Below are positions 1-64,000 of a stretch of DNA of 64,000 bases, one piece after another. Positions within the stretch are counted from its first letter, which is position 1. Each line of letters starts with the position of its first letter. A program made the translations under genes and the position numbers. The notes beneath the pieces are model-generated. The model saw only the letters and a program-made list of their open reading frames with translations. It did not search any database and had not been told where the DNA came from. Source of the DNA: Physcomitrium patens (taxonomy: Eukaryota; Streptophyta; Bryopsida; Funariales; Funariaceae); the NCBI RefSeq assembly GCF_000002425.4, contig NC_037256.1:9421949-9485948 (forward strand). Direction: 5' to 3'.

Positions 1-863
1 CGAAGAAGTAGAAGTATAACTGGAGAGAAGTCTTTGATGAAGATCTAATAGTAGTTGATAAATTCCAAAAAGCATTGGACATCTCTTAACGTTTTTGGGA
101 TCTTCCAATCTATAATAGTTTGAACTTTTTTAGAATCTATCATAATTCTATCATTTGAAATGATGTAATCTAAGAAATTGACTTGAGTAGTGTGGAATAC
201 ATACTTTTCTATCTTGGCATAGAATCCCGCATCTCTTAATTTTTGTAACACATGACGAACATGAAGTTCATGTTCTTTTGGATTCTTAGAATAGATCAAG
301 ATGTCGTCTAGATAACAAACCACAAAAGTATCCAAAAACTCTTAAAAAATATCATTCATTAAATGTTGAAAAGCTGCTGGTGCATTTATAAGTCCAAAAG
401 GCATGATGTTGTATTTAAAATGTCCATATCTAGTTCAAAATGTAGTCTTCCATTCATCTCCTTCTTTGATGTGTATTAGATTGTATGCTCCCTGACGATC
501 TATTTTTGTATAGATCTTAGCTTAATTCAGCTGATCAAGAAGTCTAGATATTAAAGATAGTAGATACCTGTTCTTGATGGTAATCTTATTGAGTCCTCGA
601 TAATCAACACGCATCCGCAATGATCCGTCTTTTTTCTTCACAAATAGAATTGGAGCTCTTGCCAAAGATTTAGAATGGCGTATGAAATTCTTGGCTAGAT
701 TTTCTTCAATATACTCCTTGAGTTCAATCAACTCATTTTGTGATAAATTGTAGATTATTTCGAATGGCGGTTGTGTTCCTTTTTGAAGGTCATTTGAGCA
801 ATCATAGGGACGATGTTTCGGGAGTGTATCTGCATTCTTTTTTTCAAATATATCTTGAAATTC
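1..863 (-). pseudogene. RT-A reverse transcriptase, broken and cut by window edge
   Basis: Two open pieces (731-522 and 335-45) carry reverse transcriptase blocks. [17 protein letters not shown] marks the fingers, and YLDDILIYSK is the catalytic YxDD box with both Asp present. The MPFGL block lies between them. Stops interrupt the frame at several sites. The window starts inside the segment joining RT to RNase H. Confidence 0.9.
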
Positions 864-1553
864 TTAATATTGGCTTGGAATGCCTCGTGGAGTCTTTGCA
901 CCATTAGAAATAGGTGTGGCATAAATAATATATGGTGATTCTTTTATAGCAACATGCAAGAAAACTTTTGCACCTATAAATACGGATTTAATTGAATTGG
1001 ACTTATGACTCTCTACTTGATTAACTACATTGTTAATTATACTTTTAGAGAAAGTAAGAGTTGGGAAAATCCAATCTATTTGAGGGTTGTATTTTTCTAA
1101 CCACAATAAACCTAAAATGATTGGATTAAAGGGAGATCTAATGATATTTAATACTACAAAGCTATTATAACCATTGATTATTACTTCTATAGAAAGGGTT
1201 TTGTGAGTAATATCTCCAGAAGACAATGAACGACCATCTATGATTTCTACATGAACAGGTTTATTTTTCTTTATTAAAGATATGCTATGTCTTTTAGTAA
1301 ATTCTTCATTCAAGAAACACACTGAGGCTCCTGAATCTAACAACTCAGAGGCTTTGTAATGTTTAAGTCCTAAAATAATATTTAATGTAAAACAAGGAGA
1401 GGGCTCTGAGAAGAGAATAAGACCTTTACTAGATGTTGTACAAGATTTCAGCCCTAGGGTCCCTATTATAGCTAGACAAACTAGTTTTTCAACATATTGT
1501 CTTCTCTCACAGCCATACTCCTCATTTTGTCGTTGCATCGTTTCTCTGGACAA
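864..1553 (-). pseudogene. RT-A pol N-terminus with aspartic protease
   Basis: An open stretch of 229 codons. The retropepsin motif LLDSGASVCFL with intact D-S-G is encoded around 1325-1345, followed by the flap and the ILGLLWLEKYNP motif near its C-terminal half, typical of chromovirus proteases. The protease would cleave the Gag-Pol polyprotein in the particle. Unlike RT-D, RT-G and RT-H, the catalytic D-S-G is kept. The frame is -1 relative to gag, so a frameshift would be needed for translation. Confidence 0.85.
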
Positions 1554-2470
1554 TGTTGAGCAGTGTGTTTTGGTTCTCTATAATATAAATATAATCCTTC
1601 TTGACAACAACGAGTCTTTTTTTGCTCAGTAAGAGCTTTAAAACGTACTACATCAATTTGTATATCCTTTACTTTTGAATGTATGTATTGAAGAGGTGTT
1701 GGTGTTGCCATTGAATTATAGTAACGTTGAGGTCCACTTGTACGGTTCTCAAATCGAAATTCAAAAAGGTGATTGTCATACTTTAGAGCAAAGTCAATTG
1801 CTTGACTCAATGTTTGAGGATGAGGTAGGTTGAGCATTAATTTTTTTACCTCATATTATTATCCGTAGAAAGATTAGCTAATAAGTACAGCATCATCCCA
1901 CTTGATATCAGTTGCTAGTTATGAAAATTATGAAACATACAATGTTATTGATCGATTGCCTTGTCATAAAATATGGATCTTATTGGTTGCAACATGAATT
2001 ATATCATGTTTTCTATGCATGGATCGAAACTCCACCAAAAAGTCTCTAGATTATCCAATATTAAATCTTGTTATTCAAAAAAAGATGAAAACCACGATAG
2101 TGTTGAACCTGAAAGAAGCGTACCAATGAATCTAACTTGTGATCGTGGAGTTGGATAGCTTTAGGGTTGAAGTTCAATTACAAGTTACACTTGATTGATA
2201 AATCCTTGAAACTTAGATTTGGTGCCATCAAACTTCTCCGGTAAGGCAATTCTTGGTTCTCTAATATTAGAAGGATGTTCCACCATAGGAAAAAAGACAT
2301 GATTTGATACAAAATATTGTAGTAGCTCCAACCATTTCCATATCTTCACTTCTTGCCAATCTTATTGCTCTTTGTCGAGATAAATTGAGTTGATGCATCA
2401 CAAGCATTAATTCCCTCAATTGCTCTTGCATTTGTGCCATTGCACTCTTCATTTCAACAAATTCTACCAT
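1481..2470 (-). pseudogene. RT-A gag (capsid/nucleocapsid), broken
   Basis: Gag forms the virus-like particle and binds the element RNA. It starts at 2470 with an acidic, Met/Gln-rich N-terminus shared with RT-D (27265). The middle is broken by stops, and an open stretch covers 1837-1481. Near its end is a decayed zinc knuckle, in which at least two of the Cys of the CCHC pattern have become Tyr. The gag frame stops at about 1481 while the pol frame is already open from 1553, a 73-base overlap in the -1 frame. The last gag codons read AAA AAC TAG, an A-rich run of the kind used for -1 ribosomal frameshifting. Confidence 0.8.
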
Positions 2471-2669
2471 GATAATACTTAGAAAAGAGAAGATGTCTAA
2501 TATCGCTCAAGACAAATAGAAGAGAGGACCTGAAAACAAAGAAAATACTAAAGACAATATTAGTTTAGAAGAAGGTAATCTGTAACTTCTAATATGCTTA
2601 TATCTTATCAAGAAAAAGAGGTAATCCACTCTTAATCAAGATTAGACAAAGCTCTGATATTGTAGGTGT

Positions 2670-2680
2670 ACTCTTGTCAA
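2670..2680 (-). promoter_or_regulatory. RT-A predicted self-priming primer binding site
   Basis: On the minus strand TTGACAAGAGT starts two bases after the end of the 5' LTR. It is the exact reverse complement of the ACTCTTGTCAA word at the predicted RNA start inside the same LTR (2868 to 2858). This is the arrangement of Tf1-type self-primed elements. A tRNA-iMet-like word, ATATCAGAGC, lies about 20 nt further in but lacks the TGG start expected of a tRNA primer site. Confidence 0.75.
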
Positions 2681-2682
2681 TC

Positions 2683-3243
2683 TGTCAAGGACCAGAACTT
2701 GATGAAAAAGCAATTCAGATAAGTGAGCCTTCACTCAAAGAAAGGTAACAAAATATAAATAAACAAGTATGTATATTGAAAGAGAAACTGGAATGGCTAT
2801 TACCAAAAGACAAGAAAACTAGAGACCCTTGAAACTAGACTGGAAGCAAGAAAGGAGTTGACAAGAGTGAAGAAGGCTTTATTCTTGGCTCTATATATAC
2901 TATCTAACTAGGAGCTATGTGGCGATGTTCTATAGGACCTCTGATAAGTGTTGACTTTATAGGACACATGCCTTGACTTACAAGGTAAGTTTTTCTACGT
3001 GTGGACCACATTGTTAGCTTGGTCTTCAAGCTAACACCATGTGTGGCACATGGCCAACTTGTTGACCACATTTCTAATCCAAAAAGTCAATTAAAGACAC
3101 TTATAAAGTCAAAGTAGCATCTATAAAGCATTTAGGAAGCTTTCATATCAAATACTATAGAATTAACTTATTCTTATCTACTTTTACTTACTTCTACTTA
3201 TTTATATATGTAATTACTAGCTTACATGAGTATGTCCATGACA
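2683..3243 (-). repeat. RT-A 5' LTR (561 bp)
   Basis: On the minus strand it begins TGTCATGGACATAC and ends CTTGACA, matching the ends of the RT-D LTRs whose borders are fixed by a target duplication. A TATA box (TATATATA, 2899 to 2892) lies 31 bp before an ACTCTTGTCAA word (2868 to 2858) that is the likely RNA start. The partner LTR is outside the window. Confidence 0.85.
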
Positions 3244-3578
3244 AGGACACAATAAAGGCAACTCAAAATAATACGGCTAAATCACTGAGATTTGATCCTT
3301 TGGTAGAAGAATTACCTTTTCAAAATCTAAGAACAGAACATGAGTCAAGTATTAATGTAAACAACCATAGTTCTAAAGGTCTTAAAATCTCTATAATTAA
3401 ATTTCTTCAATACAAAGATGTCAAAGAATTTAAGACACAAGAGCATAATTTATGAGATGATCTTAGAAAATTAAAGGTTAATATCACCTTTGCTCAACTA
3501 TTAGAAATTTTTCCAAGAATTAAGAACGCACTAAAGACCTGCATTCTTATTAGAAACCAAAAAAGGCTTAAAGTTAGA

Positions 3579-3803
3579 GTGATGGCAAAAATAGATGCAT
3601 ATACTAAACGAAGTGAGGTGAAGGTAATAGAAATTAAGGTTTCTATTGTGGAAAAAACAATTTTCTATACCATTGTAGATGGTGGCAGTGGTTTGAATAT
3701 CATGCCCTTCCAAACCATGGAGAAACTAGGATTGAATATCACTAGTCCATCACCCTTTGTTATCAAGATGGCAAATCAAAGTCCATCTATTCTAATGGAA
3801 TAA
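3579..3803 (+). pseudogene. RT-B aspartic protease remnant
   Basis: A 74-codon open stretch with IVDGGSGLNIMP, the active-site loop of Tat/Athila-like gypsy proteases, in which D-G-G-S-G replaces the D-S-G of the chromoviruses nearby. A KLGL and MANQ block follows in the usual place. The frame breaks at 3801. Too short to be a working enzyme. Confidence 0.75.
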
Positions 3804-4774
3804 ATAAAAAATTATAAGATTTAAATTAAGGAAGAAGAATATACTTTGACATACCATATTATCAAATGCATACATCAAAGGATTTGTCTTTATTACTAGA
3901 TAAGCTAGGGTTGAGAGATTCAAATGCCATACTCAACTAAAGAAGAGACAAATCTCACATTATCTTTGGTCAATGGAAAAATAGAACCAAAATATCTATA
4001 AAATTTATATTTGATCAACAAAAAAATAATTCCATTGATTCTTAAAAGGATATCCAACCAATAAAAAAATAAGGTAATTTAATAAAGGTGGTGAATTCAA
4101 TTGACCAAAGATCAAAAAAAATAAAATGCTTAGGTTCCAATCTCTATTATTAGAAGGATAATGGAGAATTTGAACAATGGTTAGATGATCATCTTGACTC
4201 TAATTTTGATTATTTTGATTTAATTACTTGTATAGAAAGAATGTTGGAGATTGTAAAAATTGAAGATACCAAAGTCCTTAGCATTAATGTACATGGGATG
4301 TTAGAAGAAGAAATTGAAGTCTTTAAAAGTGATGACAAGATAGATCCACCTCTTAGATTTCAAAAAACTTCATAAGAAATTTTGGTTGACAATGGAATTA
4401 TCAAATACTCCTTTATATTTAGTGTTTGATATAGAAATTCTTCAGAACAATTTTCAATAGAAGAACCTTAATAGAAATTGACAAATGTTTCTTATGAAAG
4501 AGAAGAGCCTAAAAATATTAAAATTGGAACTCATTAGAATCAAGAAGAGGTGACAAAATATTGTGCTTTGATTATGAAATACCAAGACATTTTAGCATAG
4601 TCCTATAAGGATTTTAGAAATACACCACTTGAAATGGTTCAACATCACATACCTCTTCTTCTTGGTGCCAACACAATTAAACAAAATGAAAGATGTAGAA
4701 ATCCTACATTATAATTAATTGTTAAAAAAAAGTTAGAAAAACTATTACAAGTTAATCTTATTAATAAGTAAAAG

Positions 4775-4799
4775 AAAAAAAAAAAAAAAAAAAAAAAAA
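4775..4799. repeat. A(25) homopolymer
   Basis: A pure run of 25 A inside decayed RT-B coding sequence, next to Lys/Glu-type codons. It is one of four such long runs in the window. Confidence 0.95.
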
Positions 4800-4896
4800 T
4801 TGATCTCTCCAATGGTCCTTGTAAAGAAAACACAATGGAAAATTAAGTTTTTGAATATATTATAAAAAACATAAAAAAATACATCTAAAAAGATTG

Positions 4897-7254
4897 GAAA
4901 CCTAGTTAAGACAGACTTGATGAAAATATAAATATAAATATAAACATATTTGAATTTATATTTTTTTATTTATTTAAGTAAAGATTGGTGCTCATCAACA
5001 AAGTTTGGAAAACTTTGAAACATATTATGGACTTGTTATACATTTTTTTCTTTTATTTTAGTAAATCCACATTCATTTATAAAAAAAATTATGAAGTATT
5101 TTAATCAGATACATAACTTGTTCTATTAAAAAAAAATAAAAAAATAAAATGTAGGTTATACATCACAAGCATGTTGTAAGATTTAAAAATAGTATCGTAT
5201 AATATTTTAAAATAATGTGCGATGGTATGAAATACTTGTAGAAAATGAACATGAAAAGAAAAATTGATAGAAAATAAATAAAAAATAAATATTGATACAA
5301 CCAAAAAATATTAAGGTTAGACATGACCAATGTATGTAATGATCAAATAATTGATACTAAATTCTTTTCTATTCCTGTTGAAACCATAATACAATTCCAC
5401 TAAAACACTGATTGTCTGAAATGATAACCAGTTGTAATTCATAATAGTCCATGACACTTATCTGCATCAAGGCCTATATTAACATTAACAATAGTCAATA
5501 GCAATAAACATTAACACTTTTGATACCTATATACTATAACAATCAACATTAGCCATAATAGAACTAAGCAAGATCAGAGGTGTCTACTCAAATAAAACAT
5601 TATATATTAACATAAATAAAAATTTGCCAATAGACAAGACCCATTCCTTTCGTTATGTATAATGTTCTTTGTGACTACTTTTAAAACCAGTACAAACGTT
5701 GATCTATATAAATACACATACAAAACTATATCAAAATTTTCATAAGCACAAATCCAAGCAAAGAATAAAAAGCATACAGGTAATAGAAAGAAACAAAACA
5801 CAACATAAACTAGTTCAATAAGAAAAACACTCAAAAAACAGATTTCTCCTCTATACATTTCACATATAAACACCAATAGCAGCCAACACTAAAAATTACC
5901 ACCTAAATAAAAGTCTGAAAATGTAAGTTGAAACAACAACATAACAATCTGAAAGAACAAAATGTCACATTATAAATTACTAATATGACCTGCAATCTCA
6001 TAATAAGATCATACAGTAACTCTTCTGCTTGAAAGACAATCAATGAGTTATACAACTACCAGCAATCAACGATGAGGTAACTAAACTTGCCAAACATGCT
6101 AAATAACAGATTGTAAAGTTCTACACAAAGATACAGTAGCATGCTGTAAACGTCCATCGACGTGAACTCACTCACACCGCTCGATCACCCCTTTGCAATG
6201 CAATGCAATCCAATCCAATCAGACAATCTACAAAATATATAGATGCCACGATAATTACTACGCGCCTCGGGCACGGACTTCCGCCACAAACCAGCGGGTG
6301 GAGGATTCAGCAACATGATTGTCAAGAGTAAGTAAGGTTAAGAAAATACAAAAACCACACAAAACACTAACACAAACAAGGATGGAAGAAACAAGCCGTT
6401 CAAATAAACAGCAACGGAAGCAGATGGGCGGAGAAGGCAGTGAGGAAGGCAGAGAACGAGTGGGACCTGGAACGAACGAGCTCAGGTTTATGCACAAAGC
6501 CATGATCGAATTTCACCAGATAAGAAAGGTTCCTTCCATCCATCTGCTCTGGGTGTCTGGTCTGGGTATCTGGTCCGGTGGGCGCTGCTGCAATTGGTCA
6601 TGGGGGCATTTTGAACGAGTCCCATTCACGAATGGAATATGTGGAGGAGCGTGTAGGGGCGAGAGCAGAAAATCCATGGGCATCAATCAAATCAAATGGG
6701 AAGGGAGGAGGAGCCCCCTTCTCTCCTTCACCTTTCAAAATGACATTAGAGCGGGGCGAGGAGCGATTCCGTTCGTCCAATTCCGATTCCAGCAGAACCT
6801 GGAATCTAGAATGGCGAGGGGGGATTGCATGGGGTTGGGTTTGCACACACCCACACAGCGTGAAAAGGCCGCAAGCCTCGCGGGTGCTGCTGGAGTGGTG
6901 TCGGAACAGGGGGTGGAGGGAGCGTGGCCGCGGGTGTCGGCGGTAGATCGCGGCCGTCATCGGATGGGACGGAATAAGAGTGGGCAAGAGGTCTGAAGAG
7001 CGAGAGAGTCAGACACGAGGGAGCGAGGGAGGAAGGGACGGCAGCAGCCGGACAGACACACACCCAGCCCCACACGCACAAGAGCAACCCAGGCCCCACG
7101 AGGTTCGAGGGTTTCATCGGCCTCGCGCTCTCGCGTCTTCGCGCAACTTCGATCTTGTTTGCATCGCCATCGCCACATACCGATCCCCTCGGTGTCAAAG
7201 TGGAGCGGAGTCGCGCAGAGTGGAGCGCCGGGCGGTGAGGGGCTGACGGGCGCC
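4897..7254 (+). other. Region upstream of UBC2, left copy
   Basis: 4897-6240 is AT-rich with no coding region I can support. From about 6240 to 7254 the sequence turns GC-rich, with CpG dinucleotides and GA-rich runs (about 6990-7060), as expected for the promoter and 5' leader of a housekeeping gene. I see no convincing TATA box. Open frames here on both strands resemble no known protein and are probably chance products of the GC-rich composition. Confidence 0.5.
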
Positions 7255-9781
7255 ATGTCGACCCCGTCTCGCAAGAGGTTGATGCGTGACTTCAAGCGCT
7301 TGCAACATGATCCTCCGGCCGGCATCAGCGGCGCTCCGCAGGACAACAATATCATGCTGTGGAATGCTGTGATATTCGGGTAACGAAGTGCCTCCCTGGT
7401 TTCGTTTTTTGTTCAATTGTGTCCGGTCGTGGTGCGGAATTCGCCGGGCGTGGGAGGCGCACGTCGGAGTGTCGGTTTTCGGATGTTTGCGCATTTTGTG
7501 ACCATTTCGTGATGGTTTGTTGCCGAGTGGGAATTGGTAGCGCGGGTGGGTTGGGACTGGTGGCCGGCTTTGTTCTTTGAATTGCCGATGCCTTAGATGC
7601 TTGCTTGTGCGTGCTTGGAGTGGCAATTGAGGGCGGTGGTTGATTGTATGGTTCTTCGTGGTGAAGATTCGTCCTTGTTCTTTGAATGGTTGGTTGTCGA
7701 GGGATGTGCATCGAACATGCGGGCTGTCGTGAACATCTAGGGTTCCTGAGTCCGTAGCACGTAGAACCTTTTGTTGGAGTGCGCGAGGCGGGTTATGTAT
7801 GCGTTGATGTGTTGTGATATGTGAATTTACAGCGGCGATCAACCTCTGCCGGTGGTTCGAGGATTTTTGGCAAATTGTCGTGTGCAGCAGTCTTGTCTTC
7901 CTAGGAGAAGAACAGGCGATGAAGAGGCGGGGCATCTGGCCGGGCCTTCTAATCCTTTATGTTAGGGTCGAGGTGGTTGTGGAAGGCAGTGAAAGTAGTA
8001 AGAAACTTGTGTTCATGGTTTAGTCATGAAAGTGAGGGCCGAAGTTCATCTCTTCGGAGTGTGCGTGGCATGTTTGTTGTCGTCAATCCTTGCGTTATGG
8101 AATGCATAATGTTTTCATGGACGGTGGTAGTGCGAGTGATGGCGAGAGGGCGGGAGTAGACGAGGATTGTCCGTTGGCGAATGCTTTTTTTTATTTGCGT
8201 GGTGTGATGCACGCTCTTTTTGGAGGGCGCGTTGATCTGCTTGGTTTTGTTTTGTTGTTTATTTTCAATCTGGCTGGAGGTGGTTGATTTTGTGATGTCT
8301 AGGGTTTTTTCTGGCGATGTGAATGGCTTTCGTGGACAGTGGATTTTGTGATTACTCGCTGCGGATGTCTGAGGCCACCATGCGATCATCTTTGTGCTTG
8401 CATCCAAAATTTGTGGAGACTGGTGGTTGTAAGGTGACGTGCTTGAACTGAAACTAATGTAGTTCCCGTGTTTATTGTGCAGTCCCGATGACACCCCGTG
8501 GGACGGAGGTACGGCTATATCACGTTAATTGTATGCTATAGGAACTGGGAGTTGGATGTGTGTTTCGGGCAATTGGTTGCAGTGTTTGTTGGTGAGGTAG
8601 CAACTGTATGTACATGGGATATCATGTAGGCCACTCCGTTTTGGCAGATTGCTTCTCATGCTCCCCCTGCCGGTGACCTTGTCTGTATCGTAGGTTTGGG
8701 TCATTTAGCGGTGTAGCGAAACTGATGGTAGTGTGGAAGTGCACGATTTGTTATTTGAACTTCTGGGAATTGAACGTTTAGGGCTACTGTGTTCTGTGCC
8801 TCATGTGTGCATGTTACTATGCGGTTTTCTTCTTCAGGGACGTTCAAGTTGACGTTGCAATTTACCGAGGATTATCCGAACAAGCCTCCTACAGTGCGTT
8901 TTGTCTCGAAGATGTTTCACCCTAACAGTAAGCGTTTTCCGCATGCACTTGTACACGAGGGGTCAAGGATGTTGATTGGTTAGGGTTGGGGTGGTCGAAG
9001 GTGGAGGGTGGATTGGGATTTTAGCTGTTGTCGAGTGCCGGATGATATATTTGTTTGTATTCGTATTCGTGGAATGTTCTTTCGTTTTCCTTGTCTGGTG
9101 CTTGTGCTGAGGACGTGTAGAGTTCTTGGCTCGTGGATCCCGGAGGCAGACAGCATGGGTCCCTGTTTTCACACACTGGTGATTGTGGCAAATCAGTATA
9201 CGCGGACGGCAGCATCTGCTTGGATATTTTGCAAAATCAGTGGAGTCCCATCTACGACGTGGCAGCGATCCTGACTTCGATTCAGGTGAGTATTTGTGGC
9301 CCCAGCAGGTGTCCGTAACACTGTAAATCGGTCAAGACATTTCTGCCAGCACTAAGGTTGGAGGGGTGTGTGGAGGGATGTTGTGTGTCGTGGCAATTGC
9401 AGCGGCTTCAATACATCAGCTGTTTTGATTGGCATTCTTCTTGGTCAGACAGGAGCATTGTGGAAGTTGCAATAGGTTGAGGTTTAGGCCTTGTAGATTT
9501 GTCGGTTTAGGAGAGGGGGACTGGTTCTTAGTGTGCACTTCACCTTGTCTGGGCGAGAGTGGATGGCTTCTTCTTCAGCGTGTGCAGCCGAACACAGCGA
9601 TGATGACGACGATGCGTGAAAGCTGTTTCTCTAACACGTGGCTTTGGTGCAGTCTTTGCTATGCGACCCAAACCCGAATTCACCAGCAAACTCGGAGGCT
9701 GCTCGCATGTACAGCGAGAACCGGCGTGAATATAACCGGAGGGTACGCGAGATTGTGGAGCAAAGCTGGACAGCAGAGTGA
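7255..9781 (+). CDS. UBC2: Ubiquitin-conjugating enzyme E2, RAD6/UBC2 type, left copy
   Basis: This E2 takes ubiquitin from E1 and, with RING-type E3 partners, passes it to targets. Yeast and plant RAD6 homologues act in DNA-damage tolerance and histone H2B monoubiquitination in the nucleus. Coding exons are 7255-7379, 8483-8508, 8838-8927, 9197-9285 and 9653-9781; all introns are GT...AG and phases match. The spliced product is 152 aa, the usual RAD6 length. Visible features are the N-terminal [16 protein letters not shown] helix, H-P-N at residues 78-80 and the catalytic Cys88 in [14 protein letters not shown]. The C-terminus ends SWTAE, without the acidic tail of yeast Rad6, as in plants. 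The start is the first ATG of the conserved N-terminus. No stops or broken splice sites. An almost identical convergent copy lies at 18862-21388. Confidence 0.96.
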
Positions 9782-10280
9782 ATGGAGGGAGTTGGAAGTG
9801 CTGCTGGTTTTGGATTGTCCACCTGAAGAGTTAAGTTTAGTTTCGGTTACTGGGGAGATTTGGAAGTCTAACCTAGAGATGGAAGAGAGTGGTTACGTGA
9901 TTGCAAGCTTGAACTTCCGGACTCCATTAAATATCACGCTATTACTCTTCTTTGTTTGGAAGAACTTCTGAAGGGGTATTGTTGGGGTTGTCAGTATTTC
10001 TTGTCCCTGGTGTGACTAAACCTGGTGTGACTCCAACGTTGGGACATCCTGAGGTTAAGGTCTGGAACCCGGGGTTGGAGTAGAGATGTGTAGTTGGTGC
10101 TGTGGAGAGTGTGATTTGCTGGGTGATCATCTGGTCAGACCTAGTTTCCGTATCTGGAGACTATGGATGGTGCTGGCTGACGAGTACTCTTTCTGCCTTT
10201 GCTCTACTTTTGGGTTCTACTTCTGAGCGACAACTTTCAATCGGGGTCAAGGATTTTACATGTAAGAGTGTCAAGTGTTA

Positions 10281-10286
10281 AATAAA
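10281..10286 (+). terminator. Candidate poly(A) signal AATAAA for UBC2 left copy
   Basis: AATAAA lies 500 bp past the stop codon, in a region that changes from mixed to AT-rich composition. Plant poly(A) signals are loose, so this is only a likely site. Confidence 0.35.
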
Positions 10287-11240
10287 TCGCAGTGCCAACT
10301 TCTCAAGTGTATCATTCAAATTCTTCTGGACACGAGGAGATATCATTTTATGTCAGTTGTTAGTCCTAGTTTTTTCTGGTTGGGAAAAGCAATTACGGAG
10401 TTTTCGTTTAGTTGCCTTGGTGATCGTATGACTGGTGGCATGGTTTGATCGATTTGGTAAAAATGAATGGAAGTCCGCTCTCGGCGGTGGTCGCTGTCAT
10501 TTTTAATTTGTATGGATGATCAAATGGTTTCAATTTCTCCTGGGTGCAGAAACAGTATCAATTATATTTTTTAATTTGGAATATCATAGAGTATTATCTT
10601 CTCTTCAAGGTTGGGGATTTTTCAGCTGGGACTGGAACTGCGTACCTGCCATTCTTTGGTAGAATGGTAGTTGAAGGTGATTGGATACCTCGTGTGTTCG
10701 TTTTTGACTTGTTTATTTGTTCTTGCGGATGAGCTGTTTGTCGTGTTCTTTGTTTTTTGTCTTTGAAGTTGTACGGGATTGTGGACCTGTCCAGTTCTAT
10801 GCACGTACGTGTGTGTTATTCCCCCTTTTTTTTTGTATATTTAGTGTCCGTATTGATATTAGCTCTTATTTTTACAATTTTTTTGATGTTTTAGTCTGAA
10901 ATTGTTGCTATAGGTAACGTTACTTGAGATGAAAGAGTTTTACCTTGATAGAAGAGTGAATGTGTGCCAGATGAAGCACAAGATCTGCAATTTTGTCTTT
11001 TTGTAAGTCTAATGACAAAGTTTCCACGTGTGATTAGACGGACTGGTTTGATTTGTTAGATTAGTGTATCAAATAGTTAGGCAAATCAAACTAGAGAGAA
11101 TGCCCGCAGATTGGATTTGACATTAATATACATCATGCCCTCAAAGGTGAAAATACTTTAATGTGGAGGTGACCATAAACAATTGCAAATGCAAGTTCTG
11201 CAGCTGCTTACTTTTTAGTGAACGGAGCCTAGTAACACCT

Positions 11241-11393
11241 ACGGAGGCTTTGCAAAGAACTCTCTCCGTCCAATACGAAGTTGCAGTGTGAACGGGATCC
11301 GATGACAATGACGGAGTCCCTCACAGAGAACTCTTTCTATCTAGCATGAGGCTACAGTGTGAACGGGGCTTGATGACAATGACGGAGCCACAC
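11241..11393 (+). repeat. Tandem repeat, units of 70 and 71 bp plus a partial unit
   Basis: Units start at 11241 and 11311 with ACGGAG and end with GATGACAATG; a third start at 11382 breaks off. Each unit has CAGTGTGAACGGG near its end. The repeat is more GC-rich than its surroundings. It is mirrored in the right arm at 17250-17402. Confidence 0.85.
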
Positions 11394-12136
11394 ACATAAC
11401 CCTGTCCATCATCTGGTTCATATTTTTGGTTCATATTTTTGGAGGTGTGATATAACTAATTTTACACTGTGCCAACAACATCAACCAATTAGTGATTTTT
11501 GTGGACAAATAGATAGACGGATAGACACCATTTTTTTGTTTTTTTACCTAAGTAGGCATATACATGATAATAATTTAACATTAGCTAACCAATATATCTA
11601 ATGTTATAACTTGTATTTAAATTTAGAACCTATTTTTGTAAGTATATTGAACTTCAAGCAGATTGTATTTTTAGATTATCAAAAATTGTTATTCAAAACC
11701 AAAGGTTTAATATACTTATTGTGGTTTAGATTAGTGTTGATTTTATTGTATATAGAGCAATTAATATTGAGTAATTAGCAATGATCTTGCAAGCTAATCA
11801 AGACATTAGGTTAGACGAATTTTCTACTACATAACATATTTATATACAATCAAATAGACATATGTGTATCCTTATGTATAGACATATTGACAGTGAGAAT
11901 AAACATAGGAAATACCTAAATGGACATCTTCCAATTATTGCATGGAAACCTTTTATATACATACTTTAGAATGAAGATTTCCAACTCCAATTAAATGCAA
12001 GCATGTTCATATGCAATCTACTCTTGTGAAATTACTACCTACTTATATTTGGTTGTAATCCTTGCAAAACATGTGGAAACACCTATTGCATCTTTATGCT
12101 TGTGTGCTACTAAATTACTATTGGATGGGTGGTAAT

Positions 12137-12212
12137 CTTTGAGGAGTGAAATCAACATTTTTAAAAAAAGTGAACAAATGTGACATGATTGAAGAAAGTT
12201 TTTTACACCTTT
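12137..12212. other. Left end of inverted-repeat spacer
   Basis: A short AT-rich piece between the inner end of the left arm and the truncated end of RT-C. No feature recognised. Confidence 0.5.
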
Positions 12213-13900
12213 CTATATTTGGGGCCACCAAGAATCTCTAGATATAAGCTCCAAAGTCTTGTTGTATCCAAAATGTACTACCACTGAAAAGTCATGCCGT
12301 GCTTGAAGAACATGTAAATGAGCTTCTCTTTTTAGAATATATAGGTACCCTTTAAAATAAAATAGGTTGTTCTTAAACTCAAACTTGGAAGTATCATGAG
12401 ACTTAGAAGAACTATTCTTAATATTATAAATAAGAAGATCAAAGGATATATTTGATTGAATTTGTTTGAAAAAAGTTGAATTAATAGTAAATGTTGATTT
12501 CACTGCTCAAAGATGAAATTGTTTTGGCTTCAATAATATTTTCTTTTGTTGATCAAAAGCTATATTTTCTTCTTTAGATACAAGATAAGAATGTCTAAAA
12601 AAGGCATTACACAAACCTTGTTGTTTTCTTGGCCAATAAGTGATATCGAACTTAAATCTTGACAAAGACATACTCCAACGAGCCTAGCAATGATTCAAAA
12701 TATATGCTGACATGAAATACTTGAGGTTCTTGTGATCCATGTATATGATGACTAAACTAGAAGCACCTTTTAGATAATGATGCCACTCTTGAAAAGAATC
12801 CAACATTGTAAGAAGTTCTTTGTCATGGATCTCATAGTTAATCTTGGTTGCTCAAAATTTCTTGGAATAGAAAGTTACTAGATGGAGCTTGTCATCTTCT
12901 CCTATTTGTGACAAAACAACATTCATAGCAAAATCTATTGCATCTGTTTTCATAAAAAGTGCCTTCAAAAAGTTCATGCGATATAAGATTGGTATAGAAA
13001 TAAATACCAATTTCAAGGCTTCAAAAGATGATTTAGCTTCTTTGCTTCAATTAAGTTTGTCTTTGCATGTAAGACATGTAAGAGGAGTTGCAACTTGAAA
13101 AAAATTCTTGATGAAGCTCCGATAGTAATTGGCAAAGCTTAAAAAGTATTGCACATCTTTTACTGTTATTAGAATCTTCCAATCTACAATACTTTGAACC
13201 TTCTTTGGATCCATCATAAGTCCTTTGTTGGAAATGATATATCCTAAGAAGTCAACTTGAGTATTATGGAATACACACTTTTCTAACTTGACGTACAATC
13301 CCACATCTCTAAGTTTTAGTAACACATGATGAACATGAATTTCATGCTCTTTTGTGTTTTTAGAATAGATTAAAATATTGTCTAAATAACAGACAAAAAA
13401 ATCATTTAGAAATTCACAAAAAATATTATTTATAAGATATTTAAAAGCAGTTGGTGTATTTGTGAGTCTAAAAGGCATGAGATTATATTCAAAGTATCCA
13501 TATCTTGTTCGAAATGCAATCTTCCATTCATCTCCTTCTTTAATGCAAACCAAGTTGTGCACTCTTTGTAGATCTATTTTTTTATAGATCTTAATTTGAT
13601 TTAGTTGATCAAAAAGTCCAGATATCAAAGATAAAGGATACCTATTCTTAATGGTAATCTTATTGAGACTTCAATAATCTATGCACATTTGCAATGATCT
13701 ATCTTTTTTCTTCACAAATAAGATAGGAGCTCTAGTAGGAGATTTTGAGTGATATATGAAATTTTTGGCGAAGTTCTTATCTATGTACTTCTAAAATTCA
13801 GCCAACTTATTTTGTGATAAATTATAGATTGGACCAAATGGTGACTGATTTCCCTCTTTAAATTCAATTGAACAATTATATAGATGATGCTTCAGGTGAA
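12213..13900 (-). pseudogene. RT-C RT, RNase H and integrase N-terminus, broken
   Basis: The open piece 13628-13047 carries RT blocks (IKEGDEWKIAFRTRYGYFEY, MPFRLTN, CYLDNILIYSK). The catalytic YxDD has become YLDN, losing its second Asp. RNase H remains lie at about 12940-12520, and the 12503-12213 piece carries the integrase zinc region (HVLQARHDF...HFGYNKTLELISRDSWWPQ). Numerous stops. Confidence 0.85.
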
Positions 13901-13928
13901 TATTTGCATTCTTCTTTTCAAAAATATC

Positions 13929-14516
13929 TTAAAAATCTTGATATAGACTTAGAATGTCACTTGAAGTCTTTCCATCATTAAAAATGGATGTGGCATAAAT
14001 AACAAAGGACGATAATTTTTTTGCAGCAAACAAAAAAGCTTTTGAACCTATAAGTATGGATTTGGTTATACTAGACTCATGGTTTTTTACAAAACTCTTA
14101 ATAGTACTATGAGGAAAGTCAAGTTTATGAAAAATCCAATCTATCAAAAGATTATACTTTTCTAACTACAATAAACCTAAAATGATTTGATTAGATAGAG
14201 ATCTAATTATATTAAAAATTATGCAACTATTATGACCATTTATTGCTACATCTATAGGAAATGTTTTATAAATAATATCTCTAAAAGATAACAAACAACC
14301 ATCTATGACTTCTACATGTATGAGTTTAGTTTTTTGTATTAACAATATTCTATGGCTTTTAACAAACTCTTCATCTAAGAAATAAGTTGAGGCTCCTGAA
14401 TCTATCAAGGCAAAGGCTTTGTGATTATTAGGTCTTAAATATACATCTATTATAAAATAAGGAGAGGATTTTGAAGAGAGGATAAGACCTTCATTTGTAT
14501 AAGATTTCAGCCACAT
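13929..14516 (-). pseudogene. RT-C protease remnant
   Basis: Open pieces 14516-14166 and 14147-13929 are in the same protein order as RT-A. LIDSGASTYFLDEEF keeps the D-S-G catalytic triplet (Gly codon at 14394-14396). A single stop near 14165 separates the pieces. Confidence 0.85.
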
Positions 14517-14579
14517 GGTCTCTATTGCAATTGGATAAATTTTTTTTTTGACATTTTTTCACCTTTGATAGTCATATTC

Positions 14580-15530
14580 CTCATTTTGTAGTAGCATCAT
14601 TTCTTTGAACAATATTGAGCAGCACGTTTAGCTTCTCCACAATATAAATGCAATCATTCTTAACGATGACGAGTCTCTTTTTATTTAGTAAGAAGTTTAA
14701 AATATACCGCATCAATTTGCATGTCTTCTACTTCTAGATATTTAGATTGAAAGGTGGTTGGTATTGGCATTGAATTGTAATAGCGTAGAGGTTTTCTTAT
14801 GCAATTCTCAGATTGAAACTCAAAAAGTTGATTATTATACTTCATAGAAAAATCAATTGCTTCACTTAATATCTAAAGACCATGTAAGTTGAGTATCAAT
14901 TTCTTTACCTCATATTGTAATTCATAGAAAAATTGGCTAATAAGGGTAGCATCATTCTACTTGAAGTCAATCGCTAATTATCAAAATGGTGAAGTATATA
15001 ATATCATTCATTGATTGTCTTGTTACAATATACAAATTTTATTAGTTGCAACACAAATTGCATCATGTTCTCCATACATGGATCAAAATTCTTTCAAAAA
15101 AGTTTCTTGATTATCCAATTTTGGATCTTGTTGTTCAAAAAAAGATGAAAACCATGATAATGTTAAGCTTGAAAGAAGTATACCAATGAATCTAACTTGT
15201 GATCCTAGTGTTGGATAGCTTTGGAATTGAAGTTCAGTCACAAATTATACTTGATTGATAAATCCTCAAAACTTGGATCTTTTGCCATTAAACTTCTCAA
15301 GTAAGGTAACTCTAATTTTCTAATACTAGAAGAATGTTCTAGTATAGGAGAAGGGATGTGATTCGGTGTAGATGTTGAAGCATCTCCAATCATGTTTGTA
15401 TCTTCACTTCTTGCTATTTTTGTTGCTCTAGGTGGTAATCAATTAAATTGATGCATCGCAAGCATCAACTCTCTCAATTGCTCTTGTATTTATGCTATTG
15501 TATTCTTCATTTTAAGAAGCACTGCCATAA
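14580..15530 (-). pseudogene. RT-C gag remnant
   Basis: Weak gag remains in the order seen in RT-A and RT-D, with many stops and no long open frame. An A-rich run at the gag end (about 14538-14552 on this strand) corresponds to the likely frameshift zone in the other copies. Confidence 0.6.
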
Positions 15531-15740
15531 CAACACTTTAGAAAAAAAAATGTCTAACAACTCTCTCAAGACAAGTAGAAGAAAGGACTTAAGAACAAAG
15601 AAGATACTAAAAAAAGTATTAGTTTAGAAGAAGATAATCCGCAACTTCTAATATGCTTATGTCTTTCAAGAAAAAGCGATAATATACTCTTAATCAAGAA
15701 ACAACAAAGCTCTAATATTATAAGTGTAATCTTGTCAATT

Positions 15741-16267
15741 TGTCAAGGACATGAATTAAAAAAATATGCATAAACATGGGAAATTTGTGTTAAAAAAAAA
15801 AGTGGCAAAATAGAAATGAAGTAGTATGTATATTCAAAAGAAACTAGAATGGCTATTGTCAAAAGACAAGGAAACTAGAGACTCTTAAATCTAGATTAGA
15901 AGCAAGGAAAGAATTGAAAAGAATAAAGAAAACTTCACTCTTGTCTCTATATATACTATCTACCTCGGATCTATGTGGTAACATTTTGTAGGACTTCCAA
16001 AAACATGTTGACTTTGCATGACATGTATCTTGACTTGCAAGGCAAGTTTTCTATATGATTGCCACATAGTTAGCTTATTCCACAAGCTATCAACATATGT
16101 CGCACATGGATAGCTTGTTGACAAAGTTTCTAACCTACCAATCAACTACAAACATATGTAAAGCCAAAATAGTGTCTAGGAAGCTTTTAGGAAGCTCTTC
16201 TAGAAAGTATTATGAAATTAATCTATTTTTACCTAATTCTAACTATCTAGGTGATGATAACAATAAG

Positions 16268-16298
<31 letters not shown>

Positions 16299-16304
16299 AT
16301 GACG
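15741..16304 (-). repeat. RT-C 5' LTR (564 bp)
   Basis: On the minus strand it starts CGTCATGG (TG changed to CG) and ends CTTGACA. A TATA box lies just before a decayed start word (ATTCTTTTCAA, 15924 to 15914). The matching primer-site word after the LTR is TTGACAAGATT (15738 to 15728). Both have drifted from the 11-nt pair seen in RT-A and RT-D. Confidence 0.8.
16268..16296. repeat. TA dinucleotide repeat
   Basis: A 29-bp uninterrupted TA run close to the outer end of the RT-C LTR. Confidence 0.95.
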
Positions 16305-16506
16305 AAAAGCTATTTTTAATCATGTTCTACAAGTATGGAAGCATTTGTCCAAATACTCTATAAAGTGGCATGTCTAACAAGTTGATTAGAGTAATGTGAT
16401 AATATATTGTAATTTTTTAGAGAGTTATTTTTGAAGCTCTACAACTCAACCATGGTTGCATCCTTTGTAATAAACAATATGACCATTCACTAGTAGCAGA
16501 ATGGCA
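16305..16506. other. Right end of inverted-repeat spacer
   Basis: About 200 bp between the RT-C LTR and the inner end of the right arm. No feature recognised, and no counterpart at the left end of the spacer. Confidence 0.5.
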
Positions 16507-17249
16507 ATTACCACCCATCCAATAGTAATTTAGTAGCACACAAGCATAAAGATGCAATAGGTGTTTCCACATGTTTTGCAAGGATTACAACCAAATATAA
16601 GTAGGTAGTAATTTCACAAGAGTAGATTGCATATGAACATGCTTGCATTTAATTGGAGTTGGAAATCTTCATTCTAAAGTATGTATATAAAAGGTTTCCA
16701 TGCAATAATTGGAAGATGTCCATTTAGGTATTTCCTATGTTTATTCTCACTGTCAATATGTCTATACATAAGGATACACATATGTCTATTTGATTGTATA
16801 TAAATATGTTATGTAGTAGAAAATTCGTCTAACCTAATGTCTTGATTAGCTTGCAAGATCATTGCTAATTACTCAATATTAATTGCTCTATATACAATAA
16901 AATCAACACTAATCTAAACCACAATAAGTATATTAAACCTTTGGTTTTGAATAACAATTTTTGATAATCTAAAAATACAATCTGCTTGAAGTTCAATATA
17001 CTTACAAAAATAGGTTCTAAATTTAAATACAAGTTATAACATTAGATATATTGGTTAGCTAATGTTAAATTATTATCATGTATATGCCTACTTAGGTAAA
17101 AAAACAAAAAAATGGTGTCTATCCGTCTATCTATTTGTCCACAAAAATCACTAATTGGTTGATGTTGTTGGCACAGTGTAAAATTAGTTATATCACACCT
17201 CCAAAAATATGAACCAAAAATATGAACCAGATGATGGACAGGGTTATGT

Positions 17250-17402
17250 GTGTGGCTCCGTCATTGTCATCAAGCCCCGTTCACACTGTAGCCTCATGCT
17301 AGATAGAAAGAGTTCTCTGTGAGGGACTCCGTCATTGTCATCGGATCCCGTTCACACTGCAACTTCGTATTGGACGGAGAGAGTTCTTTGCAAAGCCTCC
17401 GT
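17250..17402 (-). repeat. 70-bp tandem repeat, mirrored copy
   Basis: Mirror of 11241-11393, downstream of the right UBC2 copy. It has the same two full units and partial third unit. Confidence 0.85.
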
Positions 17403-18356
17403 AGGTGTTACTAGGCTCCGTTCACTAAAAAGTAAGCAGCTGCAGAACTTGCATTTGCAATTGTTTATGGTCACCTCCACATTAAAGTATTTTCACCTTT
17501 GAGGGCATGATGTATATTAATGTCAAATCCAATCTGCGGGCATTCTCTCTAGTTTGATTTGCCTAACTATTTGATACACTAATCTAACAAATCAAACCAG
17601 TCCGTCTAATCACACGTGGAAACTTTGTCATTAGACTTACAAAAAGACAAAATTGCAGATCTTGTGCTTCATCTGGCACACATTCACTCTTCTATCAAGG
17701 TAAAACTCTTTCATCTCAAGTAACGTTACCTATAGCAACAATTTCAGACTAAAACATCAAAAAAATTGTAAAAATAAGAGCTAATATCAATACGGACACT
17801 AAATATACAAAAAAAAAGGGGGAATAACACACACGTACGTGCATAGAACTGGACAGGTCCACAATCCCGTACAACTTCAAAGACAAAAAACAAAGAACAC
17901 GACAAACAGCTCATCCGCAAGAACAAATAAACAAGTCAAAAACGAACACACGAGGTATCCAATCACCTTCAACTACCATTCTACCAAAGAATGGCAGGTA
18001 CGCAGTTCCAGTCCCAGCTGAAAAATCCCCAACCTTGAAGAGAAGATAATACTCTATGATATTCCAAATTAAAAAATATAATTGATACTGTTTCTGCACC
18101 CAGGAGAAATTGAAACCATTTGATCATCCATACAAATTAAAAATGACAGCGACCACCGCCGAGAGCGGACTTCCATTCATTTTTACCAAATCGATCAAAC
18201 CATGCCACCAGTCATACGATCACCAAGGCAACTAAACGAAAACTCCGTAATTGCTTTTCCCAACCAGAAAAAACTAGGACTAACAACTGACATAAAATGA
18301 TATCTCCTCGTGTCCAGAAGAATTTGAATGATACACTTGAGAAGTTGGCACTGCGA

Positions 18357-18362
18357 TTTATT
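18357..18362 (-). terminator. Candidate poly(A) signal for UBC2 right copy
   Basis: AATAAA on the minus strand, the mirror of 10281-10286, 500 bp past the stop codon. Confidence 0.35.
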
Positions 18363-18861
18363 TAACACTTGACACTCTTACATGTAAAATCCTTGACCCC
18401 GATTGAAAGTTGTCGCTCAGAAGTAGAACCCAAAAGTAGAGCAAAGGCAGAAAGAGTACTCGTCAGCCAGCACCATCCATAGTCTCCAGATACGGAAACT
18501 AGGTCTGACCAGATGATCACCCAGCAAATCACACTCTCCACAGCACCAACTACACATCTCTACTCCAACCCCGGGTTCCAGACCTTAACCTCAGGATGTC
18601 CCAACGTTGGAGTCACACCAGGTTTAGTCACACCAGGGACAAGAAATACTGACAACCCCAACAATACCCCTTCAGAAGTTCTTCCAAACAAAGAAGAGTA
18701 ATAGCGTGATATTTAATGGAGTCCGGAAGTTCAAGCTTGCAATCACGTAACCACTCTCTTCCATCTCTAGGTTAGACTTCCAAATCTCCCCAGTAACCGA
18801 AACTAAACTTAACTCTTCAGGTGGACAATCCAAAACCAGCAGCACTTCCAACTCCCTCCAT

Positions 18862-21388
18862 TCACTCTGCTGTCCAGCTTTGCTCCACAATCTCGCGTAC
18901 CCTCCGGTTATATTCACGCCGGTTCTCGCTGTACATGCGAGCAGCCTCCGAGTTTGCTGGTGAATTCGGGTTTGGGTCGCATAGCAAAGACTGCACCAAA
19001 GCCACGTGTTAGAGAAACAGCTTTCACGCATCGTCGTCATCATCGCTGTGTTCGGCTGCACACGCTGAAGAAGAAGCCATCCACTCTCGCCCAGACAAGG
19101 TGAAGTGCACACTAAGAACCAGTCCCCCTCTCCTAAACCGACAAATCTACAAGGCCTAAACCTCAACCTATTGCAACTTCCACAATGCTCCTGTCTGACC
19201 AAGAAGAATGCCAATCAAAACAGCTGATGTATTGAAGCCGCTGCAATTGCCACGACACACAACATCCCTCCACACACCCCTCCAACCTTAGTGCTGGCAG
19301 AAATGTCTTGACCGATTTACAGTGTTACGGACACCTGCTGGGGCCACAAATACTCACCTGAATCGAAGTCAGGATCGCTGCCACGTCGTAGATGGGACTC
19401 CACTGATTTTGCAAAATATCCAAGCAGATGCTGCCGTCCGCGTATACTGATTTGCCACAATCACCAGTGTGTGAAAACAGGGACCCATGCTGTCTGCCTC
19501 CGGGATCCACGAGCCAAGAACTCTACACGTCCTCAGCACAAGCACCAGACAAGGAAAACGAAAGAACATTCCACGAATACGAATACAAACAAATATATCA
19601 TCCGGCACTCGACAACAGCTAAAATCCCAATCCACCCTCCACCTTCGACCACCCCAACCCTAACCAATCAACATCCTTGACCCCTCGTGTACAAGTGCAT
19701 GCGGAAAACGCTTACTGTTAGGGTGAAACATCTTCGAGACAAAACGCACTGTAGGAGGCTTGTTCGGATAATCCTCGGTAAATTGCAACGTCAACTTGAA
19801 CGTCCCTGAAGAAGAAAACCGCATAGTAACATGCACACATGAGGCACAGAACACAGTAGCCCTAAACGTTCAATTCCCAGAAGTTCAAATAACAAATCGT
19901 GCACTTCCACACTACCAGCAGTTTCGCTACACCGCTAAATGACCCAAACCTACGATACAGACAAGGTCACCGGCAGGGGGAGCATGAGAAGCAATCTGCC
20001 AAAACGGAGTGGCCTACATGATATCCCATGTACATACAGTTGCTACCTCACCAACAAACACTGCAACCAATTGCCCGAAACACACATCCAACTCCCAGTT
20101 CCTATAGCATACAATTAACGTGATATAGCCGTACCTCCGTCCCACGGGGTGTCATCGGGACTGCACAATAAACACGGGAACTACATTAGTTTCAGTTCAA
20201 GCACGTCACCTTACAACCACCAGTCTCCACAAATTTTGGATGCAAGCACAAAGATGATCGCATGGTGGCCTCAGACATCCGCAGCGAGTAATCACAAAAT
20301 CCACTGTCCACGAAAGCCATTCACATCGCCAGAAAAAACCCTAGACATCACAAAATCAACCACCTCCAGCCAGATTGAAAATAAACAACAAAACAAAACC
20401 AAGCAGATCAACGCGCCCTCCAAAAAGAGCGTGCATCACACCACGCAAATAAAAAAAAGCATTCGCCAACGGACAATCCTCGTCTACTCCCGCCCTCTCG
20501 CCATCACTCGCACTACCACCGTCCATGAAAACATTATGCATTCCATAACGCAAGGATTGACGACAACAAACATGCCACGCACACTCCGAAGAGATGAACT
20601 TCGGCCCTCACTTTCATGACTAAACCATGAACACAAGTTTCTTACTACTTTCACTGCCTTCCACAACCACCTCGACCCTAACATAAAGGATTAGAAGGCC
20701 CGGCCAGATGCCCCGCCTCTTCATCGCCTGTTCTTCTCCTAGGAAGACAAGACTGCTGCACACGACAATTTGCCAAAAATCCTCGAACCACCGGCAGAGG
20801 TTGATCGCCGCTGTAAATTCACATATCACAACACATCAACGCATACATAACCCGCCTCGCGCACTCCAACAAAAGGTTCTACGTGCTACGGACTCAGGAA
20901 CCCTAGATGTTCACGACAGCCCGCATGTTCGATGCACATCCCTCGACAACCAACCATTCAAAGAACAAGGACGAATCTTCACCACGAAGAACCATACAAT
21001 CAACCACCGCCCTCAATTGCCACTCCAAGCACGCACAAGCAAGCATCTAAGGCATCGGCAATTCAAAGAACAAAGCCGGCCACCAGTCCCAACCCACCCG
21101 CGCTACCAATTCCCACTCGGCAACAAACCATCACGAAATGGTCACAAAATGCGCAAACATCCGAAAACCGACACTCCGACGTGCGCCTCCCACGCCCGGC
21201 GAATTCCGCACCACGACCGGACACAATTGAACAAAAAACGAAACCAGGGAGGCACTTCGTTACCCGAATATCACAGCATTCCACAGCATGATATTGTTGT
21301 CCTGCGGAGCGCCGCTGATGCCGGCCGGAGGATCATGTTGCAAGCGCTTGAAGTCACGCATCAACCTCTTGCGAGACGGGGTCGACAT
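18862..21388 (-). CDS. UBC2: Ubiquitin-conjugating enzyme E2, RAD6/UBC2 type, right copy
   Basis: This copy is in opposite orientation to the one at 7255-9781, so the two 3' ends face each other about 9 kb apart. Exons in coding order are 21388-21264, 20160-20135, 19805-19716, 19446-19358 and 18990-18862. The coding exons appear identical to the left copy, giving the same 152-aa protein with H78-P79-N80 and Cys88, and all splice sites are kept. The one difference seen inside the gene is in an intron (pairing with 8725). With intact exons and about a kilobase of shared GC-rich upstream DNA, both copies could be expressed. Because the copies match, RNA data would hardly separate them. Confidence 0.95.
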
Positions 21389-23746
21389 GGCGCCCGTCAG
21401 CCCCTCACCGCCCGGCGCTCCACTCTGCGCGACTCCGCTCCACTTTGACACCGAGGGGATCGGTATGTGGCGATGGCGATGCAAACAAGATCGAAGTTGC
21501 GCGAAGACGCGAGAGCGCGAGGCCGATGAAACCCTCGAACCTCGTGGGGCCTGGGTTGCTCTTGTGCGTGTGGGGCTGGGTGTGTGTCTGTCCGGCTGCT
21601 GCCGTCCCTTCCTCCCTCGCTCCCTCGTGTCTGACTCTCTCGCTCTTCAGACCTCTTGCCCACTCTTATTCCGTCCCATCCGATGACGGCCGCGATCTAC
21701 CGCCGACACCCGCGGCCACGCTCCCTCCACCCCCTGTTCCGACACCACTCCAGCAGCACCCGCGAGGCTTGCGGCCTTTTCACGCTGTGTGGGTGTGTGC
21801 AAACCCAACCCCATGCAATCCCCCCTCGCCATTCTAGATTCCAGGTTCTGCTGGAATCGGAATTGGACGAACGGAATCGCTCCTCGCCCCGCTCTAATGT
21901 CATTTTGAAAGGTGAAGGAGAGAAGGGGGCTCCTCCTCCCTTCCCATTTGATTTGATTGATGCCCATGGATTTTCTGCTCTCGCCCCTACACGCTCCTCC
22001 ACATATTCCATTCGTGAATGGGACTCGTTCAAAATGCCCCCATGACCAATTGCAGCAGCGCCCACCGGACCAGATACCCAGACCAGACACCCAGAGCAGA
22101 TGGATGGAAGGAACCTTTCTTATCTGGTGAAATTCGATCATGGCTTTGTGCATAAACCTGAGCTCGTTCGTTCCAGGTCCCACTCGTTCTCTGCCTTCCT
22201 CACTGCCTTCTCCGCCCATCTGCTTCCGTTGCTGTTTATTTGAACGGCTTGTTTCTTCCATCCTTGTTTGTGTTAGTGTTTTGTGTGGTTTTTGTATTTT
22301 CTTAACCTTACTTACTCTTGACAATCATGTTGCTGAATCCTCCACCCGCTGGTTTGTGGCGGAAGTCCGTGCCCGAGGCGCGTAGTAATTATCGTGGCAT
22401 CTATATATTTTGTAGATTGTCTGATTGGATTGGATTGCATTGCATTGCAAAGGGGTGATCGAGCGGTGTGAGTGAGTTCACGTCGATGGACGTTTACAGC
22501 ATGCTACTGTATCTTTGTGTAGAACTTTACAATCTGTTATTTAGCATGTTTGGCAAGTTTAGTTACCTCATCGTTGATTGCTGGTAGTTGTATAACTCAT
22601 TGATTGTCTTTCAAGCAGAAGAGTTACTGTATGATCTTATTATGAGATTGCAGGTCATATTAGTAATTTATAATGTGGCATTTTGTTCTTTCAGATTGTT
22701 ATGTTGTTGTTTCAACTTACATTTTCAGACTTTTATTTAGGTGGTAATTTTTAGTGTTGGCTGCTATTGGTGTTTATATGTGAAATGTATAGAGGAGAAA
22801 TCTGTTTTTTGAGTGTTTTTCTTATTGAACTAGTTTATGTTGTGTTTTGTTTCTTTCTATTACCTGTATGCTTTTTATTCTTTGCTTGGATTTGTGCTTA
22901 TGAAAATTTTGATATAGTTTTGTATGTGTATTTATATAGATCAACGTTTGTACTGGTTTTAAAAGTAGTCACAAAGAACATTATACATAACGAAAGGAAT
23001 GGGTCTTGTCTATTGGCAAATTTTTATTTATGTTAATATATAATGTTTTATTTGAGTAGACACCTCTGATCTTGCTTAGTTCTATTATGGCTAATGTTGA
23101 TTGTTATAGTATATAGGTATCAAAAGTGTTAATGTTTATTGCTATTGACTATTGTTAATGTTAATATAGGCCTTGATGCAGATAAGTGTCATGGACTATT
23201 ATGAATTACAACTGGTTATCATTTCAGACAATCAGTGTTTTAGTGGAATTGTATTATGGTTTCAACAGGAATAGAAAAGAATTTAGTATCAATTATTTGA
23301 TCATTACATACATTGGTCATGTCTAACCTTAATATTTTTTGGTTGTATCAATATTTATTTTTTATTTATTTTCTATCAATTTTTCTTTTCATGTTCATTT
23401 TCTACAAGTATTTCATACCATCGCACATTATTTTAAAATATTATACGATACTATTTTTAAATCTTACAACATGCTTGTGATGTATAACCTACATTTAATT
23501 TTTTTAATTTTTTTTAATAGAACAAGTTATGTATCTGATTAAAATACTTCATAATTTTTTTTATAAATGAATGTGGATTTACTAAAATAAAAGAAAAAAA
23601 TGTATAACAAGTCCATAATATGTTTCAAAGTTTTCCAAACTTTGTTGATGAGCACCAATCTTTACTTAAATAAATAAAAAAATATAAATTCAAATATATT
23701 TATATTTATATTCATATTTTCATCAGATCTGTCTGAACTAGGTTTC
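21389..23746 (-). other. Region upstream of UBC2, right copy
   Basis: Mirror of the left upstream region: GC-rich from 21389 to about 22400, then AT-rich to the arm end. The same unrecognised open frames occur on both strands. No TATA box identified. Confidence 0.5.
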
Positions 23747-26507
23747 GCATTCACGTACGCTGAACGCTAAATCCTACACATTTTGCAATTTTTATTAGTC
23801 ACGTGAATGGGAACCCTCAAAACATAAAAGCAACGTGGATTTCTCTAATCCCTCTCGTGGGGCACAGTGTAGTCTCAAATTACACCTTGTCAGCAACGTC
23901 AGTCTTTTCAGTGTGTACCCAGTTCTATGATGAGAACCCTTTGTCTCGATCGTATGGAATTTCCAGGTGCAACAAGGACGTTCCAACTTTGTTTTTTACG
24001 ACACTGTCTAATTCATATATCTTTGGTGATTATAATTTGAGCACTCCCTTCAATAAGGCAAGGGTTTAAGTCCTACCTATTTGAGAACAGCATTTGAATA
24101 ATGTTTGTAAGAGTGCAAGCTTGTTACTTCCAATGTCTCCCGCCGCTTCTTCTCCACCATATTCAGGTTCCTATATGGTGTAAAGATTGATGTTAGCCTC
24201 CAGCTTTTGTTAATTCATCATGGTGCATGGACTCCCTCTTGGACACTACCTCGATGCAGAATATTTCTGCACCTTTGTCTCAGCTTTTGCTCATATTGAA
24301 CTCATTTACCCTGTAGGCTCACGTTAATGACCTACGATTACCATTGATAAGCATGTAATTTGTAATGAAACCAGGCTTTGAATTCCACCATCTCAGCATC
24401 AATCCCATGTGCATCACTACCGATTTTACGGAGCCTGCGGCACCCACCTGCACTTATGGATTTGGTGTTATCCATTCCGGAGCTTGGGAAAACTCCTGGC
24501 TTTAGCTGCACAGACCGGTTGAGATACATCTTCAGAATGCATTCTGAGGGAAGAAATCAATCCGCCCGATATCTTCAAATGTGCTAGTGCTGAGTTAGAC
24601 TCAGAATGGCACCCTGAACAGGATATGGACGACGGACAAAGAATACGGGGTTAGATGGCGTTATCAGCAGATGGAGGCTCATGGCCTGCGCAGCAATGTT
24701 CACTATAAGTGGCTATCAATGCTGTGAGTCCTTCGAAGAGAATAGAGCGAGCACATGATATGTTGGACTCGACATCGAAATTCAGGATCAGTCATGGTCG
24801 GTATGCATTGATGAGGTATGAGTTCTTGCAGCACACGAACACACATCCAGATTGCTGGTGTTTATGAAACTTGATCCTCTGCACAGAACAGTGAGTTGCA
24901 GTTCCATCTGTTGTTGCCGAGGTAACCAACTTTTCTATTCACCAACGAATGTCTTAGTAGCAGCTTTCTGGAGTGCAAAAATAGGTCTTTATGGAAGAAG
25001 CTAACCCGCATGAAATTACTTTTTAGTGTGCACCGCAAATGAAGCCGATGGCATACGAGGTTTGTTATAAATGGGGGTGGTATAGCCTGATGGAAGCTTG
25101 GTTGGGGGACATTCAAAAATGGAATGATGTTCTGTGTTACCAGTGTTTCATTTTAGGATATTTGCATGATTGGGGCTCGGAATGTTTAGGTGAGTAGGAA
25201 GCGGGAGGGCAAGTGGAGTGAGAACCTGGCCAAAGGTAAAGCTATGATGTTTGGGAACGAGATTTTGCGCCTAGTGATGGCATCAGCACTGTTCTAGGCA
25301 TATCGTGGTTTATAGGCATGTCGTTACGGAGCATGGAGTCATCAGAGCCAAGTGGGTGCTGCAGTGCCAGTCATGCTCAGCAGGGGACTGGTTCAAGTCC
25401 ACCGTGTCTGCTGGCAGCGCTACTTCTAACCTTTGTGAATCTTTCCTCCTGTTTCAATCTGATGTCGTCTAATGATATTTAATTCCAATTTTAGAAACCG
25501 AATATTGTGCATGAGATAGAATTTGTAGCAAAGCACAGTGTAGTTGGATTCCAAAAGTAATCAATGTTGATTGAAGCATGCAATTAGGGATAGAAGGTAC
25601 CAATAAATAAATTGAGAAAATAAGACAATCAATCATCATAAAAAGAAATTCAAGCATTGTAAAGATGCCGAGGTGTGAGCTAAATAAACCTCCACTAGTT
25701 GAAAGTTTATTCTAATTCACAAGAAGTGAATTATTATGTGAATTTTAGAAGTTGTAGCTATTAATTGAATTCTAATCAAATCACTCTTTATTTTTTCTTA
25801 AATAATCCAATCAATGGAGCCAAAACTATAGCACCAACTCACACTTATAGTAATAAGTCACTCAATAATTTTCATGCAATTAAACAAACTTAATGATATG
25901 TTTTATTTGTATTTTATTTATTATAATAATTATTTAGTTTTTTCTTTTATTTAATTAAAAATTCATCCATTGACCAAAAAAATTCATCTATGAATGAAAA
26001 TTTATCCACATTTAGAAATTTATCTTTAATTTAAATTTCATCAAACATTCATTCATACAAAATCCTAACTTAATTGCATCCTAATCTACTTTGTCTAATC
26101 CAAGGTTCTTCTTACTTACAAGCTCTTGATTGTTGATTTTCAAAATTTCAACCCAATCCACATGTCATTCAACTGCAAACCATTCTTGCCTTGAACCTCC
26201 AATATTTAAAATGTAGTTGCTTGATCTAGCCCACCTTTGTAACAATGCTTAAATACTGCTATTTATGCTGATGAATACAAATTTGAAGGAAGGCCTATCA
26301 CTACAACAAAACTTGGCTATTCTTCTCGCTCTGATTCTTGCAATTAGTCAAAGTATTTTTCTAATTAACCTCATTTATGCATGCCAATCAACACCATGTC
26401 ATTCATTCAATTTCCATCCAAAAATTATGTATTTAATGGATCTATTACATGAATTTCTTTAAAGAACTGTGATGATTTTTCATTAAAAGACTTATTTAAT
26501 AATCGTG
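23747..26507. other. Flank outside the inverted repeat, no recognised gene
   Basis: 23747 to about 25450 has mixed base composition unlike the AT-rich repeats, and may be low-copy host DNA. The open frames are short (at most 88 codons) and show no domain I recognise. From 25450 to 26507 the sequence is AT-rich. The region has no inverted partner on the left side of the repeat. Confidence 0.5.
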
Positions 26508-26512
26508 AACTA
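26508..26512 (+). repeat. Target-site duplication of RT-D, left (ACTAT)
   Basis: ACTAT directly precedes the 5' LTR and is repeated at 32830-32834 directly after the 3' LTR. Five bases is the normal length for gypsy integrases. Confidence 0.9.
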
Positions 26513-27057
26513 TTATCATAGACATACATATTTATCCGTGATAATTATTTAGATAATAAGAATAGATAGAAGTAAGTCAAAGTAGAGAAATATGGTATTA
26601 TCTTGTGGAAAGCTTCGTAGAAGCTTTACAAACGTTGCTTGCTTTTACACATATCTACAGGTGATTGATAGGTTGAAAACTTGGCCAACAAGGATGCCAC
26701 GTGTTAATATATTGACTACTTATAGTACAAGTTGGACATATGGCGCATACCTAGGAAACTTGCCTTGTAAATTAGACATGTATCCTACAAGTTGGATGCA
26801 TATTAGAGGTCTTATAGCATGTTTCCATGTATTTCTTACTTAAGTAATATATATAGAGACAAAAGTGAGGCCCTCCTCACTCTTGTCAATTCCTTTCTTG
26901 CTTTTAGTCTAGTTTCAAGAGTCTTATGTTTTCTAATCTTTGGCAATAGCCATTCCAATTCTTCCTTGAATATATATACTTTCTTCTATTTTGTCACTTT
27001 TCTTTTGATACAGATTCCACGAGTTTATGTATCTTCTTCTAGTTTGTGTCTTTGATA
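26513..27057 (+). repeat. RT-D 5' LTR (545 bp)
   Basis: Begins TATCATAG (TG changed to TA) and ends TTTGATA (CA changed to TA). TATA box at 26848-26855. The predicted RNA start word ACTCTTGTCAA is at 26879-26889, 31 bp downstream. The LTR is longer than its 3' partner mainly because of extra sequence near 27000-27040. Confidence 0.92.
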
Positions 27058-27059
27058 GA

Positions 27060-27070
27060 TTGACAAGAGT
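27060..27070 (+). promoter_or_regulatory. RT-D predicted self-priming primer binding site
   Basis: TTGACAAGAGT starts after a 2-nt gap from the LTR end. It is the exact reverse complement of ACTCTTGTCAA at 26879-26889 in the 5' LTR and at 32682-32692 in the 3' LTR. If used, minus-strand DNA would start here from the 5' end of the element's own RNA. Confidence 0.78.
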
Positions 27071-27264
27071 ATATATACAATATCAAAGCTTTGTCTTTTT
27101 TTAATTAAGAGCGGATTACCTCTTTCTCTTGATAAGGCATAAGCGTATTAGAAGTTGTAGAATACCCTCTTTTAAACTGATATTGTTTCTAGATTTTTTT
27201 ATTTTTTTGGTTCTTAAGTATTGTATTTTGTGAAAATAGACACCTTTCTTTTTATTGTGCTAGC

Positions 27265-28263
27265 ATGGCAAAGCTTGCTGAAATGAAGAGTACAATGGCT
27301 CAAATGCAAGAGCAAATGAGAGAGTTAATACTTGTAATGTATCAACTCAGTCTACCACCACAAGGAGCAACAAGATTATCAAGCAATGAAGATATAGAGA
27401 TGATTGGAGTTGCTTCAATATCTACATCATACCATACTATTGCTTCTACAATAAAATATTATTCAAGTTTCAAGGAACCAAAAATTGGATTGCGTGAGGA
27501 GTTTGATGGCACAAGATCTAAGTTTTGAGGATTTATTAATCAAGTATAACTAGTGATTGAACTACAACCTCAAAGTTATTCAACTCAAAGATCACAAGTC
27601 AAGTTTATTAGAAAAATACTTTCAAATTCTACTTTATCATGGTTTTCATCATTTCTTGAACGATGTGATCCAATATTAGATAATTTGAAAGGATTCTTAG
27701 TGGAATTTTGATCTATGTATAGAGAACATAATGCAATTCGTGTTGTAACTAAGAAGATTTGTATCTTGCAACAAGATAATTGATCAGCGATATTATGTGC
27801 TTCACAATTTTGACAATTAGCAATAGATATCAAGTAAGATGATGCAGCACTCATTAGCCAATTTTTCTACGGATTACAATATGAAATAAAGAAATTGATG
27901 CTTAATTTATCTGATCTTTAGACATTGAGTCAAGCAATTGATTTTGTTGTGAAATATAAAAATCGACTTTTTGAATTTTGATCTAAGAATTGTATAAGGA
28001 AACTTCAATGTTATTACAATTCAATGACAATTCCAACAACTTTTCAATCTAAACATTTGGAAGTAGAAGACATGGAAATTGATGCAGCACATTTTAAATC
28101 TCTTATCGAATAAGAAAAGACTCGTAGGTGTCAAGAAGGACTATATTTATATTGTAGAGAAGCTAAGCACACTACTCAATATTATCCAAAGAAACAACAC
28201 GACTACAAAATGAGGAGTATTGCTATCAAAGATGAAAATATATCAAAAAATAAATTTGTCTAG
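27265..28263 (+). pseudogene. RT-D gag, broken
   Basis: Starts with an ATG and a Met/Gln-rich N-terminus also seen in RT-A; the first stop is at 27526. A FDGTRSKF block near 27500-27525 and a decayed zinc knuckle at about 28140-28185 mark capsid and nucleocapsid. The gag frame ends at TAG 28261-28263, after A AAA AAT at about 28245, an XXXYYYZ-type heptamer. Protease is in the -1 frame relative to gag, as in RT-A. Confidence 0.8.
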
Positions 28264-28268
28264 TTACA

Positions 28269-28880
28269 ATGGAGACCATACGGCTCGAATCTTGTACAAT
28301 TCCTAATGAAGGTCCTATTCTCTCCTCAAAATCCTCTCTTTGTTTTATAATAGATGTATGTTTAGGATCTAATAATTGCAAAGCCTCTGCTTTAATAGAT
28401 TCAAGAGCCTCAGCTTGTTTTTTAGATGAAGAATTTGTTAAAAGTCATAATATACAGTTAGTACAAAAAACTAAACCTGTACACGTAGAAGTCATAGATG
28501 GTCATCTATTATCTTCTAAAGATGTTATTCATAAAATACTTCGTATAGATGTAATAATAAATAGTCATAAAAGTTGTATAATTTTTAATATAATTAAATC
28601 TCCCTCTAATCCTGTCATTTTAGGTTTATCATGGCTACAAAAGTATAATCTTGTGATAGATTGGATTTCTTATAAACTTGACTTTTTTTCAAACATCATT
28701 AAGAATTTTTCTAATCCAGTAGAAAGCCATGAGTCCAATGTAGCCAAACTTGTACTTATAGGTGCAAAAGTTTTTTTGCATGCCAAAAAAGAAAGATCAT
28801 CTTTTGTTATTTATGCCACATCTATTTCAAATAACGGAAAGATTTTAAATAAAATTCTAAGTCAATATCAAGATTTTTAA
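28269..28880 (+). pseudogene. RT-D protease region
   Basis: A 203-codon open stretch, aligned along its length with the RT-A protease. The catalytic triplet reads D-S-R (Arg codon AGA at 28404-28406) where RT-A and RT-C have D-S-G, so the retropepsin should be inactive. The ILGLSWLQKYN block is present. The open frame runs directly towards RT in the same frame. Confidence 0.88.
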
Positions 28881-30290
28881 GATATTTTTGAAAAAAAGAA
28901 TGTAGATATTTTCTCAAAGCATTGCATATATGATTGCTCAATCAATCTTAAAGAAGGAACTTAGCTGCCATTTGATTCAATCTATGGTTTATCACAAAAT
29001 GAGTTGGCTGAACTCAAGAAGTACATTGATGAAAACTTGGCTGTGAATTTTATACACCATTCAAAATTTCTTGCAAGAGCTCCTATCTTATTTCTGAAGA
29101 AAAAAGATGGATCATTGCGAATGTATGTGGATTATCGAGGACTCAACAAGATTACCATCAAGAATAGATATCCTTTGCTTTTGATATTTGGACTTCTTGA
29201 TCAATTAAATCAAGCTAAGATTTATACAAAAATAGATCTACAATGAAGATACAATTTGGTCTGTATTAAAGAAGGAGATGAATGAAAGACTGCATTTCAA
29301 ACAAGGTATGGACACTTTGAATATAATGTCATCCTTTTTGGACTCGCTAATGCACCAGCTGTTTTTCAACATCTTACGAATGATATTTTTTGTGAGTTTT
29401 TAGATGATTTTGTTGTCTTTTATTTAGACGATATTTTAATCTACTCTAAAAATATAAATAAACATAAAGTTCATGTTCATCATGTGTTACAAAAACTTAG
29501 AAATGTAGGATTATATGTTAAGATGGAAAAGTGAGTATTCCACAGTACTCAAGTAAACTTCTTAGGATACATCATTTCAAACAATGGTCTAATGATGGAT
29601 CCTAATAAAGTTCACACAATCATGTGCTGGAAGATTCCAAAAACAGTAAAAAATGTATAATATTTTTTAGAATTTATCAATAACTATTGAATCTTCATCA
29701 AGAACTTTTTCCAAGTTGCAGTGCCACTTATATGCTTAACTTGTAAAGACAAGCTCGAGTGGAGTAAAGAAGCAGAATCATCATTTGAAGCTTTGGAAAA
29801 AACTTTTATTTTTGCACCAATCTTGCATCGCATCGACTTCTCAAAAGAATTTTTTATAAAGACAGATGTATTTGACTTTGCTTTGAAAGCAGTCTTATCA
29901 CAAATAAGAATAGATAGCAAACTTCATCCAGTAGCTTTTCATTTAAGAAATTTTTTAACAATACAAATTAATTATGAAATCTACGACAAAGAACTTCTTG
30001 TAATGGTAGATTCTTTTCAAGAATGGCATCATTACATAGAAGGTACTTCAAGTCCAATCACCATATATATGGATCACAAGAATCTCGAGTATTTCATGTC
30101 AACACGTATTTTGAATTGTCGCCAAGCTCATTGGAGCATGTCTTTGTCAAGATTCGAGTTAATTATCACTTATTGGCCAAGAAAAAAACAAAGTTTATCT
30201 GATGCCCTTTCTAGACATTCTTATCTTACACCAAAAGAAGGAGAAGCAACTTTAGATCAACAAAAGATAATTTTATTGAAGCTAAAATAA
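28881..30290 (+). pseudogene. RT-D reverse transcriptase and RNase H, broken
   Basis: RT blocks run from about 28980. [20 protein letters not shown] and, near 29420, FYLDDILIYSK keep both catalytic Asp. Stops lie at 29244 and several later sites. The connection and RNase H (29721-30290) are open for 189 codons and include YMDHKNLEYFM and SDALSRHSYL; the first RNase H Asp sits in KTDVFDFAL. Parent function: copying element RNA to DNA and removing the RNA strand. Confidence 0.9.
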
Positions 30291-30389
30291 TTTCATCTTT
30301 GAGCAATGAAATCAACATTGACTATTGATTTGACTTTTTTTCAAGCAGATCTAAGTAGACCTTCTTATTCATGATATTAAAAACAATTC

Positions 30390-31300
30390 CTCTAAGTCTC
30401 AAGATACTTCTAAGTTTGAGTTTAAGAAGAACCTATTCTATTTTGAAGGATGCTTATATGTTCCAAAAAGAAAAGCACAATTATGTGCTCTTAAAGCTCA
30501 TCATAATTTCCTTGTAATAAGATATTTTGGATATAATAAGACTTTGGAGCTTATATCTAGAGATTTCTGATGGCCTCAAATATGAAAGGTTGTTAAAGAA
30601 TTTGTACAGACATGTGATATTTGTTCAAGATCAAAAACTCCTCGTCATCGACCTTATGGACTCTTCCAACTATTATCTATACTAGAACAACCATGGTCTT
30701 TTGTTTCTATGGATTTTATCATGGATCTTATAATTTCAAGTTCATATGATTCCATATTTGTGATTGTAGATTGTTTCACTAGGATGGCACATTTTGTACC
30801 ATATATAAAATCTATCACAAGTGAAGAAATAACTAAACTCTTTTTTGACAACATCTATTACTATCATAGATTACTAAGGGATATTATATGAGACAAAGGA
30901 ATATAATTTTTATCAAGATTTTGGAGAACTTTTTTCAAGATATTGAAGGTGGATATAAACTATCTTTGGCTTTGTACCATCAAATTGATGGACAAACAGA
31001 ACAGATAAATTAAGTTTTAGTGTAGTATTTGAGATGTACCATCAATTATCAATAAGATGATTGGATAATTTTTTTGCCATTGGCAAAGTTTGCTTATAAT
31101 AATTTGATACATTCTTCTACTCAACAAACATCTTTCTTTGCCAATTATGATTATCATCCATGATTTGACACTTTTGACTTTTTTAAAGTTGATAATCTTA
31201 CACCGGAAGATGTAACAAATCAATTATTAGATCTATATGTAATAATTAAGGTATAATTAAAGGAAGCTCAAGAACAACAAAAATCCAATGTAAATGTCTA
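30390..31300 (+). pseudogene. RT-D integrase, broken
   Basis: The zinc region HHCC is recognisable near 30500-30640, ending CDICSRSKTPRHRPYGL. The core follows with MDFIMDL and, after several stops, a decayed DDE core to about 31000. The integrase would join element DNA to the host chromosome. Frameshifts and stops leave no usable frame. Confidence 0.85.
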
Positions 31301-31466
31301 TCGTAAGAAAAAACCTCAATTTTATGTGGGAGATAAAGTATGATTACTTTGTCGCAATATTAAAACTATGCATACTTGTGACAAGATAGATTATCTTAGG
31401 CTTAGACCATTTTTTATTTATGAATAGATCAATCTAGTTGCTTATTGATTATACCTTCGTGAGTCT

Positions 31467-31733
31467 ATGAAAATCCATCCTATATTCCATATGTCTTTAC
31501 TTGAGCCATATGAGACAATGGATATACAAAGAAAGAAACAAATGCCACCACCTCTTATAGAAATAGACAATAATGAAGAATTTGAGGTGGAAGAAGTCTT
31601 AAATTCAAGGCATTGCTTAAATAGGTTAGAATATCTAATACATTGGTATAGATATGACATTAATGAATGTATATGGAAGCCATCAAAGAATCTAGAAAAT
31701 ACATCAGCCAAAGTTAAAGAATTTCATCAATGA
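31467..31733 (+). pseudogene. RT-D chromodomain C-terminus
   Basis: An 88-codon open piece. The integrase C-terminal block IHPIFHMSLLEPY is followed by FEVEEVLNSR, LEYLIHWYRYDINE and IWKPSKNLENT. This is the three-strand-plus-helix pattern of a chromodomain, which in chromoviruses steers integration to modified histones. The aromatic-cage Trp of the usual HWKGY motif is kept, but the following K-G is Y-R. Confidence 0.88.
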
Positions 31734-32302
31734 CATCCATCAAAACCAAAATAAAGAGTCAAAAAATTCTTTGCTATAAAGCAAAACAAGCCCCATGGAG
31801 ATTTCATTCTATCTTTTATTATCATTTTTTTGGATTTTTTAGTGCTTAAGACATGAAGAACCAACAACTAGCAGATTTAATTCAAGAGCTATCATTTGTT
31901 GAACTACTAAATGACACATTATGACTATCACAACCTTTGGGACGAAAAAATTGAGATAAAGATCCTCAAAAATGACATATTTTTCCTCGAATAGATGGCA
32001 AGATATAACACATTTGGTACCACGAGCTTGGAAGGGACTTCCAATATTTAGTGATACTTTTAGAGGTAGAAACCACTCTTAATGGTATTACTAATGTTTT
32101 ATTTGAAAGAAGTTGTAAAGGCCTCAATAATGATCAAATATCATGGTGGTCTTTTCACCCTGGTATATAACATTATCGATGGTTGAAGGGACCTATCAAC
32201 TATCTTTGAAAAGAACAAAGATCAGAGTATATGGCAAATACAATTTGATGCATCTTGAATTTCATTAATATATAATCACTACTCCTCGTGGAACTCATCC
32301 CT

Positions 32303-32316
32303 AGAAGGGGGGATAA
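32303..32316 (+). promoter_or_regulatory. RT-D polypurine tract
   Basis: AGAAGGGGGGA then TAA, directly before the 3' LTR; the normal site for plus-strand DNA priming. Confidence 0.85.
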
Positions 32317-32829
32317 TGTCACGCACATACATATTTATCTTGATAATTATCTAGATAATAAGAATAAGTAGAAGTAAGTCAAAATAGATAATTATGATAT
32401 TATCTTGTGAAAAGCTTCCTAAAAGCTTCATAGACATTGCTTTACCTTTATACATGTCTATAGGTGATTGATAAGTTGAAAACTTGGCCAACAAGGAGGC
32501 CACATGTTGACGTGTTGACTACTTGTAGTATAAGTTGGACATATGGCATATATCAAAGAAACTTTCCTTGCAAATTAGACATGTGTCTTGCAAGTTGGAC
32601 GCATATTAGAGGTCCTATAGCATGTTGCCATATATTTCTTAGTTAAGTAGTATATATAGAGGCAAGAATGAGGCCTTCATCACTCTTGTCAACTCCTTTC
32701 TTGCTTTTAGTCTAGTTTCAAGAGTCTTATGTTTTCTAATCTTTGGCAATAGCTATTCCAATTCTTCCTTGAATATACATACTTTTTTCTATTTTGTCAC
32801 TTTTCTTCTCGTAGTTTGTGTCCTTGATA
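32317..32829 (+). repeat. RT-D 3' LTR (513 bp)
   Basis: Begins TGTCACGCAC and ends CTTGATA, followed by the target duplication ACTAT. TATA box at 32651-32658 and start word ACTCTTGTCAA at 32682-32692, again 31 bp apart. Confidence 0.92.
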
Positions 32830-32834
32830 ACTAT
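32830..32834 (+). repeat. Target-site duplication of RT-D, right (ACTAT)
   Basis: Identical to 26508-26512. Confidence 0.9.
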
Positions 32835-35800
32835 AACATGACTTCTTCAATCTAAAGCTTCTTTTTTACTACAATATATGCTTTGAGTCTATCAACCAAT
32901 GACCTCAATCATTTTTTTTCTTTTAGCCTATGTCTTTTAAACCAAGATGGTGAATTTGTGAAGTATGAAAAATCCTCATATCAAATGCTAAACTCCAATT
33001 AGCTTCAATATAGCTACCACTATTATTAACAAGAAGTTTTTGTTCTTTGGTTCTTATAATATATTTGAATCTTGATTGATCACAACAATTCTAATATGTT
33101 GTTGTAGAATTATCATCCATTCCTATTATACACAATTGTAATACTATACCACTTTATTCAAGGAAAGAAATTCCTAATACAAAAAAAAAATAAAAAAATA
33201 AAAAAATACCAAGTAGTATTTTTTCTTCTATAGCCATTGATCACATATCTACAATGCCTCTGCTTCACGCACAAGTTGAGAACAAAAAAACAAGAATCGT
33301 TGCCTTAGAATACTTTAATAGTTCTATGATGCACGAGAAGGAATGAATGCCACATGTAATTGACAAGTATATAAAAATAACATACACAATTTCCTCTATG
33401 AAGGAACAGCCACACTATAAAAGAACATCTTCTTAAAAACCAAAACTAAGGAAAGGAGGGTGCAAAATGCAACCACAATTTAATGTAGATAATGCCTTGA
33501 TTCTACTAGACAAATTCTTTAATAGTCCCAAAATTCTAGCTGCTCTTCTTTTAACAATAGTTCAAAATTCAAGTTTCTAGTGAGAGGGAGGAAATCAACA
33601 ACTATGACAAATCATATTAACTGCCTCATTTTTGACTGTACCAAAATCACCAAAACCAGCAACCACATATGAAAAATTAAAGAAAAAAGAAATAGAAAGT
33701 CTGATAACAACTTTGAACTCTTTTTTTTTAACTCTATAACAATATATTATTAAAAAATTAAATTAAAAAAAAAATTTACACCCTCAAAGCCACACTTTTT
33801 AAGAATAAAAAACAAAAAAATTAAAAGGAGGTTGGATTTAGGGTGGCCCCAAACCCTTTTGGCAAAGAGGCTACTACATATAAGAAGTAGCTTCTTCCTC
33901 TTGTCATCATTTTTTTTTTTTTTTTTTTTTTTTTTATCTTTTTTTTTTAACTTTTTTATTCACTTCTTTATTTTTTTCTTTTTCTTGATTTCTTTTACTT
34001 CTATTATATTTTTTTCTATTCCTTGATTTATTTTTAATTTTTTTCTATTAACATATATATATATATTAAAAATTATTAAAAAAATAAAATATTATTTTTT
34101 CTTTTGATAAAAGGACTATTTTCTTTAGGCTATTATTTAATATTAACTAACAAAGAACATATTCATTATAGAAATTTTTTTTAATAAATTCTACTCTAGC
34201 TTATATATCTGCTATTAAAAGTCTATTTTCTATTTTTTTCTAAAAATTCTACTAATAATATAAATTCCATAAATTTATTTTAATTGATGGATTAATTAAA
34301 AATATAATTTGAAGTCATTCAATTATATAAATATTAAGATTGGAGATTCTTTTTGATTATTTATAAGAATTTAGAAGAATTTATAAGTTACAAAAGTCTT
34401 ATTGAAAGAAAAGTCATAAAACTAGAATCTTAGTATATCTTAGAGGCAATTATCTTAGTAAATTTAGTATTTCTACTTATTGTTAAGTATGAAGGATTAG
34501 TTATTGAGACCAATGTCTTCATTTTCTTTCTATCTATATATATTACTTACAAAAATCCTATCAATGATTACTTAGTAGTTAGAAGAAGTATGAAAAAAAC
34601 TTCATGTCTTTCTAGTTAATTATATAGAAAATATAAATTGATTTTATAACTATAAAAAATTAACAAGATAGGAAAATATAACTTTAAATATATATTATTA
34701 TTATAAAAATTTTATATTTTTTTTAGAATTTATTTAGAATTTATTAAGAATTTTTATGAAAGCTTTTAAGTCCTTAGTAAAATTGAATTTTACAATCTTG
34801 GGAGCTATAATGAAAAAATGAAGGATGATTCAAAGGCCATATAAAGTTTGTAGGCTAATTAGGTGTTTTTAAAAACCATGGTGAAGTCAAAAATGCAAAA
34901 ATGTTAGTTTTACTAATAAGAAATAGGAGGGCTAATACCTAGTCTAGTCCTTATAGAAAAATAGGTATGCAAGTTCCATATGGGTTGTAACACCTTAAAT
35001 ATAGATAGGAAGTTAAGACTAAGGGCTTATGGCCTCACTTAAAAATCAATATATACTACTTGTGAGCCTTGGTGAGGCTCGAATTCTTAATCTCTTAAGT
35101 AAATTATTCTTGAGGTAAAAATTATTCACTTATTTTTTTTATTATTTACCTTTGATTTTTAACCTATTATAACTTATTCATAGTAACTTGGATTTAAATT
35201 TTTTTTATGCCATTGAAAAGATAAAAATTTATCTATTTAAAAATACATGTTTTATTTTTTACTTTTATCTTTTTACTTGATGAAAATCTAAAAAAAAAAT
35301 TGTGACTAGTTTTGTAGTATATAATTACTTGATTGTACTTGTTTCATTTTTTTTGTATTATTCTATTTTTTTTCTTATTCTTACTACTTCAATTTTATAC
35401 AACTAATTACAAGCAACTCTTAATTGAAGCCATCTTGTAATTTGAGTTGATGGATAAATATTATCTTCACAATTTATTCATAAAATCTATAATTTTTTAT
35501 GAAATAATTATATTTTTTGTGCCAAGTATCTAAGTGAGTTAAATCAATGACTCACATATGGTAATTATCTAAGGTAACTTGAAGAGCCAAAAAATCCACA
35601 GCTTTAGCTCCAAAAATAAGTTCTTATTTAACGTTGGATATATTTGATTTTATATTTTATCAAGACTAAAAATAGTAGTATTAAGAACTACTTAATTATA
35701 CATATAAAAGATTATAATTAATATTAATTTTTTATTTATTTTAATATTTATAATACTTTTGAAATAAAAGAACTTTGGAAGAATTTAAGCTATTCACTAA

Positions 35801-36240
35801 AGTAAGATGACATAATTCTATAATGAAAGAAAAAAGAAGAAATTAAAATATTAGGAAAAAATATATAAAAATTAATATAATATGATCTTCTTCCAATGAA
35901 AAGAATGTAGATTATAAGTTATAGAAGTTTATATATCCTTTAGATTGTTTTAATTGGCTATTTTTTTTTATTTTAATACTAGCTCACATAAATAGGTACC
36001 TATGTGAATTAGATTCAAATTCACATCACTTCTTTTATAATCACTTTTGTAGCCAACTATCCAACAACTTCATGATGCTAATTTATTGCAAATTATCTCT
36101 AAATGCTATAAAACCTTTTTTTTTTTTTTGTATAGGATTTATAATCTCATAATAAATAGAAGAAATAGTATTTTAGTAGAATTAAGCTTTATTTTTAGAA
36201 TTCTTTTACTTCCTTAATGAATCAAAATCCAATTTTTTCT
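32835..36240. other. AT-rich stretch without recognised genes
   Basis: No coding remains I can support. It contains a T(26) run at 33910-33935 and short TA runs near 34050. The right end may hold the 3' flank or LTR of RT-E, but I could not place one. Confidence 0.5.
33910..33935. repeat. T(26) homopolymer
   Basis: Pure T run followed closely by a second shorter T run. Confidence 0.95.
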
Positions 36241-37032
36241 AATAAAAATCAAGTTTAACGTTGTATGGCTAGAATTCTACTAAACTTCAGTAATGAGAGT
36301 ATAACTTGTTTTTTCATTATGAGCTAATTTTTTTATATTTTATATTCTTTACATCTATTTTAAAATATTCTTATTAGAAATAATTTACTATTTCATGTTT
36401 CTAATTGCAAAGAATTGTTGTTAAAAATTTCTTGAATATTATAAGGACCTAATTAGAAAGCATCAAATTTACTAGAAAAATCCATTCTACTAGCATCTTA
36501 TAATAATACTAATATTTTTGGTTGTAAGACTCTCTTCTTGTATTTTTTTATCATAAGTAATTTTCTTCTTTCTTTGAATTTCTTCTAATTTTTTGAGCTT
36601 TAGTCTTTCAAATTTTATGAAGGTCATTTAATTATTTTGATCTATTTCTCAAGGATTTTTAGATGGTTAATCTATCATCTAATGTTATTTTTTAAAAATT
36701 GACTCAAATTCAATTGATAGTATAACTTCTATTCTATATACTAAAAAAAATGAAGTAGCCTTGGTTGTAACCTCATAGGTTGTACAATAAGCTGTCAAGA
36801 TTTTTAGTAATTTGATATATTAATCTTTCTTTGAAACTTGTATTTTTTTTCTTAGGATATTAAATAAAATTTGATTCATTCTTTTTGTATGACCATTAGT
36901 TTGTAGATGGTGAAGAATTGTCATACAATAGTTTATAATAAATCTAGTAATCATCTCTTCTACCACACTATTCAAGAAGTGTATACCTCAATTACTAATC
37001 AAGATTTTGAAACAATCAAATTGAATAATGAT

Positions 37033-37422
37033 TCACTCATTTATAAAATTAGCCACATAGATAACATTGTTGGTTTTGATAGTTCTTGCTTCTGCCCATT
37101 TTCCTAGATATTCTCTAGCTACTACAATATATTTCATCTTTCTTGAAGAATTAGGATGAATTTCTTCTATATAATTAATTCTCCATTTTTCAAAGAAAAC
37201 TAAATTCAAGGATATGCAAAGAAGAAGTACTATATGTAAATTACTTTTTGTATAATATTGGCAAGCATCACATTGTTTAGCATAATCATGTGCATCTTTA
37301 AACATGATAGGCCAATAACACCTTGCTCTCATTGCTTTTTGAGCCATTAATCTATTCAAGAAGTGTCTTCCATATGCACTATCAAAGTATGCCATTAATA
37401 TAGTTGGTACTTCACCAACCAC
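37033..37422 (-). pseudogene. RT-E integrase, zinc region and core start
   Basis: A 129-codon open piece. It shows the integrase zinc region (HFLNRLMAQKAMRARCYWPIMFKDAHDYAKQCDACQ would be the usual order; here the Cys pair C-D-A-C is seen) and then the core start with W-A-E-A near residue 110. The first catalytic Asp block is degraded. This is typical of the Tat-like lineage rather than the chromoviruses nearby. Confidence 0.8.
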
Positions 37423-38501
37423 CTTATGTTATGTAAGTAGACCATCTATTCTTTAAAAATATAATTATTTTTTTATAATAGAAAAATAAGTGCTACTAAT
37501 TTTAATCTTTTATTTTTTATATTTAAAAAATCTTTTCGTAACTAATTAAAATTTAAAAAAATTGCAATATAACTGTACCAAGTAGAATAGATAGAAATGA
37601 TTAAAAAAAAAATTAACTTCTAAGTTGTTATCAATAGAAATAGGAGTTAATTTTTCTTCTAATCTTGAAAGGTGATTGTCTTAATTATATAATTTTTTAA
37701 GTTTCTATTCCACCTTATAGTGAAAATTTTCTACTAATAATATCCATCAAGTTATATGATAATTCAAATCTACTTTGTTGACTAGATATTTGATAGCCAT
37801 ATAGTCAACAAAAAACACCGTGGAATTTAATAGAAGATAATATCAAAAGAAATTCATAAAAGAGACCATGGCTAAGCATTTTTTTTCCATCATACTATAA
37901 TTTTTTTCTATAGTATTTAATTTTTTTCTAGCAAATGCTATAAGATAGTCTTTATATCTATCTTCCATTAGTTGACATAATGTACTATCTATTGGTACAG
38001 ATGAAGCATCATAATAAATATAAAAAGAAATATTTTAATTAAGTGATTTTAAGATAAGATAGAAGCTTAATTTTACCTTTATTCAATCAAAGGTTTCTTA
38101 ATAATCCTTTGTCTACTCAAACTAAATTAATTTTTTTTTAAAATTTAATAGTGAATAAAATTTTGTGGCACAATTGAGAATTTATTTTCAATACTATCCA
38201 AGATGTCCTAAAATCCTTTCTACTTCTTTAATATTTGTAAGAGATTACATTTTAGCTATGACCTCTATTTTTTTTAGATTGGATTTTCTTCTTTTTTTTG
38301 ATACCACAAAATCCAAGAAGACCTCTTTTATACTATCAAGTACATTTTGATGGATTTTAAAGAAATTTTTATTTTTCTACACATTTTTAAAGTCTCTTTT
38401 ATATACTCTAAATGATCTTTGGAATTGAATTGGATGCTAAAATTATCTATAAATACTATTATAGATTTGTATAGCAAATCCAAAAAGGCAAAGGTCATTG
38501 C

Positions 38502-38729
38502 TTATTGGAAGATATAAAAGGCATTACAAAGTCCAAAAGGCATGACCAAAAAAATGAAAGTATTCCAAAGAGTAGTAAAAGTTGTTTTTTGGTAATCTTC
38601 TAAGGCTATAGTAATTTGCTTATAACTTGAATAACCATCCATAAATATGTAGGTTTCATGTCTTGCTACTTTATCTAACATAGTATTAATAAAAAGAAGG
38701 AAAAAATGGTCTTTTTGGATATACTTCAT
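38502..38729 (-). pseudogene. RT-E reverse transcriptase fragment
   Basis: A 75-codon open piece: KDHFFLLFINTMLDK, FMDGYSSYKQITIA and VMPFGLCNAFYIFQ. These are the palm blocks of gypsy RT that lead up to the catalytic box, which is lost to stops further on. Confidence 0.85.
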
Positions 38730-39580
38730 GACTTTTTTTATAATCTATGCACACTCTTAATTTAACATTTTTTTTCTTTTCAAAGACCATAGTATAGATC
38801 CAATCCATTATTTCCAATGATTTAATAAAATCAACTTGTAACAATTTTTCTAATTCTCTCTTAACAATCTATTGGAGTAGAAGATTCATACGTCTTTATT
38901 TTTGTCTAATTACCTTTGCACCAAAATTAAAGAGAATATGATGTTGAGCCATTTCAAATTATGTATCTTTCAAATCCTTGTAAGACCATACTAAGATATT
39001 TCAATATTTTATGATCAAATCACAATATTTAGATACCTCTTTTTAATTTAAATGAACTCTAATTTTAATATTTTTGGGCTCTTCTCCTTCATGAAATATA
39101 TCTATGAGTTTCCATTTAGATTCTTGTACTAAGAATTATCTTAAAGAGTTTCTATATCAATTACTAAGTATAAGAGAGTAATTGACAATTCTATTTTCAA
39201 CCAAAATTCTTCATGGAGTGTTTTAAAATCTACAAGATAGGACTAAGTTGTCATCTCTTCTAAGAACTTAAATTTCTTCTTCTAATGTTCTATCTACCTT
39301 AATGCTAAAGACTTGGATTTCCTCAACTTCCATAATTTTTAACATATCTTCTAAAAAATTAATTAATTTAAAATAATCAAAATTAGAGTCGAGATGATTT
39401 TTTGATCATTTTTTAAATTTTTTATCATTTTTTCAATAATAAAAGTTTGGATTTAAGGATTTTATTTTTTTTGAATCTTGATCAATTAAATTGACCATCT
39501 TTTTTATTTATCTTATAATTTAGATTATTGGATGTCTTTTTAAAAGTACATAGAATTATTTTTTCATGATCAAATATAAG

Positions 39581-40103
39581 TGTCAAGGACATATATATTT
39601 ATTTTAATATTTACTTATATGATTAAATAGAAGTAAATAAAAATAAATTTATTTTATAATATTTATTAGAAAAGCTTTTTAGAAGTTTCATAGATGTTGA
39701 TTTAACTTTATATGTATTTGTAGTTGATTGATAGATTAGAAACTTGATCATCAAATTAATCATGTGTTGGTAGTTTGTAGAATAAGGTGATTATATAGTA
39801 CTCATATAGAAAACTTGCTTTGCAAGTTAAGATACGTATCTTGCAAAGTCAATATATTTTAGAGGTCCTAATGGATATTTCCATGTAGCTTCTAATTAAA
39901 AATTTATATGGAAATAAGAGTGAAGCCTTCTTTACTCTTGTCAATACTTTTCTAGTCTAAACTTGTTTTAAGACTAGTCTTCTTATCTTTGGAAATAGCC
40001 ATTCTAGCTTAATACTATATTATCTTTGAATAATTTTTTAGTCTTTTTGAGTGATATAATAGTGTATTGAGATTTTTTTTCTTTGAGATTCATTTCTTTG
40101 ACA
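39581..40103 (+). repeat. RT-F 5' LTR (523 bp)
   Basis: Begins TGTCAAGGACAT and ends TTTGACA. Start word ACTCTTGTCAA is intact at 39934-39944. After a 2-nt gap the primer-site word at 40106-40116 is TTGATAAGAGT, one C-to-T change from the exact complement. Confidence 0.82.
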
Positions 40104-40599
40104 ATTTGATAAGAGTCCTAACTTATTGTTGTCATCTTATCTTAGAAGTGAATGGATTATCCTACTTCTATTTTTTTATTTTAAAGATTGTAGATTTTTT
40201 ACCTTTAAACAAACTATTTAGTTATCTAATACTAATTTTTCTCTAAAAAAGAGAAAATTATCTCTCTTTGTTAAAATTTTCATTTGATATTAAAATTTGT
40301 AGATTAATCTCCTCTAATTTGACTTGTGGATTTGTCAAGTTGTTTGAAATAAAAGAAAAAATTATAGAAGTTATCCTTGATAGAAATGAAAATAGATTTA
40401 TAATTATTATAAATCTTTATAAATTTTTTAACATTCTTAGGATGAAAATTTCATGCATCACTAGTGCCAATTAAAAAAATATTAATCCTATGCTTATACA
40501 AGAGATTTAGAATTTACATAAAAAAATCATGCAATTATAAAAAACAAGTAGATCAACCTCACAACCAAATACAAGAAGTTTTACTTTTATAAGTAAAAT

Positions 40600-41150
40600 A
40601 GAGACAAGGATTAGTATGTTTTAGAAGTTTAATGGAACAAGATCAAAATTTTGAGGAATTTTTCAAAAAATCAAGCTCTATCTAAGATTGTATCTTTTCC
40701 AATACCTTGATGGATTTACTCAAGTTGGATTCATAGGTGCATTTCTATCTAGAACTGTTCTTATTTGATTTAGAGCTTTGATGGAAAAAAATTTACAATT
40801 CCTTCATCATTTGAATTCATTCCTAGAAGTGTTTATGATAATATTTGAAGAAAGTGATTAAGAAAGAATACTAGAAATTAAATTCTTATCTTTACAATAA
40901 GAATGATGATTAGCAACCATATATGTTGCTAAATTCTAAAACTTTGCTTGCAACATGGATTTGAATGACAAGGCCCTCAGCAATAATTTTTTATATCGAT
41001 TAAAAGACAACATCAAAGATTTATTATTAATAATGCCAAAAATAAAATCTTTGAAATAATTTTTTATTTGAGCTATTACATACAACAACCAATTATTTGA
41101 AAGGCATTGTTAGCAAAATCAACCTATCTTAATTGCATTTAGTAGTCAAG
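40600..41150 (+). pseudogene. RT-F gag remnant
   Basis: Capsid remains are recognisable by KFNGTRSKF near 40625 and a GFIGAFLSRT block near 40730 that matches the RT-G gag. Stops and shifts throughout. Confidence 0.6.
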
Positions 41151-42080
41151 TGGAGTAACTTGACTCACATAAGGTTAGACATCTTTTCTTTCTTAACGAT
41201 TATTTATTTACAATTTTATTTTATTAAATTTTATTTTTTATTTTTATAATTTATAATTTTTTATTTAATTTTATTATTTATTTAATTAATTTAATTAATA
41301 TTTTTATTTTAATTATTTAATTAATTATTATATATATTATTTTAATAAATAAATTAATTATTTAAATTGATTAATAATGAATTCATGAAAATTTTCATAT
41401 ACTTCATATTCTTTAGCAAAAAAATGATCATACTAAAAAATTGATCATAATGCCACAATTGCTTTTTATTACACCAAAAAATATGCATAAGAAGTCTTCC
41501 AAACTTGTTGTCTAACAACTATTAAAAAACAATTACTACTTTATAACAATATAGTAAATCACAATTGATCTACCGTCGTTGTCATCTTCCAAGCCAAGTC
41601 CTGCTCTCATTCCTACTAGATTGTCTCCATATCCTTGCAATACCATCACTTCAATCTCATCTAATAAAAATGCCTTTATTTTGTCTCTCCTTTGAAATGA
41701 CTTTGTAACTTGGATCCATTAATTCTAGCCCAATGCAATACTACCATCATCCTTCTTTTAATCAACTTGAGCTACTCTAGAATCTATACCTTTTTTTTCT
41801 CCTGATTGGCAATCTTCTCTACTAATATGGATCTACTTGTATATTCCATAATCAAAAACTTCTTCATGCTACAACCTTCATCTTCTTCCCCTTGGAGTCT
41901 CCTACTCACCCCATAAAACTAAGTCACAATCTGATCTTCCATGCAACCTCAACTCAAATTGCTATCCGACCTAACAATCTTAACTTCTTAGTAAGTACAA
42001 ATTCTACCTCAAGTAACATACATGTCCTAGATAAGATCACCTCAATTAACTCAAATATTTGCTTGACTTCTTCATCTACT
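41151..42080. other. Host DNA left of RT-G, no recognised gene
   Basis: 41200-41400 is almost pure A and T. From about 41500 to 42080 the composition is more balanced, and the minus strand, continued across the RT-G insertion into 48002-48050, shows loosely protein-like stretches broken by stops. I cannot assign a family. Confidence 0.4.
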
Positions 42081-42085
42081 GCATA
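42081..42085 (+). repeat. Target-site duplication of RT-G, left (GCATA)
   Basis: GCATA precedes the 5' LTR and recurs at 47997-48001. Confidence 0.93.
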
Positions 42086-42103
42086 TGTTAGGGACATAGT
42101 CCT

Positions 42104-42171
42104 TAGAACCTTCTAGAGACAAGTTTCTAGAACCTTCTAGAAGCAAGTCTCTAGAACCTTCTAGAAGCTTC
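42104..42171 (+). promoter_or_regulatory. Heat-shock-element array in RT-G LTR
   Basis: Two perfect four-unit arrays of alternating TTC and GAA at 5-bp steps, at 42125-42142 and 42154-42171 (GAACCTTCTAGAAGCTTC), and a two-unit element at 42106-42113. They lie in near-identical tandem units starting at 42104, 42128 and 42152, about 40-110 bp upstream of the TATA box. This is the binding pattern of heat shock factors. The 3' LTR has the same array at 47719-47786. Confidence 0.8.
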
Positions 42172-42212
42172 CTAGTTGGTAGAAGTTGCTTGAAAAGCTT
42201 CCTAAATAGGAG

Positions 42213-42255
42213 TATATATTGGAATCGAGGCTGAAGAGTTCTTCAGTCTCAACAA
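42213..42255 (+). promoter_or_regulatory. RT-G core promoter: TATA box and predicted RNA start/self-primer
   Basis: TATATATT at 42213, then AGTCTC at 42245, a 32-bp spacing typical of plant TATA promoters. The 11 bases from 42245 would form the 5' end of the RNA and, in the undecayed 3' LTR form (47860-47870), are the exact reverse complement of 42384-42394. Confidence 0.75.
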
Positions 42256-42383
42256 CACATCTCTTGGAGCTCTAGTTCACCTCTCTGGTGTTGTTCTTGT
42301 ATTCATCTGATTAATCTAGTTCTTGCCAATTCTTCTTGAACTTCTTGGTAGATATCAAGTCTGTATTCTGTGTTCGTGACAGT

Positions 42384-42394
42384 TTGTCGAGACT
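42384..42394 (+). promoter_or_regulatory. RT-G predicted self-priming primer binding site
   Basis: TTGTCGAGACT starts after a 2-nt gap from the LTR end. It pairs over all 11 bases with AGTCTCGACAA of the 3' LTR start word. It differs from the RT-D site at three positions, each matched by a change in the start word. A tRNA-iMet-like ATATCAGAGC at about 42409-42418 lacks the TGG end and lies far from the LTR. Confidence 0.8.
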
Positions 42395-42473
42395 TCACTC
42401 ACCTCAGATATCAGAGCTAGTTTCTTCTTTGTTAGAGTGTGGATTATCTCTCTGCTTAGAAGTATACTAGCAC

Positions 42474-42618
42474 TTTAGAGGTTGCGGATTATCCTCCTCT
42501 AAACTGATACTTCTTTTGTTACAATATTGGAGTCTTATTCTTCTTGGAGAGAGTGGATTACCCCTTTTTTTGAAGCTCTTAAGGTATTTTAGAGGTTGCG
42601 GAGTACCCTCCTCTAAAC
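42474..42618 (+). other. RT-G leader with two similar hairpins
   Basis: TTTAGAGG...CCTCTAAA can form an 8-bp stem with a 14-nt loop at 42474-42503, and nearly the same hairpin recurs at 42588-42618, as part of a direct repeat about 114 bp apart. A similar inverted repeat with GGATTA in its loop is present in the leaders of RT-A and RT-C. A role in RNA packaging or translation is possible but inferred. Confidence 0.6.
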
Positions 42619-42661
42619 CAATATTGTCTTCTTGTAGAGTCATTTCTGTCCTTCTCTTAGA

Positions 42662-43627
42662 ATGGTCGGGGGCCAAGACATTAGTATGACAGAAAGTTCA
42701 AAGTCCAAGTTAGATGCTATCATGAATACCCTCGCTACATTATCGCAAAGAACTACAGAGATTGAAGAAGTCGTGGCAAGGCTTCATAATGATGGAGCAT
42801 CTGGGATGGCACAATCTAGGTTGCACCAGCCTCAAACTTCTACACTTGGAGAAGCAACTTTACCTCAGGTTCGACAAGCACCGCTGGTTCTACAACATAA
42901 GGAACCCCAAGTTAGCCTTTCGGACAAGTTTGATGGTACGCGTTCCAAGTTTCGAGGATTCGTCAACCAAATCAGGTTAATAACAGCCTTACAACCCGAA
43001 CGCTATCCAACGGAGGAGTCACGTGTTGGGCTTATTGGAACCTTACTTACAAGATAAGCTCTATCATGGTTTGCTCCTTTGTTTGAGAAACGATCGTCCA
43101 TACTAAATAACTTTGAAACCTTTTTGGAGGCATTTGCGGAAGCATTTGGTGAACACGACAAGGTTTGATGGGCTACAACAAAGATCCGGTCACTACGACA
43201 AGGGATGCGTTCTACATCAGTCTATGCATCGGACTTCAGGCAATTAGCATGTGACATCAATTGGGACGAAGAAGCGTTGATGAGTCAATTCTATTGGGGT
43301 TTAAGGGACGATGTGAAGGATTTGCTGTTAACTCTTCTTGATCCATAAACGCTCAACGAAGCTATTAGCCAAGCTATGAAGTGCGATAATCACCTATTCC
43401 AACGTCGCCAAGACCAATGTTCAAGACAACATATGATTCGTCACACCCCAACTATGTTGATAAGCAGCATGAATTCTTATTCAGAGGTAGAAGACATGCA
43501 AATTGATGCAGTACGTGTCAAATCTCTTACTCTAGAAGAAAAAAAGCGGCGTATGGAGGAAGGTCTATGCTTATATTGCGGTGAAGAAGGCCACAAAGTT
43601 AGAAACTACCCCAAGAAGCAAAATTGA
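42662..43627 (+). pseudogene. RT-G gag, nearly complete
   Basis: The capsid part includes KFDGTRSKFRGFVNQIRL near residue 90. Stops at 43055 and two later sites are single-base changes. The zinc knuckle at 43568-43609 reads C-x2-C-x4-H, with the last Cys changed to Tyr (TAC). Protease lies in the -1 frame relative to gag. Gag would coat and package the element RNA. Confidence 0.88.
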
Positions 43628-43692
43628 TGTATTATCAAGACTAGGGGCGCGTTTATTCAGGAAAACGAGGATGCCCAGCCACAATAGGAACC

Positions 43693-44424
43693 GTGCGGCT
43701 GGACAGTGAAATATCGCAACAACAACCAAGTTCCTTTCTTTCCGCTCAACCTGGCCTTTGTTTTACAATCCTTTTGCTTATTGGCCCTCAAAAACTGAGA
43801 ACCTTAGCATTATTAGATTCAAGAGCATCTGCTTGTTTTTTAGACAAAGAATTTGCAAAGCGTCATAAGATCCCTTTAGTACAAAAATCCCAACCTGTTC
43901 ACGTTGAGGTCATAGATGGACGACCTTTATTGTTTGGTAGTGTCACCCATGAATCAGAACCTATAGAAGTGACGTTTAAGGACCATAGTAGTCATATTAT
44001 TTTCAATATTATTAGAACTCTATCAAATCCTGTTATTCTTGGTCTTTCCTGGTTGGAAAAGCATAACCCATCCATAGATTGGAAGTTGCGGAAGATGACC
44101 TTTCCCACAAAACCACCCAAGAGCAAGCCTAGTAGAAAACCCCGAATAGAGAAATCCTTATTTATTGGAGCAAGAACGTTTATAAGATTGTCTAAGGGAG
44201 GCACACTGTTTATTATTTATGCGGTTCCAACTACCGGAGAGAAGATCTTGACAACAAGTATATCGGAGCAATATAAGAATTTTAAAGACGTGTTTCAAAA
44301 GAAAAATGCCGACATGCTACCGGAACACAGACCATATGATTGCGCCATAGACTTACAGGAAGGAGCACAACCGCCTTTTGGCCCAATCTACAATCTATCG
44401 CAGATAGAGTTGGCGGAGTTGTAG
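43693..44424 (+). pseudogene. RT-G protease and start of RT
   Basis: An open stretch of 243 codons. The catalytic triplet is D-S-R at 43816-43824 instead of D-S-G, a single G-to-A change. VILGLSWLEKHNP and a linker to RT (DCAIDLQEGAQPPFGPIY) follow. A TAG at 44422 replaces what is probably a Gln codon, and the RT frame continues beyond it. Confidence 0.9.
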
Positions 44425-45668
44425 AAGTACATCGACGAGAATCTAGCCAAGAACTTCATCCGTCATTCAAAATCGTTAGCTGGAGCACCCATCTTATTTG
44501 TGAAGAAGAAAGATGGCTCGTTGCGGATGTGCGTGGACTATCGAGGCCTCAACAAGGTAACAAAGAAGAATCGTTACCCGTTACTCTTGATTTCTGGTCT
44601 CTTAGAACAACTTGGACGTGCAAGGATCTTTACAAAAATTGATCTAAGGGGAGCTTACAACCTCGTACGAATTAAGAAAGGAGATGAGTGGAAGACAGCG
44701 TTCCGTACAAGATATGGCCATTTTGAATATAATGTCATAACCTTTGGTCTTACCAATGCTCTAGCGGTCTTTCAACATATGATGAATGATATTTTTTGAG
44801 AGTACCTTGACGATTTTGTTGTCATCTATTTGGATGATATTTTGATATTCTCCAAAAATGAGGAAGAGCATGAAAAATATGTTCGTTTGGTATTGGAGAA
44901 ACTACGCGAGCGAGGACTATATGCCAAGTTGGAGAAGTGTTTATTTCACCAAATAGAGATGGAGTTTTTGGGATTCGTTGCGACTACGAAACGCTTGAAG
45001 ATGGATCCCAAGAAAGTGGAAGCAATCGTGTCTTGGGAGGTTTCGAAGACGGTTAGAGATGTACAATGCTTTCTTGGTTTTGCCAACTTCTATCGGATCT
45101 TTATCAAGAATTACTTTCAAGTTGCTGCTCCTCTCACTCGGTTGACATGCAAGGATAAGCTAGAATGGGGACCTCTAGCAGAGAAGGCATTTCAAAACCT
45201 GAAGACCGCATTTACTACGGCTCCAATCTTCGTACATCCAAACTTTACAAAGGCCTTCTATTTAGAAACTGATGCTTCGGATTTTACTTTGGGAGCTGTA
45301 CTTTCACAAATGGGAGAAGACAAGAAGCTCCATCCGGTTGCATTCTATTCTCAAAAGTTCTTTGTTGCTAAAATCAATTATGAGATCCACGATAAGGAAC
45401 TTCTTGCTATAGTGGATTCTTTCCAAGAATGGCGTCACTTTCTTGAAGGAGCTGCACATCTAGTGACCGTATACACAGATCACAAGAATTTGGAGTATTT
45501 CATGTCGGTTCGAGTTCTAAATCGACTTCGAGCTTGATGGAGTATGTTGCTATCTAGGTTCGATTTTATTATCACTTATCGACCTGAAAAGCAGCAAGGA
45601 CTATCTGATGCCTTATCGAGGAGATCGTATCTTGTACCAAAGGCTGGAGAAGCAGCGTTTGATCAATA
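44425..45668 (+). pseudogene. RT-G reverse transcriptase and RNase H
   Basis: The RT frame is broken only by single stops (about 44800 and 45535). [20 protein letters not shown], then YLDDILIFSKN with the catalytic Asp codons at 44833-44838, then FLGFANFYR. RNase H follows with ETDASDFTLGAVLSQ, KELLAIVD, YTDHKNLEYFM and SDALSRRS, which carry the four acidic residues. This is the best preserved copy of these domains in the window. Confidence 0.93.
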
Positions 45669-46655
45669 ATGTACGACGTTGTTGAAGCCAGAGCAATTTC
45701 AGCTTGCGCTATTATTATGCCAATTGATGTTGACTTCCTGAATCAGGTACTTGTCGTAACCATTGAAGATTCAGTAGCCATTGATATTAAGCAGCGTGCC
45801 AACGACGACAAGTTCAAGGTGGAGGGAGATCTTTTATATTTTGAAGAGCGGTTATATATCCCAAAGGGACCAGCACGACTCCGAGTTCTTCAATCTCGCC
45901 ACAATTTTCCAGCTGCGAGACATTTTAGATTCAACAAGACCTTGGAGTTTATTTCTCGAGATTTTTGGTGGCTCCAAATGTGGAAGGATGTGAAAGATTT
46001 TGTCCTCTCCTGCGACATTTGTTCAAGATCCAAGAATCCTCGGCATCGCCCTTATGGACTCCTACAACCATTGTCGATTTCACGTCGACCATGGTCTTCA
46101 ATTTCCATGGACTTCATCACGGACATGCCATCATCAAATTCATTTGAAAGCATCTTTGTCCTGGTAGATCGGCTTACAAAAATGGTGCACTTTATCCCTT
46201 GCAAGAAGACATCGTCCAATGAAGTCACAGCAAGGCTCTTTCTCAATAATGTGTATCGATATCATGGACTACCAAATGATATCATATCAGATCGAGGAAC
46301 CCAATTAGTATCAAAGTTTTGGAGATCTCTCTTTGAGATACTGAAGGTGGATATCAAGCTTTCTTCAGCTTTTCATCCTCAAACTGACGGTCAAACGGAA
46401 TGGGTGAACCAAGTCTTGGAACAATACTTACGATGCAGCATCAACTATCAGCAAGATGATTGGACCACATATCTGCCGCTAGCCGAGTTTGCATATAACA
46501 ACACCCTCCATGCGTCGACTCAATACACACCATTCTTTTTCAACTATGGGTATCATCCAAAGCTTGATTTATTGAGTCCATCAACAAATAACAATCCAGC
46601 AGCTGAAGGATTTGCGAAACAACTATCAGAGCTTCAAAATATGTTGAAGTTTTAA
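45669..46655 (+). pseudogene. RT-G integrase, largely open
   Basis: A 328-codon open stretch. The zinc region has H-H-C-C (RHNF...RHFRFNKTLEF...CDICSRS). The core shows all three catalytic acids in MDFITDMP, SDRGTQLVSKFW and GQTEWVNQVLEQYLR. The frame is shifted relative to RNase H, so a frameshift lies near 45700. A stop at 46653 separates it from the C-terminal part. Confidence 0.93.
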
Positions 46656-47165
46656 TTACAATCCGCTCAAGAATCCTACAAGGCGTCTGTAGATAGATTT
46701 CGGAATCAAGCACCTATTTTCAAAATTGGAGATAAAGCATGGCTTCTTTGACGGAATATCAAGACCAAGCGACCATGTGATAAGTTGGACTATCGAAGAT
46801 TGGGACCATTTATCATCCAAAAGCAAATCAATCCAGTGGCGTACCGTCTGGAATTACCAGCTTCTATGAAGGTACATCCAGTCTTTCATGTTTCTTTGTT
46901 GGAGCCTTATCAAGAGTCATCTTTTCCTAGAAGAGTGCAATGTCCGCCACCTAGTATTGAGATCGAGAACCACGAGGAATACGAGGTTGAAAAGGTGCTG
47001 GATTCTTGACGAAGTTGGGGCAAGTTGGAGTATCTTGTTCATTGGTGCGGCTACGACATTAATGAGCGAATGTGGGAGCCAGCTGAAAATCTCACCAATG
47101 CGTCATAAAAGATATAGGAGTTTCATCAACAATATCCTCATAAACCTAAGCCGGTTCGACAATAG
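46656..47165 (+). pseudogene. RT-G integrase C-terminus and chromodomain
   Basis: [19 protein letters not shown] and [14 protein letters not shown] form the integrase C-terminal fold. It is followed by [11 protein letters not shown], a stop at 47006, then GKLEYLVHWCGYDINER and MWEPAENLTNAS, a clear chromodomain with the HW-x-GY core. Four stops break it. Confidence 0.9.
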
Positions 47166-47686
47166 CTTCTTTCTGAAGCTTACTCACCTGAGAATATAAG
47201 AAAGGGGAGGAGCACCACCAAAATTCGTAGTTGATGTAGTTATTTTCTCCAAGATAAAATAGAATTTTTTCAGTAGCCATAGTTTGGTCTTCTGATATGG
47301 ATAGCCAAGAGATAGATACTATGCCAGTCAGATTATCTCAACCAACTAGTTCACGAAGGCGACCCTGAGATGAAGAACCACCTGCACCACGATGACGATG
47401 GAGGATACCAAGTAACCGATCACTAGTGATTGTATTTGAGTCCGAGTCTGCTTACGATGGTCAACCAGAAGGCATATTTGCAAGATAATTTCAAAATGAA
47501 GACACAGAAGTTCATGCTTAGTCAGAAGTTGAAGGAGTGGGCCACTACCGTTGGCTTCAAGGGCCGATGAACCACTTACCTCGTGAACAACAGTTGGAGT
47601 TCATAGCAGACGTTATGCAACAGATCTTCATTTTCTTGCGTTGGTACTGATTGACAGCAATATTACTTCTCAGAGACCTCGAAGCT

Positions 47687-47700
47687 AAAGGAAGGGGTGA
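47687..47700 (+). promoter_or_regulatory. RT-G polypurine tract
   Basis: AAAGGAAGGGGTGA directly before the TG of the 3' LTR; primes the plus strand. Confidence 0.88.
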
Positions 47701-47996
47701 TGTTAGGGACATAGTCCTTAGAACCTTCTAGAGACAAGTTTCTAGAACCTTCTAGAAGCAAGTCTCTGGAACCTTCTAGAAGCTTCCTAGTTGGTAGAAG
47801 TTGCTTGAGAAGCTTCCTAAATAGAAGTATATATTGGAATCGAGGCTGAAGAGTTCTTCAGTCTCGACAACACATCTCTTGGAGCTCTAGCTCACCTCTC
47901 TGGTGTTGTTCTTGTATTCATCTGATTAATCTAGTTCTTGCCAATTCTTCTTGAACTTCTCAGTAGATATCAAGTCTGTATTCTGTGTCCGTGATA
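47701..47996 (+). repeat. RT-G 3' LTR (296 bp)
   Basis: Same length as the 5' LTR and collinear with it (offset 5615). Nine differences, all transitions. Ends GTGATA (CA changed to TA). Retains the undamaged start word AGTCTCGACAA at 47860-47870. Confidence 0.97.
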
Positions 47997-48001
47997 GCAT
48001 A
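47997..48001 (+). repeat. Target-site duplication of RT-G, right (GCATA)
   Basis: Identical to 42081-42085. Confidence 0.93.
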
Positions 48002-48689
48002 TCACCTCTTGCATTGCCTCACCATGCTATCCTCATTAATTCCACCATATTTAAATTTTGGCACTTCAGTCCTTATCTGTCTAACATTGTTGACATAATT
48101 TATTTAGTCCGAAATCATTTAGACTAAAACTTGCACAGTCCAAACTGGTCCAAAAAGTAGGTTATTAATGTGCAGTCCAAACCGGTTTAACAAAGTAGGT
48201 CACTAGTCCGTGTGTGTATTTTTTTTTATTATCATTATTTTCTTTTAAAGTCCCCAACATATCTTTATGAAAGATTATTAAGAGCCCTTTCAAAAGTCTT
48301 TCCTACTCTATTCTTGCTTAAAAATAATATGTCTATTTTTTTTATTATTTTTAGTATATTTTTTTAAGTTTAAAAATTCCAATAATATATTTTTTATTAG
48401 TTACTTCTTTCTTCACTACTTTATTAATATAACTCCACTCTCCTTATTTAATCTAATTTAAAAAAATAATTGTTTCATCTACAATTATAATTATATCTGG
48501 GTCTTAATATCCAAATAAATCTTTTTTTCAATAATTTATCTTATTTAATTACATCCAAAAAATTTTCTTTCTAATTCTATTGATTTATTCTAATATTTTT
48601 TCTAACTATATTATGAGTAAAAAAAAATTGGCTCATAAGCATCAAAAACAATGATTTGGCTAGAGAAGAATAAATCAAATAATCATGGG
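48002..48689. other. Host DNA right of RT-G, no recognised gene
   Basis: Continues the interrupted sequence that ends at 42085. From about 48200 it is AT-rich and leads into RT-H. No feature recognised. Confidence 0.4.
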
Positions 48690-50880
48690 AGCTCTTAGGT
48701 TTTCAAAAACTTATTTTTTTTGGATCGAAAAATCACAAAGTCTTAGTCTTTTTAGATTCTAGAACGTCAACATGTTTTATAGACAAAGACTTTGTCAAAA
48801 ATTAAGATATATCCTTAGTTAAGAAAATCAAATATGTGCATGTTGAAATAATAGATGGTTGTTTATTATCTTTTGAAGATATTACACATGAAACTATTCT
48901 TGTAGAAGTAGCAATTAGTAGTCATAATATTTTAATAATATTTAATTTTATTAGATCTCTTTTAAATCTAATTATTTTAGGCTTATTATAATTAAAAAGA
49001 TATCATCTTTAAATAGATTAGATTTCTTGCAATCTTATTTTTTTTTCATAGTTTAGTCCAAGATTTTTCTAAGCAAATAAAATTCCATAAAATTGATACA
49101 TTCAAACTATTATTGATAGGTGCAAGAACTTTCATGCATACTGCATAAGTAGGGTCAACTTTTGTTATATACACCACACCTATTGTTGATAGAAAAAAGT
49201 TTTCAAGTAACATTCTAAGGTAATACCAAGATTATCAAGACGTCTATGAAAAAAAAAAAAAAATTCTATTAATGCATTATTTTTATGATTGTCCTATCAA
49301 TCTTCAAGAAAAAATTTAACCACCATTTAGAATAATCTATAGCATATCACAAAATGAATTGGCTACATTTAAAAAATACATCAATGAGAATTTAGCTAAG
49401 AACTTCATATGCCATTCTAAATCTCCAACGGGGGCTTCTATCTTATTTGTGAAGAAAAAAGATGGATCTCTGCAAATGTGTGTAGACTATTGAGAACTCA
49501 AGAAGATCACTATTATAAATAGATGTTTTTTATCTTTAATTTCAAATTTTTTTGATCAATTGAATCAAGCAAAGATCTATACAAAAATATATCTATGAAG
49601 AGTATATAATCTAGTAGTCATTAAAAAAAATGAATGAAAAATTACCTTTTGAATTTGATATGGACATTTCACATATAATGTCATGCCTTTTGGACTCACA
49701 AATGTACTAATTACTTTTCAACAACTAATAAATGATATTTTTTACAAGATTTTTGATAATTTTGTTGTCTATTATTTAGACAACATCTTAATCTACTCTA
49801 AAAACATAAAAGAACATGAATTTTATATTTGTTATATATTACAAAAACTAAGAAATATAAGATTATATGTCAAGATAGAAAAGTGTGTATTTTACACTAT
49901 CCAAATTAACTTCTTAAGATATGTCATTTCAAATGATGGTCTTATGATAGATCCTAAGAAGGTCCAAAATATCATAGATTGAAAGATTTCAAAAACAATC
50001 AAAGATGTATAATGTTTTTTGAGATTTTTTAATTATTACCAGATCTTCATCAAGAACTTTTTTAAAATTAAGGCCCTTATTACATGCCTAACATATAAAG
50101 ACAAACTTAAATGGAACAAAGAAATTAAAGCATTTTTTGAAGCATTAAAGATAGAATTTATTTTTGTACCAATCTTGTATCATGTCAATTTTTCAAAGGC
50201 ATTCTTCATAGAAATAGTTACATAAGACTTTGCTATGGATGCCATTTCGTCATAAATAGGAATAAATGACAAGCTCTACTTGATTTCTTCTCATTCTAAG
50301 AAATTTTTAGCAGTTAAGATTAATTATAAAATCCATGACAAAGGACTTTTTGCAATCATAAAATTTATTTTAAGAATAGAATCATTATCTAGAAGGCACT
50401 TCTAATCTGATCACCATATATATTGATCAGAAGAACCTTATATATTTCATGTTAATACCTATTTTGAATCATCACCAAGTTCTTTGGAGTATATCTTTAT
50501 CAAGATTTGATTTCAAGATTATTTATCGACTTAAAAAATAATAAGGTTTGTTAGACATCTTTTTTAGATATTTTTATCTTACACTAAAAGAAGAAGATGC
50601 ATCTTTTGATCAATAAAGAATAATCCTCTTGAAATCACAACATTTCATCTTTGAGCAATAAAATCAATATTAATTATTGATTCAATCTTTTTCAAGCAAA
50701 TTCAATTAAATATGTCTTTTGAATCTCTTTTTCATAATATTAAGAAAAACTCTTCTAAGTCTCATAATACTTCTAAGTTTGAGTTCAAAAATAATCTATT
50801 CTATTTTTAAAAAAAAAATTATACATTCCAAAAAACAAAGCACAATTACATGTTCTTCAAGCTCATTAGTATTGGGTAAT
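48690..50880 (+). mobile_element. RT-H: decayed chromovirus pol
   Basis: Protease (48690-49230) reads LDSRTSTCFIDKDF with D-S-R in place of D-S-G. RT (49340-50030) has MPFGLTN and YYLDNILIYSK, so the catalytic YxDD has become YLDN. RNase H follows to about 50500, then the very start of integrase (50640-50880), where it ends. No LTR was found at either side. Very AT-rich with many stops. Confidence 0.82.
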
Positions 50881-50896
50881 AAACAACTACAAAAGT

Positions 50897-51260
50897 ATTG
50901 ATGAATATAGAAGATATAGAAGAACCAATTATTGCTTTAATTGACCATGGTTTTAAGATAAATCTTATATCTAAGGATCTTTATAAGAAGAAGAGGTGGT
51001 TAATTGATATAGAGTATAGATAGATAATACGAATTATTAATAATACACAAGAAAAATTATATAGACTTTGTCCACATGTTAAAATCTAGACTTAAGATAT
51101 TGCAATACAACAATATTTTTTTGATTCAAGATATAATATCTTATTCAATGATTTTAGGACAACCATATATTATGATAATATGGTGTTGGAGTAGAGAGAA
51201 TTTTTCTTTAAAAAGTGTTGGGCTTCTAGATGTCACTAATTGCTTAATCAATTTTCAAGA
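50897..51260 (+). pseudogene. RT-I protease remnant
   Basis: ALIDHGFKINLISKDLYKK carries D-H-G at the retropepsin active site, a form I associate with this gypsy lineage rather than with decay. ILGQPYI follows, the usual hydrophobic-Gly motif of the C-terminal part. Stops and a frame change break it. An A(23) run starts at 51262. Confidence 0.7.
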
Positions 51261-51261
51261 T

Positions 51262-51284
51262 AAAAAAAAAAAAAAAAAAAAAAT
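51262..51284. repeat. A(23) homopolymer
   Basis: Pure A run directly after the protease remains of RT-I. Confidence 0.95.
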
Positions 51285-51299
51285 TAAAAAATATCAAGT

Positions 51300-52790
51300 T
51301 TATATTTAAAATTGTCCCTATAGGGGCAATTACATCAATACATAAGCCCTAAGTACCAAAGATCATCCAAAATGTGATAAAAATATTCTAAAATCTTATA
51401 TATCTTTAACATGAAATTTTTTTGAACTTCAACAATTCATATCTTATGATCGGATTGTTCAAATAAACTAAAATTTTATATAAATTTCGGATGTAATTTA
51501 AACAACTATCATAACAAATTTCAACTACAAATTTGTTAAAAATCTTGAGATATTGCCAAAATGCTAAAAGTAGCTATAAATCCTAACTTATATATACTTA
51601 TGAATAATTTTCTTTATATTTCTTAAATTAAATATTTAAATACTATAAAACTTTTATTTATAGATTTTTAACCTATTAACACACACTTTTAAAAATTTTG
51701 AACCAAAAATTCATCCGAAAACTCAAGATATGGTTTCAACCATTATTATTAATAAAACGACTCACTTATTGCCTTTGAATTACATATGCTTTCTTTGATG
51801 CTCTATTATTCTTTTATACAAATTCTAAATACAAAATTTCTTTTATATAAAATATAGGTTTTAAAATCACCTTTGTAGCTACATCTTTTGATCTCCAATA
51901 ACTATCATATAATTCCTTGTATCTTCAAAAGAGCAACAATATGTCTTAAAAAGACTTCTTAATTGCAAATGGCTATAAATTCATCATTCTAATTCCAAAG
52001 CCTCTAAAATTTGTACACAAATTATATTTCAAATCCTAAACTTTAAAACACTTGGTTTTGATTCTCAAAATTCTTCTTTTGAAGTTGCTAAAATCCTTGT
52101 TATAATCATAGATAGCCTCCTAAGAGCCTATTGGGCACGACTTTCAATCAATAGGAGTGAAGATCTTCATCCCTTATTTTTATCTATCCATACCTTGCTT
52201 TTATTCCTCCAAATAAATTTTTTAGATGTTTGAATCATCTTTGAGCTCCAATCTTTTCTTTAAGTTTTATATTATATATCTAAATCCTATATAATTTAAA
52301 TATTATAATTAAAATTGATAAACTTAAAAATAATTTTTTTACATCAACTCTCTTTAAATTAAGCTATTAATCACTCTAATATATATATTAATATTTATAA
52401 ATATATCATATAATTTAATTTATTTTAATATGTAATAAATAATTATAGTACAACAATAAATAGAAACAAAAGTACATAGTAATGGTTCAGCTTATGCATA
52501 GATATGTAGTGAAGATGGAAGCAAAGAAATATAATTTTTAACTATGCCTCTTAATCATGAATAAATACAAGATGTGTTGAAAGAAAAGCCATTGTCAAGA
52601 GTTGTTGAAAAATTTAAGAATTTTAAAAAAATACCATTGTAAAGCGGGATTATCAAAGTATAAAATAGGAAGTACTCTTATAAGATGTAGGTACCTTTGA
52701 TGTAATTTTTATTGATATTTTTAAATATAGAAGTATTATATATAAAAAAATTAAATATTTTAAAAATATATATATATATATATTAAAATA
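51300..52790. other. AT-rich interval inside RT-I
   Basis: No coding remains recognised. It could be an unrecognised insertion or the decayed stretch between protease and pre-RT. A TA-rich run ends near 52782. Confidence 0.4.
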
Positions 52791-52798
52791 AAATAAAA

Positions 52799-53300
52799 TT
52801 GTATAGATTAGGGATATTAGAAGATGATGAGAGTATTTTAGGTATTTACAAAGAAAATAGACTAAAAGATTCTTTAGATTTAATTACATCTATTAGATTA
52901 GAAGATGATGATAAGATTGTAGAAATTCATTCAAAGGAGGTTTATTTTATATTTAAATCTTTTAAGCACTACAAGTTATTGTAGAGATAAAACATAAAAC
53001 CATAGATAAGAAGGTAAAAGCAGTTGCCAGAAGATTTTATAAAACAAATAGAAGAAGCATCAAAGGAAGAGAATTTAAGGGATCTAAAAAATATTGGATA
53101 TAAATTTAAAACAAAGATTTATAAAGAATTGAAGATTGAATGTGACGATTCTTTGTTATCATCAAAAATTGAATATTTTGAAGAAATGCTTACAAAGCAA
53201 GGTGAATTATTTGTCTTTGGACCTCAAAAAATAAGATGTGTGAATCCGAATAATGTTTCTCCTATGGTTATCTTAACAATACTACATGAGCCTTAGAACT
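52799..53300 (+). pseudogene. RT-I pre-RT segment
   Basis: Two open pieces, 52799-52984 and 53024-53296. The second has LTKQGELFVFGPQKIRCVNPNN and VSPMVILTILHEP, which in this lineage directly precede the RT fingers. The next block (MPKAC then LVELLKEK) follows to about 53360 and is then cut by the insertion. Confidence 0.72.
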
Positions 53301-53479
53301 TAAGCCTATTTTTTATGCCAAAGGCATGCTAACCTAAATTGGTAGAATTATTGAAAGAGAAGATATAAATGAAGATTTTGGAGCCTTTCTTAGCTTTATA
53401 TTCTAGCTATTTCTTTTTGGTGTCATATTACATAAAGACTTGCCCAAAAAATGCACTAGGTACTTAGCTATGGAAGATA

Positions 53480-55080
53480 GAATAGAAATTACAACAATAA
53501 AATCTTAATTCTAATAAAATATTAAATAACTCTAATTAAACCTTTAATAATATTAACGAAGTTTTAATCATATTCAAAAGAAATCTTAAAGAAATTACTA
53601 AGAAATAATATAAAATCTTAAAAGAATTCAAAAGAAATCCACAATAAACCTTAAAAGAATCCTTAAAAAATCCTAAAGAAATAATATAATAATTTCAAAT
53701 ATATCTCAAATGAATTTCAATAAAGTTTTATTTTAATCTTTATTGAAATTCTAATAAATTTTAATAAAATCCTGGGCCAAATCCTGAATAAATTCTAAAT
53801 CTTAAATCAAGTCCTAGACAAATCCTAAATTCTAAATTAAATCCTAAATAAATCCTAAATCCTAAATCCTAAATCAAATTCTAAATTAATCTTAAATCCT
53901 AAATCAAACCCTAAATAAATTCTAAATCCTAAAAAAATCCTAAACCTTAAATCGAATTCTAAAAATATCCTAAACCTTAAACCAAATCCTAAACAAATCC
54001 TAAATCATAAATCAAATCCTAAGGCAAATTAGAATCCTAATATCTATTGATTAAACTATTGATCTTGCTTAAAAATTTATACACCTCTTAACCTCTTACT
54101 TAAAAAATAATACAACAAATTTGAAGATAATTCCACTTACCAAATGGAAGAAAAATCCTAAAAATTGCTCAAATATTGGCCGGCCTCCTATTCCAATCTT
54201 AATATTGAACTTCTAGTGCTAATATCTCTTTTCCAAATCATTCAATTATTTCCAAATCACATATTTGTAGAAAATCAAGTGTATTACTCTCATACATAAA
54301 TTTCACTCCAATCCAAGTAGTAGATTATTAAAGATCTTAGAAATCCTAACTGTCCCTAAAAGTCCAATTTTTAAGACCTCAATCTACTTAAAATTCAATA
54401 ACCTTCAATTCAACTATTTGATCAAGTTCAAACTTACAACATATACCTCAAATAACTATTCTCATAAGTTTTCAAAATTAGAATTATAAATCTACTACAA
54501 AACTCATAAAATTCTCTAAAATGTAATATTTTTTTAATTTTACAAATTCTAAAATGATCCAAAATAACTGTGACTTTGCAAAGCTCTTACAAGATCATCA
54601 TATATTCAAATCACTCAAAATCAACGTCCAAAGAAATTCTATCAATTTTTCTTACAAATTCCACTCTTTGATTTATAAAAAAAATTCCAGAGTTATTGTA
54701 GGTTTGTAGTTTTGGGCCTCAGGATCAGATTTTGATCTAGGTTAATAATTGATTCTCTTCAAGTATTAAATTTTACCTTTTTGAATTAATTTTTATTAGA
54801 ATCAACTCCTAATTTTTTTCTTACTTATACTTATATTCTTTATTTTTCTAATCTATCTTTTTTTGTCTTATTTATAGTCTTACAAAGTAAGTAGAAGCCT
54901 ACTTTATAAAAATGTAATACTTACATCTTTAGTTTTATTTTCTTTTGAACTATTGTATATTTTTAAAGATAATTTGCTATAATATTTGAAGTAAAGTCTT
55001 CTAAAATATAATAATTTCTTCACCCTTTTCACATATTAGTTGTATTACATCATAAAAATGGTACCTAAAAAAATAGATCA
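53480..55080 (-). mobile_element. LTR-like insertion, minus orientation, in RT-I reverse transcriptase
   Basis: The minus strand of about 53480-54770 is homologous to the plus-strand units at 57225-60760, including the opening ATCAAAATC...GAGGC and long arrays of TTTAGGATTTGA-like words (54020-53780). RT-I coding sequence stops at about 53480 and resumes at about 55080 with NAVTNSNANIGP, so this piece was inserted. No internal genes were found, which suggests a solo LTR plus flank. Confidence 0.65.
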
Positions 55081-57170
55081 TTACATTTTATTTAAGATAT
55101 GCAACTAATGAATGCAGTAACTAACAGCAATGCAAATATAGGACCTTAAGTAGATGAGTTTACAAAAATATTTGGTTGAAAGGTGATTTATTCAATAGAT
55201 GATTTATATTTAGACTATGATCAATTTTAACTTATACATGGAAGTAGAGATTTAACAACAATAAGAACATTACTATGACTACTTAAAATATATAATCTTC
55301 TATAAGATGCTACTAACTTAGTTATATATATATGATGAATGGAATAAACAAGGTATTGAGAGACTTCATTCTTAAAAATCCATGCCTTTCCTAGATAATG
55401 TTCCTATCAAAGGATATAAAGAAGGAAAAAAAGATGAGACATTAAATGAGAGGGGATTTCATAAGTATGTTGTTGATTATATACAAGATTGTAAAAAAAT
55501 TTAACTCAGCTTGAAGAAGTTCATCTTATACTTTTGAGAGAAAAATCTACATTCAGATTATAAAAAATTATCATTATTAGATATTTATATAGATTTTATA
55601 AAAAAAACTAGATCCAAGCAAAGTTGATGCAATTAAAAGAATTAAAGATACATGTAACTCTTTAACAAAAATAGATAGGTATTTGAGGGGCTTATGTATT
55701 TTATTGTATGTTGATTCTTTATTATGCTCATATAGCAGATCTATTATATGAATTATTACATAAAAATTGTCGATTAAATGGGAAAAAAAAAAAAAAAAAA
55801 AAAAAAAAAAACATATTAAAGCAATGCAAAAATTAAAAGTATTATTATTAACACCTCTAATTTTAAAAGGAATTAATTATGAGTATAATAGACAAATAAT
55901 ATTTATTATAGATATTAGTCTAATTGCTATTGGATGAATTGTGTGTTAAAATGATTTAAGTAGAAAAAAAAATTAATTTAATTTAAAGCTAAAGTTTTAA
56001 GTACATATCAACGTGCATATTTCTATAGAAGAGATATGTAGATTTTTACTTAAAGGTGTTATTTGCTGCTATAGATGTATAAGAAAAATCACTATAGATT
56101 GTAGAGAATTAAATGTACAAGAAGCTTGTGACTTCTTTGAAAGATGTAGAGTTAAGTTATCATTGACTATTGCTTATAATCTTGAAGGAAATGCAAAAAG
56201 CTAATGTGGTCATCTACCAATTGTAAAAGCATTAACTAAAGCTTGTAATAGAAAGATTTGAGAATGGCCTCGATTTTTGCTATTTGCATTGTGTGTTAAT
56301 TGAATAATTCATAGTTCAATGATAGAATTATATGCCTATTGAACTCATGATAGGTCAAAAATCTATTATATTAATTAAAAAATATATATTTACTTGGAAA
56401 GTGCTACCATATAAAGATGAATTAATAAGAGAAGAACTTTTAGCTATTAGAAGTTAACAACTTGCGCAGAGACCATAAGATGTGTAAATAGCATTAGAAA
56501 GGTTAAAAAGAGCAAAGTTGCAAAATAAGGCATGGTTTAATAAGCAACATTGATTGAGATCTAAAGCAATTAAAGAAGATGATTGGATTTTATTCTATAA
56601 TAGTAGCTTAAAAAATCAACATAGTATTATAAAGAAGTTTTTTTAACCATGGTTTGGATCATATGTAGTAACAACCTTACATGATAATGTAATTTATTGA
56701 TTACAAGGGCTAGATGAAATAAGGTTAAAAATACCAATTGTAAGGAAGTAAATAAAGACATTGAAATGAAGACAAATAGAAATAAATATAAGAGAACTTG
56801 TTGAAGATATAAATCTTTCAAGATAAGAAGATGGTTTTAACTAGCATAACAAAAATAATAAAGAAGATTTAAATAAAGACATAAAAAACATAATATGAAT
56901 ATCAAAAGTACATATTAAAAGATGCATAGGTTCAAAAGAAGTACATGTCATGATGTAAGAGTATTATATAGAAAAAAATAAAAATATAGATGTTATTATA
57001 GAAGAGCCTAGCAAAAAAATGTAGCAAAAAAATAAAAATAAAAGATATAAAGGTATTAAAAGATTTAGTTTTAATACTATCTTTTTATAGAAGAATCTTC
57101 TATTTATTTTATAAAGGCATAAATGATCCAAATCAAAATAAATAAGATTAGAAATTGATATAAGCATATT
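55080..57170 (+). pseudogene. RT-I RT, RNase H and integrase remains
   Basis: RT palm pieces (YSIDDLYLDYDQF, RDLTTIRT) lead to MPFLDNVPIKGYKEGKKDE. RNase H remains (HIKAMQKLKVLLLTPLILKGINYE) follow the A(29) run. The 56013-56204 piece and the text after it carry integrase core remains (GHLPIVKALTKACN, EWPRFL). A C-terminal tail lies at 56460-56830. Stops are frequent; no domain is intact. Confidence 0.72.
55783..55811. repeat. A(29) homopolymer
   Basis: Pure A run inside RT-I coding sequence at a site that encodes Glu/Lys in the neighbouring frame (followed by HIKAMQKLK). Confidence 0.95.
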
Positions 57171-57224
57171 AAAGAGAGATTTAAAAACAAGATAAAGTAA
57201 AATTTATCTCAAATTACTAAAAAT

Positions 57225-60200
57225 TGATACTTTGGAAAGACCAATTATTAACATGGATCAAAATCAAACCTTGAGGCATAAAATCATGCCTATATAACAA
57301 CTTTAGGATTCTTTGGTAGATCAGAGAATAGAATTTGGGAGCAAAATTGAAAAGAGGTTTTTAAGCATTAGTTTTATATTAATTGAATAAATATTGAATT
57401 TTTGAAGGATTTTAAAGTTAGTAATGTTTTTAATTGGTTTAGATTTGAGAAATAAAAATATGTTTATAAATTTGAAGATTTCTTGAGTTTTTTGGTATAT
57501 ATACAAGTGAAATTTTGGCAATGTGTTGGTGTGCTAGTTATATATATATATAAATTTTAAAGTCAATAAAATAGTTAGATCAAAGTATATAAAGGTTTTT
57601 GTAGATTGAAGTCTCAAAAATTGGAGTTTGAGGATTAGTAAATATTTCTAAGATCTTTAATAATTTGTCAATTGGATTGAAGTAAAAAAAATTATATACA
57701 TAATAGATTTGATTTTGAATGTTTATGTAAAATTTTAGAGTAATTTAACAATTCAAAGAGGAAGTATTGGTCCTAAAAGTTTAGCATTTAAATTAGAATA
57801 TGAATCTATCTAACACCTGATTAGATTATCTTGTATTTCTTTCAAATATTAAGTGCAATCAATTTCAACTTTCTTGTACTTATTTCTAACTAAGATATTT
57901 AGAAGTTTACAAGTTTTGAGTTATTATCAATAGTTTGATCATTAGTTATTGAAGTTCCAATTTGCTATAAGATTTGGTTTAGGATTTATCCATAATTTAA
58001 TTAGGGCTTAGGATTTTTTTTAGATTTGATTTAAAACTTTATTAAAAGTTTATTAAGTTTTTTCTAAAATTTTTTTAGGATTTGACATAGGATTTGGTTA
58101 AGATTCAATTAAAATTTCAATTAGAATTTGACGTAAGATTTGAGTAAGGTTCAATTAGGATTTTAATTAAGAATACATTAAAATTTCTATTTTTCATATT
58201 TTTTAAAGATTCTTTATTATTTCTTGAAAGATTTTTATTTTATTATTTTTTCAAATTATTCTTATTTCTTTAAAGTTTTATTTTTATATTTCTTTAAGAT
58301 TTCTTATTATTTTTTTTTGGAATTAGTTTGAAACTTCTATGTTTGTTTTATAACTTCTTTTAAATTTATTTTGGATTGGTCAAAGTTTGATTAGGATTAT
58401 TAAGGTCTACTTAAGGTTATTTGAGATTTTATTAGACTTGATAGGATTATTCTTACTTTTCTACTTATCTTCTGTAGTTAGGTGCTTGGTGCATTATCAA
58501 GCAAGAATACAAGTAATATGACATTGATTGTTTATCAAAATCAAAATCAGATCCCAAGGCACAAAACCACTCACCTATGGCAATTCAAAGGTTCTTTGAT
58601 TGATTAGAGAGTGGGATTTGAGTGAAAATAAGAAATTTTTTCTTTGAGTATTATTTTTAATTGATTTGGGAGTATAATGACTTTATAAAAGTTTTGCAAA
58701 CTTAGGATTTTATTTGAGTGACTTTGAATTTTAAGAAATTCAAAGAGTTTGTACTTTGGATATTTTTATAAAATTTATAAGTGATCTATGGATGAAATTT
58801 TGTGTTTGAGTAATGATTATTGTGTGTAATTTTTATTTTAAATTTGAGCTTGATTTAATTATTTGATAAAATTTTATTCAAGCTCAAACATATTGAAGTC
58901 TTAGGAATTGAAATTTAAAAGACTAGTGAGGATTTTTAAGATATTTGTCAATTTGTTACTTGGATTAAAATAAAATTTTGTGCATAAGTAGTAAACTTGA
59001 ATTTCAAAAATTTGGAAAATCTTGAGACTTATTAAATAGTGAAATTAAGAGATTTTTACTTTCAAATATTAGCATTAAGGTTGGAAAACGAGTTAGCCAA
59101 CACTCAAGTGGATTTTAGGAATTATCTCCTATTTAGTATGTTTAATCTTCTTAAAAATATTTATACTTATTACCAACTTAATTTTTGAAAAGTATAAAAA
59201 TTTTGAGTCAAAATCAGCAATTCAATCATTTTTTATTGAAATTTTAATCTGCTATAGAAATTTATTAAGAGTTTATTTAAGATTTAGGGTTTGGTTTTGT
59301 ATTTGATTAAAATTCGATTAAAGTTTGATTTAGGATTTGATTAAGTTTTATTAGGATTTTATTGAGATTATTCTAAGTTTTAGGATTTGGTGAAGATTTA
59401 AATAGGATATGATTATGATTTACTTAGAATTTATTTAAGATTTATTTAAGATTTTTATTTTATTATTTCTTTAAATTTCTTTATTATTTCTTCAAAAAAT
59501 TATATTTCTAGTATTTCTTTCGAATTTTATTTTTATATTTCTTTACATTTTTCTTTGAGATTAATTATGACTTCTTTATTTTATTTTTTTAACTTCTTTT
59601 AAAATTTTTTTGGTTTAGTTAAAATTTAATTAGGATTATTAAGGATTATTTAAGGTTTGTTTGAAATTCTATTAGACATGATAGGATTTTATTGTTGCAT
59701 TTCTACTTATCTTCTACAACTAAATTCTTAGTGCATCCTCAAGCAAGAATACATATAAAACATCAATAGGAGTCTCAATATGTTTTATGAACAAATACTA
59801 TGCAAAATATTGTTATATTGTAATAAGGCTAATAGATGAAAGAAAGAAGAAAACATTATATTATAGATTATATTGTATTAGAAGTTTGACGTTGAACTAA
59901 TGGCTAAATTATATGTTATTGAAATTCAAGTAAATTAAGGTCTTAGAAATTAGAATTTGGAAGACTAATGAAGATTTCTAAGATTTGTGATAATTTATTA
60001 ATTTGATAAAGTAAAACTTGGCCTAATAGTAACAAAATTAATTTTTAATAATTGAAAAAATTATAAGAATGATTAAATGGTAATGATAAAAAAATGTTAA
60101 TATTCAAAGATTTACATCAAGATTAGAGAAAGAGGCTAGCGAATATCTAATTGGATTATAAGATTTTTTTTTTATTTGGTAATTTTATTGCTTTTGAAAT

Positions 60201-60760
60201 ATATTTTATTTTTTTTAATTTATAAATTGAGAGGTGTAAAAATTTTAAGTCAATATTAATGGTTATATTATTAATTATTGAATTTTTGAATCTGCTATAA
60301 GATTTGATTAAGATTTGTTTAATATTTGATTAGAGCTTGATTAAAAAAAATTTAAGATTTTATTAGGATTTGAATAATATTTTTTTAAAATTTGATTAAG
60401 ATTATTTCAGGATTTTATTAAAATTTGATTAGTATTTTATTAGAATTCTTTAAAGGTTTAATTAGGATTTAATTAAGATTCTTTAAGATTTCATTAAAAT
60501 TTAGCTAAGATTTTTTGGAGTTTTTTTAGATTTTATTTAATTATAATTAGGATTTTATTAGAATTTCAAAGATTTTATAAAATATTAATAGAATTTTTTT
60601 AAGATTTGAATAGAATTTGGTTAGGATTTGATTAAAGTATGTTGAAATTATTTAGGATTTATTTATAATTGATTAAAATATAATAGGATATATAATAGAA
60701 TATACTTAGGATAATTAAAAGCTTACTTAGATTGTTTAAGGTTACTAAGGATGTTTCTAA
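57225..60760 (+). repeat. Head-to-tail array of about 1.2-kb LTR-like units
   Basis: Unit 1 spans about 57225-58518, unit 2 about 58519-59764, and a third, lacking its first part, about 59900-60760. Each full unit opens with ATCAAAATCA and an AAGGCA or GAGGCA block and ends with GTGCAT then CAAGCAAGAATACA. Each has a late section dense in TTAGGATTTGAT-like words. Unit 1 follows the end of RT-I and may be its 3' LTR. Only non-coding sequence is seen. Confidence 0.75.
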
Positions 60761-61139
60761 ATACCTTATGTCTTATTTGAGGTTGAAAATCAAAATTCAA
60801 GATAAGGTCAAATTCTTCTACAATTAAATATTTAATGAATTCTTATGTTAATTTTTACATAACATGACAATGTCACAATTTGGTGCTTGCATATAAAAGT
60901 TGTCCAATACCAATAGATATGATTGATAATCAATCTTTTACATTTGGAGATATTGTAGAAAAAACCAATCTACAAAAGATAATACTAAAATAATTAAGTA
61001 TCAAAGATTGTTTTCAATATCTTCAGTTTTTTTGAAATCAAGTAGTATTTGGCCTTTTTTAGTTCAAATTATATAATTTCAAGATTGATTGGAGATTTAA
61101 AAAAATTTCATCAAGATAAAATTCTTAAATGAACAAGTC
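60761..61139. other. Interval between LTR array and RT-K
   Basis: AT-rich; no feature recognised. Confidence 0.4.
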
Positions 61140-64000
61140 ATTTTAACTTTTATTTGTAGAAGCCAAAGATATTATGCAAGCTATTAATGATAATATAATA
61201 TTTTTTAATTCAATACTAATAGATACATCAATAGTATTAATTTTCTAAGATATATATTTTTTAAATATTAATTTTTTAAGAACATATTTAAGAAAAAAAT
61301 AAATACATTATCAAAGTATTAACTTATAATTATGCAATTGAGTTATAAGAAGGAGCTCAACTTTCATATGGATCAATTTATAATTTATTATAAATAAAAT
61401 TAATAATTTTTTAAGAATATATTAATAAAAATATGGCTATAGGCTTCATTTAATACTCAAAATTTCTAATTTAGACACCAATCATAATTTTAAAGAAAAA
61501 AGATGATTCTTTTTTAATGTATCTTAACTATTGTGGTACTAATAAGATTACAAGAAAGAATAGATATCTCTTGTTGTTAATATTAAGATTGTTGGAGCAA
61601 GTTGAAAAAGCTCATACCTTTATCAAGATTAATTTTTGAAGAATTTAAAACCTTCTTTACATTAAAGAAAGAAACAAGTAAAAAACCACCTTTTGAATAA
61701 AGTATGGCTATTTTGAATATAATCTTATGCTATTTGGCATCACCAATTCTTATTAAAATAAGACCGGTCTATCCAAAGTGTCCAAGATCCTTCTAATTCA
61801 TAGCAACATAAAACTTCATTACAAGGTAGGACAAACTGGATGAGAATAATAATGAATAGAATTAAACAGAATGGGATATAAAAAAAAAAAACTAAGCAAT
61901 CAAAATTAAGACAAAACAAAATAAAACAAGAAGATACAAAATCCAATTGTATTAAGAAAAAAAGGATCTGAAGACATACTTGACCAAATGTCCCAAAACG
62001 CCTTGGCGAGTCCTAATTATACTTTATTCTATCACCTTAGACTTTTTAGATACTTAGTAGTCGACCTCACTTAGATAACTGTCTTAAATTTTTCCTAAAA
62101 GATTATATGGTGCGCTCCACCTAAATAATCACACTAAATTTATTTTAGAATGTTCCATAGTAGATCCTACTTAGTCCACTAATCTAATCCCAATTCTAAA
62201 AACTTCTATGATTCTAATTATCTACTCCTAGACAAATATCTTATCTATATCCTGTTACAATTGTGCCATTTTTTAGAATCTAATGAATAGTATATTTAGA
62301 GACTATTTAGATGACTTTGTAATCATCTATTTGGATATTTTAATAGATTTAAATAATAATAATAAAGAATATAAACAACATAAAAGACTTATTTGGCACA
62401 AGCTTTAAAAAAAAGAGCTTATGCCAAATTATATATATATACATACTTTCAATAGAATTTTTAAGATATATTATTTTACGTGAATGAATTTTTATGAATA
62501 AAAAATAATACAAACTATTTTATAATAAAAAATACCAAAATCAATATAAGATGTCAAATGCTTTCTTGGTTTTACAAACTTCTATAAAATATTTTTTAAA
62601 GATTATTCTAAGATTGCTTCACTACTAATACAACTCAATAGAAAGAAGAAAAAAAATATTTAAGATAGGAAGGCCGAAAATGCTTTGTAAATATTAAAAT
62701 AATTATTTATATCTATTTTAATATTAATTCATATAGATTTATTAAAATTACTTTATTTAGAAATAAATACATATAACTTTGCTATGAACTTAATACTATC
62801 TCAATAAAAAGAAGATAGAAAACAACATCCTATTGCCATTTGATCATGTTGGTTCTTTGCAAAGAAAATCAATTACAAAATCTTTAATAAAAAACTTTTT
62901 GTCATTGTTGATGCACTTGAAGAATTACAACACTTTTTTAAAGAAGCTCAAGGCACAATCATAATTTATATAAATCATAAGAATCTTAAATATTTTATGA
63001 ATGCATAAGTTTTGGATTATTGACAAGAACTTTGAAATATGTTATTTTCTTGTTTTAATTTTGTAATTACTTATAGATATAAAATCTTCTAAAAATAACC
63101 AAAAAAATTATATATCATTTCAAAAGTAAGTAATAATATTTTAATTCAACAAAATCCAATAAAATTAAAACTGTTCAATTTTTAATTAAAAGCATTAATC
63201 TTACCTTTATTTAGAGATATAAAATATAATAAAGAAATTCAAGAAACTATCAAAAAAAAAAAAAATTTTAAGGATTTAAATTTATAGAAGATTTATTTTA
63301 TTACAATAGACTTTTATATATTCCTCTTAGATTCATATGCCTAAAGATCTTTCAATTACATCATGATTTTTCAACTATTAGATATTTTGGCTTCAACAAA
63401 ACCATCGAAGTAATATTTAAAGATTATTGATGGCTCTAAATGTAAAAATTTGTAAAAGAATTTATAAAAATATGTGCTACTTTTGTAAGAGAAAAGGTAC
63501 TAAGATATCAATAATATAGACTTCTTTATCCACTTTCTATATTTAAAAGCTTGTGGTTTTTTATATCTATGGATTATATTACAAATCTTTTAAACTCAAA
63601 TTTAAAAGACTCTATTCTTGTATTGGTTAATTGATTCACAAACATAATACATATAATTCTATGTAATAAAACAATAACTAGAAAAGAAACTAGTAAATCT
63701 TTTTTTGATAATATTTATTGAATGTATGGACTTTCTAAGGATATTCTATTGGATTCAAGTATAAAGTTTATCACTAAATTTTGAAAGAGTTTATTTCAAA
63801 TATTAAAAGTTTAAAATAAATTTTTTTCATCTACAAATTGATAATTAATCAAAAAAAATTAACCAAATTTTAGAGTAATAATTCTATTGTAATATAAAGA
63901 ATTATATAGAATTAGTGCTTTTTGTAAAGTTTAATTATAATAATACTATGCATATAATAACCAAGTAAACACCATTCTTTATAAACTATGGAAGATATTT
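61140..64000 (+). mobile_element. RT-K: decayed Ty3/gypsy pol, runs off right edge
   Basis: RT N-terminal blocks (ILKKKDDSFLMYLNY, then KITRKNRY) lie at about 61480-61590, and the MLFGITN block is cut at 61748 by a 509-bp insertion and resumes at 62263. The catalytic box at 62328-62339 reads YLD-I with one Asp codon missing. RNase H remains (YINHKNLKYFMNA) are at 62740-63010. Integrase zinc region and core (HHDFSTIRYFGFNKTIE, MDYITNLL) are at 63290-64000. Extreme AT content; clearly the same general group as RT-G. Confidence 0.8.
61749..62257. mobile_element. 509-bp insertion in RT-K with CAATT target duplication
   Basis: The RT coding text stops at 61748 and continues at 62263 with the bases CAATT present on both sides (61744-61748 and 62258-62262). 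The insert has no coding region and a more balanced base composition than RT-K. A solo LTR in minus orientation (starting TAACAGG) or a small non-autonomous element are both possible. Confidence 0.7.

Follow-up and report, generated by a model that had tools for sequence, protein, structure and literature searches.

Two adjacent retrotransposon families of Physcomitrium patens with the layout of Tf1-type self-priming

The locus and its elements

The window analysed here is a 64,000-nucleotide stretch of the genome of the moss Physcomitrium patens (C4:9421949-9485948). It holds an LTR retrotransposon, element A, and four further related copies, elements B-E, which form a family distinct from A (Table 1). 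The limits of the element A LTRs were settled because the target duplication GCATA flanks both ends, and the LTR pair had 9 differences, all of them transitions (K2P 0.031). Pfam matches in element A followed the order aspartyl protease, reverse transcriptase (RT), RNase H and integrase, and this order, together with the LTRs, the target duplication and the polypurine tract, marks a Ty3/gypsy element. Between the A LTRs and elements B-E the best match, to D, covered 109 bp at 66%.

We also observed several features around these elements. The U3 of element A (42104-42195) consisted of repeated, partly inverted TCTAGAACCTTCTAGAAGC-like units. In its leader, 9 nt of ATATCAGAGC at 42408-42417 resembled the plant tRNA-Met primer site, and a 76-nt segment bearing a predicted hairpin (P3, below) was present twice (42434-42509 and 42548-42623, 72% alike). 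Another AT-rich pol fragment, related to B and without recognised LTRs, lay at 48718-50866. An inverted repeat (4897-12136 and 16507-23746) had 7240-bp arms that were 99.88% identical, with G+C up to about 0.5 within an otherwise AT-rich window, and a 4.4-kb spacer holding element C. The families of 35 scanned ORFs, when pooled, were mostly retroelement.

Table 1. Coordinates of the retrotransposon features in the window
Feature	Position	Strand	Remarks
Element D (B family, 5' part, approximate limits)	18..3180	-	Word 2868-2858 versus site 2680-2670, 11/11 paired
Element C (B family, approximate limits)	12171..16241	-	Word 15924-15914 versus site 15738-15728, decayed, 9/11
Element B (second family)	26514..32829	+	LTRs 26514-27057 and 32317-32829; limits from target duplication ACTAT
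Element B words versus site	26879-26889, 32682-32692; site 27060-27070	+	11/11 paired
Element E (B family, LTR and site only)	39581..40116	+	LTR 39581-40103
Element E word versus site	39934-39944; site 40106-40116	+	10 Watson-Crick pairs and one G-U
Element A left target-site duplication, GCATA	42081..42085	+	Fixes 5' LTR limit
Element A 5' LTR, TG..CA, 296 bp	42086..42381	+	
Element A TATA box, TATATAT	42213..42219	+	32 bp before self-primer word
Element A self-primer word, 5' LTR, AGTCTCAACAA	42245..42255	+	Predicted RNA 5' end
Element A self-primer binding site (putative), TTGTCGAGACT	42384..42394	+	2 nt past 5' LTR
Element A leader three-way junction (predicted)	42407..42510	+	P1 TATCAG/CTGATA, P2 GCTAG/CTAGC, P3 TTAGAGG/CCTCTAA
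Element A gag-pol region	42662..46655	+	Several open pieces, broken by stops and frame changes
Element A gag-like piece	42662-43057	+	Without own Pfam match; PF03732 in relatives
Element A zinc-knuckle-like piece, degraded	43376-43627	+	By eye; without Pfam match
Element A protease	43693-44424	+	
Element A RT/RNase H	44425-45537	+	Stop at 44797-44799
Element A integrase	45669-46655	+	
Element A integrase C-terminal part and chromodomain	46752..47105	+	One in-frame stop; cage read by eye
Element A polypurine tract, AAAGGAAGGGG	47687..47697	+	Adjoins 3' LTR; by eye
Element A 3' LTR, 296 bp	47701..47996	+	
Element A self-primer word, 3' LTR, AGTCTCGACAA	47860..47870	+	Exact complement of 42384-42394
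Element A right target-site duplication, GCATA	47997..48001	+	Fixes 3' LTR limit

The chromodomains helped to place the elements further. The cage residues were Y, W and Y in A, with one stop inside, and F, W and Y in B, where a Pfam Chromo match was also found. The A chromodomain thus has the aromatic cage (Y24, W45, Y48) of the Tcn1 type as defined in PMC3350952, which reports this type in plants mainly from Tcn1-like elements of non-seed plants, and also from green-algal Chlamyvir and a Selaginella Galahad element. The cage frequencies given by Neumann et al. 2019 (PMC6317226) are 95% among Tcn1 elements, 59% among Chlamyvir and 56% among Galadriel; since it also occurs in Chlamyvir and Galadriel, the trait alone is no proof of the Tcn1 clade. 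A search with the integrase gave 7457 matches; the 120 listed included no named plant chromovirus protein, and an organism or genome was named in three of them: a frog, a lizard and Orpsp. The last label presumably stands for a rumen fungus, and the presence of the three among the listed matches fits the Tf1/Sushi side. A scan of IMG/VR with the A integrase revealed no relative. The AT-richness of the window also brought up RIP in a fungal host, which was put aside: the substrate index was 1.16-1.55 and the product index 0.70-1.02 across sixteen 4-kb blocks, CpG observed/expected was <0.5 in 10/16 of them, and by the RIP index thresholds used these values were read as methylated, plant-like DNA.

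Pairing of word and site in two families

In element A, AGTCTCGACAA was matched at 47860-47870 on the forward strand and at 42384-42394 on the reverse strand, and with one mismatch by AGTCTCAACAA in the 5' LTR. The latter word carries one later G-to-A relative to the 3' LTR copy, at a CpG. The pairing was exactly 11 nt long, with the adjoining letters unpaired on both sides, and the spacer between the 5' LTR and the site was GT. On re-reading the sequence we found the word coordinates, the exact complement, the 2-nt spacer and the single later change as the earlier note had described them, and its distance of 32 bp from the TATA box was likewise borne out (TATATA starts at 42213). Its chance of 1 in 4 million holds for one position only: an 11-nt run with the 3' LTR word arose in 5/5000 dinucleotide-shuffled LTRs when an offset of 0-6 nt was allowed, and the Markov estimate at the fixed 2-nt offset was 8.6e-5. 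With the element's own 5' LTR word the longest run was 5 nt, which is at chance level (2685/5000 shuffles), so the case for A rests on the 3' LTR word. The duplex energy was -10.2 kcal/mol with the own 5' LTR word versus -16.2 kcal/mol without the mismatch. The chance level for element A taken alone is modest.

We found the same arrangement, spelled in other letters, in the second family. The word was ACTCTTGTCAA in B, D and E and ATTCTTTTCAA in C, and the sites, each 2 nt past the LTR, read TTGACAAGAGT in B and D, TTGATAAGAGT in E and TTGACAAGATT in C. Upstream of the word, TATATATAGAG stood at a distance of 31 bp in elements B, C and D, and E had a weaker TATAT at 29 bp, so that 5/5 elements (A-E) carry a TATA-like sequence 29-32 bp upstream of the word. 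Shuffled LTRs equalled the observed run in 4/5000 cases for B and 11/5000 for D, with a Markov estimate of 2.1e-4 for B at the fixed offset; the exact-run tests for C and E were at chance level. When the two families were compared, 3/11 pairs differed on both sides and still paired. In-register pairing reached 94.5% of 55 cells and was at most 45.5% when the strands were slid by 1-3 columns. Column shuffles attained this pairing level in 19/500 and the paired changes in 26/500 cases, so the six-row alignment alone is not overwhelming. RNAalifold applied to B, C and D predicted the word/site duplex unprompted. Independent support for the pairing comes solely from the difference between the two families.

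Genome copies and the structure of the leader

Copies of the elements were searched for in 470.4 Mb of the genome (101 contigs). The A query gave 3410 first-look candidates with at least 40 full-length places, and the B query 8149 with at least 40; for each, 30 loci were examined, including the window's own copies (L001 and L031). The words were in register at 30/30 A loci and 30/30 B loci, and the majority words paired exactly in both families, counts that lean on the choice of loci by similarity to queries containing both words. Pairing in the A family was exact at 20/30 loci, departed only by G-U at 3 and had one mismatch at 7, and every departure was G-to-A or C-to-T. The B family was the more diverged of the two. 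Its pairs were fully Watson-Crick at 9/30 loci (8 with the common words and 1 with a paired change), fully paired at 14/30 if G-U is allowed, and mismatched at least once at 16; the 330 cells comprised 296 Watson-Crick, 9 G-U and 25 unpaired. Collectively, the pairing is a trait of the family and not a quirk of one copy, and it has decayed neutrally afterwards.

The words and sites varied like their surroundings, with mean pairwise differences of 0.035 and 0.023 versus 0.032 in the A family and of 0.113 and 0.105 versus 0.122 in the B family, and neither family (30 loci each) gave any indication that selection had acted on the words once the copies were inserted. Nor did the partners covary from copy to copy: pairing stood at 323/330 cells in A versus a shuffled mean of 323.3, and at 305/330 versus 304.4 in B. 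Since words vary like their surroundings and partners do not covary, the copies give no independent support and were rejected as such, and this lowered our confidence in self-priming slightly, from very high to high. The expectation of the earlier note that other copies keep the pairing thus stands in that the commonest words pair exactly, and falls short in that the words are kept no better than the rest, at loci that were query-selected. As a separate observation, the A-family site variants TTGTCAAGACT and TTGTTGAGACT (L016, L022, L005 and L024) are complements of word variants found in other copies (L015; L001, L009 and L019). This match is accounted for by CpG decay; copying of a mutated primer into a new site would also fit.

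RNA folding was then considered for the 5' region. A single-sequence fold of this region of A lacked the primer duplex, and its stability was like that of shuffles (z 0.39). Flanking duplexes of the kind found in the Tf1 'pretzel' were sought in 10 comparisons over 5 elements and none was consistent, the best ones being equalled in 25/500 and 61/500 shuffles. A three-way junction in the leader was predicted in common for both families, starting 8 nt past the site in the B family and 12 nt past it in A. In the four window elements 93.3% of 104 cells paired, against at most 52.9% when slid, and 4/26 pairs changed on both sides. In 62 sequences 87.4% of 1364 cells paired and at most 50.9% when slid, in a model that was derived from 4 of the 62 and leans towards them; 67 cells were changed on both sides, and the pairs with such changes (4) were not above shuffles. 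By helix, pairing in the 62 sequences was 98.2% for P3, 86.4% for P1 and 78.8% for P2, which is low because several pairs on its loop side no longer form in the A family. This predicted three-way junction behind the site is possibly new, and may act as a docking or packaging element used by reverse transcriptase or Gag.

Probable self-priming, its alternatives and its meaning

We regard it as very probable, from the sequences and by analogy, that A and B-E are Ty3/gypsy elements of the Tcn1 / Tf1-Sushi kind, with a chromodomain in A and B, that start their own reverse transcription. Transcription of A would begin at the C-A step 32 bp past the TATA box, the distance from which position 42245 is predicted. 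The RNA of A would then loop round so that its first 11 nt pair with the complementary site, which lies 2 nt past the 5' LTR. A cut by RNase H behind nt 11 would release a 3' end from which minus-strand DNA could be extended; where the RNA starts, that it is cut and that it primes are all inferred from Tf1. In Tf1 the cut that frees the primer falls between bases 11 and 12 (PMC7175516). With such a cut the strong-stop product of element A would be about 128 nt of DNA and 11 nt of RNA, and the strong-stop of about 139 nt put forward in the earlier note holds as the total of DNA and RNA and not as the length of the DNA. The Tf1-type layout that this note proposed was supported, chiefly by the other family, in which a different word takes the corresponding position, and the layout here agrees with Tf1 in both the length of 11 and the placement.

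Three alternatives were weighed against self-priming. A tRNA might prime the elements through the ATATCAGAGC word 20-24 nt past the LTR end, which we take to resemble the initiator tRNA-Met primer site TGGTATCAGAGC. The tRNA-Met-like letters number 10/12 in A, 9 in C and D and 8 in B, yet only 7/12 in element E; by eye, the letter facing C74 is mismatched in A, B, C and D, and that facing the terminal A76 is mismatched in A, B and D and matched in C. The word can, moreover, be explained by the predicted leader junction, to which it contributes strands of P1 and P2. TGG, the complement of the tRNA CCA end, was absent from the first 50 nt past the LTR in 5/5 elements, and neither family had a tRNA-type site in that stretch. 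We consider tRNA priming highly improbable.

That the complementarity forms a hairpin, in DNA or RNA, which serves some other purpose (transcription control, packaging or dimer formation) is very unlikely as well. The paired changes between the families show that pairing was kept and are silent on its purpose, but the word lies at the expected RNA start past the TATA box, its partner stands 2 nt past the LTR end, at the place from which minus-strand DNA has to be started, and the length of 11 is the same as in Tf1 (PMC7175516). As for a chance match of 11 letters, the shuffles that equal element A alone and the missing sign of selection within families after insertion would agree with it; a second family with another word at the same offset (4/5000; 2.1e-4 expected) and three pairs that differ on both sides between families speak against it, and its probability is close to negligible.

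Neumann et al. (PMC6317226) predicted self-priming for 12% of the plant LTR elements in their survey, a share that takes in the majority of moss and club-moss Tcn1 chromoviruses, and also for the TAR copia lineage, so the statement in the earlier note that no self-primed plant chromovirus is known is out of date. Like A and B, these Tcn1-clade elements are Gypsy chromoviruses with an aromatic-cage chromodomain, no tRNA site and predicted self-priming, and by the main-text description no difference from A and B was found. A title in the reference list of that paper indicates that the primer is not removed (Tf1/Sushi-type). Self-priming was also proposed for Tcn1 of Cryptococcus (PMC7175516). 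Tf1 of Schizosaccharomyces pombe (PMC7175516, PMC10085805) shares with A an 11-nt self-primer at the RNA 5' end, predicted in A, and a site adjoining the 5' LTR. It also needs two duplexes between the LTR and site-adjacent sequence (PMC10085805), and these flanking LTR/leader duplexes were undetected in the moss elements, whereas A and B differ from the published description of Tf1 by the predicted three-way junction behind the site. Tj1 of Schizosaccharomyces japonicus (PMC4600332) is, like A, a chromodomain element related to Tf1 with a site complementary to the mRNA 5' end (predicted in A); its transposition was demonstrated, whereas element A is broken and known from sequence alone. SM-Tcn1 of Selaginella moellendorffii is likewise a Tcn1-clade element of a non-seed plant, for which, unlike for A, Novikova et al. 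2010 (PMC2864245) reported finding neither a tRNA site nor self-priming. In the same host as A, the gypsy families RLG1-RLG3 have been described, of which RLG1 bears a chromodomain and is very abundant, and transcription of RLG1 and RLG2 is documented (PMC7466625). The literature searched contained no mapped RNA start for the present elements and no paper on paired word/site changes or the leader junction, Neumann et al. being covered by their main text. Taken together, the feature is real, correctly read and, according to the literature, expected for its clade; it has good comparative support from two families, and its RNA start is a prediction.

We also considered how the words of the two families came to differ in step. 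The primer itself may serve as the template for the new primer site, such that changes in the word could reach the site in one round of copying. The joint proposal, that the leader junction replaces the LTR/leader duplexes beside the word/site duplex and that word changes spread to the site by this copying, is speculative and in our estimate rather unlikely. If true, the paired changes between the families would have been made by the copying mechanism and not by slow selection, which would also fit the finding that inserted copies give no indication of selection on their words, and the initiation structure of moss self-primed chromoviruses would be unlike the Tf1 pretzel.

The clade-level prediction of self-priming gains a clean case, with two adjacent families that have an 11-nt pairing at the same place in different letters. 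P. patens is a standard laboratory moss, which makes self-priming in a land plant directly testable. Its published 5'-end cDNA tags (DRA000400; PMC3344888) might be enough to decide where the RNA starts, with no further laboratory work.
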